In this document: piece after piece, positions 1-64,000 of the stretch | Numbering within the stretch: position 1 is the first letter of the stretch | Layout of the letters: every line of letters begins with the position of its first letter | NCBI RefSeq assembly: GCF_013085465.1 | Contig: NZ_CP049838.1 | Location: 1,488,001 to 1,552,000 of the forward strand | Reading direction: 5' to 3' | Length of the DNA stretch: 64,000 nucleotides | Source of the DNA: Streptomyces asoensis | GTDB taxonomy: Bacteria > Actinomycetota > Actinomycetes > Streptomycetales > Streptomycetaceae | Notes under the pieces: generated by a model | The model's input: the letters and a program-made list of their open reading frames with translations, nothing else | Told to the model about the DNA's origin: nothing | The model's database searches: none | Translations under genes and position numbers: made by a program

Positions 1-2
1 GG

Positions 3-2489
3 GAGCTGGGCCGGGTGACACCGATGGAGCGCGGCGGCGAGTTCGCCGCCGGCACCCGGTTCGTCCCGCCGGTCGACTTCTGGCACGCCCTTCGCCCGCG
101 CGACGAGCGCGCGTCGGCGGTGCTGCGTGCCCTGACCGACGAGCAGGCGGCCGAGATGCTGCGGGCCGCGCAGGAGGCGTTGACGCAACGGCAGGCGAAG
201 CTGGCGGCGGCCAAGGTGGTCGACGGGACCTCGGAGAGCGCAGCCGTCGTGCCGCCCGCCGACGAGGTCGTCCAGGAGGTCGTGTCCCGCTCCCTGCCCT
301 CCCTCGGCGACGGGAGTCTCGTCACGGGTGTCGCCGCGCTGGTGCGCGCGGTGCTGCGGCTCGCGGAGTCGACCGCCGCGTTCGTGGCGCCACCGGTCGA
401 GCGGCCGAAGGCGGAGCGCCGGCGGGTCGACGGCATGTTCGCCGACCTCAAGCCCGAGTACGGCGACGACGCGACGCTGCGCGAGGCCACCACCGGGATC
501 ACCGAGGTGCACGGGTGGTGGGGCAGCGAGGTCCGCTGGAGCACGCTGCGGCAGGTCCGCGCCGTGAACCACGTGCTGTCCGGGAAGCCGGCCGACGGCA
601 AGGCCCTGACCGAGGCCTCCCGGTCCACCGGAACCGCCGACGGATGGCGCAGCGACGAGTTCACCCTGCCGGGCATCGGGCTGGTGTGGACGCCGGTGCT
701 CGACGTGCTGCGCCCGCTCGCGTACCGCGCCGCCTCCGCCACGGTGACCGAGGCGCACCGCGAGGCGCTGCTGCTGCTGTTCGAGGCGATCACGGACGGT
801 CCACTGGCCGCTCCGGGGGCCGCCCTGCGCGAGGTCGTGCTGAGCGAGCCGCACGAGAAGCAGGAGCGCGTCGGTCAGGTGCTGCGCCGGGACGGCCGTA
901 CCGTCGTCGTCCTCGGCTGCCAGAACCTGGACCGGCAGGCGGGTCGGGTGCACTGGCTCGCCCTGGACCACGATCCGGCCGGTGTCTTCGGCGCGATCGC
1001 CCACTTCACGCTGGAGCGGGAGACCGCGCACCCGGCGGTGTTCCCCACCGACGCGCTGAGCGCCGTCACCGGGCTCGTCCGGGACAAGGGCCCCGCGCCC
1101 TGGCAGCCGGAGGCGCCGGCCGCCCTCGCCGCCGCGACCCACGGCAGGCTGGGGCCCATGCAGGCGGCCCTGCTGCTGGCCGGCAAGCCGAAGCAGCTCA
1201 CCGCCGAGGTGATCGCCGCGACCGGGCTGAAGCCGCGTCAGAAGGAGCTGGCCGACGCCCTGCTGTCCTCGGTCGGAAGCGACGACCGGACGGCCCTCGT
1301 CGGCGCCCTGCTGCCCGGGAACCCCGGTGACCTGTGGACGGCCGGGCCGGACACGGAGGCGGCGGGCCGGGTGTGGGCCGAGCGGCTCGGCGAGGTCGTC
1401 CGGCTGCCCGAGGACCTTGCCGGGGAACTCTCCCTCGGCGGCCTGCCCACCGGCTCCGCGGAGGACGTCCTCAATCCGCGGCTGACCCCCTGGATCAGCC
1501 GCACCACCGTCCAACGGCCGGACAAGGACGGCAACCTGGTCGCGGAGGACCCGGCGGCACTGCCCGGCCGGAACCACCTGACGGGGGCCGTGACCGCCCT
1601 GGCCGGACTCGCCTACTCCCTGCCGTACGGACACCCGCTGCGGGCCGTCCTGCCGGAGAGCATCGCCGCCCTGCGCCGCCGCTTCGCCGACCGGGGCCTG
1701 CTGCTCGACCTGGACGTCGCGTGGACGGAGAAGGGCTCCTCGTCCGCCGTCGAACTGCGCAAGGCGTACGGGCTGCCCGCCACCGGGGGCGCCGACGCCC
1801 ACGGTCTGACGCCCGTGGGCGAGGCGCTGGCGCTGCGCCCCTGGTACGGCGACCAGGAGACCGTCCTGGTCCGGCCGGGCGCGCTCGGCGCTCCCGACAA
1901 CCCCGTGTTCGGGCTCGTCGAGGGGCTGGTCGGGCCGGGACGGGGCGAGGGCATGCGGGCCCTGCGGACCCTCCTCGACGACGAACTGGCCCGCGCGGTC
2001 GCGGTCGGGGGCGATCCCGAGGGGCCCTCCGGACACGCCCAGGACCCGACCTTCAGCGTGCCCGGCCTGGTCGCCGAGGTAGCCGAGCGGCACGGCCTCG
2101 GCGAGGACGCGGCGGCGCTCTACCTCCAGCTGCTGGCGCTCCCGGACCCCACGGACCGCAACTGCGCCCGCTGGACCGGCTGGAAGCCCGCCCGGACGAA
2201 GAAGGCCCGCGTCGAACTCGCGGCGAGCGAGCTGGTCGTCGAGGCCAAGCGGGCGCGCGCCGGACGCACCCTGTTCCTGCCGTGCGGCTGGCTGGACCTG
2301 ACGTCGCCCGCGCTGCCGGTGGAGATCTGGAAGGAGGGCCTCTATCCGGTCCGTGCCTACGGGCGCGTGCTGCCGCTGATGCCCGTGCCCGAACTGTTCA
2401 CGCGCGCGTGGGACCGCGTCCGCTCCGGCGACGCCCCGGCCTACGAGCAGCTCACCACCCGCGCCACCCGTAAGGGCCGTCGCCGATGA
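3..2489 (+). CDS. Large protein of unknown function, 5'-truncated by the window
   Basis: The reading frame is open from the first bases of the window, so this is the C-terminal part (about 820 residues) of a longer protein; internal GTG (15) and ATG (24) codons have no convincing ribosome site. I recognise no catalytic motif. The visible part is acidic, Leu/Ala-rich and probably helical, and ends with a Trp-containing segment before a basic tail (TRKGRRR). Its stop overlaps the start of the MoxR ATPase in an ATGA, so it is translationally coupled to the MoxR-VWA-SWIM genes. By analogy with the Escherichia coli yehI-yehL-yehM-yehP-yehQ cluster it may be the DUF4132-like partner; that is inference from context, not from a motif I can see. 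Confidence 0.75.
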   Translation, partial: ELGRVTPMERGGEFAAGTRFVPPVDFWHALRPRDERASAVLRALTDEQAAEMLRAAQEALTQRQAKLAAAKVVDGTSESAAVVPPADEVVQEVVSRSLPSLGDGSLVTGVAALVRAVLRLAESTAAFVAPPVERPKAERRRVDGMFADLKPEYGDDATLREATTGITEVHGWWGSEVRWSTLRQVRAVNHVLSGKPADGKALTEASRSTGTADGWRSDEFTLPGIGLVWTPVLDVLRPLAYRAASATVTEAHREALLLLFEAITDGPLAAPGAALREVVLSEPHEKQERVGQVLRRDGRTVVVLGCQNLDRQAGRVHWLALDHDPAGVFGAIAHFTLERETAHPAVFPTDALSAVTGLVRDKGPAPWQPEAPAALAAATHGRLGPMQAALLLAGKPKQLTAEVIAATGLKPRQKELADALLSSVGSDDRTALVGALLPGNPGDLWTAGPDTEAAGRVWAERLGEVVRLPEDLAGELSLGGLPTGSAEDVLNPRLTPWISRTTVQRPDKDGNLVAEDPAALPGRNHLTGAVTALAGLAYSLPYGHPLRAVLPESIAALRRRFADRGLLLDLDVAWTEKGSSSAVELRKAYGLPATGGADAHGLTPVGEALALRPWYGDQETVLVRPGALGAPDNPVFGLVEGLVGPGRGEGMRALRTLLDDELARAVAVGGDPEGPSGHAQDPTFSVPGLVAEVAERHGLGEDAAALYLQLLALPDPTDRNCARWTGWKPARTKKARVELAASELVVEAKRARAGRTLFLPCGWLDLTSPALPVEIWKEGLYPVRAYGRVLPLMPVPELFTRAWDRVRSGDAPAYEQLTTRATRKGRRR

Positions 2490-3721
2490 CCACCCTCCCG
2501 CCCCACCTGGAAGAACGCGCGCCGATGACCACCACCGCCCTGTCCCCCGACTCCGACTCGGCCGGCTCCCCCGGCCCGGTTCGCCAGATCGTCCCGCCCG
2601 AGGACCGGTACGCCGGCGAGCTGGCCTTCCTCGCCGCGTACGACGACGGGCCGCGCCCGCCCGCCTGGCGGCTCACCCCGCGTGCCGTCGTCACGTTCGT
2701 CATGGGCAGCGACGGCCGCGCCCTGAAGCTGCCCGAGGACGCCGAGGCGCCGGACGGGGTGCCGCGTCGGCTGGTGGTGGAGGGCAAGTTCGTCGGGGAC
2801 CGGGCGCTGGTGGAGCGGTGCGTGGTCACGCTCGCCGGCGAGCGCGGGCTGCTGCTCGTCGGCGAGCCGGGTACCGCGAAGTCGATGCTGTCCGAGCTGC
2901 TGTCCACCGCCGTGTGCGGCACCAGCGGGCTGGTCGTGCAGGGCACCGCGGGTACCACGGAGGACCAGCTCAAGTACGGCTGGAACTACGCCCTGTTGCT
3001 GGCCCAGGGGCCGAGCCGGCAGGCGCTGGTGCCCTCGCCGGTGCTGACCGCCATGTCGCGGGGCGCCATCGCCCGGGTCGAGGAGGTCACGCGCTGTCTG
3101 CCCGAGGTGCAGGACGCGCTGGTCTCGCTGCTGTCGGAGCGGCGCATCGCCGTGCCCGAACTGGCGGGCTCGGACGACGCGTTGGCGCACGCCGCGCCCG
3201 GCTTCAACCTCATCGCCACGGCCAACCTGCGGGACAAGGGCGTCTCGGAGATGTCCGCGGCCCTCAAGCGCCGCTTCAACTTCGAGACCGTCGGACCGAT
3301 TCCGGACCTCGACGCGGAGACCGCCCTGGTGCGCAGCCAGGCACGGGCCTCGGTGGAGCGGGCCGGCGCGCCCTTCCAGGTCGACGACGCCGTGCTGGAG
3401 GCGCTGGTCACCGCCTTCCGTGATCTGCGTGAGGGCCGCTCGGCGGAGGGCTGGGAGGTGGAGCGGCCGTCCACGGTGATGAGCACCGCGGAGGCCGTGT
3501 CCGTCGCGGGTGCGCTGGCGCTCGCGGCGGCGTACTTCCCGGGCGACCGTGATGTGCTCGGGCTGCTGCCGGGCCATCTGCTGGGTGTGGTCCGCAAGGA
3601 CGATCCGGCCGACGCGGCCCGGCTGCGCGGCTACTGGGACGGGCCCGTCCGCCGCCGTGCCGAACAGGGTTCCGCCACCTGGCGCACCCTGTGGAACCTG
3701 CGCACGGTCCTGGAGGGCTGA
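2486..3721 (+). CDS. MoxR-family AAA+ ATPase
   Basis: A 411-residue AAA+ ATPase of the MoxR/YehL type, a cytoplasmic chaperone-like motor that typically works with a VWA-domain partner to remodel or activate a target complex. Walker A GEPGTAKS lies near residues 126-133; the Walker B/sensor region follows (VEEVTRCLPEVQDALVSLL), with the usual first acidic residue replaced by V/E. Sensor 1 is the segment IATANLRDKG, and an arginine-finger region (SAALKRRFNFE) follows. The start overlaps the upstream stop as ATGA with AAGGG 8 bases before it; an in-frame ATG at 2525 is an alternative. The downstream gene begins 5 bases after the stop, so the module is one operon. Confidence 0.92.
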   Translation: MTTLPPHLEERAPMTTTALSPDSDSAGSPGPVRQIVPPEDRYAGELAFLAAYDDGPRPPAWRLTPRAVVTFVMGSDGRALKLPEDAEAPDGVPRRLVVEGKFVGDRALVERCVVTLAGERGLLLVGEPGTAKSMLSELLSTAVCGTSGLVVQGTAGTTEDQLKYGWNYALLLAQGPSRQALVPSPVLTAMSRGAIARVEEVTRCLPEVQDALVSLLSERRIAVPELAGSDDALAHAAPGFNLIATANLRDKGVSEMSAALKRRFNFETVGPIPDLDAETALVRSQARASVERAGAPFQVDDAVLEALVTAFRDLREGRSAEGWEVERPSTVMSTAEAVSVAGALALAAAYFPGDRDVLGLLPGHLLGVVRKDDPADAARLRGYWDGPVRRRAEQGSATWRTLWNLRTVLEG

Positions 3722-3726
3722 CGGCC

Positions 3727-6700
3727 GTGTCCCTGCACCCCACCACCGCACCGGGCGCACCGGACTCCCCGGACTCCCCGGACTCCCCGGACTCCCCGGA
3801 CGAGGCTCTCGCCGCCCTCACCGACCCGGCCGCGCCCTACCTCATCGGGGTACGGCACCACGCGCCCTCGCTGGCCGCCGCCGTGCCCGCGCTGCTGGAC
3901 GAGGCGAAGCCCGACGTGCTGCTCGTCGAGCTGCCGGCCGAGATGCAGGAGTGGCTGCCCTGGCTCGGGCACGAGGAGACCCGTGCCCCGGTCGCGCTAG
4001 CCGCCGCGCCCGGTGACGGCGGGGGCGGCGGGGGCCCGGCGTTCTATCCGTTCGCCGACTTCTCGCCCGAGCTGGCCGCCGTGCGCTGGGCCGCCAGGCA
4101 CGGCGTCCCGGTGCTCGCCTGCGACCTGCCCCTCGCGGACCGGGCGTGGGGCGAGGGGCGCGACGGCACCGCGCAGGGAGAGGCGCCCGGAATCGCCGGC
4201 GCGCTGCGGGCCCGGCTCACGGGCCGTCCCGGGGACGACCTGTGGGACCGGCTCGTCGAGGCCACCGCCCCGGGTTCGCCGCCCGAGGCACTGCGCCGGG
4301 CGGCCCTGCTGACGGGGTGGGCGCTGCGGACGGACGCGGCCGCCTCCGGCGGGGTGCCCGAGCTGGATCTGCGGCGTGAGCGGTGGATGCGGTCCCGGAT
4401 CACCGAGGCCACCGCGCGGGGCGAGCGTGCCGCCGTGCTCGTCGGCGCCTTCCACGCACCGGCGCTGACCGGCCCGTTCCTGGCCGGACGAGGCGACGGC
4501 TCCGCGCCCGCCATCGGCGGCGAGCGAGACGAAACCGCTGCCCCGGGCGTCGGCGACAGTGCCGGAGCCACGGTCCCGGCCGACGACGAACAGGGCGACG
4601 GCACCGCCCCGGCCATGGGCGAGCCTGCCGGTGCCACCCTCCCGGCCATCGGCAAGCCCGCCGATGCCACCCTCCCGGCCATCGGCAAGCCCGCCGATGC
4701 CACCCTCCCGGCCATCGGCAAGCCCGCCGGAGCCACCCTCCCGGCCATCGGCAAGCCCGCCGGAGCCACCCTCCCGGCCATCGGCAAGCCCGCCGGAGCC
4801 ACCCTCCCGGCCATCGGCAAGCCCGCCGATGCCACCCCCCCGGGTGTCGGCAAGCGGGACGCAGACGCCGTCCCGGGTGTCGGCAGGCCGGGGGAAGGGG
4901 CCGCGGGAAGTCGGGCGGGGTGGATCACCTCGCTGATTCCGTATGCCTATGCCCTTCTGGACGAGCGTTCCGGTTATCCGGCCGGTATCCGGGATCCGGA
5001 GTGGCAGGACATGGTGCTGCGGGCTGCGGGCGATCCGGCGGCGTTGGAGGAGGCGCTGACGGGGGCGGCCGTGCGGGTGTGCGCGGCGTTGCGGGACCTC
5101 GGGCATCCGTCCGGGCCGGCCGACGCGCGCGAGATCACCCGGCTGGCCTCGGATCTGGCCCGGCTGCGCGGGCTGCCCGCGGCGGGCCGGGGCGAGTTGG
5201 TCGAGGCGGTGCAGACGGTCCTCGCGCAGGGCGAGCCCTACGGGCGGGGACGGGCCGTGGCGCGGGCGATGGAGCGGGTGCTGGTCGGCACGCGCACCGG
5301 CCGGCCGGCACCGGACGCGCCGCGCAGCGGTCTCGTCCCGGCGGTCGAGGCCGAGGTGGCGGGGCTGGGCCTGCCCGGGCCGGAGAACGCCTCCGGCCCG
5401 GCACGGGATCTGCGGCTCGACCCGCTGCGGTCGGACCTCGACCGGCGTCGTGAGCTGCTGCTGCGCCGGCTGACGGTGTGCGGTGTGCCCTACGGCGAGG
5501 CGAGGGAGGTCGTCGGCGCGGGCGGCGCCGAGGCCCTCACCTCGCGCTGGGAGGTGCGCTGGACGCCGGCGACGGCGGCCATGCTGACCGCGGCCGGCGT
5601 GCGCGGGGTCACCGCGGCGCAGGCCGCCGAGGGTGTGCTGCGGGAGCGTCGGCGCGCGGAGCGGGACGCGGGCGGGTCGACGGCCGCGCAGGTGCTCCAG
5701 GGGCTCGCGGAAGCCGCGGAGTGCGGTCTGCCGACGCTGGCGGACGAGCGGCTCGAAGACGTCGCCGAGGTGCTGCCGCTGGCCGGTACCCTGCCCGAAC
5801 TCCTGGCCGGGCTTGCCCTGTCGGACCGGCTGCGGTCCGGTCATGTGCCGGGGCTCGACGCCGACGGGGACCGTACGGCGCGGGCGGCCGCCGTGGCCGA
5901 GCTGCTCACCGCGGCGGCGGTGCGGCAGGTGGACGGACTGACCGGTTCCGAGGACCCGGCCGACGCCCACGCCCTGCTCGAGCTCGCGCACCGGGCCGAC
6001 CTGTTGGGCGGTATCCGGCTCACCGACGCCCTCGCCCGGCTGGCCGCCGACGGCTCCCCGCTGATGCGCGGTGCCGCCGGAGCGGTCCGGGTGCTGCTCG
6101 GACAGGAGAACGCCGGAGCCTTCGGCGACCGGGTCGCGTCCTGGGTGGACGGCGCGGTCGACGCCGACTCGCGGTCGGCCCTGACGGCCCGGCTGAGCGG
6201 GCTGCTGGCTGCCGCCGGTCCGCTGCTGGAAGCGGCGGCGCCCGCGCTGGAGCCGCTGCTGGGCCGGGTGTCGGAGCTGCCCGACCGGGAGTTCCTCGAC
6301 CGACTGCCCGCGCTGCGGGGCGGCTTCGAGACCCTGAGTCCCGCGGCCCGCGACCGTCTCCTCTCGGTTGTCGAGGAACGCCTCGGCACCGGACGCGTCG
6401 CCGACACCGACGGGCTGGACCCGGCCGCGCTCGCCGCCTGGGTCGGGGCGGACCTCGCGGCCCGCGCCGCCCTGCGGTCGCTGGGGCTGCTGCCCGCCCC
6501 GGGCGGCGACGAACAGGTGCCCACCGACGCGACCGTGACCGTGACCGACAAGGCAGGCCCCGCCGGGGAGGAGCGCCACGACCGTCGGCTTGCGCCGGCC
6601 GACCGGTGGCGGCTCCTCCTGGGCCGTCGCAGCGATCGACTCCCGTCGTCCGCACGCGCGTTGGCGACTGCTCTGGACGAGCTGTACGGCAGCGGGCGCG

Positions 6701-7692
6701 GCGAGGGCAGCCGCGGGGACCTGACGGGCCCGGGGGCCGGCGGTGGCCGGGACGCGCCCTATCCCGGGGTGCGGGAGTGGTCGCAGGAGCTGGCCGCGCT
6801 GTTCGGGCCGGGCATCCGGGAGGAGGTGCTGGCGGCGGCCGCCGCGTCGGGCCGCAGGGACGTGCTCACGGAGCTGGACGCGGACAGCGTGCGCCCCTCC
6901 GTCGATCTGCTGCGCACCGTGCTGCGGCACGCGGGCGGGCTGCCCGAGGCCCGGCTGGCGGCGCTGCGCCCGCTGGTACGGCGGCTGGTAGAGGCACTGA
7001 CCCGGCAGCTGGCCACCCGGCTGCGCCCCGCGCTGCACGGCACGGCGCTGCCGCGCCCCAGCCGGCGTCCGGGCGGCGGCCTCGACCTCCCACGTACGCT
7101 GCGCGCCAATCTGGCGACCGCGCGGCGCGGCCCGGACGGCACGGTCCGGGTCATCCCGGAGCGCCCGGTGTTCCGTACCCGGGCGCGGCGGGCCGCCGAC
7201 TGGCGGCTGATCCTGGTCACGGACGTGTCGGGGTCCATGGAGGCGTCCACGGTGTGGGCCGCGCTGACGGCGTCGGTGCTGGCCGGGGTGCCGACGCTGT
7301 CCACGCACTTCCTGGCCTTCTCCACCGAGGTCATGGACCTCACCGGCCATGTCGAGGACCCGCTGTCGCTGCTGCTGGAGGTCAGCGTGGGCGGCGGCAC
7401 GCACATCGCGGCGGGGCTGCGGCACGCCCGCGAGCTGGTCACCGTGCCGTCGCGGACGCTGGTCGTGGTCGTCAGCGACTTCGAGGAGGGCTATCCGCTC
7501 GGCGGGCTGCTCGCGGAGGTGCGTGCGCTGGTCGGTGCGGGCTGCCACGTACTGGGCTGCGCGAGCCTCGACGACACGGGCCGGCCGCGCTACTCCACGG
7601 GCGTCGCGGGGCAGCTCGTCGCCGCGGGCATGCCCGTCGCCGCTCTCAGTCCGCTCGAACTCGCCCGCTGGGTAGGGGAGAAGATCGCATGA
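3727..7692 (+). CDS. DUF5682-like protein with C-terminal VWA domain
   Basis: A 1321-residue protein. The N-terminal part resembles DUF5682 (LIGVRHHAPSLAAAVPALL, then VLLVELPAEMQEWL and GAFHAPAL), the centre is helical and Leu/Ala-rich, and the C-terminus is a von Willebrand factor A domain with an intact MIDAS, DVSGSMEAS, beginning at about residue 1166 (LILVTDVSGSM). VWA partners of MoxR ATPases usually bind the client. I chose GTG 3727 because GGAGG lies 10 bases upstream, overlapping the end of the MoxR gene; an earlier in-frame GTG at 3691 lies inside that gene. Oddities are a PDS tripeptide run at the N-terminus and eight 11-residue units (GKPAxATLPAI) between the DUF5682 part and the rest. 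Confidence 0.88.
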   Translation: MSLHPTTAPGAPDSPDSPDSPDSPDEALAALTDPAAPYLIGVRHHAPSLAAAVPALLDEAKPDVLLVELPAEMQEWLPWLGHEETRAPVALAAAPGDGGGGGGPAFYPFADFSPELAAVRWAARHGVPVLACDLPLADRAWGEGRDGTAQGEAPGIAGALRARLTGRPGDDLWDRLVEATAPGSPPEALRRAALLTGWALRTDAAASGGVPELDLRRERWMRSRITEATARGERAAVLVGAFHAPALTGPFLAGRGDGSAPAIGGERDETAAPGVGDSAGATVPADDEQGDGTAPAMGEPAGATLPAIGKPADATLPAIGKPADATLPAIGKPAGATLPAIGKPAGATLPAIGKPAGATLPAIGKPADATPPGVGKRDADAVPGVGRPGEGAAGSRAGWITSLIPYAYALLDERSGYPAGIRDPEWQDMVLRAAGDPAALEEALTGAAVRVCAALRDLGHPSGPADAREITRLASDLARLRGLPAAGRGELVEAVQTVLAQGEPYGRGRAVARAMERVLVGTRTGRPAPDAPRSGLVPAVEAEVAGLGLPGPENASGPARDLRLDPLRSDLDRRRELLLRRLTVCGVPYGEAREVVGAGGAEALTSRWEVRWTPATAAMLTAAGVRGVTAAQAAEGVLRERRRAERDAGGSTAAQVLQGLAEAAECGLPTLADERLEDVAEVLPLAGTLPELLAGLALSDRLRSGHVPGLDADGDRTARAAAVAELLTAAAVRQVDGLTGSEDPADAHALLELAHRADLLGGIRLTDALARLAADGSPLMRGAAGAVRVLLGQENAGAFGDRVASWVDGAVDADSRSALTARLSGLLAAAGPLLEAAAPALEPLLGRVSELPDREFLDRLPALRGGFETLSPAARDRLLSVVEERLGTGRVADTDGLDPAALAAWVGADLAARAALRSLGLLPAPGGDEQVPTDATVTVTDKAGPAGEERHDRRLAPADRWRLLLGRRSDRLPSSARALATALDELYGSGRGEGSRGDLTGPGAGGGRDAPYPGVREWSQELAALFGPGIREEVLAAAAASGRRDVLTELDADSVRPSVDLLRTVLRHAGGLPEARLAALRPLVRRLVEALTRQLATRLRPALHGTALPRPSRRPGGGLDLPRTLRANLATARRGPDGTVRVIPERPVFRTRARRAADWRLILVTDVSGSMEASTVWAALTASVLAGVPTLSTHFLAFSTEVMDLTGHVEDPLSLLLEVSVGGGTHIAAGLRHARELVTVPSRTLVVVVSDFEEGYPLGGLLAEVRALVGAGCHVLGCASLDDTGRPRYSTGVAGQLVAAGMPVAALSPLELARWVGEKIA
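3769..3804 (+). repeat. 9-bp tandem repeat encoding Pro-Asp-Ser
   Basis: The unit ccggactcc is repeated about four times near the 5' end of the VWA gene and encodes PDSPDSPDSPD. It is in frame, so copy-number change would alter only the length of a flexible N-terminus. Confidence 0.8.
4618..4881 (+). repeat. 33-bp coding minisatellite, 8 units
   Basis: Eight consecutive 33-base units run exactly from 4618 to 4881. The core six are almost identical, differing at a GAT/GGA codon (Asp versus Gly), and encode GKPADATLPAI or GKPAGATLPAI; the last two are diverged (TPPGV, AVPGV). More degenerate units precede the array from about 4519. The unit length is a multiple of three, so expansion or loss preserves the frame. 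The array encodes a Pro/Ala-rich linker inside the VWA-containing protein. Confidence 0.93.
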
Positions 7693-9434
7693 GCCAGGAC
7701 CTGTTGCCGCCGGTCGCGCCGTCCGTCACCGCCGAACTCGTCGAAGCGCTCTCTCCCCGGCTGCGCAAGCGGCTGGACGCGGGCATCGCCAAGCTGGCGG
7801 CGCGTCCGGTCGTCCGCGAGGGCGACACCGCGCGGATCGCCGTCGACGACGACACCGACCTCGAACTGCACGCGCCCGGGGGCGCGGTGACCAGCGCGGA
7901 CGCGATCCGCTGCGGTTGTCTGCTCGCCCCCGACTGTCTGCACCGTGCGGCGGCCGCCTCGGCCGCGCCGGTGGCCGAGGACACTCCCGACAGCATGCCC
8001 GCGCAGCCGACAACCGAAGGGGCAGCGCAGCCGCCGGACGACGAGACCGCCGCCCCGGCGCAACTCGCCGCCGCGCGGGCCGTGTACGACGCGGCGGCCG
8101 CCGTGCTCGAAGCCGGTGCGGACGGCTCCGGTGCCGTGCTCCAGGCGGAGCTCCTGCGCGCCGCGCACACCGCGCGGCTCGCGGGTCTCCCCCGGGTCGC
8201 CGCCGCCGCGGTCTCCGTGGTCAACGGGATACGCGCGGCCCGTTCCGCCGACCCCGCCCACCGGCTGCCCGACCTTGTCGACGCGCTGCGCACCGTTCTC
8301 GGCATGGCGCACCGCCTGCCGTTCGCGACCGGCCCGGACCTGGCCGAACTGCGCGGCAGCGTACGTCAGCCGTACACCCCGGACGGCTCGCTGCGGCTGT
8401 ACGGGCTCTTCTCGGAGCCCGTCCTGACGACGACCGGCTACGCGGGTGCCGTCACCTGGACCGCCGACACCGAGGGCCGCCTCTACACGGTCTCCGACGT
8501 GGCTCCGGGCGGCCCCGGCCGGGCGACCGGCGCCGCCGACCGGGCCGTCCGGATCGGCGACACCGCCCTGACCCACCGTGAGCTGTCGCACGCGGGCCTC
8601 GCGGTGTCCGGTGCGACCGTGTCCCCGACAGGCCGGCTCGGCGCCGGGGCCGGGGTGCGGGCGGTGCGCGCGTCCGGCGCCGCCTGGAGCGCGGAGCCGC
8701 TCGACCGGCTGTGGGCGGTGCCGGTCGCCGAGCAGGTCGCGCGCGCCCTGGGCGGCGGCGGGCATGGTCTGCTCTTCCTCGACGTCACCCTGGCGGGCAC
8801 GGTCCGGGAGGCGGCGGGTGACCGTCTGCTGGCCGACTGCGAAGGCCGCACGGTCCGGCTCGCCGTGGCCCACGACGATCCCGCGCTCCCCTACCGCGAC
8901 AACCTCCGCCTCCTGGCCGCCGCCCGGGGCAGCCGGCTGCGGGTCGTCGCGCGTCTCGCGCCGGGGCCGCTCCCGCGCGCCCTGCTGCTCGCCGCCGAGC
9001 ACCCGGCCCGGGCCGGCGACCGGGTGGATCTGGGCCTGGACCGTCTCCAGCACGCGGACCTGCCCACGGCGACGACGACGGCCGCGCCCGCCTCCGCTCC
9101 CCCGGTGGACGAGGCCCCGTTGCACCTGCTGCGCCGCCGTGTGCACCAGGCCGTGTCCGGGGGCCGCCGGGTGCTGGGCTTCCCGGGCAGCGGGGCGGGC
9201 GACGGCGGGCGGCTGCGCCGCGTCGGTCTCGCCACCGCGGGCGATCTGCTCGGCGAACTCCGGTCCGCCGCGGCGGACCGCTCCCGGGACGCCTTCGGCC
9301 GGTTGCTCCCGGCGGACACGGGCCGTTTCGCCCGCGCCTGGCTGGCCGCGGCCGTCTACACCGGCGAGGTCGAGCGAGCACTGTGCGCGGCGGCCTGGGG
9401 GGCGGATGCGGAGATGGTGGCGACATCGCGGTGA
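7689..9434 (+). CDS. SWIM zinc-finger protein
   Basis: A 581-residue protein whose ATG overlaps the preceding stop as ATGA. Residues near 75-90 carry the SWIM motif, CxC followed by CxH (CGCLLAPDCLH), a zinc-binding fold implicated in DNA or protein binding. After an acidic Ala/Pro-rich linker comes a long domain with no motif I recognise, ending around LAAAVYTGEVERALCAAAW. A SWIM protein is a standard member of the MoxR-VWA cluster (compare yehQ in Escherichia coli), which supports a joint function with the three genes upstream. It is the last gene of that operon; an 87-bp gap separates it from the next gene. Confidence 0.85.
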   Translation: MSQDLLPPVAPSVTAELVEALSPRLRKRLDAGIAKLAARPVVREGDTARIAVDDDTDLELHAPGGAVTSADAIRCGCLLAPDCLHRAAAASAAPVAEDTPDSMPAQPTTEGAAQPPDDETAAPAQLAAARAVYDAAAAVLEAGADGSGAVLQAELLRAAHTARLAGLPRVAAAAVSVVNGIRAARSADPAHRLPDLVDALRTVLGMAHRLPFATGPDLAELRGSVRQPYTPDGSLRLYGLFSEPVLTTTGYAGAVTWTADTEGRLYTVSDVAPGGPGRATGAADRAVRIGDTALTHRELSHAGLAVSGATVSPTGRLGAGAGVRAVRASGAAWSAEPLDRLWAVPVAEQVARALGGGGHGLLFLDVTLAGTVREAAGDRLLADCEGRTVRLAVAHDDPALPYRDNLRLLAAARGSRLRVVARLAPGPLPRALLLAAEHPARAGDRVDLGLDRLQHADLPTATTTAAPASAPPVDEAPLHLLRRRVHQAVSGGRRVLGFPGSGAGDGGRLRRVGLATAGDLLGELRSAAADRSRDAFGRLLPADTGRFARAWLAAAVYTGEVERALCAAAWGADAEMVATSR

Positions 9435-9521
9435 ACTCGGCGCCTCTAGGACAGGATCTGACCTCTATCGCTCCTAACGTGGTACTCGATCGCGGAACAG
9501 CACTGACGGAAGAAGGCGACC

Positions 9522-10076
9522 ATGAGCAAGCCCACCTCCCTCGACGAGACCACTTCGGCCCCCGCCGTCACCGGCGAGCGCGCCGACCTGCTGGAGGCGC
9601 TCGCCAAGCAGCGGCACTTCCTGCGCTTCACCACCCGCGACCTCACCGATGAGCAGGTCGGTCAGCGCCCCACCGCGAGCGAACTCTGTCTCGGCGGGCT
9701 GATCAAGCACGTGGCCTCGGTCGAACGGGGTTGGGTGGCCTTCATCCTGGAGGGCCCGTCGTCGATGCCCGACTTCACCAGCATGACCGAGGCGGACTTC
9801 GCCAAGCGGGCCGACGAGTTCCGGATGCTGCCCGGTGAGACGCTGGCGGGGGTGCTGAAGGAGTACGCCGAGGTGGCGCACCGTACCGACGAACTGGTCG
9901 TGTCCCTGCCCGATCTGGACGCGGACCACCCGCTGCCGCCGGCGCCGTGGAACGAGCCGGGCGTGCGGTGGTCGGCCCGCCGGGTCCTGCTGCACATCGT
10001 CGCGGAGACCGCCCAGCACGCGGGCCACGCCGACATCATCCGCGAGTCCCTGGACGGGGCGAAGAGCATGGGCTGA
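9522..10076 (+). CDS. DinB/DUF664-family protein
   Basis: A 184-residue protein of the DinB-like four-helix-bundle superfamily, whose members are often metal-dependent thiol-cofactor (mycothiol or bacillithiol) transferases. Candidate metal ligands are the His in LIKHVASVERGW and the paired His of QHAGHADIIRES near the C-terminus, the usual DinB pattern. GAAGG lies about 7 bases before the ATG. It is separated from the SWIM operon by 87 bp and is convergent with the next gene, leaving only about 20 bp between the stops. The exact substrate cannot be told from sequence. Confidence 0.85.
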   Translation: MSKPTSLDETTSAPAVTGERADLLEALAKQRHFLRFTTRDLTDEQVGQRPTASELCLGGLIKHVASVERGWVAFILEGPSSMPDFTSMTEADFAKRADEFRMLPGETLAGVLKEYAEVAHRTDELVVSLPDLDADHPLPPAPWNEPGVRWSARRVLLHIVAETAQHAGHADIIRESLDGAKSMG

Positions 10077-10095
10077 GGCCCCGCGCGGAGGGCTG

Positions 10096-11604
10096 TCACC
10101 CGACCTCGAAGACATGCGTCTGCCAGGCCTCCAGGGCCACGAACAGACCGAGGTCGGCCAGTTCGCCGCCGTCCCGGTCGTACGTCTGTGACGTCAGCAG
10201 GTCGGTCAGGCGGTGCTCGTGCCCTGGCAGGTCGCCCCAGGGCAGGGGCAGCCGTGCCTGGGCCGGCCGGTCGGAGTGGTTGACGACGACCAGGTGGCGT
10301 ACGTCCGCGTGCGTCCAGGTCCAGGCGAGCAGGTAGCGGTGGGTGTCGTTGTCCGGCCGGCCGGCCGGGGTGAGCGGCCGCCATTCGCCCCGGCGGACGG
10401 CGGCAGCGGCCGTCAGCAGCCGGTGGTGGAAGGCGCGCAGCGGCGCGTCGACGGGCTCCTGCGGTCTGCGTGCGAGGAACACCGGTGGACGGATCCGGCG
10501 CCCCTCGAACTGGCCCTCCTGCCACAGCGTCGCGCCGGGCAGCGTGGCGACGGCCACGGCTGCCGCCCGCCCCCGCGCGCCCGGCAGGGTGGCGGCGGCC
10601 CGTGGTTCGTCGTGGTTCTCGAGGAAGCGGACGAGGCCTCGCTGACAGGTGAGGTCGGCCCGCAGATGGGCGCGGACGGCGTCGGCGTCCTCGTGCAGGA
10701 GACGGTCGTACAGCCGCTTGTCGTAGCAGTGGTCGAAGCCCTGCCGCCGCAGGGCGTGTTCGAGGTCCCAGTACGCCTCCGCGACGAAGAGGAGGTCCGG
10801 GTGGCGCTCGCGGACACGCGGCAGGACGTACGGCCAGAAGTCCGCGGCGGGCGCCGGTCCGGCCCGGTCGCCCCACGTCTTCGCGAAGACGTCGTTCATC
10901 AGCAGCATCGCCATGTCGCAGCGCACGCCGTCCGCCTGGTCCCCGATGGACACCAGCGTGTCCACGGTCGCCGCGCGCAGAGCGTCGCCGAAGGCGTTCA
11001 GCTGGACGACGTCGGGCCAGGACGGGAAGAACGGGTCGCGCCCCCGGGCGAGGATCCGGCCGCCGGACTCCATGAAGTCGCCCGGGTTTCGGGACAGGTC
11101 GTCCGCGGTGCCCCGGATCAGGCGGTCGGGGTGCTCGATGACCCAGGGGTGGTCGGGGGCGACGTGGTTGGGGACGAAGTCGAGGATCAACCGCAGTCCG
11201 CGGGCGGCCAGCCGGGCCCTGGCCTCGGCGAGTCCTTCCGGTCCGCCGAACGAGGCGTCGACGACGTAGTCCCGTACGCAGTAGGGGGATCCGGCGATGT
11301 CCGCCTCGGTGACGTCGGACAGGGCGGCGCGGAACGACGTCCGCAGGGTCTCGTCGCTCAGCGCGATCCGCCGTCCGGCCGGGCTGCGCGCCCAGACGCC
11401 CATCAACCAGACCGTGTCGATGCCGGGCAGGGCGATCTCGTCCCAGGCCTCGCCGGGCACATCCCCCAGAGTGACCCGGCGCCCGTACCGTCCGCTCAAC
11501 TCGCCCAGCCAGACAGCCGTGTTGATCTCGTAGAGCACCGTCATGACAGGGGCTCCCCGCGGTCGCCGCCGCTCGGCGTCCGCCGCGCCGTCGCCGTCCG
11601 TCAT
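10096..11604 (-). CDS. GH13 (alpha-amylase family) protein
   Basis: About 502 residues forming a glycoside hydrolase family 13 barrel. Conserved region I is LILDFVPNHVAPDH; the nucleophile Asp is in GVRCDMAML; the acid/base Glu is in LLFVAEAYWDLE; the third carboxylate is in FLENHDEPRA. No signal peptide is present, so an intracellular alpha-glucan or trehalose/maltose-type activity is likely, but the specificity is not clear. I chose the ATG at 11604 because AGGAGG lies 7 bases upstream; an ATG at 11544 (MTVLYEINTAVW) has a weaker GGGGAG. It lies on the same strand as the betaine transporter, 129 bp downstream, and could be read through from it. Confidence 0.88.
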   Translation of the reverse strand: MTDGDGAADAERRRPRGAPVMTVLYEINTAVWLGELSGRYGRRVTLGDVPGEAWDEIALPGIDTVWLMGVWARSPAGRRIALSDETLRTSFRAALSDVTEADIAGSPYCVRDYVVDASFGGPEGLAEARARLAARGLRLILDFVPNHVAPDHPWVIEHPDRLIRGTADDLSRNPGDFMESGGRILARGRDPFFPSWPDVVQLNAFGDALRAATVDTLVSIGDQADGVRCDMAMLLMNDVFAKTWGDRAGPAPAADFWPYVLPRVRERHPDLLFVAEAYWDLEHALRRQGFDHCYDKRLYDRLLHEDADAVRAHLRADLTCQRGLVRFLENHDEPRAAATLPGARGRAAAVAVATLPGATLWQEGQFEGRRIRPPVFLARRPQEPVDAPLRAFHHRLLTAAAAVRRGEWRPLTPAGRPDNDTHRYLLAWTWTHADVRHLVVVNHSDRPAQARLPLPWGDLPGHEHRLTDLLTSQTYDRDGGELADLGLFVALEAWQTHVFEVG

Positions 11605-11733
11605 CGCCCGTCCTCCTCGCCACCACCCGCCACCTGGCTCCACCCTCGGGCGTCCGGGGGCGGGCCGCAATGACAGGGCGCGAGCACGGTCACGACTTGG
11701 GCCGAACGACCGACGCGCGGCGGGCCGAGCCGG

Positions 11734-12705
11734 TCAGCTCGCCAGACCGGCCTTCGTCAGCCACTCCTTCGCGACCGTGGCGGCGTCCTCCTTGTCGTTG
11801 ACGAGCTTCTTCATCATCTCCACCAGGTCCTCGGTGGTGAGCTTGGCGGAGACGCCGTTGAGCGCCGCCTTGGCCGTGTCGTCGACCGCGGACTTGTAGA
11901 CCAGGGGCGTGACGTTCTGCGAGGAGAAGAGGTTCTTCGGGTCCTCCAGCACCACCAGCTTGTCCTCGACGATGGCGGGGTCCGTGGTGTAGATGTTCGC
12001 GGCCTGCACCTTGTCGGACTTCAGCAGCTTCAGCAGGGTGCTCTGGGCGCCCGCGTCGAGCGGCTGGAACTTCCCGAACTCGACGCCGTAGACCTTCTTC
12101 AGACCGACCCAGCCCTGGGTGCGGGTCTTGAACTCCGAGCCGGCGCCGATCGTCCAGTCCCCGGCCACCGGCTTGAGGTCGGCGAGGGTCTTGAGGTTGT
12201 ACTCGGCGGCGGTCTCGGCGGTGACCGTGACCGAGTCCTTGTCCTGCGCCGCGGCGGAGTCGAGTATCTCCACCGACGACGGGAGCTTCTTCTTCAGCTC
12301 GGCGTTGATGTCCTCCGTACCGGTCGCGGTGCTGGTCTTGTCGACCGCCGTCGCCAGCAGGGCGCCGTTGTACTCGGGGAAGACGGTGATGCCGCCCTTG
12401 ACCACCTGGTCGTAGTAGACCTCACGGGCCCCGATGTCGAACTTGCGCGTCACCTTCAGGCCCTTGGCCTCCAGCGCCTCGGCGTAGATCTCGGCCAGCA
12501 GCTGGTTCTCGGGGAAGTTCGCCGAGCCGACGACGAGGGACTTGCCGTCGCCGCTGCCGGCACTGCCGCTGCCACCGGTCAGCGGGTTGCTGTCGCTGTC
12601 GTCGCCGCTGCCGCAGGCGGTCAGCGAGAGCGCGGCGACCAGGCCGAACGCGGCGCCCCTGGACACGCCTCTGGACAGGCGCCGCACGGTGTTCATGGTG
12701 TTCAC
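11734..12705 (-). CDS. Quaternary-amine ABC transporter substrate-binding lipoprotein (OpuAC/ProX type)
   Basis: A 323-residue extracytoplasmic solute receptor. The N-terminus has a basic region, a hydrophobic core and a lipobox ending LTAC, followed by a Ser/Gly/Asp-rich spacer, so it should be a membrane-anchored lipoprotein. The remainder matches the glycine betaine/choline/carnitine-binding family (VVGSANFPENQLLAEIYAEA; KVQAANIYTTDPAI). The GTG start at 12705 is preceded by AAGGA 7 bases upstream. It is the last gene of the importer operon, 40 bp after the second permease. Ligand type (glycine betaine or a bulkier aromatic betaine) is not decidable without a binding-site comparison. Confidence 0.92.
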   Translation of the reverse strand: MNTMNTVRRLSRGVSRGAAFGLVAALSLTACGSGDDSDSNPLTGGSGSAGSGDGKSLVVGSANFPENQLLAEIYAEALEAKGLKVTRKFDIGAREVYYDQVVKGGITVFPEYNGALLATAVDKTSTATGTEDINAELKKKLPSSVEILDSAAAQDKDSVTVTAETAAEYNLKTLADLKPVAGDWTIGAGSEFKTRTQGWVGLKKVYGVEFGKFQPLDAGAQSTLLKLLKSDKVQAANIYTTDPAIVEDKLVVLEDPKNLFSSQNVTPLVYKSAVDDTAKAALNGVSAKLTTEDLVEMMKKLVNDKEDAATVAKEWLTKAGLAS

Positions 12706-12745
12706 GGGTGGTTCCTTTCTCAGGCCCCGAAATGCTCGGGAGAAC

Positions 12746-13435
12746 TCAGGACTTCGACGCCGAGACCCGCAGGCCCGGCGAGACGAGGACGCGCCGCAGC
12801 GCGGTGAACGCGATCTGGACGACGAGCGCCAGCACGACGACGACGGTGGAGCCGCCGACGACCAGCTGGTAGTCGTTGCGGGAGAGCCCGTCGACGATGA
12901 ATCGGCCCAGGCCGCCGAGACCGGGATAGGCCGCGACGGTCGCGGTGGCCACGACCTGGATCGCGGCGATCCTGAGGCCGAGGAGGATCAGCGGGAGAGC
13001 CATGGGCACCTCCACCCGCACCAGGACCTCCCACTCGGTCATGCCGACCCCTCGGGCCGCGTCCCGGGTGGCGGGGTCCACGCCCCGGACTCCCTCGAAG
13101 GTGTTGATGAGGATCGGCGGGACCGCGAGCGCGACCAGGGCGATCAGCACCGGCGTGGTGCTCAGCCCGGCGAGCGTGACGACGAGGACGACCAGGCCGA
13201 ACGTGGGGATGGCCCGGGCCAGGTTGACCACGCCGGCCACGGCGAACGCGCCCCGGCCGGTGTGTCCGACGAGCAGCCCCAGGGTCAGTCCGATCAGAGC
13301 GGCGAACAGCAGCGACAGACCGCTGTAGGTGAGGTGTTCGACGAGCCGCCGGGGGATCCCCTCGTCGCCGTGCCACTGCTTCGAGGACGCCAGCCAGTCC
13401 CCCACGAGCCGGACCTGGTTCAGGAGATCGTTCAT
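12746..13435 (-). CDS. Quaternary-amine ABC transporter permease (OpuBB/ProW type)
   Basis: A 229-residue inner-membrane permease with about five to six hydrophobic helices. The cytoplasmic EAA loop that contacts the ATPase reads DAARGVGMTEWEVLVRVEVP. Its ATG overlaps the stop of the other permease (ATGA at 13432-13435). With the neighbouring permease, ATPase and binding protein it forms a complete osmoprotectant-type importer. Confidence 0.93.
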   Translation of the reverse strand: MNDLLNQVRLVGDWLASSKQWHGDEGIPRRLVEHLTYSGLSLLFAALIGLTLGLLVGHTGRGAFAVAGVVNLARAIPTFGLVVLVVTLAGLSTTPVLIALVALAVPPILINTFEGVRGVDPATRDAARGVGMTEWEVLVRVEVPMALPLILLGLRIAAIQVVATATVAAYPGLGGLGRFIVDGLSRNDYQLVVGGSTVVVVLALVVQIAFTALRRVLVSPGLRVSASKS

Positions 13436-14097
13436 GACGACGTCACCTTGCTCCGGGACCACGGGGTGAGCAGCCGCTGCGCGAGGACCAGGAGCGCGTC
13501 GGTCGCGAGGGCGAGCAGCATGATCAGCACGATCGCGGTCACGATCGGGGTCGGGAAGTCGAGCTGGAGGCCACGGGTGATGTAGTAGCCGAGCCCGCCC
13601 TGTCCGATCAGCTGTCCCACGGCGACGAGGCTGATGGACGAGACGGCGGCGACACGTACGCCGGCGATGACGACGGGCACGGCGATCGGCAGTTCGACCT
13701 GGACGACCCGGCGTACCGTGCCGAATCCCAGCGCGGTGGCCGCCTGCCGGACCGGTTCGGGGACCGAGGCGAGACCGTCCACGACATTGGGCACCAGCAC
13801 CGACAGCGTGTAGAGGGTCAGCGGGATCAGCACCGTGCGCTCGGTCAGCCCCGTGTACCTGACGAAGATCATGAACAGGGCCAGGGACGGTATCGAGTAC
13901 AGGATGTTGGCCACGGTCAGCACCGGTGGGTACAGCCACCGCCAGCGGTGGCACGCGATCCCGAGCGGCACGGAGACGATCAGCCCGAACAGCACCGGCA
14001 GGAGGCCGAGCCTCAGATGGGCGCCGGTGTAGTCGGCCAGCTCGCCGGCATGATCGCCGATCCAGTCCCACCGGACCAGCGGCTCACCGCCGCTCAT
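13432..14097 (-). CDS. Quaternary-amine ABC transporter permease (OpuBD/ProW type)
   Basis: A 221-residue permease, paralogous in fold to its neighbour, with an EAA-like loop QAATALGFGTVRRVVQVELP and several membrane helices (for example LLALATDALLVLAQRLL). It overlaps both neighbours by ATGA junctions, so ATPase, permease and permease are translationally coupled. Two different permeases plus one ATPase are typical of the OpuC/OsmVWXY class. Confidence 0.93.
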   Translation of the reverse strand: MSGGEPLVRWDWIGDHAGELADYTGAHLRLGLLPVLFGLIVSVPLGIACHRWRWLYPPVLTVANILYSIPSLALFMIFVRYTGLTERTVLIPLTLYTLSVLVPNVVDGLASVPEPVRQAATALGFGTVRRVVQVELPIAVPVVIAGVRVAAVSSISLVAVGQLIGQGGLGYYITRGLQLDFPTPIVTAIVLIMLLALATDALLVLAQRLLTPWSRSKVTSS

Positions 14098-15614
14098 CGT
14101 TCACCACCGCCCACACCGTCGGCGGCGCCCGCCTTGCCCACGGCCGGCAGCTCGCCCGCTACGACCGTCTCCGCATCGGCTGCCGTCTCTCCGTCGGCTG
14201 CCGGCGTCTCCCCTCCGGACGGCGGCTCTCCGTCGGCTGCCGGCGTCTCCCCTCCGGCTGCCGGCGTCTCCCCTCCGGCTGCCGCCTCCGCGTCGGCGGC
14301 CGTCTCCGCGTCGGCGGCCGTCTCCGCGTCGGCGGCCGTCTCTCCGTCGGCGGCCGTCTCTCCGTCGGTGGACGGCGTCCCACCTCCGGCCGGCGTCTCC
14401 CCGTCGGCGGCCGTCTCCCCTCCAGCGGCGGCCGTCTCACCTTCGGCGGCAGCCGTCTCCCCTCCAGCGGCAGCCGTCTCCCCTTCGGCAGGTGTCGCTG
14501 CCACTTCTGCTGCGGCCGCCGCCGCTTCGGCGGCCGCCGTTACGGCGGACAGCTCGTAGGCGTCCGCGACGCCGATGACCGTGCCTTGCGCGTCCACGCC
14601 CACGGCGAGCCGGGAGGGCGACAGCAGCGCCGCGTCGAGGGCGGCCCGTGCCGAGTCGCCGACCAGGCTGAAGGTGTGGCCGAGCGGGGTCAGCGGCGCG
14701 TCCGCGAGCGTGCCGTGCTCCGGCAGCCCGGCGACCGCGGTCCAGCCGAGCGGGCGCCGGTCGTCGTCGACGACCAGCACCCAGGATTCGTCCGCGGCTC
14801 GGGCGAGGGCCACCGCGGAGGTCGCCGGCAGCACCGGTCCGGCGCGCAGCGGCACCTCGGCCGCCTTGACGAAGGACAGCCGGCGGATGCCCCGGTCCTG
14901 CCCCACGAAGCCGGCCACGAACTCGTCGACGGGACGGGCGAGCAGCCGCTCGGGGGTGTCGAACTGCGCGAGCCTGCCGCCGGTCCGGAACACCGCGATG
15001 TTGTCGCCGAGCCTGATCGCCTCGTCGATGTCATGGGTGACGAACACGATCGTCTTGTGCAGCTCCTTCTGGAGCCGGAGGAACTCGTCCTGGAGCTCCG
15101 CACGCACGATCGGGTCGACGGCACTGAACGGCTCGTCCATCAGCAGCACCGGAGGGTCGGCGCCCAGCGCCCTGGCCACCCCGACGCGCTGCTGCTGTCC
15201 GCCGGAGAGCTGGTTCGGGTACCGCTTGGCCATCTCGGGCGGCAGCCCCACCAGTTCCAGCAGTTCCGCCGCCCGTGCCCGCGCCTTCTTCCGGCTCCAC
15301 CCGAGGAGCAGCGGGACGGTGGCTATGTTGTCGAGGACGGTGCGGTGCGGGAACAGTCCCGCGTGCTGGATCACGTACCCGATGCCACGGCGCAGTTCGG
15401 GGGCGTGGACCTCCCGGATGTCCCGGCCGCGCAGGCTCACCGTCCCGGCGGTCGGCTCGACCATGCGGTTGATCATGCGCAGGGTCGTGGTCTTGCCGCA
15501 CCCGGAGGGACCGACGAGAACCGTGATGCCGCCCTCGGCCAGCTCCAGGGACAGATCGTCCACGGCCGTGGTGCCGTTCGGATAGTTTTTGCTCACCGCG
15601 TCGAACCTGATCAA
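14094..15614 (-). CDS. Quaternary-amine ABC transporter ATPase with CBS-like region and a repetitive tail
   Basis: A 506-residue ATPase. The nucleotide-binding domain (residues 1-240) has Walker A GPSGCGKTT, Q-loop, signature LSGGQQQRVGVARAL, Walker B VLLMDEPFSAVD and switch His in VFVTHD. Residues about 245-360 look like the regulatory CBS region seen in OpuA/OpuC ATPases. The last 140 or so residues are a low-complexity Glu-Thr-Ala-Ala-Asp-Gly repeat not normally found in the family (usual length about 350-400). The TTG start at 15614 has AAGGGG 5 bases upstream; it begins RFDAVSKNYPNG, correct for the family. First gene of the importer operon. Confidence 0.92.
   Translation of the reverse strand: MIRFDAVSKNYPNGTTAVDDLSLELAEGGITVLVGPSGCGKTTTLRMINRMVEPTAGTVSLRGRDIREVHAPELRRGIGYVIQHAGLFPHRTVLDNIATVPLLLGWSRKKARARAAELLELVGLPPEMAKRYPNQLSGGQQQRVGVARALGADPPVLLMDEPFSAVDPIVRAELQDEFLRLQKELHKTIVFVTHDIDEAIRLGDNIAVFRTGGRLAQFDTPERLLARPVDEFVAGFVGQDRGIRRLSFVKAAEVPLRAGPVLPATSAVALARAADESWVLVVDDDRRPLGWTAVAGLPEHGTLADAPLTPLGHTFSLVGDSARAALDAALLSPSRLAVGVDAQGTVIGVADAYELSAVTAAAEAAAAAAEVAATPAEGETAAAGGETAAAEGETAAAGGETAADGETPAGGGTPSTDGETAADGETAADAETAADAETAADAEAAAGGETPAAGGETPAADGEPPSGGETPAADGETAADAETVVAGELPAVGKAGAADGVGGGER
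14130..14500 (-). repeat. Degenerate 18/21-bp coding repeat in the ATPase 3' end
   Basis: On the plus strand the units gtctccgcgtcggcggcc (18 bp) and gtctcccctccggctgccggc (21 bp) recur in tandem, about 18-20 units in all. On the coding strand they give blocks of ETAADA, ETPAAGG and ETAAAGG. All units are multiples of three, so the tail can change length without frameshift. It stops just before the overlap with the first permease. Confidence 0.85.
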
Positions 15615-15633
15615 GGCTGCCCCTTACCCCGAC

Positions 15634-15677
15634 TGCATATGGTCATGCAGAGTTACCGGTGGCTGAATGGCAGTCAA
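15634..15677 (-). promoter_or_regulatory. Putative promoter and operator for the betaine importer
   Basis: On the minus strand TTGACT (plus-strand complement at 15672-15677) and TAACTC (15650-15655) are separated by 16 bases, a reasonable fit to a HrdB-type promoter. An inverted repeat TGCAT-6 nt-ATGCA at 15634-15649 would overlap the transcription start, suitable for a repressor. The site lies in the 137-bp divergent region between the importer and the cyclodeaminase/lyase operon, so one regulator could serve both. Seen by eye only. Confidence 0.35.
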
Positions 15678-15751
15678 TGCCCGACTGTAAACGGCGCGTT
15701 ACGTTCGTACGAAATCAACAAATCCCCAGCTCCGAGGTAGGTACAGGCCCC

Positions 15752-16753
15752 ATGGAACCGGTCTGGTTCACGTTCCTGAACGGTTCGGACATCGAGCGGC
15801 TCGAGCTGACCGACACCGAGATACTCGACGCCGTCGAGGACGGACTGCGCGCCCAGGGTCTGGGCGAGACGGTGATCGAGCCACGTGTGCATCTCATGCC
15901 CGATCCCGCGTTCCACGGTCACTTCAACGTCCTCCGCGGCTATGTCGCCCCGCTCTCGCTGGCCGGGGTCAAGATCGTGGGCGACTACGTGGGCAACTAC
16001 CGGCAGGGGCTGCCCTCCGAGATGGCGCTGCTCAACCTCTTCGACCCACGCACCGGCATGCCGGTGGCCGTACTCGACGCCACCGCGATCACCGAGATGC
16101 GCACCGGCGCCCTCACCGCGCTGGGCGCACGCCACCTCGCCCGCCCGGACGCCCGGGTGCTCGGGCACATCGGCGCCCGCGCCACGTCGTACTGGAACGT
16201 CCGGCTGCTCGACCGGATCTTCGACCTGACCGAGATACGCGTCCACTCGCGCCGCCCCGAGAGCCGGCGGGCCTTCGCCGAGCGGCTGGAGCGGGACCTC
16301 GGCAAGCCGGTCGTCGTGACGGAAGACTGGCGCAGTTGTGTGGAGGGCGCGGACATCGTCGTGGAGGCGTCCCGCCTGGAGCGGCCGGAGCAGCTGCTGA
16401 GGACCGAGTGGATCGCGCCCGGCGCGCTGGTCGTGCCCTACGGGACGAACAGCGCCGTCGAACTCACCCTCACGGACATCATGGACAAGATCGTCGTCGA
16501 CGACTGGGGCCAGGCGCACGCCGGACCGTTCGGCGCGCTGCGCGCGCACGTCGACTCGGGCAGGCTGAACGAGACCAATCTGCATGGCGAGTTGGGCGAG
16601 ATCGTGGTCGGCCGCAAGCCCGGCCGGGAGAGCGCGGACGAGACGAACCTGTTCTGGCACCGCGGCCTCTCGCTCTCCGACATCGCGCTGGGCGCGGCCC
16701 TGCTCAGGAAGGCCGAAGAGCGCGGCCTCGGCCAGAAGCTGCGGTTCTCGTGA
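15752..16753 (+). CDS. Ornithine cyclodeaminase/mu-crystallin family protein
   Basis: A 333-residue NAD(P)-binding protein of the OCD/mu-crystallin family. Visible marks are the substrate-lysine region (LSLAGVKIVGDYVGNY), TAITEMRTGALTALGARHLARP, a Rossmann segment VLGHIGARATSYWNVRLL (usual GxGxQA changed to GHIGARA), and PYGTNSAVEL towards the C-terminus. The family deaminates or reduces amino and imino acids, so the substrate cannot be named. ATG 15752 is the first start that gives the family's normal N-terminus; its ribosome site is weak (GAGG 14 bases away). The stop overlaps the lyase GTG, making an operon with it. Confidence 0.85.
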   Translation: MEPVWFTFLNGSDIERLELTDTEILDAVEDGLRAQGLGETVIEPRVHLMPDPAFHGHFNVLRGYVAPLSLAGVKIVGDYVGNYRQGLPSEMALLNLFDPRTGMPVAVLDATAITEMRTGALTALGARHLARPDARVLGHIGARATSYWNVRLLDRIFDLTEIRVHSRRPESRRAFAERLERDLGKPVVVTEDWRSCVEGADIVVEASRLERPEQLLRTEWIAPGALVVPYGTNSAVELTLTDIMDKIVVDDWGQAHAGPFGALRAHVDSGRLNETNLHGELGEIVVGRKPGRESADETNLFWHRGLSLSDIALGAALLRKAEERGLGQKLRFS

Positions 16754-18348
16754 CCGGCGTCGCGGTCACCGACGTCCTCGTCGACGGACGGACGCTGTCC
16801 TACGACGATGTCGTCGCGGTCGCCCGGCACGGGGCCCGGGTGGTCCTCGCGGACGAGGTGCTCCCCCGGCTGACGCGCGACCGGGCCGTCGTGGACGACG
16901 TCGTCGACCGCCAGGTGCCGACGTACGGCCTGACCACAGGCCTCGGCGCGCGCTCCTCGTACGCCCTGCCCCGCGCCGAGCTCGAGCGCTTCAGCGTCCG
17001 TACGGTCCGGGGACGGGCCAACGCGGTCGGTGAACCCCTGCCCGTGCCCGTCGTGCGCGCGGCCGTCCTCGCCCGGGTGAACGGCATCGCGGGCGGCGGC
17101 AGCGGGGTACGGCCGGAGATCCCGCGGCTGCTGGTGGACATGCTCAACGCGCGGGTGCATCCCGTGATCCCCGAGGTGGGGTCGATCGGCGCCTCCGACC
17201 TGTGTCAGATGGCCCATGTCGGCCTGGTCGTCATCGGTGAGGGCGGCGCCGAGTTCGCCGACGAGGTGCTCGACGGCGGCGCGGCCCTGCGGCGGGCCGG
17301 TCTCACCCCGGCGACGCTGGGCCCCAGGGACGGGCATGTGCTGTGCAGCGCGAGCCCGCTGGCCGCCGGCGTGGGCGCCCTCGCCCTGCACGAGGCGGCC
17401 GCCGTCCTCACGCTCGCCCAGGCCGTCACGGCGCTCACCTACGAGGGCTTCCGGGCGAACACGGGTCCGCTCGACGCCCGGGTGCTGGGCCTGCGTCCCG
17501 CCCCCGGTCAGTCCCGCGCGGCGGCCGGCCTGCGCGCTCTGCTGGCCGGAGGCGAGCTGGGCGATCCCCGCAACGCGCGACGGGTGCAGGACCCCGTCAG
17601 CCTGCGCTGCGCGGCCCAGGTGCACGGGGCGCTGCACACCGCGCTGGACTTCGCCGACGCCGCGCTGCGACCGGAGCTGAACGGCTGCGGTGACAACCCG
17701 GTGGTGCTGGCCGGCGGCGACAACCCCGTGAAGCCGGCCGGCGGCGGCGAGATCCTCTCGTCCGGCAACTTCCACACCCCGGCCCTGGCCCTCGCCTTCG
17801 ACACCCTCGCGCTGGCCCTGACGCAGACCGCGTCGGTGTCCGCCGAACGCATGCGGCGCCTGCTGGAGCCCGCCGTCAGCGGACTGCCCGCGAACCTCTC
17901 GCCGTACGGCCCGGAGCGCTCGGGCTTCGCACCGCTGACCAAGACGGCGCAGGCCCTCGTCGCCGAGATCCGCATGCTGTCCGTACCGGTGAGCACCGAC
18001 CCCCGGCACGGCGCGGACGCCGTCGAGGACGACTCGACCAACGCGGCGCTCGGGGCACGGCGGCTGACGACGATCCTGGTCCGGCTGCGGCACCTGCTCG
18101 CCGTGGAGGCCGTGGTCGCCGCGCAGGCGGTGGACCTGGCGGCGCCGTCGGAGCTGGGGCGGGGCCCGGCGCTCCTGCACCATGCGATCCGCGCGATCGT
18201 GCCCCGCCTGGACGACGACCGGCCCTGCGGGGTGGACGTGGAGGCGGTGAGCCGTGACGTCCTGGGCCGCGAGGACGTGCGGAGCACACTGCACACGTGG
18301 GTGACGGAGGCGGCGAGGGAAGCGGCCGCCCCGGAAGGAGCGTCATGA
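16750..18348 (+). CDS. Aromatic amino acid lyase-fold protein (HAL/PAL family) with altered MIO triad
   Basis: A 532-residue protein of the histidine/phenylalanine ammonia-lyase fold. Conserved elements include the catalytic Tyr59 loop (TYGLTTGLG), RVQDPVSLRCAAQVHG, NGCGDNPVVL, SSGNFHTPALALAFDTLA and the segment GFAPLTKTAQALVAEI. However, where the family has Ala-Ser-Gly-Asp, which self-cyclises to the MIO electrophile, this protein reads GSIGASDLCQMAH (Ala148-Ser149-Asp150): the Gly codon is missing in frame. It may be an MIO-independent lyase, for example one eliminating trimethylamine from a betaine, rather than an ammonia lyase. GTG 16750 overlaps the upstream stop (GTGA). Located between a cyclodeaminase and an amidohydrolase and divergent from a betaine importer. 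Confidence 0.88.
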   Translation: MTGVAVTDVLVDGRTLSYDDVVAVARHGARVVLADEVLPRLTRDRAVVDDVVDRQVPTYGLTTGLGARSSYALPRAELERFSVRTVRGRANAVGEPLPVPVVRAAVLARVNGIAGGGSGVRPEIPRLLVDMLNARVHPVIPEVGSIGASDLCQMAHVGLVVIGEGGAEFADEVLDGGAALRRAGLTPATLGPRDGHVLCSASPLAAGVGALALHEAAAVLTLAQAVTALTYEGFRANTGPLDARVLGLRPAPGQSRAAAGLRALLAGGELGDPRNARRVQDPVSLRCAAQVHGALHTALDFADAALRPELNGCGDNPVVLAGGDNPVKPAGGGEILSSGNFHTPALALAFDTLALALTQTASVSAERMRRLLEPAVSGLPANLSPYGPERSGFAPLTKTAQALVAEIRMLSVPVSTDPRHGADAVEDDSTNAALGARRLTTILVRLRHLLAVEAVVAAQAVDLAAPSELGRGPALLHHAIRAIVPRLDDDRPCGVDVEAVSRDVLGREDVRSTLHTWVTEAAREAAAPEGAS

Positions 18349-19247
18349 CGGATATCGACGTCCACCAGCATCTGTGGACCCCGTCCCTGGTGGCGGCGCT
18401 GCGGTCGCGCCGCGAACCGCCGTACCTGGACGGCTGGACGCTCCACCTGGACGGTGAGCCGCCCTACGAGGTCCCGCCCGCCGACCACGACGTGGCCCGG
18501 CGCACGGAGATCGCCGCGGCCGACGGGCTCGGCCGGGCGCTCGTCTCGCTGTCCGCCCCGATCGGGGTGGAATGGCTGCCCCCGGCCGAGGCGCGCCCCC
18601 TGCTCGACGCCTATCACCAGGGCGCGGCCGCCCTCCCCGAGCCGTTCGGCGCCTGGGCCGCGGCCTGCGTGCGGGACATCGACGCGCGGCTGCTGGCCGA
18701 GGACCTCGACCAGGGGTTCGTCGGGCTCCAGCTGCCGGCGAACGCCCTGGCCGACGCGGGCGGTTACGCGCGCTGCGCCCCGCTGCTGGATCTGCTCGAG
18801 GCACGCGGCCTGCCGTTGTTCGTCCATCCGGGGCCGGCGGCGCCCGGCGGGTCCGAGGTGCCGGGCTGGTGGCCCGCGATGGTCCCCTACGTCCAGCAGA
18901 TGCACTCCGCCTGGTTCGCCTTCCGGGCCTTCGGCCGGCCGCGCCACCCACGGCTGCGGGTGTGCTTCGCGCTGCTGGCCGGCCTCGCGCCGCTGCACGG
19001 AGAACGCCTCGCCGCGCGTGGCGGAGGGTGGGAGGAGGCCGACCCGGGCGTCTTCGTCGAGACGTCCTCGTACGGTCCCGGTGCCGTCGAGGCAATCGTC
19101 CGTGCCCTGGGCGCCGGTGCCGTGGTGCTGGGCACCGACCGGCCGTACGCGGGGCCGCCGGAGCAACCCGGCTTCGGCCTGGGCGAGGCGGCAGCGCACG
19201 CCTTCGGCGCCACCAATCCCCGACGCCTGCTCACCGGAGGTCGCTGA
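18345..19247 (+). CDS. Amidohydrolase_2-family protein
   Basis: A 300-residue TIM-barrel metallohydrolase or decarboxylase of the amidohydrolase-2 family. Metal-ligand motifs are the N-terminal DVHQHLW, the His in LPLFVHPGP, and the Asp in VVLGTDRPYAG near the C-terminus. ATG 18345 overlaps the lyase stop (ATGA), with GGAAGGAG 5 bases upstream, so it is the third coupled gene of this operon. A role in opening or decarboxylating a ring product of the lyase is plausible but inferred. Confidence 0.87.
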   Translation: MTDIDVHQHLWTPSLVAALRSRREPPYLDGWTLHLDGEPPYEVPPADHDVARRTEIAAADGLGRALVSLSAPIGVEWLPPAEARPLLDAYHQGAAALPEPFGAWAAACVRDIDARLLAEDLDQGFVGLQLPANALADAGGYARCAPLLDLLEARGLPLFVHPGPAAPGGSEVPGWWPAMVPYVQQMHSAWFAFRAFGRPRHPRLRVCFALLAGLAPLHGERLAARGGGWEEADPGVFVETSSYGPGAVEAIVRALGAGAVVLGTDRPYAGPPEQPGFGLGEAAAHAFGATNPRRLLTGGR

Positions 19248-19477
19248 CGGGCCGCCGGCAACCCCGCTCGACCCCTGACGGCTCGCTCACCGAGAGGCGG
19301 TGACCGGTCGGCCGCACCCCCGCTCGACCCGCGACGGCCTGCTCGACGGAGTCGGTGTCCGGCCGCCCGGCAACCCCGTTCGATCCCCCGCCACAGCCGG
19401 CCTTCACGGCGTCGGATCGTCGATCCCCCTCGTCATGGTCCATTGACGGCCTCGGTACGACCGGCCACAATCCTCCC
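19248..19477. other. Non-coding spacer with degenerate repeat
   Basis: No gene is supported. A loosely repeated block (around caaccccgctcgaccc then gacggcctgctc) occurs about three times at roughly 50-60-base spacing between 19256 and 19390. No terminator or promoter is clear. It may be decayed sequence that once carried the 5' end of the next gene. Confidence 0.5.
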
Positions 19478-21955
19478 ATGGATGTGACCGGTCACACGCC
19501 GCTTTCGGCAGCGGCTGCCGCGGACGCCCCGCAGCGCCTCACCGTCGACCTCGCCGTCTCCGAAGGGCCGGTGCTGCTCGGCGCCAACGGCGCGTTGTAC
19601 GGGATCGGCGACGACGGGGTACCGAGTGACGCCGCACTCGCCCCGCTGAAGATCACCAGCATCACGCAGAAGCCGGAGCGCGGCGCCCAGCACCCCAACG
19701 GGGACGCGCTCTCCGTCGCCGGGTCGTTCTTCCGCAACGGCGGCGGCGAGATCAACGTGATGATGCAGGACGTCTACGCCGAGTGGCCGTACGAGAACCT
19801 GGGCATCGACGACTACCTCCCCAAGGTCGACAGGATCGTCAAGGAGGTGTCGGCGGACCCGCACGGCGACCGCTTCGTCTACATCCCGTTCAACGAGCCC
19901 GACTGCATCTGGTACGACCTCGGCGTCAGTGACCAGGCGCGGTACGAGACCAACCGCGACCGGTTCTTCGAGGACTGGAAAACCGTGTACCGGCGCATCC
20001 GCGCCCTCGCCCCCGACGCCAGGATCGCCGGGCCCAACGAGACGGGCTACCACACCCGCCTGATGACCGACTTCCTCGCCTTCGCCCAGCGGGAGAACGT
20101 GCTGCCCCACGTCGTGACCTGGCACGAGTTGGGCCCGGACTCGCTGCGGGACTTCCAGGGTCATCACGACGACTACCGTGCGATCGAGCGCCGGTTGGGC
20201 ATCGCACCGCTGACGATCAGCATCGACGAGTACGCCAACCGCCGTGATCTGTCCGTGCCGGGACAGCTCGTGCAGTGGGTGTCGATGTTCGAGCGGAACA
20301 AGGTGTACGCCAACCAGGCCTACTGGGACGCCGCCGGCAACCTGGACGGCAACGTGGTGCGCACGAACATCCCCAACGGCGGCTGGTGGTTCTTCCGTTG
20401 GTACGCCGGACTGACCGGCGACACCGTCGAGGTCACCCCGCCGCAGCCGCACACCGTCGACACCCTCCAGGGCCTCGCCTCGCTCGACACCTCGCGCCGT
20501 CAGGCCCAGGTGCTGCTCGGTGGCTCGGACGGCGACACGGACGTCGTGGTGCGCGGCGTCCCCCGGTCCGTCTTCGGCCGCACGGTCGTCGCGACCGTCG
20601 CCGAGGCCGCATGGTCGGGCTACGAGGGACAGCACGCCGCTCCGCGGGTCCTCGCCCGCACCGGGCTCGAGGTGGCGGCCGACGGTTCGGTGACCGTGCC
20701 GCTGCGCGACGGGCACCGGATGTCCGCGTACCGGATCGTCCTCACGCCCGGCGGCGCCGGCACCCCGTCCGTCGCGTCCGTGCCCTGGTCGGCGTCGTAC
20801 GAGGCCGAGGACGCGGCGATCACCGGCGGCCGGGTCCACACCCGGGGGACGGTCGCCGACCCCAACGGCTACGCGGCCTCCGGCACGAAGGACGTCGACT
20901 CCCTCGACACCGCTTCCAGCCGAGTCGACCTCACGGTGACGGTCCCGGCGGACGGGACGTACGACCTGGCGATCCTCTACGGCAACCAGTCGGGCGCCCC
21001 CGCCACCCAGAAGCTGCTCGTCGACGGCACGGACCCGGTCACGGTGACATACCCCTCCACACAGAACTGGGCCTACCGCGCCAAGAAGGACCTCGGTGTC
21101 GAGCTGTCGGCCGGCACCCATGTGCTGACCCTCGCCAAGGGCGACGCCGCGGTCACCCTCGACCGCGTCGACCTCACCGCGCGCACCGGCGCACCGTCGG
21201 CGTCGTACGAGGCGACACTCGCGGACATCGGCGGCAGCCCGTCGTACGACTACTCCTCGTCGGCCGGAGTGGGCACGGGCGCCCTGGTCCTGCGGGAGGG
21301 GGACCGGGCCGTCTTCGACGTCTACGCCCCTCGCGACGGCTACTACACGGTCGTGCCGCGAGCCTCGGCGGCGGTGCGGCTCACTCTGCACGGCGAGCGG
21401 GTGCCGGCGGCGCCGGACCGGCCGCTGCGGCTCTACCTGGTGGCGGGCAACAACCGCGTCGCGCTGACCGCGGGGCACTCGGCCGTCCGGTCCCTCGACG
21501 TCTCGGGGGCGGGCTCGACCGACGGCACCCTCTCCTACGCCGCCGCGTCCGCCGTCCTCACCGGCGGGGCGAAGCTCGTCGACTCCGCCCACGCCTTCGG
21601 CGGCTCCTGCATCGACGACCTCGGCAACAGCCCTGTCGGCGCGGCCGAGTTCACGGTGCACGCGCCGGACTCCGGCCGCTACATGCTGGTCGTGCACTAC
21701 GCGCACGACGACCGCCGCGACAACGGCCACGCCTACAACACCGACATCCTGTCCCGTACGGCGGATCTCACCGTCGGCGGCGGAGCACCACGGAGGCTCA
21801 CCTTCAAGAACACCTGGAGCCGGGACGACTACTGGACGCTGGGCGTCCCCGTCGACCTGCGCGAGGGCGTCGAAAGCGTGACCTTCCGCAACGCGACGGG
21901 CCGGGCCCCGCGCATCGCCCGCATCGAACTGGGCCGGATCCACTGCCGGACGTAG
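19478..21955 (+). CDS. Clan GH-A glycoside hydrolase with C-terminal carbohydrate-binding modules
   Basis: About 825 residues. The N-terminal catalytic barrel has two clan GH-A glutamates: acid/base in FVYIPFNEPDCIWY and nucleophile in TISIDEYANRRD. It is followed by a beta-rich domain and by two to three CBM35/CBM6-like beta-sandwich modules, each opening with SYEAEDAAITGG-type or similar segments (WSASYEAED; SYEATLADIGGS). Such enzymes are normally secreted. Here the residues before the conserved APQRLTVDLAVSEG are only MDVTGHTPLSAAAAAD: no basic region or hydrophobic core is present, and no ribosome site precedes the ATG. The start is therefore uncertain and the secretion signal may be lost. 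Family number (GH39-like or other) not decidable by eye. Confidence 0.8.
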   Translation: MDVTGHTPLSAAAAADAPQRLTVDLAVSEGPVLLGANGALYGIGDDGVPSDAALAPLKITSITQKPERGAQHPNGDALSVAGSFFRNGGGEINVMMQDVYAEWPYENLGIDDYLPKVDRIVKEVSADPHGDRFVYIPFNEPDCIWYDLGVSDQARYETNRDRFFEDWKTVYRRIRALAPDARIAGPNETGYHTRLMTDFLAFAQRENVLPHVVTWHELGPDSLRDFQGHHDDYRAIERRLGIAPLTISIDEYANRRDLSVPGQLVQWVSMFERNKVYANQAYWDAAGNLDGNVVRTNIPNGGWWFFRWYAGLTGDTVEVTPPQPHTVDTLQGLASLDTSRRQAQVLLGGSDGDTDVVVRGVPRSVFGRTVVATVAEAAWSGYEGQHAAPRVLARTGLEVAADGSVTVPLRDGHRMSAYRIVLTPGGAGTPSVASVPWSASYEAEDAAITGGRVHTRGTVADPNGYAASGTKDVDSLDTASSRVDLTVTVPADGTYDLAILYGNQSGAPATQKLLVDGTDPVTVTYPSTQNWAYRAKKDLGVELSAGTHVLTLAKGDAAVTLDRVDLTARTGAPSASYEATLADIGGSPSYDYSSSAGVGTGALVLREGDRAVFDVYAPRDGYYTVVPRASAAVRLTLHGERVPAAPDRPLRLYLVAGNNRVALTAGHSAVRSLDVSGAGSTDGTLSYAAASAVLTGGAKLVDSAHAFGGSCIDDLGNSPVGAAEFTVHAPDSGRYMLVVHYAHDDRRDNGHAYNTDILSRTADLTVGGGAPRRLTFKNTWSRDDYWTLGVPVDLREGVESVTFRNATGRAPRIARIELGRIHCRT

Positions 21956-21980
21956 TCCGATGCGCGCACATGCTCCGAGG

Positions 21981-23384
21981 TCAGCGGCCGACGCCGATCA
22001 GGCCCGTCAGATAGCGCCACAGCGACGAGCGCTGCCGGACCGCCGGATCGGGCAGTCCGATCCCGGCCGGTTCCTCGGCGGCCGCGGCCTGCGAGGACGG
22101 CGGCTCCGGCATCGTGGCCAGTTCGTACCGTACGGGCAGCGAGCGCAGTCCGCGCATGAAGGGCGAGGAGCGCCACGGCAGTTGGTCGACGGGGAGGGCG
22201 AGGTCCAGGTGGGTGAACCGCTCGAACAGCCGGCCCACGCCGACCGCCGCGACCGTCGACGCGAGCTCGCGCGCCGGGCACTGGCGACGGCCCGCGCCCC
22301 AGGCCAGGTGCGCCCGGGTGCTGACCGTGGTGCCGGATTCGACGTGGTCGGCGAAGAGCGGGTCGGCGTGCGCCGCCGCGGAGGAGACCCACACCGGGTC
22401 GCCGGCCCGGATCGTGTAGTTCCCGAGCCGGGTGTCCTCGGCCGCGAAGCGCGGCACGAAGTTCACCAGCGGCGGCTTGCGCATGACCACCCGGTTCATG
22501 CTCTCCCTGACCATCCCGGCGGACAGGCTGGCCCGCACGCCGCCCTCACCCGAGATGACCTCGACCACCGTGTTGGAGATGAGGATGCCGACATGGTCGG
22601 AGGTCATGCCCAGCAGCATGAACAACTCACGGGCGAGCTCGTCGAGCGAGAGTTCGGGATGCGCGGCCAGCAGGTACGAGGGGAAGTCCTCCCCCGGCTT
22701 CTCCAGCTTCCCCGCCGCCAGTTCGGCCAGCGCCGCAAGGAGCCGCTCCAGGGCGGGCTCCGCGTCCGGACCCGCGTCCAGTACCCGCCACATGTCCATC
22801 AGCGCGTCGTCGCCCTGCGAACCGGGGAAGCCGAGCAGATGGCTGGCCACCATCAGCGGCAGCGGCCGGGAGAACTGGGCGGAGAGGTCCGCCCAGCCCG
22901 TGCCGCCGGCCTGCCCCACCAGGCTGATCAGTTCGTCGGCGTAGGCGCCGACGGCCGTCTTCAGCCTCTTGGCCTGCGGGTGGCGCGGGTCCTGGAACGG
23001 CTTGAGGGCCGCGTCCCAGGCCGTCCGCAGCGGCCGGTAACCGGGGCCGCCCTGGATCAGCACATGGTTGACCTCGAGGGACGGTCCGAGCGGCCAGTCG
23101 GCCGGCACCCTGCCCTCCGACCGGGCCCGCCACTTCTCCAGCCCCTTGGGCCACCCGGCGTCGTCCTGGAGCACCTCGAGCGACTCCCGGTATCCCAGGA
23201 CCAGCCAGGCGGGCACCCCCAGCAGGTCGACCGGCGCGACCGGACCGTGCTGTTGCCTGAGCCGCTCGTACACGAGCGAGGGGCGCGTCTCGTAGTCCCG
23301 GGTCAGCAGCGGTTCCGGAGTCATCGTCTCCAACCGCGCGCCGTCCAGGTCCACGGATCCGCCGTCACCCACCTGCGATTCCAT
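21981..23384 (-). CDS. Cytochrome P450 with atypical K-helix
   Basis: A 467-residue P450. The haem-binding loop is LAWGAGRRQCPARELA with ligand Cys at about residue 369. Two hallmark motifs deviate. The I-helix reads LLGMTSDHVG instead of AGxDT. The K-helix segment before the PP reads NRVVMRKPPL, so the ExxR Glu is absent although Arg remains; the downstream meander (VPRFAAEDTRLGNYTI, AAAHADPLF) aligns normally. Loss of ExxR is known for the CYP157 family of streptomycetes. A 45-residue C-terminal extension follows. GGAGGG lies 10 bases before the ATG. The gene is divergent from the carboxylase-ligase-PKS operon, so it might act on its product, but no direct link is visible. Confidence 0.88.
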   Translation of the reverse strand: MESQVGDGGSVDLDGARLETMTPEPLLTRDYETRPSLVYERLRQQHGPVAPVDLLGVPAWLVLGYRESLEVLQDDAGWPKGLEKWRARSEGRVPADWPLGPSLEVNHVLIQGGPGYRPLRTAWDAALKPFQDPRHPQAKRLKTAVGAYADELISLVGQAGGTGWADLSAQFSRPLPLMVASHLLGFPGSQGDDALMDMWRVLDAGPDAEPALERLLAALAELAAGKLEKPGEDFPSYLLAAHPELSLDELARELFMLLGMTSDHVGILISNTVVEVISGEGGVRASLSAGMVRESMNRVVMRKPPLVNFVPRFAAEDTRLGNYTIRAGDPVWVSSAAAHADPLFADHVESGTTVSTRAHLAWGAGRRQCPARELASTVAAVGVGRLFERFTHLDLALPVDQLPWRSSPFMRGLRSLPVRYELATMPEPPSSQAAAAEEPAGIGLPDPAVRQRSSLWRYLTGLIGVGR

Positions 23385-23449
23385 CGCTCTGCCGCCCTCC
23401 GACACTCCCCGTACCGGCGCGTGGTCATTCGGTAGCCGGAACCGGTCGG

Positions 23450-23478
23450 ACCCTATCCCAGGACCCGTCCGCGGTGAA
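23450..23478 (-). promoter_or_regulatory. Putative promoter of the P450 gene
   Basis: On the minus strand TTCACC (complement 23473-23478) and TAGGGT (23450-23455) are 17 bases apart. TAGGGT matches the TAGRRT -10 of streptomycete housekeeping promoters. It would give a leader of about 60 bases before the P450 ATG. The remainder of the 343-bp divergent region (to 23727) holds no gene; I see no equally convincing promoter for the carboxylase direction. Confidence 0.45.
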
Positions 23479-23727
23479 CGACGGGGGCGCTGCGGGCCGC
23501 GATCCCGGGACTGCCGTGTCCCCCAACGCGGCACCGCATCAACTCGGCCGGTTCACTGAGCGGTTGACCTCCGCCTGAGCGGGACCGCGCGAGCGTCCGG
23601 CGCCGTCGCCTTGTCACGCCAGGACGAACCTGCGTCCCCGAGGACTCAACTCACGCAAACAGAACGGTGATCCCTCCGGTTCGCTCCCGCATCGCTGCCA
23701 TATTCGAGAACCACTTCGGAGGTGGCT

Positions 23728-25320
23728 GTGACGCGAGAGGCGACAACATCCCTGGCTACGGCGACGGCGGCAGAGATACCGACAACGACGAGCACGGCGG
23801 ACCGCACCGCCGACCGTATCGCGGACCTGACACGCCGTCAGGCACAGGCGATGGTGCCGGGCACGCCCAGGAGATCCGGGGCCCTCGGTGCGCGGGAGCG
23901 GATCGAGCGGCTGCTGGACGAGGGCTCCTTCACGGAGACCGGCGGGTTCGTCCGGGCGCGGTCCACGGGGGACGGTGCCCGCCGGCCCTACGGGGACGGG
24001 GTCGTCACCGGGTACGGCACGGTCGACGGACGGCCGGTCTGTGTGTTCGCCCAGGACTCCACGGTCTTCGGCGGCAGCATGGGCGAGGCCTTCGGCGAGA
24101 AGACCGTGGCCCTCATGGACCTCGCGCTCAAGACGGGCTGTCCGGTCGTCGGGCTCAACGACTCCGGCGGCGCCCGGATCCAGGAGGGCGTCTCCTCGCT
24201 CGCCCTCTACGCCGAGCTGGTGCGCCGCAACGTACGGGCGTCCGGGGTGATCCCGCAGATCTCGGTCGTCCTGGGCCCCTGCGCGGGCGGCGCCGCGTAC
24301 TCGCCGGCCATCACCGACTTCACCGTGATGGTGGACGGCGTCTCGCACATGTTCGTCACCGGGCCCGACGTCATCGAGGCCGTCACCGGCGAGCGCACCA
24401 CCGCCGAGGAGCTGGGCGGCGCCCGCGCCAGCAACTCCGTCAACGGCAACGCCCACTTCCTGGCCGTCGACGAGGAGGACGCCCTCGACACCGTGCGCGA
24501 CCTGCTGTCGTACCTGCCCGCCAACAACCTCGGGCGGCCGCCGGAGTACGCTCCCACGCCCGCCCCCGACGGGGCCCGGCTCGACACGCTGGTCCCCGAC
24601 CGGACCGGCCAGGCCTACGACATGCGCGACCTCCTGCACACGGTCGTCGACGACGGCGAACTGCTCCAGGTGCAGGAGCTGTTCGCGCCGAACATCATCT
24701 GCGCCCTGGCCCGGGTCGAGGGCGCCACCGTCGGGGTCGTCGCCAACCAGCCGATGCACGCGGCCGGCGTCCTCGACATCGACGCCTCCGAGAAGGCCGC
24801 GCGGTTCGTGCGGTTCTGCGACGCGTTCGGCATCCCGCTGCTGACCTTCGCCGACGTCCCCGGCTATCTCTCCGGTGTCAGCCAGGAACAGGCCGGCATC
24901 ATCCGGCGCGGCGCCAAGCTGCTGTACGCCTACGCCGAGGCGACGGTCCCGAAGATCACGGTGGTGGTGCGCAAGGCCTACGGGGGCGGGTACGCGGTGA
25001 TGGGCTCCAAACACCTGGGCGCCGACCTCAACCTCGCCTGGCCCACCGCCCGTATCGCCGTCATGGGCGCGGAGGGCGCCGTCGGCGTGCTGCACCGGCG
25101 TGAACTCGCCGCGGCCGACGACCCCGAGGCGCTGCGTGCCCGTCTCGTCGCCGCGTACGAGGCCACCCACGGGACGCCCTACCCCGCCGCCGAACGCGGG
25201 TACGTCGACGCCGTCATCGCCCCCCGCGACACCCGCGCCCACCTGTGCCGTGCCCTGCGCGCGCTGCGCGGGAAGCGCGCCCCGATGCCGGAGCGCCGGC
25301 ACGGCAACATCCCGCTCTGA
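23728..25320 (+). CDS. Acyl-CoA carboxylase beta (carboxyltransferase) subunit, AccD/PccB type
   Basis: A 530-residue carboxyltransferase that moves CO2 from biotin on a separate alpha subunit to an acyl-CoA. Oxyanion-hole motifs are visible: LNDSGGARIQEGV, GPCAGGAAYSPAITDF, and VVRKAYGGGYAVMGSKHLG with LNLAWPTARIAVMG. At about residue 423 it has Ala (GYAVMG), where the Streptomyces coelicolor propionyl-CoA enzyme has the specificity residue Asp422. No alpha (biotin) or epsilon subunit is nearby, so it must borrow one. GTG 23728 is chosen because GGAGG ends 5 bases before it; GTG 23722 overlaps that site. First gene of the operon with the FAAL and PKS, recalling accD4 next to pks13/fadD32. 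Confidence 0.93.
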   Translation: MTREATTSLATATAAEIPTTTSTADRTADRIADLTRRQAQAMVPGTPRRSGALGARERIERLLDEGSFTETGGFVRARSTGDGARRPYGDGVVTGYGTVDGRPVCVFAQDSTVFGGSMGEAFGEKTVALMDLALKTGCPVVGLNDSGGARIQEGVSSLALYAELVRRNVRASGVIPQISVVLGPCAGGAAYSPAITDFTVMVDGVSHMFVTGPDVIEAVTGERTTAEELGGARASNSVNGNAHFLAVDEEDALDTVRDLLSYLPANNLGRPPEYAPTPAPDGARLDTLVPDRTGQAYDMRDLLHTVVDDGELLQVQELFAPNIICALARVEGATVGVVANQPMHAAGVLDIDASEKAARFVRFCDAFGIPLLTFADVPGYLSGVSQEQAGIIRRGAKLLYAYAEATVPKITVVVRKAYGGGYAVMGSKHLGADLNLAWPTARIAVMGAEGAVGVLHRRELAAADDPEALRARLVAAYEATHGTPYPAAERGYVDAVIAPRDTRAHLCRALRALRGKRAPMPERRHGNIPL

Positions 25321-25367
25321 TCCGCCCGACCCGCCAGCCGACACCGCGCCGTGAGGAGCCACGCCCG

Positions 25368-27104
25368 ATGGACAGCCGCCCCCCGCTCGCGCCCGCGTAC
25401 CGGACTCTGCCCGAGTACCTGCGGCACTGGGCCGAAACCGCCCCCGACCGCCGGGCGTTCACCTTCGTCGACCACCCCGGCCCGCATTCGCGGGGCGTAC
25501 ACCGCACGCTGACCTGGCGGAGTCTGGACAGCCGCGTGCGGGCGCTCGCGGCCCGGCTCGCCGAGGAGGCCGAGCCCGGGGCGCGGGTGGCGCTGCTGTG
25601 CCCTCAGGGAACGGAGTACGTCACCGGTTTCCTGGCAGCGCTGGCCGCCGGGCTGGTCGCCGTACCGCTGTATCCGCCCGGCCTGCCCGGCCACGGGGAC
25701 CGGCTCGCCTCGGTGCTGGCCGACGCGCGTCCCGCGGTCGTGGTGACCACGAGCCGGGCGATGGCGGAGGTGGCGGACCTCTGCGCGCGTGCGCAGGTGC
25801 CGGCCGTCGCGGTGGACCGGGTCCCCGACACCGCCGCCCGGGACCGGCCGGTGGCCGCGCCGGACGCCGGGGCGACCGCCTATCTCCAGTACACCTCCGG
25901 ATCCACCCGCGCCCCGGCGGGCGTGGAGATCACCCACGCCAACGTGGTCGCCAACGCCCGCCAGGCACTGACCGCCTACGGCGCCGACACGGCCCCGGTG
26001 ACCTGCGTGGGCTGGCTGCCGCTCTACCACGACATGGGGCTCGTGCTGAGCGTCGCGGCACCTGTCGTCCAGGGTCGCCTGTCGGTGCTCATGGACCCGG
26101 CAGCGTTCCTGCACGAGCCGGCCCGCTGGCTGCGACTGCTCGCCGCGCATCCGCACGCGCTGAGCGCCGCGCCCAACTTCGCCTACGACTACTGCGTCTC
26201 CGCCGTCACCGACGCGCAGAAGGCGGAGCTGCGCCTGGACGGTGTCGCCGCGTTGATCAACGGCAGTGAACCGGTCCGGCCCGGCACCGCCGACCGCTTC
26301 CACGCGGCGTTCGCCGCCCAGGGCCTTGCCGCGGACGTCCACTGTCCGTCGTACGGGCTCGCCGAGGCCACCGTCTTCGTCAGCGCCGCCCGGCCCGGTG
26401 AGCCGTTGCGCCGGTTCGCCCTCGACCGGGACGCCCTCGCCGCCGGCAAGGCCCTGCCCGCGCGGCCCGACGACGCCGACGCCGTGCAGCTGGCGGGCTG
26501 CGGTACCCCGGCGGGCCAGCAGGTCCACGTCGTCGATCCCGTCTCCGGCGACTCCCTCTCCGAGGGGGAGGTCGGCGAGATCTGGGTGCGGGGCCCCAAC
26601 GTGGGGCGCGGTTACTGGAACAACGAGGCCCAGAGCCGGCGTGTCTTCGGTGCCCGGCCGGCCGGCGCCCCGGGCGGCTGGCTGCGCACCGGCGACCTGG
26701 GGACGGTACTGGACGGACAGCTGATCGTCACCGGCCGGCTGAAGGACCTCATCGTCGTCGACGGCCGCAACCACTACCCGCAGGACCTGGAGGCCACCGT
26801 CCAGGACGCGCATCCGGCCGTGCGACGCGACCGGCTCGCCGCCTTCGGCGTCCCGGGCGACGCGGGTGAGCGCGTGGTCGTGGTGGCCGAGCACACGCGG
26901 GCCACCCGTCTCGACGGGATCGACGTACCGGCCCTGGCGCGGGCCGTGCGCGCGGCCGTCTCCGCCCGGCACGGCCTGCGGCTCGCCGACGTCGTCCTCG
27001 TCGCTCCCGGCGCCGTGCCCCGGACGTCCAGCGGCAAGGTGGCGCGGGCCCTGACCCGGGCCCGGTATCTGGAGGGCGCCTTCGGGGCGGGGAGGGCGCG
27101 ATGA
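25368..27104 (+). CDS. Fatty-acyl-AMP ligase (FAAL, FadD32-like)
   Basis: A 578-residue adenylating enzyme. The P-loop is YTSGSTRAPAGV, the STRxP form typical of FAALs (QYTSGSTRTPAGV in FadD32-like proteins) rather than STGxP of acyl-CoA ligases. Other marks are VGWLPLYHDMGLV, CPSYGLAEATVF, the hinge region LIVTGRLKDLIVVDGRNHYPQDLE and the C-terminal Lys motif PRTSSGKVAR. FAALs activate a fatty acid as acyl-AMP and load it onto an ACP, here presumably the N-terminal ACP of the next protein. ATG 25368 has GAGGAG upstream; the stop overlaps the PKS start as ATGA, indicating stoichiometric expression. Confidence 0.93.
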   Translation: MDSRPPLAPAYRTLPEYLRHWAETAPDRRAFTFVDHPGPHSRGVHRTLTWRSLDSRVRALAARLAEEAEPGARVALLCPQGTEYVTGFLAALAAGLVAVPLYPPGLPGHGDRLASVLADARPAVVVTTSRAMAEVADLCARAQVPAVAVDRVPDTAARDRPVAAPDAGATAYLQYTSGSTRAPAGVEITHANVVANARQALTAYGADTAPVTCVGWLPLYHDMGLVLSVAAPVVQGRLSVLMDPAAFLHEPARWLRLLAAHPHALSAAPNFAYDYCVSAVTDAQKAELRLDGVAALINGSEPVRPGTADRFHAAFAAQGLAADVHCPSYGLAEATVFVSAARPGEPLRRFALDRDALAAGKALPARPDDADAVQLAGCGTPAGQQVHVVDPVSGDSLSEGEVGEIWVRGPNVGRGYWNNEAQSRRVFGARPAGAPGGWLRTGDLGTVLDGQLIVTGRLKDLIVVDGRNHYPQDLEATVQDAHPAVRRDRLAAFGVPGDAGERVVVVAEHTRATRLDGIDVPALARAVRAAVSARHGLRLADVVLVAPGAVPRTSSGKVARALTRARYLEGAFGAGRAR

Positions 27105-30100
27105 GCGCCGTCGACGAGGGCGCGCTGCGCCGTCTGATCGCGGAACGGGTCGCCGCCTGGAACGGCACCGGCGACGACGTACCGATGGACCTGCCGCTGG
27201 CCGACCTCGGCATGTCCTCACGGGACGCGGTCGGCCTGGCCGGGGAACTGTCCCGGCTGACGGGCCGCGAGCTGCCGGCGACGCTGCTCTGGTCGGCGCC
27301 CACGCTGGAGGCTCTGGTGGCGCAGCTGAGTGGCCCGGCGGCACGGCACCTCCCCGCGCCGCCGGCGGCCCCTCCCCCGGCGGCGCTCGACGAGCCCGTC
27401 GCGGTCATCGGGGTCGGGTGCCGGCTGCCCGGCGGGGTGCGTGGCCCGGCCGACTACTGGCGGCTGCTGGGCGACGGGACCGACGCGATCGGGCCGGTCC
27501 CGGCGGACCGGTGGCGGGACTTCACCGCCTTCCCGCCCGCCGACGCGCCCGCGTACGGCGGCTACCTCGACGACATCGCCGGGTTCGACGCCGACTTCTT
27601 CCGCATCACACCGCGCGAGGCCACGGTGATGGACCCGCAGCAGCGGATGCTCCTGGAGGTCGTCCACGAGACGCTCGACCACGCCGCCGTCCCGGCCGCC
27701 ACCCTCGCCGGCTCGGCCACCGGCGTCTTCGTCGGCGTCTGCTCCCCGGAGTACGGACAGCTCACCGGCGCCCGAGCGGCCGCCGTCGATCCATGGGCCC
27801 CGGCGGGCGCGGCGCTCGGTGTGACCGCGGGCCGGCTGGCGTACGTCCTGGACACCCGCGGGCCGAGCATGGCCGTCGACACCGCTTGTTCGTCCTCGCT
27901 CGTCGCCGTGCACCACGCCTGTGTCAGTCTGCGCACCGGCGAGAGCGACCTGGCGATCGCCGCCGGGGTCAACCTGCTCCTGTCGCCCGTCGTCGGCGTC
28001 GCGTTCGCGCGGGCGGGCGCCCTCGCGCCGGACGGCCGCTGCAAGCCGTTCGCCACGGCGGCCGACGGCATCGGGCGCGGCGAGGGATGCGCGGCCGTGC
28101 TGCTGAAACGGCTGTCCGACGCCGAGCGCGACGGTGACCGCGTCCTCGCGGTCGTCCGCGCCACCGCCGTGAACTCCGACGGCCGCTCCAACGGCCTCCT
28201 CGCCCCCAACCCGGCGGCGCAGCAGGCCCTGTTGAGCACCGCCTACGCGCGGGCCGGGCTGGCCCCGGCGCATATCGACTACGTCGAGGCGCACGGCACC
28301 GGCACCCCGCTCGGCGACCCGATCGAGGCGGGCGCGCTCGACACGGTCCTGGGCCCGGGCCGCGACCGCGACCAGCCGCTGCTGCTCGGCTCCGTCAAGG
28401 GCAACCTCGGGCATCTGGAGTCCGCGGCGGGCATCGCGGGCCTGGTGAAGACGGTCCTCGCGCTGCATCACGACCGCGTTCCGCCGTCGCTGCACTGCGC
28501 GCACGGCAGCGCCCTGGACGGCGTACGACTGCGGGTGGTGACCGAGCCCGAGCCCTGGCCCCGCTACGGCGGCACGGCCACCGTGGGGGTGTCGGCCTTC
28601 GGGTTCGGCGGTACCAACGCCCATGCCGTACTGGAGGAATGGCGGCCCGACACGCTGCCGCCACCCCCGGCCGAGGAACCGGCCGCCCGGCTGCACCTGC
28701 TGTCCGACGTCGACACCGAGCGGGTCCGGGACACCGCGGCCCGGCTCGCCGGGTGGCTCCGCACGCCCGGGGGGCGCGCCGCCCGTCCGGCCGACGTGGC
28801 CCGTACGCTCGCCGGACGCACTGGGCGCGGGCCGGTACGCGCCGCCGTGGTCGCCCATGACCGGGAGGAACTGGCCGACGCGCTGGGCGCGTTGGCGCAG
28901 GACCGGCCGCACGCGCGGGTGCTGACCGGCGACCGCGATCGGGTCGGGCGCGGTCCGGTGTGGGTGTTCTCCGGGTACGGCAGCCAGTGGCCCGGCATGG
29001 GGCGTCGCCTGCTGGCCGAGGAACCGGCCTTCGCGGCCGCCGTGGAGAAGCTCGACGCGCAGCTCGCCGTCGCATGCGGCTTCTCGCTCCACGACCAGCT
29101 GGCCTCCGGAGCGGCGCTCGACCGTGTGGAGATCGCCCAACCCGTGCTGTTCGGGCTCCAGTTGGCGCTCGCCGAGTTGTGGCGCTCGTACGGCGCCGAA
29201 CCGGCGGCCGTGATCGGTCACTCCCTGGGCGAGGTGGCCGCCGCCGTCTGCGCGGGTGCCCTGGACGTGTCGGACGCGGCCCGGGTCGTCGCCGTGCGGG
29301 CCCGGCTGCTGGGCGGGTTGCACGGCGGCGCGATGGCCGTCGTCGACCTGGACGACGGCGAACTGGCCGACCTGGAGCGCGACTTCCCGGGCGTCCGGGT
29401 CGCCGTCCACTCCTCGCCCCGGCAGAAGGTCGTCACCGGGGACGAGGAGGCGGTCACCCGGCTCGTGCGCCGACTCGAGGAGCGGGGCCGCGCCGCCCGG
29501 GCCTTGCGGGTCGTCGGCGCCGGACACTCGCCCCAGGTGGACCCGCTGCTGCCGGAGCTCACCGACGCCCTGTTCGACGTCGGGGGCAGGCCCGCGCGCG
29601 TCCCGGTCTACTCCACCGTCCTCGACGACCCGCGCGGCGACTGCCGGTTCGACGCCGCCCACTGGGCCGCCAATCTGCGCCGTCCCGTGCGCCTGGACCG
29701 GGCCCTCGCGGCGGCCGCCGCCGACGGCCACACCGCCTTCGTCGAGATCTCGCCACATCCGGTCCTGGCCCGGCCGGTGACCGACACGGTGCCCGGCGCC
29801 CTCGCGGTGGGCACCCTGCGCCGCGGCGCGGACGGCTGCGCCGGGTTCCTCTCGGAGCTGGGCACCCTGTACGCGGCCGGCCTGCCCCTGCCGCGGCCGC
29901 CCGGCCGGGTCGTCGACATGCCCGCACCGCGCTGGCGGCACGCCCGGTACTGGTGGACGGACGGCCGGGCCCCCGTCGCGCCGCCGGCAGTGGCGGCGGG
30001 GCGATGGGCCGAGCCCTCCGCACCGGGCGAGGAGGCCGACGCACCGGGCGAGGAGGCCGACAGCCCGGGTGAGGAGACCGACGGCCCGGTCTCGATCGCC

Positions 30101-31207
30101 GCCCGCCTCAGCCACCACATCGCCGCCGTCACCGGCCACCCGACGGCCCGCGTCACGCCTGCCACGGCGCTGGCCGACCTCGGCCTGGACTCGCTGATGG
30201 CCGTCCGTATCCGCACAGCCCTGGAACGCGAGTTCCGGATCGACCTGCCGTTGCGCGACCTGCTCGGCTCCGCCACCGTCGACGAGGTGGCCGACCGCAT
30301 CCGACAGGCCCTTCCCGCAACGGCGACTGCGACTGCGACTGCGGTTGCGGTTGCGGTTGCCAGGGACGAGGGGGAGGGGCCCTCACCGCTGCGGGCCCTG
30401 CGCACCGCCGGCTCCCGGCCGCCGCTGTTCCTGTTCCACGCGGCCGGTGGCCGCGCCGACGTCTACCGCGCACTCGCCGAACGGCTCGGGGACGACCGTC
30501 CGGTGCACGGGCTGGAACGGCTGGAGGACGCCCGTACCGTGCCGGAGAAGGCACGCCGCTATGCCGAGGCGATCACCGCCGCCCATCCCGACGGGCCTCT
30601 TCTGCTGGGCGGTTGGTCCTTCGGCGGCTTCCTCGCCCAGGAGACGGCCCGACAGCTCACCTCCGTCGGACGGGCCGTGCCGCTCGTCGTGCTCATCGAC
30701 TCGGTGCGGCCCCTCCTCCGACCCGACCGTAGGCAGGCCGACCGGCTCCGCGCGCACTTCACGGGCTTCGCCCGGCACGTCGCCGACACCTACGGGGTGC
30801 GGCTGCGGCTGCCGTACGACGAACTCGTGGCGATGGACGACGACCGCGAGCGCATCGACCTCGTGCTGCGGACCCTGCGCGGCGCCGTCGAGGTACCGGC
30901 CGCCGCGCTGGAGCACCAGCGTGCCTCCTACCTGGACCTGAGGGTCGGGGAGGCCCACCGTCCGGGCCGCCACGACGGCCGCGTGGTCCTGTACCGGGCC
31001 ACCGAACCGGCTCCGCACACCGTGCGCGACCCGGCCTACGAACGCGACGACGAGACCCTCGGCTGGGACGAGGTGTGCCCGCGTCTGACGGTCGTACCGG
31101 TCCCGGGGCACCACCTCTCGCTGCTCGACCCGCCGCACGTGGACGAGATCGCCGCCCATCTGCGGCAGGTGCTCGCCACGCCGAGCGGACCCGCTGAACC
31201 GGACTGA
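27101..31207 (+). CDS. Pks13-like polyketide synthase (ACP-KS-AT-ACP-TE)
   Basis: A 1368-residue single-module synthase. Domains: N-terminal ACP (1-80, phosphopantetheine Ser40 in DLGMSSRDAV); ketosynthase (about 100-515; Cys263 in VDTACSSSL, His in EAHGTGTPLGDP and KGNLGHLES); acyltransferase (about 620-930; Ser708 in GHSLGEV); C-terminal ACP (about 1000-1075, Ser1031 in DLGLDSLMAV); thioesterase (about 1110-1360; Ser1173 in GGWSFGG, Asp 27 residues later in LIDSV, His in PGHHLSLL). There is no reductive domain, so the product is a beta-keto acyl chain. The domain order equals mycobacterial Pks13 (about 1730 residues), which condenses a FAAL-activated fatty acid with a carboxyacyl unit. Linkers contain EEADAPG and TATAVAVA repeats. 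Condensing substrates are inferred. Confidence 0.95.
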   Translation: MSAVDEGALRRLIAERVAAWNGTGDDVPMDLPLADLGMSSRDAVGLAGELSRLTGRELPATLLWSAPTLEALVAQLSGPAARHLPAPPAAPPPAALDEPVAVIGVGCRLPGGVRGPADYWRLLGDGTDAIGPVPADRWRDFTAFPPADAPAYGGYLDDIAGFDADFFRITPREATVMDPQQRMLLEVVHETLDHAAVPAATLAGSATGVFVGVCSPEYGQLTGARAAAVDPWAPAGAALGVTAGRLAYVLDTRGPSMAVDTACSSSLVAVHHACVSLRTGESDLAIAAGVNLLLSPVVGVAFARAGALAPDGRCKPFATAADGIGRGEGCAAVLLKRLSDAERDGDRVLAVVRATAVNSDGRSNGLLAPNPAAQQALLSTAYARAGLAPAHIDYVEAHGTGTPLGDPIEAGALDTVLGPGRDRDQPLLLGSVKGNLGHLESAAGIAGLVKTVLALHHDRVPPSLHCAHGSALDGVRLRVVTEPEPWPRYGGTATVGVSAFGFGGTNAHAVLEEWRPDTLPPPPAEEPAARLHLLSDVDTERVRDTAARLAGWLRTPGGRAARPADVARTLAGRTGRGPVRAAVVAHDREELADALGALAQDRPHARVLTGDRDRVGRGPVWVFSGYGSQWPGMGRRLLAEEPAFAAAVEKLDAQLAVACGFSLHDQLASGAALDRVEIAQPVLFGLQLALAELWRSYGAEPAAVIGHSLGEVAAAVCAGALDVSDAARVVAVRARLLGGLHGGAMAVVDLDDGELADLERDFPGVRVAVHSSPRQKVVTGDEEAVTRLVRRLEERGRAARALRVVGAGHSPQVDPLLPELTDALFDVGGRPARVPVYSTVLDDPRGDCRFDAAHWAANLRRPVRLDRALAAAAADGHTAFVEISPHPVLARPVTDTVPGALAVGTLRRGADGCAGFLSELGTLYAAGLPLPRPPGRVVDMPAPRWRHARYWWTDGRAPVAPPAVAAGRWAEPSAPGEEADAPGEEADSPGEETDGPVSIAARLSHHIAAVTGHPTARVTPATALADLGLDSLMAVRIRTALEREFRIDLPLRDLLGSATVDEVADRIRQALPATATATATAVAVAVARDEGEGPSPLRALRTAGSRPPLFLFHAAGGRADVYRALAERLGDDRPVHGLERLEDARTVPEKARRYAEAITAAHPDGPLLLGGWSFGGFLAQETARQLTSVGRAVPLVVLIDSVRPLLRPDRRQADRLRAHFTGFARHVADTYGVRLRLPYDELVAMDDDRERIDLVLRTLRGAVEVPAAALEHQRASYLDLRVGEAHRPGRHDGRVVLYRATEPAPHTVRDPAYERDDETLGWDEVCPRLTVVPVPGHHLSLLDPPHVDEIAAHLRQVLATPSGPAEPD

Positions 31208-31216
31208 GGAGCCGCC

Positions 31217-32161
31217 ATGCCGCAGCACACCGCCCGACCGTCCCGACGCGCCGTCACCAGGGCCGCGGCGGCCACCGGCCTGGCCGCCCTGTTCGGCGCC
31301 ACCGCCGCCACGGCACACGCCCGGGCCGCGACCCGGCTGGGGCCGCGGACCTTCGACGTGTCCGTGTCCTCCGCCGCGCTGGGCCGCAGCGCGCCGGTCC
31401 GACTGATCCTGCCGTCGGACTTCGACGCCCGGCCCACGCGGAGCTACCCCGTCCTGTATCTCCTGCACGGCGCCCACGACGACTACACGTCCTGGACCCG
31501 GGAGACGGACATCGAGGCCTTCACCGAGGGCCGCGACCTGATCGTGGTCATGCCGGACGCGGGCCCCACGGGCATCCCGACCGCATGGCGCGGCGGCCCC
31601 GACTACGAGACCTTCCAGCTCCAGGAGGTCCCGGCGCTGCTGGCCCGCGACTACCGGGCGTCCGGCGTGCGGGCCGTCGCCGGGGTCTCCACCGGAGGCT
31701 ACGGCGCGATGGCGCACGCGGCCCGCCACCCGGGCACGTTCACCGCCGCGGCCTCCTACAGCGGCATCCTCGACACCACCGCCCCCGGCGTGCCCGCTCT
31801 CCTGGACGCCATCGTGGCCCGCGAGAACCTGGCCCCGCACTCGCTCTGGGGCAGTCCGCTGCTCAACGCCCTCACCTGGCGCGACTTCAACCCGCGCGCC
31901 CGGGCCGCCGGGCTGCGCGGCACTCCCCTGTACGTCTCCAGCGGCAGTGGGGTGGTCGGCGGCATCGGCGACTGGCTGCCCGAGGCGCTGGAGAGCACCC
32001 TGTGGCCCTCCGCGCACGGCTTCACCGACCTCCTCGCGCTCCTCGGCATCCCGGCCACCACCCACTACTACGCGGGAGGAGGACACAGCTGGACCTACTG
32101 GAAGCGGGAGTTCACCGCCTCGTGGCCGATGCTCGCCGGTGCGCTGGGGGTGCCGGAGTGA
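31217..32161 (+). CDS. Secreted PF00756 esterase (antigen 85/esterase-D family)
   Basis: A 314-residue exported alpha/beta hydrolase beginning 9 bases after the PKS stop, with GAGGAG upstream. The N-terminus PSRRAVTRAAAATGLAAL is a plausible twin-arginine signal, with cleavage near AHA-RAA. The nucleophile elbow is GVSTGGYGAM; the late His is in GGGHSWTYWKREF. Family PF00756 contains the mycobacterial antigen-85 mycolyltransferases as well as simple esterases, so sequence alone does not prove acyl transfer. Its position directly after a Pks13-like synthase suggests that it moves or releases the lipid product outside the membrane. Confidence 0.88.
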   Translation: MPQHTARPSRRAVTRAAAATGLAALFGATAATAHARAATRLGPRTFDVSVSSAALGRSAPVRLILPSDFDARPTRSYPVLYLLHGAHDDYTSWTRETDIEAFTEGRDLIVVMPDAGPTGIPTAWRGGPDYETFQLQEVPALLARDYRASGVRAVAGVSTGGYGAMAHAARHPGTFTAAASYSGILDTTAPGVPALLDAIVARENLAPHSLWGSPLLNALTWRDFNPRARAAGLRGTPLYVSSGSGVVGGIGDWLPEALESTLWPSAHGFTDLLALLGIPATTHYYAGGGHSWTYWKREFTASWPMLAGALGVPE

Positions 32162-32283
32162 TGTCGGTGCAGCCGGGGCACGGAACGGAGCGCAGGGGGC
32201 GTCCGTCCAACACAGGACGTCCCCCTCGTCCCACGGGCAACAGCGCGTGGGCGAGCCGCCTCCGGGTGAAAGGAGTGTCCGTC

Positions 32284-33492
32284 GTGGCTGTGCCCACCCC
32301 GCGCGGCGTGCCCACCGATCCCGGGACCGTTTCGGTTCCGCCCGATCTGGCCGAGTTACTGCGCGCCCAGTTGGAGGGCGTCGCCGACGAGGTGGAGGAG
32401 GAGGTCCGACGGCAGGTGCCCGAGTACGCGCGGCCGGCCGACGGGACCTACGGCCGCAATCTCCGGGCCGGAGTGGTGCAGGCGCTCACGTTGTTCGTCG
32501 ACCACATCGCCGACCCGCGCGGCCACGGAGCCGCCATCGCCGCGACGTACTACGAACTCGGGCGCGGCGAGGCACTCGAGGGCCGCAGTCTGGACGCGTT
32601 GCAGTCCGCGTTACGGGTGGGCGGGCTGCACGCCTGGCGGCTGATGAGCCGTACGGCGGAGGAACTCGGGCTGGACTCGACGGTCGTCGCCGCACTCGGC
32701 GAACTGGCGTTCCGGACCGTGCACGAGGTCGCGGAGGCAGCAGCCGCGGGCTACGCGGAGGCACGGTCACACAACACGGACGAGCTGGAACGGCGCCGCC
32801 GACGCCTGCTCGATCTGCTGCTGGGCGACGGACCGGTGTCCCCGGAGGCGGTGCAGGACCTGGCGCACGGAGCACGCTGGCGGGTGCCGTCACGGGTCGC
32901 CGTCGTCACGCTGGCGGCCACCGCGGACCCGCATGCTGCGGACGGGCCACCGGCGATGCCCGGGGCGCTGATGGACATGGGGTCACGGCCGCCGCGCGTG
33001 CTGGTGCCGGACCCGGAGGGCTCCGGGCGGTTCGGCGGCCGGTCGTTCCTGCTGGGCCTCCAGGGCCGCCCGGCGGCGATCGGCCCGACGGTCCCCGTCA
33101 CCGAGGCCGCGCAGTCGCTGCGCTGGGCCACGCGGGCGCTGGGGCTGATGGGGCGCGGGATCCTGCCCCGGCAGGGCGTGGTGCGGTGCGACGACCACCT
33201 GTCGGCCCTGTTGCTGTACAGCGACGAGCCGCTGCTCGCCCACCTGCGGACGCGGGCCCTCAGGCCCCTCGACGCCGCTTCCGAGGGACAGCGCGCCCGG
33301 CTGGCCGAGACGCTGCTGGCCTGGCTGCTCAGCGGCAGCAACGTGCCCGATGTCGCCGCCCGGCTCCACATCCATCCGCAGACGGTCCGCTACCGCCTGC
33401 GCCAGCTGGAGAAGCTCTTCGGCGACGCCCTGCACGACCCCGGCGCCCGCCTGGATCTGATCCTGGCCCTGCGCTCCGCGAACTACTCCTGA
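32284..33492 (+). CDS. PucR/CdaR-type transcriptional regulator
   Basis: A 402-residue regulator with a helical N-terminal sensor (LRAGVVQALTLFVDHIADP...) and a C-terminal PucR-type helix-turn-helix, LLAWLLSGSNVPDVAARLHI followed by HPQTVRYRLRQLEKLFG. I chose GTG 32284, 8 bases after AAAGGAG; the open frame continues far upstream inside the esterase gene but without support. It follows the esterase by 122 bp on the same strand and sits between it and the cutinase gene, making it the obvious candidate regulator of the lipid locus, although no target site is proven. Confidence 0.88.
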   Translation: MAVPTPRGVPTDPGTVSVPPDLAELLRAQLEGVADEVEEEVRRQVPEYARPADGTYGRNLRAGVVQALTLFVDHIADPRGHGAAIAATYYELGRGEALEGRSLDALQSALRVGGLHAWRLMSRTAEELGLDSTVVAALGELAFRTVHEVAEAAAAGYAEARSHNTDELERRRRRLLDLLLGDGPVSPEAVQDLAHGARWRVPSRVAVVTLAATADPHAADGPPAMPGALMDMGSRPPRVLVPDPEGSGRFGGRSFLLGLQGRPAAIGPTVPVTEAAQSLRWATRALGLMGRGILPRQGVVRCDDHLSALLLYSDEPLLAHLRTRALRPLDAASEGQRARLAETLLAWLLSGSNVPDVAARLHIHPQTVRYRLRQLEKLFGDALHDPGARLDLILALRSANYS

Positions 33493-33564
33493 TGGCCGAA
33501 CCACCCCTGATGGCCACCGGCACCACCCGGGCCCGGGCCCACTCACCACGGAACAAAAACAAGC

Positions 33565-33580
33565 GGAATTTCTGAATTCC
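33565..33580. promoter_or_regulatory. Inverted repeat upstream of the cutinase gene
   Basis: GGAATT and AATTCC, separated by 4 bases, form a perfect 6-bp inverted repeat in an unusually AT-rich 60-bp stretch, about 90 bases before the cutinase ATG and 73 bases after the regulator stop. It could be an operator for the adjacent PucR-type regulator. Function inferred from position only. Confidence 0.3.
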
Positions 33581-33670
33581 CGTCCATAACACCCGGCCAG
33601 GAAACGCGAATACCTTCGGGACTGTCCTTTTCATCAGGCGCTTCACGCGCCCCACCCGCAAAGGATCCCC

Positions 33671-34312
33671 ATGCGTATCCGCTTGTGTCTCGCCGCGCTC
33701 TCCCTCGTCGGCGGGGCGGGACTCGTCACTCTCTCGACACCCACCGCAACCGCCGCCACCTGCTCGGACATTGACGTCGTGGCCGCTCGCGGCACCTTCG
33801 AACCGGGCACGCTCGGCCTGATCGTCGGCGACCCGGTGTTCTCCGCACTCCAGAAGAAACTGACAGGCAAAAGCCTGTCCAGCTACGCGGTGAACTATCC
33901 CGCAGACCTTTCCCTGACATCGGCCGCGCAGGGAAACGCGGATCTGGTGAACCACGTCAAGGCGCAGGCGACGGCCTGCCCGAATCAGCGTTTCATTCTC
34001 GTCGGATATTCGCAGGGCGCGAATGTCGTCGACAATTCCATCGGCATCAGCAGTGCCGGCGCGGTGGTCGGCAGCCCCATCGTCGCGACCCTCCCCACGG
34101 CGGTCGAGCCGAAGGTCGCCGCGGTCCTGCTGTTCGGCAACCCGATCCGGGCCCTCGGCAAGAGCGTCACCGGCACCTACCAGAGCCGCACCATCGACTT
34201 CTGCGCCACCGGTGACCCCATCTGCGAGAACGGCGGCGACGACGTACTGGCGCATCTCGGCTACACCTCCGACGCCACCGCGGCGGCCACGTTCGCCGCC
34301 GGCAAGGTCTGA
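33671..34312 (+). CDS. Secreted cutinase-family serine esterase
   Basis: A 213-residue cutinase (PF01083). Signal peptide: MRIRLCLAALSLVGGAGLVTL, with cleavage near ATA-ATC. Mature features: the first Cys in ATCSDIDVVAARGTFEPG, the nucleophile in FILVGYSQGANVV, and the C-terminal catalytic Asp region FCATGDPICENGGDD followed by His in VLAHLGY; four Cys can form the two cutinase disulfides. AAAGGA lies 8-9 bases before the ATG. A cutinase-like protein (Rv3802c) also sits beside pks13/fadD32 in Mycobacterium tuberculosis. Substrate could be cutin, polyesters or a lipid ester made by the upstream operon. Confidence 0.93.
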   Translation: MRIRLCLAALSLVGGAGLVTLSTPTATAATCSDIDVVAARGTFEPGTLGLIVGDPVFSALQKKLTGKSLSSYAVNYPADLSLTSAAQGNADLVNHVKAQATACPNQRFILVGYSQGANVVDNSIGISSAGAVVGSPIVATLPTAVEPKVAAVLLFGNPIRALGKSVTGTYQSRTIDFCATGDPICENGGDDVLAHLGYTSDATAAATFAAGKV

Positions 34313-34337
34313 CCGCACCGGCACACCAGCACACGGC

Positions 34338-34367
34338 AGGGCCCGGGAGGAGATCCTCCCGGGCCCT
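34338..34367. terminator. Bidirectional terminator hairpin
   Basis: A perfect 14-bp inverted repeat (agggcccgggagga / tcctcccgggccct) with a two-base centre lies between the convergent cutinase and hydrolase genes. No T-run, as usual in streptomycetes; it can serve both strands. Confidence 0.85.
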
Positions 34368-34387
34368 TCGGACGTGTGACGCGACGG

Positions 34388-36109
34388 CTATCGGGGAGTG
34401 CGGGCGAACGACGAGAGAGCTCCGGACACGGGTTCGGGCAGCCCGTTGTTCTGTTCCGGCGCCGCGGTCAGCACGTCGAGGTGCTGGTAGCCCGCGGCGA
34501 CGACGGGGTGCAGGTCGGCCGGGATGCGGCCCGCGAGCAGTCCGTCGCCCGCGAGCACCGTGAGCGTCGGATTGGCCGTCAGCCCTGTGGGATGTACGAC
34601 GAGTTTCCTCACCTGCGGTGAAGTGGCCAGCTGGATGTCGGTCACCAGTTTGGTCGGGAAGTACTGCTCGGTGAAGTCGAGCGGCTGCTCCGCCAGGCTG
34701 CGGGCCAGCTCCTGGAGATCGGTGACCTCCTTGCCCGCGTCGGTGAACGGCGTACCGTCGGCCGACCGGTACCCGGGGTCGTCGGCGTCGCCGACCCGGT
34801 CGTAGTCACGCCAGGTGTACAGCGGCCCGTGGGGCTGCGCGGGGATGGCCTTGTACCCGACGCCGAACAACCGCGTCGGCTGCGTGCCGCCGTTGGCCGC
34901 GGGGAAGCTCTTGTCCGTGACCGGCCCGCCGTCGAAGAAGCCCACACTGCTCTGGAGGAACGCCAGCGGTACGGAGTTGTCGTCCATCAGTGCCCCGAGC
35001 ACCGTGGCGTTGGTGAGCCGGAAGTCCTTCACCCCGGGTGAGCCGGTGAGGAAGGTGGCGGCGTCCTTCGAGAACAGGAAGCGGTTGGTGGCCTCGATGT
35101 TGATGCCGGAGGGCAGATAGGCCGGCAGGTCCGCCTCACCGTCCGCGTCGCGCACGGCGCCCAGGCCGGCGATGGCGAGCAGGGTCATGGTCTCCGGGTT
35201 GAGCAGCACCGGCGCGGACAGCGAGCGGGGCAGCACCCCGGTGTCGAGCCCCGCCTGCACCGCCGCATAGCCGAGCCCGATGTCCGGCAGGTCGGTGTCG
35301 TCGGGCAGGCTGCCGCTCAGGTCGGCCAGCGAGGTGGAGATCGTCGTGTCGAGGGCGAAGTAGCCGGCGCACTGGTTCTGTCCCGCGTCCGCCAGGGTGG
35401 TGGGGTCGCCGTCGAAGTCGGCCGCCGCGAAGTACCCGGTGACGACCCCGCCCAGCGAGTGTCCGCCGCACAGCACCTTGTTCCTGCGCAGGCCCTGGTC
35501 GGGCAGTTCGTGAACCAGCAGGTCGTATTCGTCCCGTACGGTCTGTTCGATGCCGAGCTTCGCCATCCACCCGAGCCGGTTGTCGCCGACGAAGCCCCCG
35601 AAGACCCGGCCGTCGACCTGCTTGGCCCGGTAGTAGTAGTCGACGGCGGTGTGCTGGTCGCCGGAAGCGATGCCGGTGCGGTCCTCCAGGCAGTTGGAGC
35701 GCCGGTCCAGGGCCCAGAACTCGATGTGCCGCCCCTGCGCGGCGGCCTTCGCGACCGTGCCGCGGGCCACACTGTCGAAGGCTCCGGCGCCCTCCAGGAT
35801 GCCCGGCTGGGCCACGAGGATCCGGTCGGCGTCGGCCGACGCCGCCGGTCCGTCGGCGGAGCGATAGCGCAGATACGACAGCTGGTCGCAGGCCGCCGGC
35901 CGGTCCCCGAAGGACCGCGGCAACGGCAGCTTCACCCGTACCACCGACTCGGTCACGCCGTCGGCCGGGTGCGTCGACGTCACGGGCGTCTCGGTCCGTG
36001 CGCCGTCTCCCTGAGCGTCCGGGGCGGCCGCGGTGAGCGCCCCCGTGGTCAGCAGCACCGCCAGCGCCGCGCCGCGCCACGTCCTTCCTCTGCTACGACT
36101 CGTGTTCAT
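34388..36109 (-). CDS. Secreted alpha/beta hydrolase (lipase-like)
   Basis: A 573-residue exported protein. The N-terminus has a basic region (NTSRSRGRTWR) and a hydrophobic core (GAALAVLLTTGALTAAA). The nucleophile elbow is VLCGGHSLGGVVTGYFAAADF, typical of lipases; a plausible late His lies in the C-terminal AAGYQHLDVLTAAPEQN. The ATG is at 36109. No closely related named enzyme is recognised. It is convergent with the cutinase gene and separated from it by a strong hairpin, so it is probably not part of the PKS operon, though it adds another secreted esterase to the region. Confidence 0.85.
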   Translation of the reverse strand: MNTSRSRGRTWRGAALAVLLTTGALTAAAPDAQGDGARTETPVTSTHPADGVTESVVRVKLPLPRSFGDRPAACDQLSYLRYRSADGPAASADADRILVAQPGILEGAGAFDSVARGTVAKAAAQGRHIEFWALDRRSNCLEDRTGIASGDQHTAVDYYYRAKQVDGRVFGGFVGDNRLGWMAKLGIEQTVRDEYDLLVHELPDQGLRRNKVLCGGHSLGGVVTGYFAAADFDGDPTTLADAGQNQCAGYFALDTTISTSLADLSGSLPDDTDLPDIGLGYAAVQAGLDTGVLPRSLSAPVLLNPETMTLLAIAGLGAVRDADGEADLPAYLPSGINIEATNRFLFSKDAATFLTGSPGVKDFRLTNATVLGALMDDNSVPLAFLQSSVGFFDGGPVTDKSFPAANGGTQPTRLFGVGYKAIPAQPHGPLYTWRDYDRVGDADDPGYRSADGTPFTDAGKEVTDLQELARSLAEQPLDFTEQYFPTKLVTDIQLATSPQVRKLVVHPTGLTANPTLTVLAGDGLLAGRIPADLHPVVAAGYQHLDVLTAAPEQNNGLPEPVSGALSSFARTPR

Positions 36110-36226
36110 AGCCGGACCGTAGGGCCGTGGAAGGCGGGGGCTCGGGAAGTGCTCACAAGAACGCAGCGCTCGACGGCGCGCTTGTCACCGGTCCGCAGAG
36201 AACGGGTCCGCGGTGTCGCGGCGCGG

Positions 36227-36667
36227 TCAGTCGTCCGTGACGGTCACGGTGACGGGAGTGCCGATCTCGATGGTGCGGCTGACGGTGCACAGCCGGTCGT
36301 GGGAGACCGCGACCGCCCGGGGCAGGATCGTGCGGGCCCGGTCGCCGGACGCGCCGTCCGGGAAGGTGACGGAGAAGGTGACCGCGAGGTCGGTCATCCG
36401 GTTGCCGAAGTCGTCGCTGATCTTGTCGCCGGTCACGGTGACGGTGAACTCGGCGGGCTCGGCGTGCCGGCCGGTGGCGACGTCGACGTCGGCGGCGGTG
36501 CAGCCGCCGATCGCCGCGAGCAGGAGTTCGACCGGGGTGAAGTCGGTGCCGCCGTCGGAATCGGAGCCGGTACCGAAGCCGATCGTGCCACCGCGGACGT
36601 TCGTCGCGGTGAACCGGCCGGCGCCGGTCCGCTCGATGGTGACGAGGCGCTGGGAGTCTTCGCTCAT
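36227..36667 (-). CDS. OsmC-family thiol peroxidase-like protein
   Basis: A 146-residue protein of the OsmC/Ohr fold. The two redox cysteines are in LLAAIGGCTAADVD and DRLCTVSRTIEIG, with the family motif TDFTPVELLLAA before the first. It probably reduces organic hydroperoxides in the cytoplasm. ATG 36667 is the first in-frame start giving the usual N-terminus (MSEDSQRLVTIERTG). It is flanked by gaps of more than 100 bp, so is likely monocistronic. Confidence 0.9.
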   Translation of the reverse strand: MSEDSQRLVTIERTGAGRFTATNVRGGTIGFGTGSDSDGGTDFTPVELLLAAIGGCTAADVDVATGRHAEPAEFTVTVTGDKISDDFGNRMTDLAVTFSVTFPDGASGDRARTILPRAVAVSHDRLCTVSRTIEIGTPVTVTVTDD

Positions 36668-36800
36668 GCCGACGACACTAGTGCCGCGCCACCGGCACGC
36701 CACGCGGGCAGAACCCCGCCACGGCACCGGCTCGGCCCCGCCGGGCAGCCCAGGGGCCAAGGCACGTCCGAGGGATCGGCGTCCCGGCGGCCCGGCCGGG

Positions 36801-38216
36801 CTAGGCGCCCCGGCGCACCCGGGCGGCCGCGCGTGCCTCGGCGGCCTGGCGGGCCTCGGTGGCCTTGCGGGACTCGCCACCGCGGCCGGGCCGCCCCGGG
36901 CGGGTGCCCATACCGCGGAAGGGAGCACCGCCGCGCTGCGCACGCTCCGCGACGACCGGCCCGCTGCCGCCGACGGGGACGCCGGAGGGAGCCTGGGCGC
37001 CGGTGATACGGCTCAGCTCGGCCTCGCCGGAGCGGACCTGTGTGATCTGCGCCCTGATGCCCGCGTCGGACAGCAGCCGGGCCATGTCCCGGCGCTGGCT
37101 GTGCGTGACCAGGGTGACGACACTTCCGGACTCGCCGGCGCGTGCCGTACGGCCGCCGCGGTGCAGGTAGTCCTTGTGGTCGGCGGGCGGGTCGACGTTG
37201 ACCACGAGGTCGAGGTTGTCGACGTGGATGCCGCGGGCCGCAACGTTGGTCGCGACCAGCACCGTGACACGGCCGTCCTTGAACTGGGCCAGGGTGTGGT
37301 TGCGCTGGGGCTGCGACTTGCCGCCGTGCAGCGCGGCGGCCCTGACGCCACTGCCCAGCAGGTGCCGGGTGAACTGGTCGACGGCGTGCTTGGTGTCCAG
37401 GAACATGAGCACGCGCCCTTCGCGGGCGGCGATCTCGGTGGCGGCGGCGTACTTGTCCGCGCCGTGCACCTGGAGGACGTGATGCTCCATCGTGGTGACC
37501 GCGCCCGCCGACGGGTCGACCGAGTGGACCACCGGGTCATGGAGGTAGCGACGGACCAGGAGGTCGATGTTGCTGTCGAGCGTGGCCGAGAACAGCATGC
37601 GCTGGCCGTCGGGGCGTACCTGGTCCAGCAGCTCGGTGACCTGCGGCAGGAAGCCCATGTCGGCCATCTGGTCGGCCTCGTCGAGGACGGTGATGTCCAC
37701 CCGGTCCAGGCGGCAGTCCTTGCGCTCGACGAGATCCGTGAGGCGGCCCGGAGTCGCTACGACCACCTCGGCCCCGGCCCGTAGCGCGCCGGCCTGCCTG
37801 CCGATCGACATGCCGCCGACCACGGTGGCCAGCCGCAGCTTCAGCAGCCGGGCGTACGGGGTGAGCACGTCGCTGACCTGCTGGGCCAGCTCGCGCGTGG
37901 GGACGAGGACCAGGGCCAGCGGCTTCCGCGGCTCGGCGCGTCGGCCGGCCGTGCGCACCAGGAGCGCCAGGCCGAAGGCGAGCGTCTTGCCCGACCCGGT
38001 GCGACCGCGGCCCAGGACATCGCGGCCCGCGAGCGAGTTCGGCAGCGTGGCGGCCTGGATCGGGAACGGCTCGTTCAGGCCGTGCCCGGCGAGCATCTCC
38101 AGCAACTCGGCGGGCATGTCCAGTTCACCGAAGGTCGCGGCGGCGGGGAGGGCGGGGGTGACGGTGACCGGGAGCGCGAACTCGGAACGGTCATTCGTGC
38201 GAGCTGAACGGTTCAA
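36801..38216 (-). CDS. DEAD-box RNA helicase
   Basis: A 471-residue ATP-dependent RNA helicase with all core motifs: Q-motif PFPIQAATLP, motif I GRGRTGSGKT, PTRELAQQ, DEAD in VLDEADQMADMGF, SAT in LFSATLDSN, and motif VI HRGGRTARAG. The C-terminal extension is Arg/Gly-rich (GMGTRPGRPGRGGESRK), suited to RNA binding. I chose the TTG at 38216, preceded by GAAGG about 8 bases upstream. It lies downstream of a cold-shock protein gene on the same strand, with a hairpin between them; read-through in the cold would deliver both an RNA chaperone and a helicase. Confidence 0.93.
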   Translation of the reverse strand: MNRSARTNDRSEFALPVTVTPALPAAATFGELDMPAELLEMLAGHGLNEPFPIQAATLPNSLAGRDVLGRGRTGSGKTLAFGLALLVRTAGRRAEPRKPLALVLVPTRELAQQVSDVLTPYARLLKLRLATVVGGMSIGRQAGALRAGAEVVVATPGRLTDLVERKDCRLDRVDITVLDEADQMADMGFLPQVTELLDQVRPDGQRMLFSATLDSNIDLLVRRYLHDPVVHSVDPSAGAVTTMEHHVLQVHGADKYAAATEIAAREGRVLMFLDTKHAVDQFTRHLLGSGVRAAALHGGKSQPQRNHTLAQFKDGRVTVLVATNVAARGIHVDNLDLVVNVDPPADHKDYLHRGGRTARAGESGSVVTLVTHSQRRDMARLLSDAGIRAQITQVRSGEAELSRITGAQAPSGVPVGGSGPVVAERAQRGGAPFRGMGTRPGRPGRGGESRKATEARQAAEARAAARVRRGA

Positions 38217-38354
38217 CGGAGAACCTTCCTCGACGGGGCACGCATCGAGGAATTCCCGGCAGGAGTGAGAATGAGCCGGACGAATTGCAAGCACGAGCCG
38301 AAAATGAGACTGAAAGAATTCCATCAGAATCTTCGGAATCCTTGAAAAGCAGCA

Positions 38355-38390
38355 AGCTGGGGCCCGCACCACATGGTGCGGGCCCCAGCT
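38355..38390 (-). terminator. Terminator after the cold-shock gene
   Basis: A perfect 16-bp inverted repeat (arms 38355-38370 and 38375-38390) with a four-base loop lies 18 bases after the cold-shock gene stop. On the minus strand it is followed by tgctgctttt, a weak T-run. It sits inside the spacer leading to the helicase gene. Confidence 0.9.
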
Positions 38391-38408
38391 GCCTCATACG
38401 CTTTCGCG

Positions 38409-38612
38409 TCAGGCGGGCGTGATGTTCTCCGCCTGCGGGCCCTTCTGGCCCTGCGTGACGTCGAAGTTCACCTTCTGGCCTTCCTGAAGCTCACGGAAGC
38501 CCTGGGTGGCGATGTTCGAGTAGTGAGCGAAAACGTCGGGGCCGCCGCCGTCCTGCTCGATGAAACCGAATCCCTTTTCCGAGTTGAACCACTTGACGGT
38601 GCCAGTAGCCAT
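38409..38612 (-). CDS. Cold-shock protein (CspA family)
   Basis: A 67-residue OB-fold nucleic-acid chaperone. It opens [20 protein letters not shown], with RNP1 (KGFGFI) and RNP2-like DVFAHYS, the streptomycete csp pattern. GAAGGAG lies 6-7 bases before the ATG. The long upstream region (about 290 bp without other genes) holds two hairpin-forming repeats, in line with temperature-dependent control by the leader. Confidence 0.96.
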
Positions 38613-38641
38613 GTCACATCTCCTTCGGGGCAGTGCCCAGA

Positions 38642-38734
38642 GGTCCACACCGTGTGGACCCATGCGTTGCCACAATGAACCCCGTCCGGATAAGCACCGG
38701 AGATACAAAAATGCCCGGCGACAGACAGTCGCCG
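38642..38734 (-). promoter_or_regulatory. Structured leader of the cold-shock gene
   Basis: Two inverted repeats are seen: GGTCCACAC-1 nt-GTGTGGACC (38642-38660), about 30 bases before the ATG, and CGGCGAC-5 nt-GTCGCCG (38716-38734). Both would fold in the 5' untranslated RNA. Such structures are typical of cold-shock mRNA leaders. The remainder of the spacer to 39052 contains no gene I can support and no clear promoter. Confidence 0.5.
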
Positions 38735-39052
38735 AGGCACTTGAAGTTTCGGGAACCACAACTGCAACTAGCCTGAAGCCTAGCACGGTACATACAACCG
38801 CACTACCTTTCGCCCACGCGGCACCGGATCGGGCGCGCAAGCCTGTACGAAGTCAAATACACGCGAAAGGTTAATTTTCAGATTACACAAGGTGCGCCCC
38901 AGGAGAACGCGACCATGGCTCGAGCGTGCGCCACCGGCCCTGGCGGGGGCGGCGCGCCGGGGCGGAGCCGGGCCTCCCCGGCACGGCGCCGAGCTGCCGG
39001 CGGAGGGAAATCTCGTCGACAGCGCGCCCCGCGCCCGGCAGAGTGGCCGCTT

Positions 39053-39793
39053 GTGACGAGCAGCGAACTGTGGACCCGCGCGACCGCCGACCGCTACGAC
39101 GCCGAGGAGGGCGAGATGTCCTCGGCCGCCGTCCTCGGACCGACTCTTGACTTCCTCGCCGGACTCGTCGGCGACGGCCGGGCACTGGAATTCGCCATCG
39201 GAACCGGACGCGTGGGTGTCCCGCTCCGGGAGCGCGGCGTGCCCGTGGTGGGCGTCGAACTGTCCGAGCACATGGCGGCGGTCCTGCGACGCAAGATCGA
39301 CGAGGACACTCTGCCGGTCGTCCTCGGGGACATGGCCACGACCGTCGTGCCCGGCGAGTTCACCCTGGTGTATCTCGTCTACAACACCATCACGAACCTG
39401 CTCACGCAGGACGAACAGGTCGAGTGCTTCCGCAACGCCGCACGACACCTGGCGCCCGGCGGCCGCTTCGTCATCGAGCTGGGGGTGCCGCCGCTGCGGT
39501 TCCTGCCGCCCGGGCAGGTCGCGGTGCCCTTCGACGTCTCCGAGCGGCATCTGGGCTTCGACACCTTCGACCTGGTCGAACAGATCCTCGTCTCGCACCA
39601 CTTCACCCGCGACGCCGACGACGGCAGCTACCGCCGCGGAAACTCCCGGCACCGGTACGCGTGGCCCGCGGAGCTCGACCTGATGGCACGGATCGCGGGA
39701 CTCGAACCGGAACGGCGCGTCGCGGACTGGAACGGCGCACCGTTCACCCAGGACTCCACGAAGCACATCTCCGTGTGGCGCAAGCCGACCTGA
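39053..39793 (+). CDS. Class I SAM-dependent methyltransferase
   Basis: About 246 residues. Motif I is LEFAIGTGRVGVPLRERG, followed by the acidic end of beta-2 in VVGVELSEHMAAVLRRK and the motif LVYNTITNLLTQDEQ; LAPGGRFVIELGVPP is the beta-5 region. The methyl acceptor is unknown. GTG 39053 (TSSELWTRATADRYD) gives the normal family N-terminus; an upstream in-frame ATG at 38915 has a fair AGGAG but would add an Arg/Ala/Gly-rich stretch unlike any methyltransferase. Single gene, ended by a hairpin. Confidence 0.85.
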   Translation: MTSSELWTRATADRYDAEEGEMSSAAVLGPTLDFLAGLVGDGRALEFAIGTGRVGVPLRERGVPVVGVELSEHMAAVLRRKIDEDTLPVVLGDMATTVVPGEFTLVYLVYNTITNLLTQDEQVECFRNAARHLAPGGRFVIELGVPPLRFLPPGQVAVPFDVSERHLGFDTFDLVEQILVSHHFTRDADDGSYRRGNSRHRYAWPAELDLMARIAGLEPERRVADWNGAPFTQDSTKHISVWRKPT

Positions 39794-39818
39794 CACACCT
39801 TCCTCCCGCCGAACCCGC

Positions 39819-39836
39819 CCCGCCGTGTGCGGCGGG
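39819..39836 (+). terminator. Hairpin after the methyltransferase gene
   Basis: CCCGCC-6 nt-GGCGGG, about 25 bases after the stop. Short but perfect. Confidence 0.5.
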
Positions 39837-39899
39837 AGTCGACCGGTGATTGGCTGTCCCCGTTTCCGGCAGCCAGTCCATCCACAGGAGGGCCCCGTC

Positions 39900-40115
39900 A
39901 TGAGCAGTCCCCACACACTCGAGTACAAGGTCGTCACCTTCCGCGAGTCACTGATCGGCGACGCGCTGGACAGCGACAAGCTGGAGAAGGTGCTCAACAA
40001 GCACGCCGAGGACGGCTGGGCCCTCAAGGCGATCACGTCCGCCGACGTCAAGGGCCGTATCGGGCCCGGCGCGGTCGAGGGCCTGCTCCTCACGCTGGAG
40101 CGTCCGCGCCGCTGA
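39900..40115 (+). CDS. DUF4177-like small protein
   Basis: A 71-residue protein (LEYKVVTFRESLIGDALDSD, then KLEKVLNKHAEDGWALKAIT) resembling the DUF4177 family, in which the pattern YKVV...LN..g.eGWeL is diagnostic. Function is unknown. AGGAGG lies about 9 bases before the ATG. It is free-standing and followed by a strong hairpin. Confidence 0.85.
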   Translation: MSSPHTLEYKVVTFRESLIGDALDSDKLEKVLNKHAEDGWALKAITSADVKGRIGPGAVEGLLLTLERPRR

Positions 40116-40135
40116 CACCCGCGGTCCTGCCTACG

Positions 40136-40169
40136 GGTGCCGCTCCGCGGAAGGCCGTGGAGCGGCACC
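40136..40169 (+). terminator. Terminator hairpin after the DUF4177-like gene
   Basis: Perfect 11-bp inverted repeat (ggtgccgctcc / ggagcggcacc) with a 12-base loop, 20 bases after the stop. Confidence 0.85.
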
Positions 40170-40293
40170 GGCTCCGAGTCCGGACGCCTCCGGCGTTCCC
40201 TCGGTGACACCCGTGGCCAATAAGCCCTCAATGGCATCGAAAGTCGCAAAGCTCCCTGTTGTATGGCTTCACGCACAACCGGAGCGAGGGAAC

Positions 40294-41796
40294 ATGGCCA
40301 ACGACACCACTGACGCACGTCCACCTGACGGGTTGAAGGCCAATGCGATCGGCTTCGTCGACGCGCTCGTCATCGGGCTCAACGCCACCTCACCGGCGTA
40401 CTCACTGGCGGCGGTCATCGGTCCGATCGTGGCGCTCGTGGGCATCTACGCCCCCGGCGTGCTGGTCGCTTCGTTCGTGCCGATGCTCCTGATCGCGTCG
40501 GCGTTCTACTACCTCAACAAGGTCGACCAGGACTGCGGCACCACCTTCTCGTGGGTCACCCGGGCCATGGGGCCCTGGGCAGGCTGGCTGGGCGGTTGGG
40601 CCATCACCATGACCGGGGTGCTGGTCGTCGGGTCACTGGCGGATGTCGCCGTGAGCTTCGCGCTGCTCGCCTTCGGCCTCGACAGCTGGGTCGACAACGA
40701 CTTCGTACGCCAGCTGCTCGCGGTGCTGCTGATCCTCGTGATGACCGCCGTGTGCGTCATCGGCACCGAGGTGTCCGCCAAGGTGCAGAACGTGCTCATC
40801 CTCGCCCAGGTCGTCTGTCTGCTCGCCTTCGTCGTCGTAGCCCTCTACCGCGTCTACGCGGGCACCAGCACCTTCGATTCCGTCGAACCGTCGATCGGAT
40901 GGCTCAACCCCTTCGGCGCCGGCGGCGCGACGCTGACCGGGGCCCTGCTGCTGGGCGTGTTCATCTACTGGGGCTGGGAGTCCGCGGTCAATCTCACCGA
41001 GGAGGTCGAGGACTCCGCCACCGCGCCCGGCAAGGCGGGCGTCTGGTCGACGGTCATCCTGCTGGTGACCTACGTGTCGGTCGGTTTCGCCGTCGTGGCC
41101 TACGCCGGAACGACCTTCCTGGCGGAGAACGCCGACGAGGAGGAGTTCATCTTCGCCCTGCTCGCCGGCAAGGTGATGGACGGCTGGGACTGGGTCGTGC
41201 TGCTGGCTGTCTCCACCTCCGCGCTGGCGTCGACGCAGACGACGATCATCCCGGCGTCCCGTACGGCGCTGTCGATGGCACGCCGTCAGGCGCTGCCCGC
41301 GCACTTCGCCCACATCCACCCGCGGTTCCGCACGCCCGACGTGAGCACCTGGTGGGTCGCCGGCATCGCCATCGCCTGGTATCTCGTCCTCAACCAGATC
41401 AGCACCAACGCGCTCTTCGACTCGCTCACCGCGCTGTCGTTGCTGATCGCGTTCTACTACGCCCTCACCGGTGTGGCCTGCGCCGTCTACTACCGCCGCC
41501 ATCTGACGGAGAGCGTCCGCTACTTCGTGCTCATCGGCCTCGGCCCTCTCGTCGGCGCCGGGCTGTTGGCATGGCTCCTGGTGGAATCGGTCTCCGACAT
41601 GTCCGACCCCGCGAACTCCTACACCGGCGCCTCGTGGCTCGGGGTCGGCCCGCCGCTCGTCATCGGCATCGGCATCGCCGCCGCGGGAGTGGTGCTCATG
41701 GTGCTGTGGCGGCTGAAGTCACCCGCCTTCTGGTCGGAACGCGCGGGCGTGGCCGACCCCGATCTTGTCCACGGCGTCCCCGGCAAGGAGTCCTGA
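40294..41796 (+). CDS. APC-family amino acid/amine permease
   Basis: A 500-residue integral membrane transporter with about 12 helices. The first helix has the APC signature GLNATSPAYSLAAVIGP, and FIYWGWESAVNLTEEVEDS is the helix 6 region. Substrate is not predictable. ATG 40294 is preceded by GGAGCGAGG. The next gene, a UspA protein, starts 1 base after its stop, so transporter and stress protein are co-expressed. Confidence 0.9.
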   Translation: MANDTTDARPPDGLKANAIGFVDALVIGLNATSPAYSLAAVIGPIVALVGIYAPGVLVASFVPMLLIASAFYYLNKVDQDCGTTFSWVTRAMGPWAGWLGGWAITMTGVLVVGSLADVAVSFALLAFGLDSWVDNDFVRQLLAVLLILVMTAVCVIGTEVSAKVQNVLILAQVVCLLAFVVVALYRVYAGTSTFDSVEPSIGWLNPFGAGGATLTGALLLGVFIYWGWESAVNLTEEVEDSATAPGKAGVWSTVILLVTYVSVGFAVVAYAGTTFLAENADEEEFIFALLAGKVMDGWDWVVLLAVSTSALASTQTTIIPASRTALSMARRQALPAHFAHIHPRFRTPDVSTWWVAGIAIAWYLVLNQISTNALFDSLTALSLLIAFYYALTGVACAVYYRRHLTESVRYFVLIGLGPLVGAGLLAWLLVESVSDMSDPANSYTGASWLGVGPPLVIGIGIAAAGVVLMVLWRLKSPAFWSERAGVADPDLVHGVPGKES

Positions 41797-41797
41797 G

Positions 41798-42214
41798 ATG
41801 GCGGTCGTCCTCGGATACGACGAATCTCCCGGCGCGGTACGCGCCCTGCGCATCGCGATCCAGACGGCGGCCGCGTTCGGTGAGCCCCTCGTGCTGGTCT
41901 ACGGCGCCGCGGCCCCGGGGCCGGGCGGCGAGGAGTACCGGGCCCACCACGAAGCCGTCCGCGAGGCCGGACGCATCGCCCTCGAGCACGCCGTCACGGC
42001 GGCCGAGGCGGCGGGCGTGCCCACGACTGTCGAGATCATCGACCAGAAACCGGCGCAGGCGCTGGTCGACGCCGCGTCACGCCATGGGGCGAGGTTCATC
42101 GTGGTGGGCAGCTGGGGCGAGAGCCCGATGCGCGGGGCGCTGTTGGGCTCGACCCCCCACAAACTCCTGCACCTGTCGAGCGTCCCGGTGCTCTGCGTCC
42201 CGACCGAACAATGA
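41798..42214 (+). CDS. Universal stress protein (UspA family)
   Basis: A 138-residue single UspA domain. The ATP-binding features are VVLGYDESPGAVRAL at the N-terminus and VVGSWGESPMRGALLGSTPH, with SVPVLCVPTEQ at the end. It follows the permease by one base with AAGGAG upstream; pairing of a permease with a Usp partner is common and suggests regulation of transport. Convergent with the sugar-binding protein gene. Confidence 0.92.
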   Translation: MAVVLGYDESPGAVRALRIAIQTAAAFGEPLVLVYGAAAPGPGGEEYRAHHEAVREAGRIALEHAVTAAEAAGVPTTVEIIDQKPAQALVDAASRHGARFIVVGSWGESPMRGALLGSTPHKLLHLSSVPVLCVPTEQ

Positions 42215-42284
42215 GCCGCCGCAGAGAACCGCGCAGGCCGACCATTGGGCGGATGATCACACCGGTCGCATCCCCGACGCCGCC

Positions 42285-43448
42285 TCACCTGCCCCAGATC
42301 CTCCGGTACGCCTCCCGGTAGCCCGACGGGTCCCAGCTCGTGGCGCCGTCGCTGTTGTCGGCCGTGGCGATGTGGACGGGTGCCGCATACCCGCTGGCGG
42401 GACGGCCGGAGAAGGCGCGGTTGAACTCGTCGATGATCTGCCAGCCCTGGAGGGACAGCGGCTCGGGCACGGTGGCGGCCTGGTACTGCCCGCTGTTGAT
42501 GCGCTGGAAGGCGGAGGGATCGCCGTCGCCGGCGCCGATGTTGAAGGGCGGGCCTGAGCCCTTCTCACCGGCCGCCCGGAAGGCGGGGGCGGCGTCGGCG
42601 AAGTACAGGTCGTTGATGGCGACGGAGTGGGTCCACCTGCTCCGGAAGCGGGAGAGGAGGGAGGCGATCTCTCGCGGGGTGCGACTGCTCGCGTCCGGGA
42701 TCGGGATGTTCTCGTACGCGAGCACCTTCACACCCGGACAGGTGGCCAGCTCCTTCCTGATCAGCTCGGACTTGTTCCTGGCGAAGGGAATCGAGGCGTC
42801 GGTGATGAGCACGACCCCCGCACGGCCGTTGGACGTCGAGATGATCCACCGCGCGCTGATTCTCGCCACGTCCTCGACGTAAGTGGTGACGTTGGTGAAG
42901 AGCTCGGGCCGCCGACTGGGGCCGGGAGCGGCGACCGCGTGCCAGCCGATGAGCGGGATGCCTGCCGCGTTGGCCCGCGCGACCTGTCGCGACGTCGCGT
43001 CGGGGTCGAACCCGCCGATGACGATGCCCGAGGGCTTGAGGGCCACGGCCTCGCTCATGGCCGCCTGGATACCGGTGGGAGTGCCTCCGCCGTCGATCAC
43101 CCGGACGTCCCATCCGATGGCCTGCGCGGCTTGCCGCACCCCGTTCGCGGCGCCGGCGACTCCGGGATTGGTCATGGTCTGGGCGACGTAGACGATGGAC
43201 TTGCCGGACACCGCCGTGGGGCCGCTGGTCGGCCCGTTCCAGGGGACGTCGGTTTCCTCCGCCCCGGTGACGGCCGCCTGGGCCCTGGCGTGGACGGCAG
43301 GGCAGCCGCTCGGGCCGTGGGTGGACTCCCCCGGGCCCCCCGACGAGCCGCGTTCGCAGCCGGCGAGGAGCGTTGCCGTTGCCAGCAGGGCGCAGGCGGC
43401 GAGCCGAGCGTTGACGACGCCGGGGGTCGCTTTGCGGCTGCCGTACAC
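42285..43448 (-). CDS. Ribose-type ABC transporter substrate-binding lipoprotein
   Basis: A 387-residue type-1 periplasmic-binding-protein fold (PBP1, ribose/LacI-like). Signal and lipobox: LAACALLATATLLAGC. Domain marks include IVYVAQTMTNPGVAGAANGV, KPSGIVIGGFDPDATSRQV and AGVVLITDASIPFARNK. GTG 43448 has GAGGAG 6 bases upstream. It is the third gene of the importer operon (ATPase, permease, binding protein). The sugar is not determined. Confidence 0.9.
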   Translation of the reverse strand: MYGSRKATPGVVNARLAACALLATATLLAGCERGSSGGPGESTHGPSGCPAVHARAQAAVTGAEETDVPWNGPTSGPTAVSGKSIVYVAQTMTNPGVAGAANGVRQAAQAIGWDVRVIDGGGTPTGIQAAMSEAVALKPSGIVIGGFDPDATSRQVARANAAGIPLIGWHAVAAPGPSRRPELFTNVTTYVEDVARISARWIISTSNGRAGVVLITDASIPFARNKSELIRKELATCPGVKVLAYENIPIPDASSRTPREIASLLSRFRSRWTHSVAINDLYFADAAPAFRAAGEKGSGPPFNIGAGDGDPSAFQRINSGQYQAATVPEPLSLQGWQIIDEFNRAFSGRPASGYAAPVHIATADNSDGATSWDPSGYREAYRRIWGR

Positions 43449-43517
43449 GGGAGCTCCTCACATGGGGACGAGCGGGAGGATGCGGCCGGGGGCACGGAGG
43501 TGGTGCCCCCGGCGTGG

Positions 43518-44627
43518 TCAAGGAGTGGTGCCCGCTGTGCCGCCGTCCTGCGTCGAAGACGACGGCGACCGAGGCGGCACGGTGGGCGAACCGCGGGCCG
43601 CGAAGGCGCCGGTGCGCATGCGGCGGCGGGCCGCGTAACCGGCCAGGCCGACGGCGAGGAGCAGGGTGCCGCCGTAGAACAGCGGGACCGTCCAGAAGTC
43701 GGCGCCCAACTGGCCGATGCCGGTGAGGCCGACGGCGAGGACGGCGACGGCGACCACGGTGCCGATGGCGTTGGGGCGGCCGGGTTTGATCGCGGTGGAG
43801 CCGAGGAGGGCACCGACGAAGGCGGGCAGCAGGTAGTCGAGGCCGACACTCGGATTGCCGATCTGCTGCTGGGCCGCGAGCAGCACACCGGCGAAGCCGA
43901 CGATCAGCCCCGAAGTGGTGAACGCGTAGACGGTGTACCTGCGGGTCGGGATGCCGACGAGGTCGGCCGCGCGCGGGTTCGAGCCGACGACGTACAGGTA
44001 CCGGCCGAGCGGCAGCCGCTCCAGCACCGTCCAGAGAACGACCGCGAGGGCGAGTACGTAGAAGGCGGGGACCGGAAGGCCGAGGAACGTGGAGTCGTAG
44101 AGGTCGGTGAAGGCGGCCGGGAGGCCTTGCGGGCCGGGGACGATCCGGCCGCCGTCGGTGATCCAGCCGGTCACGGCGTACATCATGCTGCCGGTCCCGA
44201 GGGTGGCGATGAAGGAGTCGATCCGGCCGAACACGACGATGACACCGTTGAGGACGCCCACGACCGCCCCTCCGACGATCACCGCGAGGCAGGCGAGCGG
44301 CCATGGCCACCCGTCGTGGACGACGAGCTGGAGCACCGTGACGTGAGTCAGGCCGAGGCCGTAGCCGATGGAGAGGTCGAACGCGCCGGTCACGATGGGG
44401 ACCATGGCGGCGAGCGCGAGGACGGCCGGGATCGACTGGTTGGACAGGATCGAGTCGACGGTGTCCAGCGTGGGGAAGGTGCGCGGCAGGGCGAGGGAGA
44501 AGATCAGGACGAGCAGGGCGGTGAGGGCCAGGAGGCCGTAAGCGCCGATGAGGTGCCCGGGGCCGTGCGCTCGCCCCGGTCGGCGCGGTCGTGGCCGGGG
44601 CGAGGAGGGGGAGGGCGGGGCGCTCAT
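43518..44627 (-). CDS. Ribose-type ABC transporter permease (RbsC-like)
   Basis: A 369-residue permease of the BPD_transp_2 family with about eight to ten helices. It carries the family signature VTGAFDLSIGYGLGL early and GLDYLLPAFVGALLGSTAI late. Its ATG overlaps the ATPase stop (ATGA, 44624-44627). The C-terminus is a Ser/Pro-rich cytoplasmic tail. Confidence 0.92.
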   Translation of the reverse strand: MSAPPSPSSPRPRPRRPGRAHGPGHLIGAYGLLALTALLVLIFSLALPRTFPTLDTVDSILSNQSIPAVLALAAMVPIVTGAFDLSIGYGLGLTHVTVLQLVVHDGWPWPLACLAVIVGGAVVGVLNGVIVVFGRIDSFIATLGTGSMMYAVTGWITDGGRIVPGPQGLPAAFTDLYDSTFLGLPVPAFYVLALAVVLWTVLERLPLGRYLYVVGSNPRAADLVGIPTRRYTVYAFTTSGLIVGFAGVLLAAQQQIGNPSVGLDYLLPAFVGALLGSTAIKPGRPNAIGTVVAVAVLAVGLTGIGQLGADFWTVPLFYGGTLLLAVGLAGYAARRRMRTGAFAARGSPTVPPRSPSSSTQDGGTAGTTP

Positions 44628-46216
44628 GGGTTCGTCCCGGCCCCTGGAGAGGGCATGGCCGAAGCCGCCCGGGTGAGCCCGGCGACCGTGAGGGCCGCAC
44701 CGCTCAGCTCGGCCGTCACGGACCCGCGGACGAAGACCAGGGTGCGCCGGCACACGCCCACCACCTCCTCGAAGTCGGTGGAGATGAGCAGGACCGCGAG
44801 GCCGTCGGCCAGCGCTTCGTCGAGCAGGCGGTGGAGCGCGGCCTTGGCGCCCACGTCCACGCTCGCGGTCGGCTCCTCGAGGATCAGCAGGCGCAGGCCC
44901 ACCCGGAACCACCGGCCGATCATGACTTTCTGCTGGTTTCCGCCGGACAGGGTGGCGATGGGGGCCTCGCTGTCACGGGGGCGTACCGAGAACCGTTCGA
45001 TCAGGGTGACGGCCTCGGCGCGTTCGCGCCGGGGGTTGATCCAGCGCAGCGCCGACAGGCCTCCCGCGCGGGGGTTGGCCAGGAGGTTCTCCCGTACGGT
45101 CAGCTCGGCGAGGCAGCTCTCCCGCAGTCTGTCGCCGGGCACGAAGCCGACCCCGACTCCGACGGCGTCGGCCACCGTGCGAGGCCGGTACGGCCGACCG
45201 TCGAGAAGGGCCCGCCCGTCGAGAAGGGGCCGGGAGCCTGCGAGGGCCCGGCCCAGATCCATGTGGCCGGCGCCCGAGAGGCCGACCAGGCCCAGGGCTT
45301 CCCCGGCCGTCAGTTCCAGGCTGACCGGTCCTGTGCCGGCGGTCCTCACGCCGTCGAGGGTCAGGACGGCCGACCCGTCGGCCGGAGCCTTGGCGGGGTG
45401 GTGGTCCGTCAGTTCCTCGCCGACGATGTCGTGCACCAGACGGGCGGGGCTGTGGCCCGCCAGCGAGCCGTGGCTGACGAGGTGGCCGTCACGCAGTACG
45501 GCGTAGGTGTCGGCGACTTCGTACACCTCGTCCAGCCGGTGGCTGACGTAGAGGATGGCGTGCCCCCGGTCGCGCAGGGTGTGCAGGACGCGGAACAGCC
45601 GGGCACAGTCCGCGGCGGGCAGGCGGGCGGTCGGCTCGTCGAGGACGATGAGCTTCGCGCGTGCCGCCAGGGCCCTGGCGATCGCGACCAGCGAACGCTC
45701 GGCCGGGGAGAGTCGGGCGGCCGGTGCGTCGGGGTCGAGATGTCCGGCGACGAGACGCAGGGCGTCCACGCAGCGCTCGCGGGTCCGCCGCCAGGAGATC
45801 AGTCCGGCGCGGCGCGGATATCCGGTGCTCAGGGCGATGTTCTCGGCGACCGTCATCCACTCCACGAGACCGAGGTCCTGGTGGATGAAGGACATGCTGT
45901 GGGAGGCGGCCCGACTCCCGAGCGGGTGGCCGTCCACCGTGATCTGCCCCGCGTCGGCGTGGTGGACGCCGGCGAGCACCTTGATGAGCGTGGACTTTCC
46001 GGCACCGTTGGGCCCGAGGAGGGCGAGGACGCTGCCGGCGTGGACGTCGAGGTCGACCCCGGCCAGCGCGAGGGTCCCGCCGAACCGCTTGCCGAGCCCG
46101 CGGATACGGACCAGGGGTTCCGCCTCGAAGGACGCAGCCGCTTTCGCGGACGTGTCGGGAGCGTCGTGCACGGACATCTCCGGGGGTCGGCCTGGCGATT
46201 TCTTCCCGACGATCAC
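44624..46216 (-). CDS. Ribose-type ABC transporter ATPase (RbsA-like, two NBDs)
   Basis: About 530 residues with two fused nucleotide-binding domains. NBD1 has Walker A GPNGAGKST, signature LSPAERSLVAIARAL and Walker B LIVLDEPTA. NBD2 has the family's usual degenerate Walker A (GLSGAGHMD) with a good signature, LSGGNQQKVMIGRW, and LLILEEPTA. The GTG start at 46216 has no ribosome site but TAGTAT lies 6-11 bases upstream, as if the message were leaderless; ATG 46177 is an alternative with GGAG immediately adjacent, too close to act. First gene of the operon. Confidence 0.9.
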   Translation of the reverse strand: MIVGKKSPGRPPEMSVHDAPDTSAKAAASFEAEPLVRIRGLGKRFGGTLALAGVDLDVHAGSVLALLGPNGAGKSTLIKVLAGVHHADAGQITVDGHPLGSRAASHSMSFIHQDLGLVEWMTVAENIALSTGYPRRAGLISWRRTRERCVDALRLVAGHLDPDAPAARLSPAERSLVAIARALAARAKLIVLDEPTARLPAADCARLFRVLHTLRDRGHAILYVSHRLDEVYEVADTYAVLRDGHLVSHGSLAGHSPARLVHDIVGEELTDHHPAKAPADGSAVLTLDGVRTAGTGPVSLELTAGEALGLVGLSGAGHMDLGRALAGSRPLLDGRALLDGRPYRPRTVADAVGVGVGFVPGDRLRESCLAELTVRENLLANPRAGGLSALRWINPRRERAEAVTLIERFSVRPRDSEAPIATLSGGNQQKVMIGRWFRVGLRLLILEEPTASVDVGAKAALHRLLDEALADGLAVLLISTDFEEVVGVCRRTLVFVRGSVTAELSGAALTVAGLTRAASAMPSPGAGTNP

Positions 46217-46231
46217 AGGGATACTATCCGA

Positions 46232-46259
46232 CTGAATTGCATCATTTCAGACAATTCAG
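46232..46259 (-). promoter_or_regulatory. Operator-like inverted repeat upstream of the sugar importer
   Basis: CTGAATT (46232-46238) and AATTCAG (46253-46259) form a perfect 7-bp inverted repeat with 14 bases between, in a markedly AT-rich 50-bp stretch next to the -10-like TAGTAT of the importer. A sugar-responsive repressor site is plausible, but no regulator gene is adjacent. Confidence 0.4.
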
Positions 46260-46314
46260 CTCGCCATGACTCCAACGGGTCAGCGGGCCGCTCCCGGAGC
46301 GCCGGGCCTCGTCC

Positions 46315-49203
46315 TCACGCCCCGTCGAGCCCGCATTCGGCCCAGATGACCTTGCCCTCCGGGAGGTAGCGCGTACCCCAGGTCTGTGACAGCTGCGCGA
46401 CGAGGAACAGGCCACGCCCGCCCTCGTCGGTGCTGGCCGCCCGGCGCAGGTGCGGGGCGGTGTTGCTGGTGTCGGAGACCTCGCAGATCAGGGTGCGGTC
46501 GTGCAGCAGCCGCACCCCGATGGGCCCGGTGCCGTGGCGGATGGCGTTGGTGACCAGCTCGCTCAGTATCAGTTCCGCGGCGAACGCGGCCTCGTCGAGT
46601 CCCCAGTCGGCCAGTCGCCGGAGGGCGGACGCCCGCACCTCACCGACGAAGGCCGGGTCGGCGGGCAGCTCCCAGGTGGCGATCCGACCGGGGTCCAGGG
46701 CGTGGGTGCGGGCGACGAGCAGGGCGATGTCGTCGCACGGGTGGGCGGGCGCCACGGTGTCCAGGATCGCCTGGCAGGTCTCCTCGGGGGTGCGCTCCGC
46801 GTGGGTGAGGGTCCCGCGCAGCTCGTCCAGGACGACGTCGACGTCGCGGTGCCGGTCCTCGATGAGCCCGTCGGTGTAGAGGACCAGCTGGCTGCCCTCG
46901 GGAAGGTCGATCTCGACGGCGTCGAAGGGCAGCCCCCCGAGGCCGAGCGGGGGCCCGGCCGGCAGGTCGGGGTACGACACCTCGCCGTCGGGGCGGACCA
47001 GCGCGGGCGGAGGGTGGCCGGCCCGGGCCATCACACACCGCTGCGAGGTCGGGTCGTAGATGGCGTACAGGCAGGTCGCGCCGATGATGCCGACACCCTC
47101 GCCGTCGGGGTCCTCCCGGTCCAGGCGTCCCACGAGGTTGTCGAGGTGGGTGAGGACTTCGTCCGGGGGGAAGTCGAGTTCGGCGAAGCTGCGTGCGGCG
47201 GTGCGCAGCCGGCCCATCGTGGCGGCGGACAGCATGCCGTGGCCGACGACGTCGCCGACGATGAGGCCGACACGGGTGCCGGAGAGGGGGATGACGTCGT
47301 ACCAGTCTCCGCTCACGTCCGCTTCGGCGGGCAGGTACCGATGGGCGACCTCGACCGCGTCCTGATCGGGCAGACCGTGCGGGAGCAGCCTGCGCTGTAG
47401 GGCCAGGACCATGGTGCGTTCGTGCGTGTAGCGCCGGGCGTTGTCGATGGACAGGGCGGCGCGGGTGGTGAGTTCCTGGGCCAGCGAGCGGTCGTCGTCC
47501 CCGAGGGGGGCGGGATCCTGGGCACGGTAGAAGCTGGCGACGCCCAGGACGACACCGCGGGCGACGAGAGGTACGGCGATGAGGGAGTGCACATGAGCCA
47601 GCAGCCGTTCGGTGTGCTCGGGGTCCTGGGCGAGCCAGCCGGCGGCGGTCTTCAGGTCCGGCTCCAGCACCGCCTGTCCGCCGGCCAGGCACCGCAGCTG
47701 GGGCGCGGTCGCGCCGAAGTCGGTCCGCTTGCCGACCGGGGTGAAGGGTAGGTCGTCGCGGATGCCGTGGACCACCGTACGGCGTAGGTCGTCGAGGGGG
47801 TCGGTGGCTTCCTCGCCACGCAGTACGGCCTCGGACAGGTCGACGGTGACGAAGTCGGCCAGCCGCGGGACCGCCGTCTCGGCGAGTTCCTCGGCGGTGC
47901 GGCGCACGTCCAGGGTGGCGCCTATGCGGCTGCTGGCCTCGGACAGCAGCTCCAGGCGGCGGCGCGCGGCAAGGGCGTATGCCCCGACGAACGGCTCCCC
48001 CACCAGCACGAGCCCTCTGGCCGAGGGCGACGGTGCGGGGTGATCGCCCGTGGCACCGTCGGCGCCATCGGCCGTGACGCCCTCGGCGCCCGCGGCGAGC
48101 CGGCCGGGCGCCGCGTCGGGAAGGCGTCCGGACGGCAGGGTGCCGGAGATCCGCGCGACCTGTGGACCGGCAGAGACGACGGCGAGCTCGGCGGGGAAAC
48201 CCGGCACCTCGTCCACCTGGCGCGGGATGACCAGGGGCCCTTCCGGTGAGAAGGCCGGGAGGACGGCCTCGACCGCGATGCCCTCCACCCCGGAGGCACT
48301 CGTCACGGGACGGCTCACGAGCACGATCCGCCGCCCGTCGGGCAGGGACACGTCGACGGCGGCCCGCTGCGCGCGGGATACCAGCTCGGCGGCCTTCTCC
48401 AGGAGGATCTCCCGGTCACGGGAGCTCAGCTCGAGGGCCAGTTCGTCCACCGCGATGCCGCGGTGCAGGCCGACGGCTGCTTCGGCTCCGGTGGTCAGGT
48501 ACGCCCGCAACAGAGCGCGCTCACGCACGGAACTCTGCCCCAGCAGGCGCCGCTCCATGGCCCGCGCCGCTTTGCGTATCACGGCACGCAGTGCCGGGTT
48601 CTCGGCGCTGCGCGGATAGCCGAAGCACAGGACCCCCTCGATGCGCCCGCTGAGGGGGTCGCGGACGGGAAGCGCGACACAGGCGCTCGCCTGGGAGCGC
48701 TCCGCGAAGTGCTCGGCACCGTAGACCCGGATGAGCTGCCGCTCGGCCAGGGCGAGACCGATGCCGTTGGTGCCGGCGAACTGCTCGGCGAACACGAAGC
48801 CCGGGACTCTCTGGATCGCCGGGAGCCTTCTGGCCAGCGACGCCTCGCCGAAACGGCGCAGGAGGACCGTCCCGTTCGCATCGGCGACGGAGATGTTGAT
48901 CTCACTACCGGAGAACTTGGCCTGAAGCCGGTCGAGCACCGGCACGGCCACGCGGACGATCCTGCCGTCCGGATCGAAATCCTCCAGGAAGGGAAGGTCG
49001 GACTGGTCCGGTGAGATGCCCAGGTTCCGGCAGCGCTGCCACGAGTCCAGAATCGGCGTGCGCACGCCCTGATCCACCGGCTCACCCTGGAGAAACCGCT
49101 CACGGAAACGGACGGGCCCCGTGCCGTCTGTAGCACGTCCCGCCGACCTCGGTTTCCCGCCGGACCGAACCACGCTTCGCCTCACCCGTGCCCGATTCAC
49201 CAC
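46315..49203 (-). CDS. GAF-GAF-PP2C (SpoIIE) phosphatase fused to an RsbW-type ATPase
   Basis: A 962-residue cytoplasmic regulator. Residues about 30-240 resemble the N-terminal sensor of AcoR-type activators (RFRERFLQGEPVDQGVR, ILDSWQRCRNLGI, FAEQFAGTNGIGLALAE). A second GAF domain follows (RLELLSEASSRIGATLDVRR, VPLVARGVVLGVASFYRA). The SpoIIE/PP2C phosphatase has SGDWYDVIPL, LIVGDVVGHG and CDDIALLVAR. The C-terminal HATPase_c kinase has ELILSELVTNAIRHGTGP (N-box) and DEGGRGLFLVAQL (G-box). This points to partner switching, controlling an anti-sigma antagonist by both dephosphorylation and phosphorylation. Free-standing; start ATG 49203 not strongly supported. Confidence 0.9.
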   Translation of the reverse strand: MVNRARVRRSVVRSGGKPRSAGRATDGTGPVRFRERFLQGEPVDQGVRTPILDSWQRCRNLGISPDQSDLPFLEDFDPDGRIVRVAVPVLDRLQAKFSGSEINISVADANGTVLLRRFGEASLARRLPAIQRVPGFVFAEQFAGTNGIGLALAERQLIRVYGAEHFAERSQASACVALPVRDPLSGRIEGVLCFGYPRSAENPALRAVIRKAARAMERRLLGQSSVRERALLRAYLTTGAEAAVGLHRGIAVDELALELSSRDREILLEKAAELVSRAQRAAVDVSLPDGRRIVLVSRPVTSASGVEGIAVEAVLPAFSPEGPLVIPRQVDEVPGFPAELAVVSAGPQVARISGTLPSGRLPDAAPGRLAAGAEGVTADGADGATGDHPAPSPSARGLVLVGEPFVGAYALAARRRLELLSEASSRIGATLDVRRTAEELAETAVPRLADFVTVDLSEAVLRGEEATDPLDDLRRTVVHGIRDDLPFTPVGKRTDFGATAPQLRCLAGGQAVLEPDLKTAAGWLAQDPEHTERLLAHVHSLIAVPLVARGVVLGVASFYRAQDPAPLGDDDRSLAQELTTRAALSIDNARRYTHERTMVLALQRRLLPHGLPDQDAVEVAHRYLPAEADVSGDWYDVIPLSGTRVGLIVGDVVGHGMLSAATMGRLRTAARSFAELDFPPDEVLTHLDNLVGRLDREDPDGEGVGIIGATCLYAIYDPTSQRCVMARAGHPPPALVRPDGEVSYPDLPAGPPLGLGGLPFDAVEIDLPEGSQLVLYTDGLIEDRHRDVDVVLDELRGTLTHAERTPEETCQAILDTVAPAHPCDDIALLVARTHALDPGRIATWELPADPAFVGEVRASALRRLADWGLDEAAFAAELILSELVTNAIRHGTGPIGVRLLHDRTLICEVSDTSNTAPHLRRAASTDEGGRGLFLVAQLSQTWGTRYLPEGKVIWAECGLDGA

Positions 49204-49334
49204 GTTTTACGAAAATAATCCGATATGGGCGAGGATACGGGCATCAGGGGCGCTAGTCACGGCTCACAGGTCCCTCACGAGTGCGGTGACCCGGCGGGGC
49301 CCCTCCGCCACACGACCACCACAGGGGCCTCCGT

Positions 49335-50972
49335 TCACCCCTGCACAGCGAACTGGCTCCCGGTCTTCTCCCCGTCCTGCGTGACCGCGGCGGCCACACA
49401 GCGGAAGACGCGCAGCCCCTTGTCCCATTCCGACGCTGTCGGCGGGAGGATGTCGACGTTCCACTCGTCTGCGACCTCACGGCCGCCAGGGACCATGGAC
49501 TCGGCCATGACCTGCTGCGAGCACAGCGCCTTCACGTCAGGATGCTTGATCAGATCCCGCGCGTTGTTCGTCATGCCGTCCTCCGGCAGCGGGGCGATCG
49601 CGAAGGTCTCCCACACATGCCTGGTCCGGCAGTCCGCGCGACTGACAGTGATGATGCCCGAGATATCCGTGATGCCGCTCCAGCACTCCGGGGTCGCGAC
49701 ACACCGACCGCCCACACCGTCGACGCCCGTCGCAGGGCAGTTCTCCGTCGTGGTCGCCACCCCTCCGAAGCCGGACGCGGCCTTGTTCTCGCCTGTGGCA
49801 CCGGAGGAGGGGGAGGCTGTCGAGCGGGAGTCCCCGCCTCCGTGGTCCTGGCCGTTCTGATACGTCACCACGGTGACCGACACGCTCACCGAGACGGCCA
49901 CGGCCGCCAGTACGGCGATCAGCCGGGGGCGCCTCGATCCCTTCCGCCCACCGTCGCCGTCGCCGCCCGGCCCGACGGCCGCGGTCGTACGGCCCGCGTC
50001 CCGGACGGGCGGCGGGGCGCCCCCGTACGGCAGAGCCGCATCCCGCGGCTGCGTGTACGGAGAGGGCGACGCATCCCGGTACGACGGAACGGTGGTCATG
50101 CCGAGTACCGGTCCGAAGCCGCCGGCACCCGCCTCGACGGTGTCCGGATCGTCGAGATCGACGGCGGCGAGAGCGTCCCGGAACGCGCCCGCGTCGGACA
50201 AACGCTGGGCCGGGTCCGAGGCCACGGCGTGCCGAAGAACCGAGTTGAGGGCCGCCGGCACTCCGGGCAGGGCGGGGTACGGCCAGGTGTGGCGCACGAT
50301 CAGTTCGGCGAGGCTGAGCTGGGTCCCGTCGTCCGGGTAGTGCGGCGGACAGCCCCGCAGCAGGGCGTAGACGGTGGCGGCCAGTGAGTACACATCGCCG
50401 GCCGGGGTGGGTTCCGCCAGGTGGAAGGCCTCGGGCGGCGCGTACGCGGGGGTCAGCGCCTCCCGCGTCACGGACAGTTCATGTCCCGGCCGGGGCATGG
50501 CCGCCAGCCCGAAGTCGGTGAGGGCCACACCGCCGTACCGGTTGACCATGACGTTTCCGGGCTTGATGTCGCGGTGCAGCACCCCGGCCGCGTGAGCGGC
50601 CGCCACCGCGTCCGCGAGGCCCACCCCGATGTCGCGCGCCTCCTTGAGCGGCAGTGGCCCCTGCCGGTGCAGCCGGTCGCCGAGCGAGCCGCCGGGGCAC
50701 AACTCCAGCACCATGTAGGGGCGGTTGTCTGCAAGGACCCCGGCGTCATACACCGGCACCACATGCGGGTGCCCGGACAACTGCCCGGCCGCAGTGACCT
50801 CACGCAGAAAACGCTGCCGGTCGCGCGGTGTGGACAGCACCCTGCTGTCCACCTTCAGCGCGACCTCCCTGCCCACGGCCAACTGCCTGGCCCGGTACAC
50901 CGTGGCGAACCCACCCTGACCCAGGACCTCCTGGATCTCGTACCCGGGCAGTTCCATTCGTTCGAGCCCCAC
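49335..50972 (-). CDS. Membrane Ser/Thr protein kinase (PknB family)
   Basis: A 545-residue kinase. The kinase domain (about 10-270) has the glycine loop LGQGGFATVY, Lys in VALKV, HRDIKPGNVMVN and DFGLA, with a Pro/Ala-rich juxtamembrane linker. One transmembrane helix lies near IAVLAAVAVSVSVSVTVV. The extracellular C-terminus has five or so Cys (NCPATG, RCVATPECW, DCRTRHVWETF, ALCSQQ, FRCVAAA), likely disulfide-linked, and is not a PASTA domain. GTG 50972 is preceded by a G-rich tract; ATG 50957 is an alternative. Monocistronic. Confidence 0.92.
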   Translation of the reverse strand: MGLERMELPGYEIQEVLGQGGFATVYRARQLAVGREVALKVDSRVLSTPRDRQRFLREVTAAGQLSGHPHVVPVYDAGVLADNRPYMVLELCPGGSLGDRLHRQGPLPLKEARDIGVGLADAVAAAHAAGVLHRDIKPGNVMVNRYGGVALTDFGLAAMPRPGHELSVTREALTPAYAPPEAFHLAEPTPAGDVYSLAATVYALLRGCPPHYPDDGTQLSLAELIVRHTWPYPALPGVPAALNSVLRHAVASDPAQRLSDAGAFRDALAAVDLDDPDTVEAGAGGFGPVLGMTTVPSYRDASPSPYTQPRDAALPYGGAPPPVRDAGRTTAAVGPGGDGDGGRKGSRRPRLIAVLAAVAVSVSVSVTVVTYQNGQDHGGGDSRSTASPSSGATGENKAASGFGGVATTTENCPATGVDGVGGRCVATPECWSGITDISGIITVSRADCRTRHVWETFAIAPLPEDGMTNNARDLIKHPDVKALCSQQVMAESMVPGGREVADEWNVDILPPTASEWDKGLRVFRCVAAAVTQDGEKTGSQFAVQG

Positions 50973-51321
50973 GTGCCGTACCCCCAGCGCACCGTCCCGG
51001 GCAGAACATCCGACCGAGGATGAGGCGAGACTCTAGCCCAGCAGCGGCCGCCGCCCTCGGCGCCGGGTGCGAATCGAACTTCCCGTATTCACCCCAGGAA
51101 GCTCAACCGCACCTGCCGGTCGGCATTGTCCTTGTTGGCGTCCACCAAACTCCGTAAGGACAACCCCAGGCTAACCAAAGTGCGAAGGCTCACCCATCGT
51201 CGGTTCCGTGGTCATCCCGTCTCGCGACAACCGCGGCGCTTGCAGCGCCAGTGAGGTGCGCAGCAAGTCGACCGCAGTTGATCCGTCGCGCTGACAGCCA
51301 GACATCCTTTCCGGACACCGA
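50973..51321. other. Intergenic spacer
   Basis: Contains no supported gene or RNA. A GGCGCT-3 nt-AGCGCC hairpin lies at 51235-51249, about 70 bases downstream of the stop of the orphan gene (minus strand), where it could act as a weak terminator. The rest probably includes the kinase promoter. I looked for a tRNA or attachment site here because the neighbouring region is island-like and found none. Confidence 0.5.
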
Positions 51322-52317
51322 TCAGGAGTCGTGGCGCTTGGCTACCATAACCGTCGTCCCCACGAGCGCCCCACCCACCGGCGTCTCGGCCCACTGGGCA
51401 AGCAGCAGCGGCTTCTCGTCCACAGACTTCAGCAAGTGCGCAATGCCGTCGGCGTCCGGTGCAGCGGGAAGAGCACAACTGATCACGGTGTTGCCCGTCG
51501 CGCTGCTGTGTTCTCCGTATTCTTCGTCGGGATCGTCCGGCTCCCAACGCCCGATCTCGATCTCCCAGGAGCCGTTGTCATTGTCGGGTTCCGGCGCTTG
51601 GACCGTCATGTAGAAACCGTCAGAGTCGTACGGCTCCGCAAAGATCTCGCGGCTGGGGTCATCCAGTGTGGCCCACATACCGGTGCACCGGGAGTGTGCT
51701 GTGACCAGCACCCGGAGGTCGGCGACAGCCTTCTCCCGCTCCTCCGTGGTGAACCCTGCCTCACGGCGATCGAGCTGTTCGCGCGTCTCGTCGCTCAGCG
51801 TGTCCATTCCGTCGTCATACTTCACGAAGGGATGGCCGAACTCCCAGTGGCGCTCGTTCTCCGTCTCAGGTCCCGAGGAAGTTCCCGAGAAATCGTCGAT
51901 GGCGGCACGCAACTCGCTTTGTACTACCTCTAGTTCGGAGTGGACCGCCCGGCTGACCGTGTCGGGCACAGTCCCCAAGGCATTTTCCAGATCGGCCAGC
52001 GCCTGGTGAAGCCGCAGACAGACGTACTCGTACCACAGACTGTGGGCGCCGCTGAGAAGATCGGCACGGGCAGCAGCGTCCGTCAACGCCGCAAGGTGCT
52101 TGCGCGGGTAGTAGTCCACACGCCGTTCCCGGCGGTCGTGAACGCTGACCGGGACGGTGGCGAAGGCGGAGATCCGATTGAGAGCGTCGACGATCGGAGC
52201 CGCAAGGCGAGAGTCGCCAAGGCTCGTCACAGTCTTGGATGCGACACCGTCCGGACCCTGGTAGGTCGCCAGGATCTGAGTCTTCCCACGGTTGGCGTGC
52301 TGAGAGTAGATGGTCAA
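51322..52317 (-). CDS. Hypothetical protein (orphan, island-associated)
   Basis: A 331-residue protein that I do not recognise. It starts MTIYSQHANRGKTQILATYQ, has a helical centre rich in Glu/Leu (QALADLENALGTVPDTVSR) and an acidic C-terminal part (EPDNDNGSWEIEIGRWEPDD), with no signal peptide or membrane helix. TTG 52317 has GAAAGGTG about 7 bases upstream. An inverted repeat GTCCGGC-8 nt-GCCGGAC (52335-52356) lies in the leader. Codon use is less GC-extreme than neighbours. It is divergent from the STAND NTPase pair across a decayed transposase, so could be accessory cargo. Confidence 0.7.
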   Translation of the reverse strand: MTIYSQHANRGKTQILATYQGPDGVASKTVTSLGDSRLAAPIVDALNRISAFATVPVSVHDRRERRVDYYPRKHLAALTDAAARADLLSGAHSLWYEYVCLRLHQALADLENALGTVPDTVSRAVHSELEVVQSELRAAIDDFSGTSSGPETENERHWEFGHPFVKYDDGMDTLSDETREQLDRREAGFTTEEREKAVADLRVLVTAHSRCTGMWATLDDPSREIFAEPYDSDGFYMTVQAPEPDNDNGSWEIEIGRWEPDDPDEEYGEHSSATGNTVISCALPAAPDADGIAHLLKSVDEKPLLLAQWAETPVGGALVGTTVMVAKRHDS

Positions 52318-52579
52318 GGGAACACCTTTCGCCCGTCCGGCAGACGACAGCCGGACAGGATGGGTGCGTAGGGATGGAAGTAGGTGGTGGCGAGGGCGCT
52401 TTCCGACGCTCCGTACCTCAAGATGACCGGCGGTGGCCCAGGTACTGTCCCAGGCTCCTTGCCTGCCCGCAGGTTAGACGGATGGTCGGCGCGCCACAAG
52501 CGGATTCACGTCTCTGCCCGGGCAGGGAGGATGGATGGCGTCCGCAATGACTTCGCTTGACGAACCGAACGCGTCCCAT

Positions 52580-52826
52580 TGACTGCAAGTGGCGAAGAGC
52601 ACCATCGGAGATCGTCCGAGTAGCGACAACGACCGCGATCGACAACTCAATCCGGCCGGTCACGCCATCCTCCAGGACGGCCAGGACATCCAGCGAGGTT
52701 GTATCGATCTGCGCCACCTCGCCGGGGGAAGCTGCGGACGCGTCCGCAAGACGATCGAGGTTCACGCTGCCCAGTTGGAGACAAGGCACTGTCCTGTTGA
52801 AGTCGTGCGTCCTTAGGATCACGCCA
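52580..52826 (-). pseudogene. Degraded rve-type transposase fragment
   Basis: A minus-strand reading frame contains SPGEVAQIDTTSLDVLAVLE followed by DGVTGRIELSIAVVVATRTI. This is the start of an integrase-core (rve, DDE) domain of the kind in many streptomycete transposases, including the first catalytic Asp (QID). About 80 residues match; the frame then breaks and neither the N-terminal HTH nor the other two catalytic residues is found. No terminal inverted repeats or target duplication are visible. A scar of past insertion in the 52.3-53.1 kb spacer, which otherwise holds no gene. Confidence 0.6.
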
Positions 52827-53129
52827 TGACTGCCGATGCCCCGCTCCCCCGAGAGTCGTTCCGGCGCCTCCAGCCGATGAGCGCGCCCAGGGCGGTTCCA
52901 CAGTTGCCCCACCGCATCTGGACTGATGAGACTGGGACCGGATCCGGCCCGCGATCGTCCTTGGTGAGCCGACCGCCGACCTACGGGCCGGACTCGTGGA
53001 GCTGACTGCTCGGGCTTCAGGGAAGAGCAATCTTCCTTCGGGTGTGGTGGAACACAGTGCTCTGGGATTGCGTTCTGGATCGTGAGTATCGACCTGACAC
53101 CACTTCACCAGGCAGGACAGAATGGCGGC

Positions 53130-53543
53130 ATGCAGGTATGGAAGAAGGCCGTGCTCGTCTGCGCTGCGGTGTTTTCGGGTGTCATGGCCATTGCCCTGGT
53201 GGCGGTGGCGATTGGGGGTGACCTCGAGACAGCGGATCGTGCAGCAAGCGTGATCGGTTCGGTAGTCGGACTGGCCGGCCTGGTTCTCTCGCTGTGGGCA
53301 TTGCCGGCCAGCCGGAGCGAGGGCGGGGCCCAGGCGTCAGGTGCCGGCGCAGTGGTGGCCGCAAGGAGCATTGGGCGGGCGGTAACCGGAGATCGGAACC
53401 GACTGTCAGGGCCTCCAAGTCCCGTTCCGTCATCGGCAGCCAGCACTGCATCGCCCGCTCCGATCCGGGCTGACGGCGATAGGTCAGTCGCGGCCGGTGA
53501 GTCGATTGGTGACGCCATCACGGGCGAGGGGAATATGTTGTGA
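53130..53543 (+). CDS. Small membrane protein with repeated TGD-N motif, partner of the STAND NTPase
   Basis: A 137-residue protein with two predicted transmembrane helices (about 6-28, WKKAVLVCAAVFSGVMAIAL; about 40-58, VIGSVVGLAGLVLSLWAL). The cytoplasmic or external tail carries two copies of a motif: ARSIGRAVTGDRNRL and AGESIGDAITGEGNML. A third copy is at the N-terminus of the next protein, to which this gene is coupled (GTGA overlap at 53540-53543). I do not recognise the family. The shared motif suggests homotypic interaction between the two products. Confidence 0.75.
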   Translation: MQVWKKAVLVCAAVFSGVMAIALVAVAIGGDLETADRAASVIGSVVGLAGLVLSLWALPASRSEGGAQASGAGAVVAARSIGRAVTGDRNRLSGPPSPVPSSAASTASPAPIRADGDRSVAAGESIGDAITGEGNML

Positions 53544-56500
53544 CGCCCCCACTTTGGCGTCGCAAAAGCCACCGTGAGTACCCGACAGCGACGGCCTCCG
53601 GAGAGCGTTCGGCAGCCGCGGGCGGCAGCCTAGGTTTTGCCAACACGGGTGACCACAATGTGATTCAGGTCGGACAGGTGGTGACGTACGGGGCAGTGCC
53701 TGTGGCGCGCTCGGCCTACTGGGAGCAGGTACGCCGGATCGCCCCGGAGACCTTGATGGAACGCGAACGCGAACTGGAGGAACTCACCCGGTTCTGCACG
53801 GCCGAGGATGCGCCCTCCTACGGATGGTGGCGGGCCGAGGCCTGGGCGGGGAAGACCGCCCTGCTGGCGTGGTTCGCTCTGCACCCGCCACAGGACGTAC
53901 GGGTGGTGCCGTTCTTCATCACCGCACGGCTTGGTGCACACAACGACCGGCTGGCGTATGTCGATGTTGTTCTGGAGCAGCTGGCCGAACTCATCGGCGA
54001 AGCACTTCCGGCGCATCTGACCGGACCGACGAGAGAAGCGCACCTGCTACGTCTGTACGGCGAAGCGGCACGCACCTGTGCGCAACGCGGACAGCGCTTG
54101 GTTCTGCTGGTGGACGGACTGGACGAGGACCGGACGTGGACCACGAGCCCCGATGCGCACAGCATCGCCAGTCTGCTGCCTGACCGTCTGGAGGCGGGCA
54201 TGCGGGTGATAGTCGCAGGCCGTCCCCATCCGCCGATCCCCAGCGACGTGCCTGCCCACCACCCGCTGCGCCAGACCGGCATCGCACGGCGGATGGACAT
54301 CTCGCGGCATGCCCAGATCATTCGCGAAGAAGCCGAGCGAGAACTGAAAGTGCTGCTGGCCGACAACGGCCTTCAGCACGACTTGCTCGGGCTGGTCACG
54401 GCCGCAGGCGGTGGCTTGACGGCATCGGATCTGGCCGAGCTAAGCGGCGTCACCCCGTATCTGATCAAAGACACCATGCGGAGCCACGCGGGGCGGACCT
54501 TCGCAGTGCGCGAGGGGCATGCTGCGGAAGTTCATCTGCTAGCCCACGAGGAGTTGCAGGACCATGCCACAGAGATGCTGGGCAAGACCGCACTGAGCCG
54601 ATACCAGCGCATGCTGCACGCGTGGGCGGCTGCGTATGCAGCCCGGCGCTGGCCAGCCGAAACCCCCGAGTATCTGTTGCGCGGATACTTCCATATGCTC
54701 AGGGCGGATGGGGACCTCAAGCGGATCATCGCATGCGCGCTGGACGCAGTGCGGCACGACCGCATGCTCGACGTCACCTTCGGTGACGCCGTCGCCTCGG
54801 ACGAAATCCGGATTGCGGAGGAGCTGATCATCGACGCCGGAGTGCCCGACCTGCTGGACATGGTCCGCCTGGCCATCCGTCGTGATGAACTCGATGCCCG
54901 TAATGACCGAGTCAAAAGCACCCTGCCCTGGGCGTGGGCCGCACTCGGCCACGTCCACCGGGCAGAGGCCCTGGCCCGGAGCATCCCGATCCCGGACGAG
55001 CGGGCTCTGGCTCTGGTCCGCGTTGCCGAGGAACTCGTCAAACGGGCTGAGATCGAACAGGCCGTCCCCTTGTTGGAAGAAGCCGAAGTCGTCCTCAGCA
55101 TGGCCGAAGGGGTATGGGAACAGACCGCACCCGCCCTCGCAGGGGCAGTCGCCGCCTGGACACGCATGGGCAGGCTGGAGCGCGCCGAGCGCCTGGTGTC
55201 GACCGTAGGAGACATGTGGGACAGGAGGTGGCTGCTACCTGAGCTGGTCGAGGCGTGGGTCCACGCCGAAGCCTTTCACCGGGCCGAAGCGCTAGCTCTG
55301 GGCGACACAGACCCGGCGGTGAGGACGTTGAGCACGGCGTCCTTGCTCGCCGCCCATGCCGAAACCGGGCACGTCGACGACGCACGGGCACGGGCGCGTG
55401 CCGCGGAACCGGCACACGCCGCTCTTGCCCTCGCCCGGGTCGCCACGGTCCTGCACAGATCGGGGCAACGGGACGCGGCCGAGGTTCTCTGGGTGGAGGC
55501 CGAGCAAAGCCTGTCTGCCTCCGGAGCACCTGCAGAAGTGATCGGCCTGCTGGCAAAAGAAGGTGGGTTCGACCGCGCCCGCAACGCCGCCACGCTCCTC
55601 ACCAACACCGAAGACCGTGACGCTGCCGCGTACCAACTCGTCACCGCGCAAGCCACGGCCGGAGAACACGAAGGCGCCGAAGCGCTTGCGCAAACCATCA
55701 AAAACTCCGACATCCGATCGTCGGCACTGCTGGCAGTCGTCGAGGAACTCGCAAGCTCGGAGGCTTTCGAGCATGGCCAGCGGGTCGCCGATAGCATCAC
55801 CGAGGAGTACCAGCAGCAACTGGCCTACGCCGCCATCGTCGGCGGCCTGGCGGTCGTAGGGGCCTTCGACCAAGCAGAGATATACGCCCGCAGTCATGAT
55901 CATGCCGATGTGCACCCCCCGATGTGCGAGGTCGTCGAGGCACTCGCGGCAGCTGGCAAGTTCGCTAGGGCTGAGGAGCTTGCACGCACCGTCAGGTACA
56001 ACCTGGGACCCTCTGCCCTCGCCCGTGGCGCAGTTGCTGCGGCGTCCGATGGTCACATGCTTCGAGCGGTGGAGTGCCTGTCCAGTGTGGAAGCTGAACT
56101 CCGGAGCCCGCAGCCCCCAGGATTCATGGACCTGACAGAGACGGCTCAGATTATGGCGGACGCTGGGCAGGCCGAGGCCGCGATGGCATTGATTGAAGAC
56201 GCCGAACCCCTCCTGTCTCACTTGGAACCAGTTGGTTCTCCGGTCTTCGAGTCCCATAGGCGAGACATCCTGGTGTCAGCGATGGCGGATGTCCTGGCAG
56301 ACGTGGGCGACATTGACCGCGCGGAGGCGTTGCTGCGCCAGACCGGTGGGGGCCACGGTGTGGTGCGGACATGGCAGGCCATTCTCAGGCGACTGATCCG
56401 CGACGGCGAGTTCGATCGGGCCGAGGCTCTGGTGAACTCGGTTGACGACGAGATCGATGACGTGCTGCGGGCCGATGCCGCCGTCGAACTGGCACGGGCG

Positions 56501-57187
56501 AGTGCGTTCGACAGGGCAGTGGTTTTGGCTGTCAAGGTGCGCCGACCGGACCCGCGTCTCCATGTGTGGGTAGGGCTGGCGGCGGCGCTCGCGTCTGCAG
56601 GCGACACACAGGGAGCGCGGTCCGCTCTTGCAGAAGCCGAGGCCGTCCGGACAGACAGTCCCATGCCGCTAGTGGTGGGCGGCAACCTCTTCAAGGCGTA
56701 TGCAATGGTGGGAGAGGACGAGAAGGCCGACCAGGTACTTGAGGGCGTAGCAGCCCACGCGGATCGGGCGCCAGCCTTCTGCGGCGGCCTGGTAAAAGCC
56801 CTGGTGGAGCTGGAGCAGTACGACCGGGCCGCAGACTTCGTCCGAGACATCACTTCGCGGGGAGACCATGAGTTTTTGCAGGTCGACCTTGTCAAGGCGC
56901 TCGTCGCGGCGCACGAATACAGCAGAGCGGAAGAGGCGGCCCGCAACATCCCGGCCGCGGGTAGCAACGGAGTACGGTCCGCAGTCAGCCTCGCTCCCGT
57001 TGCCGGTCCTTCCCGTGGTCGTGTCCTGGCCGCTCGAGCCCTGCAAAGCGGGGCTTTGCACGAGGCACTGCCCGCAGTGCTGCAACTCGATCCCAAAGCT
57101 GCGGCTCTCGTCGTCGAGTCTCTCCGCTCCCGTAAAGCAAGCTCTCCCGCCGCAGCCGTCACCGGCGACGGAGCCACGGCAGGTTAA
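53540..57187 (+). CDS. STAND-type NTPase with helical repeats
   Basis: A 1215-residue multidomain protein. Residues 22-46 hold the shared motif plus extension, AAAGGSLGFANTGDHNVIQV; within it, Ile42-Gln-Val-Gly45 matches the RHIM core pattern [IV]Q[VIL]G. An NTPase domain follows: P-loop AEAWAGKT (99-106, with Ala for the first Gly) and Walker B LVLLVDGLDED. Then a winged-helix-like segment and about 750 residues of TPR-like repeats (for example FDRAEALVNSVDDEIDDVLR, LARAGKFARAEELAR type units). The C-terminus again ends AAAVTGDGATAG. This is the architecture of signal-transduction NTPases that oligomerise on sensing a ligand, often in defence or programmed-cell-death systems. Effector function is presumably in a partner. 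Codons are less GC-biased than the backbone. Confidence 0.85.
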   Translation: MTPPLWRRKSHREYPTATASGERSAAAGGSLGFANTGDHNVIQVGQVVTYGAVPVARSAYWEQVRRIAPETLMERERELEELTRFCTAEDAPSYGWWRAEAWAGKTALLAWFALHPPQDVRVVPFFITARLGAHNDRLAYVDVVLEQLAELIGEALPAHLTGPTREAHLLRLYGEAARTCAQRGQRLVLLVDGLDEDRTWTTSPDAHSIASLLPDRLEAGMRVIVAGRPHPPIPSDVPAHHPLRQTGIARRMDISRHAQIIREEAERELKVLLADNGLQHDLLGLVTAAGGGLTASDLAELSGVTPYLIKDTMRSHAGRTFAVREGHAAEVHLLAHEELQDHATEMLGKTALSRYQRMLHAWAAAYAARRWPAETPEYLLRGYFHMLRADGDLKRIIACALDAVRHDRMLDVTFGDAVASDEIRIAEELIIDAGVPDLLDMVRLAIRRDELDARNDRVKSTLPWAWAALGHVHRAEALARSIPIPDERALALVRVAEELVKRAEIEQAVPLLEEAEVVLSMAEGVWEQTAPALAGAVAAWTRMGRLERAERLVSTVGDMWDRRWLLPELVEAWVHAEAFHRAEALALGDTDPAVRTLSTASLLAAHAETGHVDDARARARAAEPAHAALALARVATVLHRSGQRDAAEVLWVEAEQSLSASGAPAEVIGLLAKEGGFDRARNAATLLTNTEDRDAAAYQLVTAQATAGEHEGAEALAQTIKNSDIRSSALLAVVEELASSEAFEHGQRVADSITEEYQQQLAYAAIVGGLAVVGAFDQAEIYARSHDHADVHPPMCEVVEALAAAGKFARAEELARTVRYNLGPSALARGAVAAASDGHMLRAVECLSSVEAELRSPQPPGFMDLTETAQIMADAGQAEAAMALIEDAEPLLSHLEPVGSPVFESHRRDILVSAMADVLADVGDIDRAEALLRQTGGGHGVVRTWQAILRRLIRDGEFDRAEALVNSVDDEIDDVLRADAAVELARASAFDRAVVLAVKVRRPDPRLHVWVGLAAALASAGDTQGARSALAEAEAVRTDSPMPLVVGGNLFKAYAMVGEDEKADQVLEGVAAHADRAPAFCGGLVKALVELEQYDRAADFVRDITSRGDHEFLQVDLVKALVAAHEYSRAEEAARNIPAAGSNGVRSAVSLAPVAGPSRGRVLAARALQSGALHEALPAVLQLDPKAAALVVESLRSRKASSPAAAVTGDGATAG

Positions 57188-57747
57188 CGGCCAGCTCAGC
57201 TTCTGCACAGCTGCCGCCCAGCCATCGAAGAGTCCATCGGCTACCCGTCTGACGTCGCGGCCGAGGCGTGGTTCTGTCCGAACCCGGCCGTACTTTCGCA
57301 GCCACTGGACCGGCCGACCAGCCAATGGAGGTCCAGCACCTTGAGATCCCCGATCGACGCGCCCTAGGGACCTCTTGCCCGCAGACATCCTGACCAACAG
57401 GCTGCCAAGCAACATCTTCTGCCGGCGTTGCCGCGGTTGGCGCGGCCGGACATCGCCCTACAGTCGTGCTCCACCCGGTTCCGCCACACACCCGGCCGAT
57501 TGCTGCGGCCGCCCGGTCCGCCAGGACCATGCCTACGCCTACGCCTACGCCGCCAAGAAGGCCGGCATCGACGTGACGGTGGAAGCACCACCTGGGAGGT
57601 CATCGAGCCGCGGATGAAGAACGACGCGGTCCTCGCCGGCTTCGGCAGCACCGGCGACCACTGGCAGGGCTGACCACGCAGCTGGAACTGCACGAGCACG
57701 GCTCGCGAGCGGCCCGTGGTGGAACATCGAGGACCGGCACCGAAGAA
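57188..57747. other. Spacer without intact gene
   Basis: About 560 bp in which no frame shows a coherent protein. A short tandem cctacg repeat is at 57532-57551, and a segment encoding AAKKAGIDVTVEA has a faint resemblance to the C-terminal region of an alpha/beta hydrolase, but is too short to call. Together with the truncated permease after it, this looks like decayed sequence at the edge of the island. Confidence 0.45.
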
Positions 57748-58299
57748 GTGACCACCGCCTCCCTGCCCTGGGGTGCGATGGCCCGGCTGGCGGGACGGCG
57801 GACCCTGTTCGCCGTCCCCGTCCTCCTCGTCGTCGCCTTCGGTGTATTCGCCATCGCCGCCGCCTCCCCCTTCGATCCCGTCAAGGCGTACGCCGGCACG
57901 GGCGCACTCGGCGCCGACCAGGAAACGCTGGACCGGCTCCGGGACAACCTCGGAGTGGACCAGTCCGTCGCCGTGCGATGGCGGCAGGGGCTGACCGCCG
58001 CGCTCTCCGGCGACCTCGGCCAGCCCAGCGTCATGCGGCAGCCGGTGGCCCAGGTCATCGGCGAACGCCTCGTGTGCTCCTCCCTGTTGTGCGCCGTCGC
58101 GTTTATCGTCGCCGTGCTGGTCGGCACGCCGCTCGGGGTGCTCGCGCCCGCCGCCCGCCGCCCCGGATCGTGGTTCGACCGGACCGTCACCTCGCTCTCC
58201 TACTCCCTCTACTCCCTCTACTGCCTCGAAGTGGCACCCGTGTTCTGGATCGCGCTGCTCGTCGTGCGGCGAGGCCGGTTCGAGCGGATTGGGGAGTGA
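57748..58299 (+). pseudogene. Truncated OppB-type ABC permease
   Basis: A 183-residue N-terminal half of a dipeptide/nickel-type permease. The first transmembrane segment (TLFAVPVLLVVAFGVFAIA), the periplasmic segment (TLDRLRDNLGVDQSVAVRW, SGDLGQPSVMRQPVAQVI) and the second and third helices are normal. It ends VFWIALLVVRRGRFERIGE, where full-length proteins (about 310-330 residues) continue with the EAA loop and three more helices. No partner permease, ATPase or binding protein is adjacent, so it is probably non-functional. GTG 57748 has no good ribosome site. Confidence 0.7.
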
Positions 58300-58412
58300 G
58301 GGGCGCGCGTAGGGCTATGCAGCTCCGGATCGGTCGGGCGACGCATTCCACCTCCCCGCTTCGCCCGGACCCCGCGGAACTCAGGAACTTCCCGCGATCT
58401 GGAGGCCCGGCG

Positions 58413-58595
58413 ATGATCTGGATTCTTCTCCTTCTGCTGATCCTGGTGGTGTTCGGGTTCGGCTTCACCATGCAGGCCCCTTGGTGGGTCGCCGCCGTAC
58501 TCCTGGTCGTCTGGATCGTCGGCTTCGCGATGCGCGGGCACGGCGGTGGCGGGCACGGCGGTGGCGGCCGCCGGTACGGCCGCAGTCGCAGGTAG
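58413..58595 (+). CDS. Small hydrophobic protein
   Basis: A 60-residue protein with two closely spaced membrane helices (IWILLLLLILVVFGFGFTM and WWVAAVLLVVWIVGFAM), then a Gly/His/Arg tail (GHGGGGHGGGGRRYGRSRR). GGAGG lies 7 bases before the ATG, supporting translation. Short proteins of this kind (hydrophobic, Gly-rich basic tail) are common in streptomycetes and of unknown function. Confidence 0.8.
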   Translation: MIWILLLLLILVVFGFGFTMQAPWWVAAVLLVVWIVGFAMRGHGGGGHGGGGRRYGRSRR

Positions 58596-58796
58596 TCCGC
58601 ACCAGGCGTGCCCCCCTTGGGAGTTGCGGCCTGTATGGCCATCACGCACGAGAGCCCATCCAGCGAATGAGCAGAGGACAGCCATGAGCCGAGAGCCAGA
58701 GAAGGCCGCCCTGCTACGCGCGGTCCCGTAACGGTGGGGGGCTTCCCACGACTGTTCGCGGAGAGCCCCCGCAGTGTCACCGCTGTCGGCAGCCGC

Positions 58797-60080
58797 TCAG
58801 CGCAGGCGGTCCTTGGCCTTGTAGTAGGCGCCGCCGAACGGCAGGAACCAGGGGGTGCCGTTGTAGAAGGGGACGGGGACCTTGGGGAAGCCGAGGCCGC
58901 GCAGGGGGTTGGCCTCCGGCCTGCCGTCCATCATCTCGGCGACGGCGCGGCCCATGTAGGTGGCCATCTGGACGCCGTGGCCGCAGTAGCCCATGGAGTA
59001 GTACAGGCCGTTGACCTCGCCCGCGTGCGGGAGGCGGTCCCAGGAGAAGCCGACCATGCCGCCCCACACGTAGTCGACGCGGACGCCCGCCAGTTGCGGG
59101 AAGATCTCCGTCATCTCCTGCTTCAGGATGTCGCCGCTCTTGACGTCGGAGGCGGGGTTGGAGGGGGCGAAGCGGGCCCGGCCGCCGAAGGCGAGACGGT
59201 TGTCGGGGGTGAGGCGGAGGTAGTGGCCGACGTTCTTGGAGTCGACCACCAGGCGGGCGTTGGGGATCAGTTCCTTGGCGCGCGCCTCACCGAGCGGCTC
59301 GGTGACGATGATGAAGCTGCCGACGTTGATCAGCCGCTTGCGGAACCAGGGCAGCGCCTTGTCGGTGTAGGCGTCCGTGGCGGCCATGACCTGCTTGGCG
59401 CGGATCGTGCCGTGCAGGGTCTCCACGAGGAAACCGCCGCCGGAGAGGCGGGTGAGCCCGGTGGCCGCGTTGCGTTCGTGGATCTCCGCGCCGGCGCGTT
59501 CGGCGGCTTCCGCGAGGCCGTGGACGTACTTGCCCACGTGCAGGGCCGCGCTCAGCGGATCGAGCAGGGCGCCGTGGTAGTAGTCCGAGCCCAGCTCCGA
59601 CTTCAGCTCGCTCCGTGTGAGGAGCTGGGTCTTGTGGTCGAAGTTCTCGGCCAGGTCGCGCTGGGTGGCCTTCATCGACTCGAAGTGCTGGGGCTTGAAG
59701 GCGACCCCGAGGCGGCCGGAGCGGTGGAAGTCGCAGTCGATCTTCTCGGCGTGGGTGAGCTCCTCGACGACGTCGACCGCCTCGCGGAAGGCGTCGTACA
59801 GCTCGCGGGCGCGCTCCTGGCCGAAGCGCTTACGGGCCTCGCCGACACCGATGGTGATGCCCTGGGTGCACATGCTGCCGTTGCGCCCGGAGGCGCCGGA
59901 GCCGACCTTGTCCTTCTCGACGAGGACGACCCGGGCGCCCTTGCGGGCGGCGTGGTAGGCGGTGGACAGGCCGGTGAGGCCGCCGCCGATGACCACCACG
60001 TCCGCCTCGTCGGGCAGGTCCTTGCCGGACCGGTCGGGCAGGGCGGGGGCTGTGTCGAGCCAGTAGGGGATCTGCTTCAT
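58797..60080 (-). CDS. FAD-dependent amine/amino-acid oxidase (DAO family)
   Basis: A 427-residue flavoprotein. The dinucleotide-binding region is ADVVVIGGGLTGLSTAYHAA followed by VVLVEKDKVGSGASGRNG; the C-terminal FAD-contact segment is GLYYSMGYCGHGVQMATYMG. Its start (KQIPYWLDTAPALP) and architecture resemble gamma-glutamylputrescine oxidases (PuuB), so oxidation of a primary or secondary amine is likely. ATG 60080 has AGAGGA upstream. Last gene of the right-end catabolic operon, 50 bp downstream of the HAD gene. Confidence 0.9.
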   Translation of the reverse strand: MKQIPYWLDTAPALPDRSGKDLPDEADVVVIGGGLTGLSTAYHAARKGARVVLVEKDKVGSGASGRNGSMCTQGITIGVGEARKRFGQERARELYDAFREAVDVVEELTHAEKIDCDFHRSGRLGVAFKPQHFESMKATQRDLAENFDHKTQLLTRSELKSELGSDYYHGALLDPLSAALHVGKYVHGLAEAAERAGAEIHERNAATGLTRLSGGGFLVETLHGTIRAKQVMAATDAYTDKALPWFRKRLINVGSFIIVTEPLGEARAKELIPNARLVVDSKNVGHYLRLTPDNRLAFGGRARFAPSNPASDVKSGDILKQEMTEIFPQLAGVRVDYVWGGMVGFSWDRLPHAGEVNGLYYSMGYCGHGVQMATYMGRAVAEMMDGRPEANPLRGLGFPKVPVPFYNGTPWFLPFGGAYYKAKDRLR

Positions 60081-60130
60081 GGCGTGCGTCCTCTGTGTTC
60101 TCTGTCCTGTGTCGCCGTGTAGCCGTGATG

Positions 60131-60796
60131 TCAGCAGCCGAGCAGCTTGGGCAGGCCCGACAGGTCGGTCAGCTCGTCGTAGGGCTGGTAGTCGGCGCTG
60201 CCGGGGCGGCCGTAGCGGTTGATCCACACGCGGCGCTTCAGACCGAGGTCGCGGGTGGGGATGTGGTCGTACTCCCAGCCCTGGGCGGTGTGGATGACCT
60301 GGGACGGCTCGACGCCCATGGTCTTGAAGGCGTGCTCGAAGGTCTGCCGGTCCGGCTTGTACGCCCCGGCCTGCTCAGCCGTGATGACGTAGTCGAACTC
60401 GACGCCGATGTTCTCGACGTTGCGCGCGATCAGGTTGTCGTCGCTGTTGGTGATGATGGCGATCTCGTACTTGCTCTTCAGTGCGCGCAGGGCGTCCGGG
60501 ACCTCCGGGAAGGGGCCGAAGGTGGGGACGGCCTCGACGAGGGCGTCGCCGTCGGAGGTGCGGTATTCCAGGCCGTGGAGGCGCATGGCCATCCGAAGGC
60601 TGGAGTGCAGGATCTCGTGGTAGGGGCGGTATGCCTCCAGGACGGCCTGGAAGCGCATGACGCGGAAGTCGTCGAGGAACTCGTCGACGTCCAGGTTGTC
60701 CAGGTCCAGCCGGTCGGAGAGGACCTTGAGGGTGGTCGGGCCGAGCTGGAAGTCGACCAGGGTGCCGTAGGCGTCGAAGGTGACGATCTGTCGCAT
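60131..60796 (-). CDS. HAD-superfamily hydrolase (haloacid dehalogenase type II)
   Basis: A 221-residue HAD enzyme: nucleophile Asp in VTFDAYGTLVDF, second-motif Ser in IAIITNSDDNLI, Lys in AGAYKPDRQTFEHA, and the acidic GWEYDHIPTRDLG. Such proteins are labelled L-2-haloacid dehalogenase but here may be phosphatase-like; the operon (oxidases, dehydrogenases, deacylase) suggests a role in an amine or amide catabolic pathway. ATG 60796 is preferred to TTG 60805 because the latter abuts the only GAGG. Confidence 0.85.
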   Translation of the reverse strand: MRQIVTFDAYGTLVDFQLGPTTLKVLSDRLDLDNLDVDEFLDDFRVMRFQAVLEAYRPYHEILHSSLRMAMRLHGLEYRTSDGDALVEAVPTFGPFPEVPDALRALKSKYEIAIITNSDDNLIARNVENIGVEFDYVITAEQAGAYKPDRQTFEHAFKTMGVEPSQVIHTAQGWEYDHIPTRDLGLKRRVWINRYGRPGSADYQPYDELTDLSGLPKLLGC

Positions 60797-60841
60797 GGTG
60801 TTCAACCTCGGTTTCCGGTTCTTACAGGGAGAGGGGGAGGG

Positions 60842-61780
60842 TCAGACGATCCGCTCGCCGGGGGTGACGATCGCGTCGAGTGCGGCCAGGTCGGCCGCGT
60901 CGGGGAGCCAGTCGGCAGCCGCCGCGTTGGCGGTGACCTGTTCGGGGGTCATCGCGCCGCAGATGACCGAGCCGACGGCGGGCAGGGCGGCAAGTCCGCC
61001 CACCGCGACCTGGAGGAGGGTCAGGCCACGCTCGGTGGCGTACGACGTGAGCGCCTCGACCCGGTCGAGGGCCGCGTCGGTCAGCCAGCCCTGCCGCCAG
61101 GACAGGCGGCTGCCGGGCGGGGGCTGTTCGCCGCGCCGGTACTTGCCGCTGAGCAGGCCGTTGGCCAGCGGGTAGTAGGGCAGCAGGCCGACGCCGGCGC
61201 TCAGGCAGGCGGGGATCAGGTCGTTCTCCGCGCCGCGGTCGAGCAGGTGGTAGCGGGCCTGGGTGCTGACGAAGGCCTCGGACAGGTCCTCGGCCGGAAG
61301 GTTGGAGCAGCCGATGTGACCGATCTTGCCCTCGTCGACCAGTTCCCGCAGGGCGGCCACGGTCTCGTCGAGCGGGGTGACGCCGTCCGGCTCGTGGTAC
61401 TGGTACAGGTCGACACGGTCGGTGCCCAGGCGGCGCAACGACGCCTCCACGGCGTGGCGGATGTAGCCGCGGGCGCCTCGCGGGCCGTACAGATCGGCTT
61501 CCCGGCTCATCTCCATGCCGAACTTGGTGGCGAGGACGACCTCGTCGCGGTGGCCCTTGAGGGCGGCTCCGAGGAGGCGTTCACCGTCACCGCGCACTCC
61601 GCCCCGGTCACCGAACCCGCCGTACGTGTCGGCTGTGTCGAACAGGGTGATCCCGGCGTCGATGGCCGCGTGGACGACGGCCTTCGTGCCCTCCTCGTCG
61701 AGACGGGAACCGAAGTTGTTGCCACCGACGCCCACCACCGAGACGGCCGGCCCGCGTTCACCGAGCGTGCGGTACCTCAT
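60842..61780 (-). CDS. Aldo/keto reductase
   Basis: A 312-residue NADPH-dependent reductase. The catalytic set is visible: Asp in TLFDTADTYGG, Lys in VVLATKFGME and His in LYQYHEPDG, with VICGAMTPEQV at the cofactor end. The ATG overlaps the aldehyde dehydrogenase stop (ATGA). Substrate unknown. Confidence 0.9.
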   Translation of the reverse strand: MRYRTLGERGPAVSVVGVGGNNFGSRLDEEGTKAVVHAAIDAGITLFDTADTYGGFGDRGGVRGDGERLLGAALKGHRDEVVLATKFGMEMSREADLYGPRGARGYIRHAVEASLRRLGTDRVDLYQYHEPDGVTPLDETVAALRELVDEGKIGHIGCSNLPAEDLSEAFVSTQARYHLLDRGAENDLIPACLSAGVGLLPYYPLANGLLSGKYRRGEQPPPGSRLSWRQGWLTDAALDRVEALTSYATERGLTLLQVAVGGLAALPAVGSVICGAMTPEQVTANAAAADWLPDAADLAALDAIVTPGERIV

Positions 61781-63231
61781 GACCGGCTCCCGAATCCGAT
61801 GCAGACGTTCTTGGTCTGCGTGTAGCTCGCCAGCGCCTCCAGGCCCTTCTCTCGGCCCCAGCCGCTGTGTTTGTAGCCGCCGAAGGGCAGCTCGACGCCG
61901 GTGCCGACGCCGGTGGCGTTGACGTAGACCTGGCCGGCCCGGACGCCCTCGGCCAGGCGCATCGCCTTGTCGATGTCGCGGGTCCAGACGTACGAGGCGA
62001 GGCCGTACGGACTGTCGTTGGCGATCTCCAGTGCCTGGTCCGCGTGGTCGAAGTCGATGACGGTGATGACGGGGCCGAAGATTTCCTCGCGGGCGCAACG
62101 GGCGTCGTTCGTCAGGCCGGTCAGGACGGTCGGCTCCACGTAGTAGCCATCCGCCAGCTCCGGGTCGGAGGGTGCGCCGCCGCCCACGCGGACCGTCGCG
62201 CCTTCCTGCCGTGCCAGATCCAGGTAGCCCAGGACCCGGTCGCGTTGCCGGGCGGCGACCAGCGGGCCGATGTCCGGATCCGTCAGGCCGGGGCCGACGC
62301 GCAAGGTGGCGATCTTCTCGACCAGCCGGTCCAGGAACTCCTCGGCGCCACGCTGGAGGAGCAGCCTCGTCCCCGCCGAGCACATCTGTCCGGCGTTGCT
62401 GAACGACGCGCCCAGGATCGCCTTCAGCGCCAGGTCGAAGTCGGCGTCGGCGAAGACGACGATCGGCGACTTGCCGCCCAACTCTGTGACTGCCGGCACC
62501 ACGTTGGCGGCGGCCGCCTGGGCGACCTTGATGCCGGTGGGCACGGAACCGGTGAAGGTGATCTGGTCGATGGCCGGGTGCCCGGCGAGGGCCGCCCCGG
62601 TCTCGCCGTCGCCGGGGACGACGTTGAGGACGCCCGGTGGGAGACCGCACTCGAGCGCGATCCGTCCGATCTCCAGCGGGGTGATGGGCGCCTCGGGGGA
62701 GGGCTTGAGCACCACCGTGCAGCCCGCGGCCAGGGCGGGGGCGGAGCCCCTCGCGGTGTTCTGGAGCGGGTAGTTGAAGGGGATGATCTGCCCGGAGACG
62801 CCGATCGGCTCGCGAACGGTGTAGTCGATCAGACCGGGGCCGAGGGGAATCGTCGTGCCGCCGAGCTTGTCGGCGACGCCCGCGTAGAACTCGAAGTAGC
62901 GGGCGGCGGCCTCGACATCGGCCTTGGCCTGGCCGAGCGGCTTGCCGACGTCCTGGCTCTCCAGACGGGCCAGGCGTTCGCCCTGGTAACGGATCGCCTC
63001 GGCGATCCGGTACAGGATCCTGCCCCGGTCGGCGGCGCGCATCCGCGCCCACTCGGGGGCTGTGAGGGCTGTCCTCGCGGCGCCCACCGCCTGGTCGACG
63101 TCCGCCGGGCCGGCGAGCGCCACTTGGGCGATGGCCGTGCCGTCCGAGGGGTCGAGAACGGTGAAGGTGCGGCCGTCGGCGGCGGGGACCTGTTTGCCGT
63201 CGACGAGGAGCAACCGCGTGTCGCTGCTCAT
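61777..63231 (-). CDS. NAD-dependent aldehyde dehydrogenase
   Basis: A 484-residue ALDH of the betaine-aldehyde or semialdehyde type. The catalytic Glu is in TELGGKSPIVVF and the catalytic Cys in SNAGQMCSAGTRLL; cofactor motifs IIPFNYPLQNTARG and ITFTGSVPTGIKVA are present. It overlaps both neighbours by ATGA. A likely role is oxidising the aldehyde generated by the FAD oxidase. Confidence 0.94.
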   Translation of the reverse strand: MSSDTRLLLVDGKQVPAADGRTFTVLDPSDGTAIAQVALAGPADVDQAVGAARTALTAPEWARMRAADRGRILYRIAEAIRYQGERLARLESQDVGKPLGQAKADVEAAARYFEFYAGVADKLGGTTIPLGPGLIDYTVREPIGVSGQIIPFNYPLQNTARGSAPALAAGCTVVLKPSPEAPITPLEIGRIALECGLPPGVLNVVPGDGETGAALAGHPAIDQITFTGSVPTGIKVAQAAAANVVPAVTELGGKSPIVVFADADFDLALKAILGASFSNAGQMCSAGTRLLLQRGAEEFLDRLVEKIATLRVGPGLTDPDIGPLVAARQRDRVLGYLDLARQEGATVRVGGGAPSDPELADGYYVEPTVLTGLTNDARCAREEIFGPVITVIDFDHADQALEIANDSPYGLASYVWTRDIDKAMRLAEGVRAGQVYVNATGVGTGVELPFGGYKHSGWGREKGLEALASYTQTKNVCIGFGSRS

Positions 63232-64000
63232 GGCTGGATCTCTCCCTGCACCTCGCCGAAGATGACGACCTCGTCGCCCGGGCGGACCGTGCGGATCCGG
63301 CGCACCCACAGGACGATGCCGTCCTGCGGGGCACGGACCTCCTCCAGCGTGTTGCCGTAGTGGTCGACGATGTGGGCGATCAGGTCGCCTTCCTTGCAGG
63401 CCTCCCCCGGCTCGGCGTGGCCGAGGAAGAAGCCGCCGGCGGCGGAGCGGGCGAAGGTGCCCGAGGTGGTCGTGTACGTGTCCCGCAGCTCCGACTCGCC
63501 GTCGATCATCTTCAGCTGCCGCATGATGTTGCGGATCGAGTGGATGTGCAGCTCGACGTTGGCCTCGCGGTAGGTGCCGCCGCCGGCCTCGATGGTGATC
63601 GCGGGCTTGCCCGCCGCGAGGGTGGGGTGGCGGACCGTGCCACCCCACTTGCCGCCCTTCCAGACCAGCTCGTGCCCGGCCGCGAGGGCGAGGTCCGTGG
63701 CCAGCTCCTCGTAGCCGCCCTGGAGGATGACGAGCGGGGCGATCTCGCCGAAGGTGCCGCCGGTGTGCAGGTCGACCAGGGCGTCGATGGCCGGGACGAC
63801 CTGCTCGACGAAGGTGGCCGCCAGACGCAGCGAGTACGAGCCGTCCGCGTCACCCGGGAAGATGCGGTTGAGGTTCAGGTGGTCCAGGCCGCTGGTGCGG
63901 GCCGCCGCCTCGAAGGCCGGGGTGTTCATGCAGGGGATGCCGACGAGGGTGCCGCGCAGGGTGGCCGGGTCGGTCTCGGCGAGGACGCGGCGGATGGCCT
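63228..64000 (-). CDS. Succinylglutamate desuccinylase/aspartoacylase-family deacylase (5' part beyond window)
   Basis: The frame is open to the window edge with ETDPATLRGTLVGIPCMNTPAFE, so the ATG at 63929 is internal and the gene continues. The visible 257 residues have the zinc-carboxypeptidase features of the AstE/AspA/DoeB family: LDHLNLNRIFPGDADGS, the His in LVDLHTGG and the Glu in PAITIEAGGG, then a C-terminal beta-barrel (EGDLIAHIVDHYGNTLEEV). Family members remove acyl groups from amino acids, for example N-acetyl-diaminobutyrate in ectoine breakdown. First visible gene of the operon. Confidence 0.88.
   Translation of the reverse strand, partial: AIRRVLAETDPATLRGTLVGIPCMNTPAFEAAARTSGLDHLNLNRIFPGDADGSYSLRLAATFVEQVVPAIDALVDLHTGGTFGEIAPLVILQGGYEELATDLALAAGHELVWKGGKWGGTVRHPTLAAGKPAITIEAGGGTYREANVELHIHSIRNIMRQLKMIDGESELRDTYTTTSGTFARSAAGGFFLGHAEPGEACKEGDLIAHIVDHYGNTLEEVRAPQDGIVLWVRRIRTVRPGDEVVIFGEVQGEIQP

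Follow-up and report, generated by a model that had tools for sequence, protein, structure and literature searches.

Candidate Pks13-type condensation-and-transfer locus beside a Sub1-type cutinase gene in Streptomyces

The gene block and its conservation

The stretch of DNA analysed here (the window, 64,000 nt) corresponds to positions 1488001-1552000 of the Streptomyces asoensis genome, a 10.04-Mb single contig. Six co-oriented genes lie within it, in the order CT-FAAL-PKS-EST-PucR-CUT. They match the set named in an earlier note on this DNA: a carboxyltransferase (CT), a fatty acyl-AMP ligase (FAAL), an ACP-KS-AT-ACP-TE synthase (PKS), an esterase (EST), a PucR regulator and a cutinase (CUT), all on the same strand. 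The extent given in that note (23728..34312) takes in these six genes but overlooks a convergent gene for a secreted protein, m573 (34388-36109). The features are:

23614..23721, + strand: conserved DNA upstream of CT, with TTGTCAC and CCATATTCG (alignment of 41 sequences)
23722..25320, + strand: CT, acyl-CoA carboxylase carboxyltransferase, AccD4-like (PF01039, 612 bits; tree; residues)
25368..27104, + strand: FAAL, fatty acyl-AMP ligase; ORF open from 25245, likely start ATG at 25368 (PF00501; NCBIfam FAAL models; tree)
27101..31207, + strand: Pks13-type synthase ACP-KS-AT-ACP-TE, 1368 aa (Pfam; active-site residues; trees; PDB ranking)
27101..27340, + strand: N-terminal ACP of the synthase, about residues 1-80, with LGMSSRD (motif common to Pks13; PDB ranking, weak scores)
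27392..28498, + strand: KS domain, Cys and two His (Pfam; residues; tree, 100/99)
28958..29869, + strand: AT domain, GHSLG and GAGH motifs (Pfam; motifs; tree, 99/96)
30107..30301, + strand: C-terminal ACP, LGLDSL (Pfam; motif)
30422..31177, + strand: TE domain, Ser, Asp and His (Pfam; residues; PDB ranking)
31217..32161, + strand: EST, secreted PF00756 esterase, triad positions S158/E259/H290 (Pfam; tree; predicted fold)
32161..33492, + strand: PucR-type regulator, likely start ATG overlapping the EST stop codon (PF13556; sequence; 39/42 clade-A loci)
33541..33670, + strand: conserved DNA upstream of CUT (alignment of 39 sequences)
33671..34312, + strand: CUT, secreted cutinase, predicted Sub1 orthologue (PF01083; sub1 primer match; 38/42 clade-A loci)
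34388..36109, - strand: m573, secreted alpha/beta-hydrolase-like protein, GGHSLGG (sequence; conservation in clade A)

The first five genes are densely packed, with a 47-bp gap between CT and FAAL, a 4-bp overlap between FAAL and the synthase gene, a 9-bp gap before EST and a 1-bp overlap between EST and PucR. CUT is set off from PucR by 178 bp, and conserved DNA of its own precedes it. As candidate shared words, TTGTCAC from upstream of CT recurs, reversed, before m573, and ACTCA stands before both CT and CUT. Signal peptides were assigned by eye rather than by a predictor.

Relatives were gathered by scanning one genome per species, which gave 163 stretches; the best 80 of these were kept, yielding 79 loci that were sorted by identity and neighbours into clade A, clade B and group C. 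Within these best 80 of 163, clade A holds 42 loci (41 titled Streptomyces and one 'Actinobacteria bacterium'), with synthases 65-91% identical to that of the window, and clade B holds 18 (16 Streptomyces, one Actinospica, one 'Actinobacteria bacterium'), at 49-56% identity. The remaining 19 loci form group C and come from Amycolatopsis, Actinopolyspora, Saccharopolyspora, Nonomuraea, Herbihabitans, Actinosynnema and two Streptomyces. The earlier note had proposed a synteny search in other streptomycetes, and the genes present were found to be colinear in all 42 clade-A loci drawn from the best 80 of 163 stretches, so the co-occurrence of the block's genes is far from chance. CT and FAAL are each present in 40 of the 42, PKS in 42, EST and PucR in 39, CUT in 38 and m573 in 35. 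The absences fall at contig ends, save that of m573 in two loci (L025 and L027); m573 is thus kept in 35 of the 37 loci with sufficient flank. Genes outside the block are common to part of clade A only.

Linkage was also followed in 150 Streptomyces genomes, the window's included. EST is found at at least 81% identity in 17 and at 56-61% in six, while counting weaker relatives (E ≤ 1e-40) gives a match in 46 of the 150; across the class, EST matches at E ≤ 1e-45 occur in 26 of 296 genomes. Of the 150, 18 have a CUT relative at E ≤ 1e-15; its identity is 83% or more in 17 of them and 45% in G109. The 17 genomes with the closer CUT are identical to the 17 with the closer EST, and in every one of them 1436-1576 bp separate the two genes; no close CUT orthologue without an adjoining block EST was found among the 150 genomes. 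These 17 genomes share descent and therefore do not represent 17 independent events.

The synthase and the enzymes that would supply it

The domain order of the synthase is that of Pks13, and the active-site residues are present. Its score against the Pks13 model (NCBIfam NF040607) is 1149.9 bits, below the curated equivalog cut-off of 2100. Against PDB sequences the full-length protein matches Pks13 best (828 bits), followed by mycocerosic acid synthase (642), and with the TE alone the top seven matches are all Pks13 (142-147 bits; next 81). The first six rows for the N-terminal ACP carry the name Pks13 or a general polyketide-synthase name, at weak scores of no more than 37 bits; its LGxSSRD motif is shared with four of five aligned Pks13s, the fifth reading LASRD. 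The AT alone runs against a simple Pks13 reading, ranking PpsA (254 bits), PpsC (248) and MAS (235) above Pks13 (181).

Pks13 references came from the nine of 148 genomes with a synthase above the Pks13 cut-off, and these genomes are taken as Mycobacteriales because their synthases pass it. In the KS tree, clades A and B, group C and the nine Pks13 loci (37 of 60 rows) lie on one side of a branch (100/99), and in the AT tree the same groups (31 of 54 rows) do so at 99/96; on the other side are modular synthases of the window genome and of a second genome (G244), and other polyketide synthases of the Pks13-bearing genomes. In both trees A+B, C and Pks13 part at an unordered fork, and the group-C rows do not form a single clade. 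Both trees disfavour an ordinary modular polyketide synthase, even if the AT taken by itself ranks PpsA, PpsC and MAS highest among PDB sequences. The earlier note had named a grouping of KS and TE with ordinary polyketide synthases as telling against its idea; the KS tree (100/99) and the seven best PDB matches of the TE place both with Pks13.

In ordinary extender ATs, the position aligned to the window's GAGH presumably reads YASH or HAFH. It is GAGH in 40/40 clade-A rows (42 loci), GAGH, AAGH, VAGH or TAGH in 18/18 clade-B rows, and GAGH in 17 of 21 group-C rows, with two unread, one AASH and one VAGH. Pks13 has GASH or GAGH in 8/8 rows (9 loci), and the other 39 rows, which include duplicate Pks13 rows, have YASH or HAFH in 14.

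By identity, the closest relative of CT is PccB of its own genome (66%), with AccD4 of the pks13 loci at 49-55%. In the tree, the CTs of A, B and C are grouped with AccD4 of pks13 loci (98/91), upholding the likeness to accD4 first noticed from the sequence, and are set apart from PccB/AccD5 (98/92). The position of PccB D422 is Ala in 40/40 clade-A, 2/2 clade-B, 13/13 group-C and 9/9 AccD4 rows. Elsewhere it is Asp (six) or Cys (two) in eight PccB/AccD5-type rows, Gly in one other CT of the window genome (L206) and Ile in two AccB-like rows. Clades A and B have Val at position 161, where group C shows Gly, Ser or Ala and AccD4 Gly or Ser; Phe occupies it in the window genome's PccB, one PccB-like row, four AccD5 rows and L206, with two AccD5 rows unread. 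The window CT therefore shows the AccD4-type pattern, with neither Asp nor Cys at the D422 position and no Phe at 161. Streptomyces MccB, described with Ala and Gly at these positions, accepts hexanoyl-CoA, and Phe at 161 is reported for all known subunits acting on chains of up to 4 carbons (PMC5187497). By analogy, we infer that this chain-length rule may extend to the window CT, and to long chains. Taken together, the specificity positions in CT and AT would fit longer acyl substrates.

FAAL is the sole such enzyme in the window genome at E ≤ 1e-50. It scores 509.1 bits against the FadD32 model, short of the curated cut-off of 975. In the tree, three groups meet without a branching order and with long branches: the FAALs of A, B and C together (92/89), a group that includes FadD32, and one more set of mycobacterial FAALs; membership of FadD32 is therefore not claimed. 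FAAL had been put forward as a FadD32 counterpart, and its place among mycobacterial-type FAALs stands, while a specific tie to FadD32 is not supported by the tree.

No reductase conserved in the clade-A block was found in the 42 loci, so an alpha-alkyl beta-oxo ester would be expected, and the product is probably this ester unless a reductase elsewhere acts. Three group-C synthases were scanned: two (L071 and L068) have DH and KR between the AT and the C-terminal ACP, and the third (L082) has KR and a DH remnant; a clade-B synthase (L055) has neither. The KR retains its cofactor and Ser-Tyr-Asn motifs in 13/13 aligned group-C synthases (of 21), several of which have a truncated or degenerate DH. 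With an intact KR, alpha-alkyl beta-hydroxy products become possible by the synthase alone, and the group-C enzymes could make them on their own. Among the best 80 of 163 stretches, 10 B and 3 C loci carry a zinc alcohol dehydrogenase family, placed after EST in B, and 16 B and 7 C loci an MFS family that often adjoins FAAL; no transporter conserved in the clade-A block was found in its 42 loci. A reductase mutant is described whose mycolates, though left in the unreduced beta-oxo form, still become esterified to the wall, and free beta-oxo acids decarboxylate to ketones (PMC2568869). On that account, a cassette lacking a reductase is chemically workable.

The secreted esterase, the cutinase and m573

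EST begins with a twin-arginine-like signal (SRRAVT, by eye). Its best match, by sequence and by predicted fold, is PS1/MytA; by sequence the environmental esterase 4rgy outscores Cmt1 and Ag85C. The predicted fold and the positions of the catalytic Ser-Glu-His match those of mycoloyltransferases, and a C-terminal HxWxYW region is common to both. In the tree, which included a generic esterase outgroup and left out two proteins overlapping or resembling mycoloyltransferase rows (L246 and L247), EST falls as the sister group of the mycoloyltransferases sampled (99/97), outside their clade; the unity of the A+B+C group is 88/66. The mycoloyltransferase motif LDG-LRAxDD is replaced by LHG-AHDD and the LDG-LR loop, which we take to be the trehalose contact, is missing, so trehalose is not implied as the acceptor. 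The comparison with Ag85 made at the outset thus survives as a sister relationship with the closest predicted fold, outside the clade and without the loop. EST adjoins the synthase in most A and B loci and in several C loci (best 80 of 163); in the window genome no further protein of its type came up, the next hit lying at 5.9e-4.

The cutinase had been paralleled with Rv3802c, which proved wrong: an Rv3802c/Culp6 equivalent is ruled out by a score of 24.8 bits against a cut-off of 570, and the best PDB relatives are other cutinases, 4psc foremost. CUT is instead, judged by its sequence, an orthologue of the Streptomyces scabiei suberinase Sub1. The S. scabiei 87.22 locus (L024) is colinear with the window, its cutinase is 84% identical to CUT, and the two ends of its cutinase gene match the annealing parts of both published sub1 cloning primers (L024:16835-16853, +, and 17370-17389, -). 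SCAB_78931, referred to as an extracellular cutinase (PMC3388780), would be sub1, going by how C9ZCR0, C9ZCR4 and C9ZCR8 are numbered in PMC4098958 and PMC5158115. The gene is described as expressed with and induced by suberin (PMC4098958, PMC5158115), and the enzyme as a proven polyesterase that hydrolyses cutin, suberin and PET (PMC7104285). That the block is so firmly linked to Sub1 was the least expected finding, and it offers a candidate inducing condition. The neighbouring m573 has an apparent signal peptide and a GGHSLGG motif; no Pfam family was found at E ≤ 0.001, with a weak Abhydrolase_5 hint at E 0.084, and its predicted structure (mean pLDDT 35.6) was left unused.

Proposed pathway, alternatives and known systems

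It appears rather probable that the block is a Pks13-type cassette for fatty-acid condensation and transfer, located outside Mycobacteriales in a genus said to lack mycolates; this reading draws on sequence, trees and predicted fold, and its product is a prediction. The central idea of the earlier note, a mycolate-type condensation locus, is thereby mostly retained: kinship to Pks13, AccD4 and mycoloyltransferases holds, the Rv3802c-type cutinase drops out, and a specific FadD32 is not supported. The locus proteins are not assigned to Pks13, FadD32 or Ag85 proper. CT, with a biotin-carboxylase subunit from elsewhere, would convert a medium- or long-chain acyl-CoA to an alkylmalonyl-CoA, which the AT would load onto the C-terminal ACP, while FAAL would activate a second fatty acid and load it onto the N-terminal ACP. 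The KS would then join both chains into an alpha-alkyl beta-oxo thioester, and the TE would pass the condensed acyl group to a small carrier molecule, for instance a polyol or sugar. After export by a putative transporter, EST would transfer the acyl group to a surface acceptor, and CUT and m573, under PucR control, may work extracellularly on plant polyester or on lipid. Running against the cassette are the sub-cut-off Pks13 and FadD32 scores, the PDB ranking of the AT and the greater identity of CT to PccB, as well as the fork in the FAAL tree, an EST without LDG-LR and with a group value of 88/66, and the lack of a conserved transporter or reductase in the clade-A block.

A single-module polyketide synthase with a short extender would use these genes differently. 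FAAL would load a fatty acid, the AT would use malonyl- or methylmalonyl-CoA and the TE would free a beta-keto acid, ketone or lactone, its role being that of an antibiotic or diffusible signal, with esterase and cutinase as accessory hydrolases. The AT ranking of PpsA, PpsC and MAS over Pks13, the 66% identity of CT to PccB and the synthase score below the Pks13 cut-off would suit it; however, KS and AT fall with Pks13 in the trees, the AT has GAGH rather than YASH/HAFH, the CT specificity positions point the other way, and a dedicated CT and a mycoloyltransferase-like EST are fixed in the block. This alternative is considered quite improbable. It is also unlikely that EST is a hydrolase which, with the cutinase and m573, digests plant or own esters, the condensed lipid being secreted free as a surfactant or, after decarboxylation, a ketone. 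The top match to PS1/MytA in sequence and predicted fold, the common HxWxYW region, the position next to the synthase in most A/B and several C loci, and the lack of a second such protein in the window genome (next hit 5.9e-4) all argue for a transferase. A sister rather than internal position in the tree, LHG-AHDD in place of LDG-LRAxDD, the rank of 4rgy above Cmt1 and Ag85C by sequence, and the polyesterase activity reported for Sub1 (PMC7104285) would favour a hydrolase.

The synthase operon and the CUT/m573 pair could be mere neighbours, the pair serving plant-polymer catabolism with no role in a lipid pathway. The 178 bp gap before CUT with its own conserved upstream DNA, the convergent m573, the lack of CUT in clades B and C and the suberin induction described for sub1 (PMC4098958) would be consistent with this. 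Set against it are the identical 17 of 150 genomes holding CUT and EST, never apart at that identity, and the order kept in all 38 loci with sufficient flank, both weakened by shared descent; such independence is possible but doubtful. If the Pks13-type cassette is accepted, it suggests that block-carrying Streptomyces have an undiscovered surface lipid; should this be a new class of lipid or surfactant, it would matter for Streptomyces colonisation of waxy plant surfaces. Having kin of Pks13, AccD4 and mycoloyltransferases in Streptomyces, and KR-bearing relatives in other families, makes the origin of mycolate chemistry testable in easy organisms.

A broader proposition, tentative and on present evidence somewhat doubtful, is that mycolate-type condense-and-transfer cassettes are widespread in actinobacteria said to lack mycolates, and wired to plant polyester in the window's clade. 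If so, mycolate-like lipids would be hidden in Streptomyces, Pseudonocardiaceae, Actinopolyspora and Streptosporangiaceae, as beta-oxo lipids in the window's clade and as beta-hydroxy lipids, through the built-in KR, in group C. Long-chain acids released by Sub1 from suberin or cutin would enter the cassette and yield an alpha-branched surface lipid or surfactant, deployed by EST, and the mycomembrane pathway would have arisen as an outgrowth of such a cassette.

The closest known system is the mycolic-acid condensation locus of Mycobacteriales. It also has the five activities adjacent and the same synthase domain order, and its KS, AT and CT group with those of the window in trees. Its gene order is EST-(CUT)-FAAL-PKS-CT, whereas the window has CT-FAAL-PKS-EST-PucR-CUT, with another cutinase type (Rv3802c-type in Mycobacteriales), with PucR and m573 added, and with a synthase and FAAL below the Pks13 and FadD32 cut-offs. 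EST likewise resembles MytA/PS1 of Corynebacterium glutamicum and Ag85 of Mycobacterium tuberculosis in fold, triad positions and HxWxYW region, but belongs to a separate sister lineage and lacks the LDG-LR loop. To our knowledge, no mycolates are known from Streptomyces. A streptomycete pathway that joins two fatty acids into an alpha-branched product does exist in lipstatin biosynthesis (S. toxytricini), to that extent resembling the proposed cassette; it uses FabH-like condensing enzymes and is not known to involve a Pks13-type synthase. Mycolates are described as exclusive to Corynebacteriales in PMC6194230, and neither a Pks13-type locus nor a lipid of this sort was found reported for Streptomyces in the portions of the open-licence PMC literature searched.

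MccB of S. ambofaciens, described as supplying alkylmalonyl-CoA for stambomycin (PMC5187497), resembles the window CT in coming from a streptomycete, in Ala at the D422 position and in lacking Phe at 161. Compared by these residues, the window CT differs in Val at 161, where MccB has Gly, and MccB feeds a macrolide PKS. Sub1 of S. scabiei corresponds to CUT in that the gene at the equivalent block position matches both sub1 primers. The enzyme is presented as a stand-alone polyesterase, whereas CUT sits in a synthase block, and the studied suberinase is thereby placed in a genomic setting absent from the published Sub1 accounts, as far as the cited portions go.

Flanking genes and conserved upstream DNA

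Two genes border the block that encodes the carboxyltransferase (CT), fatty acyl-AMP ligase (FAAL), Pks13-type synthase, secreted esterase (EST), PucR regulator and secreted cutinase (CUT), and clade A, the window's own group of loci, has conserved DNA at three places.

Flanking genes, and the DNA that is conserved in clade A
21981–23534, (−), P450-like gene directly 5′ of the block
23614–23721, conserved DNA 5′ of CT
33541–33670, conserved DNA 5′ of CUT
34388–36109, (−), m573, secreted alpha/beta-hydrolase-like protein
upstream of 36109, conserved DNA 5′ of m573

In clade A, a candidate shared word, TTGTCAC, lies 5′ of CT, with its reverse complement 5′ of m573, and another, ACTCA, occurs 5′ of both CT and CUT. 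No Pfam family was assigned to m573 at E ≤ 0.001. Of the 7991 candidates scored, 981 were relatives at E ≤ 0.001; those named among the 120 matches listed are Streptomyces proteins. Its predicted structure was of too low quality for use. The P450-like gene is not conserved in clade A, and weak relatives (25–32%) are found close to some clade B and group C loci.

Synthases with an additional ketoreductase, and further gene copies

Three relatives carry a Pks13-like synthase with a ketoreductase (KR) and a dehydratase (DH) or its remnant, placed between the AT and the C-terminal ACP, and FAAL, CT or EST genes adjoin each.

KR-bearing Pks13-like synthases
L071:9941–16366, Amycolatopsis
L068:9998–16468, Actinopolyspora
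L082:9836–15502, Nonomuraea

In loci L058 and L065 another FAAL-like ligase, distantly related at 30% identity, is encoded close by, 5′ of the main FAAL. Four genomes (G202, G292, G354 and G396; family code f17) each encode three EST relatives at E ≤ 1e-45. G109, the only one of 150 Streptomyces genomes with a more distant cutinase (45%), also has a clade-B-like EST (59%), sited apart from that cutinase.

The clade B neighbourhood

A zinc alcohol dehydrogenase gene lies 3′ of EST in clade B (L044:15222–22684 and similar loci), followed by genes for a histidine-kinase-like ATPase, a roadblock protein, an ATP-binding protein and a P450. These genes beyond the dehydrogenase look like a conservon.
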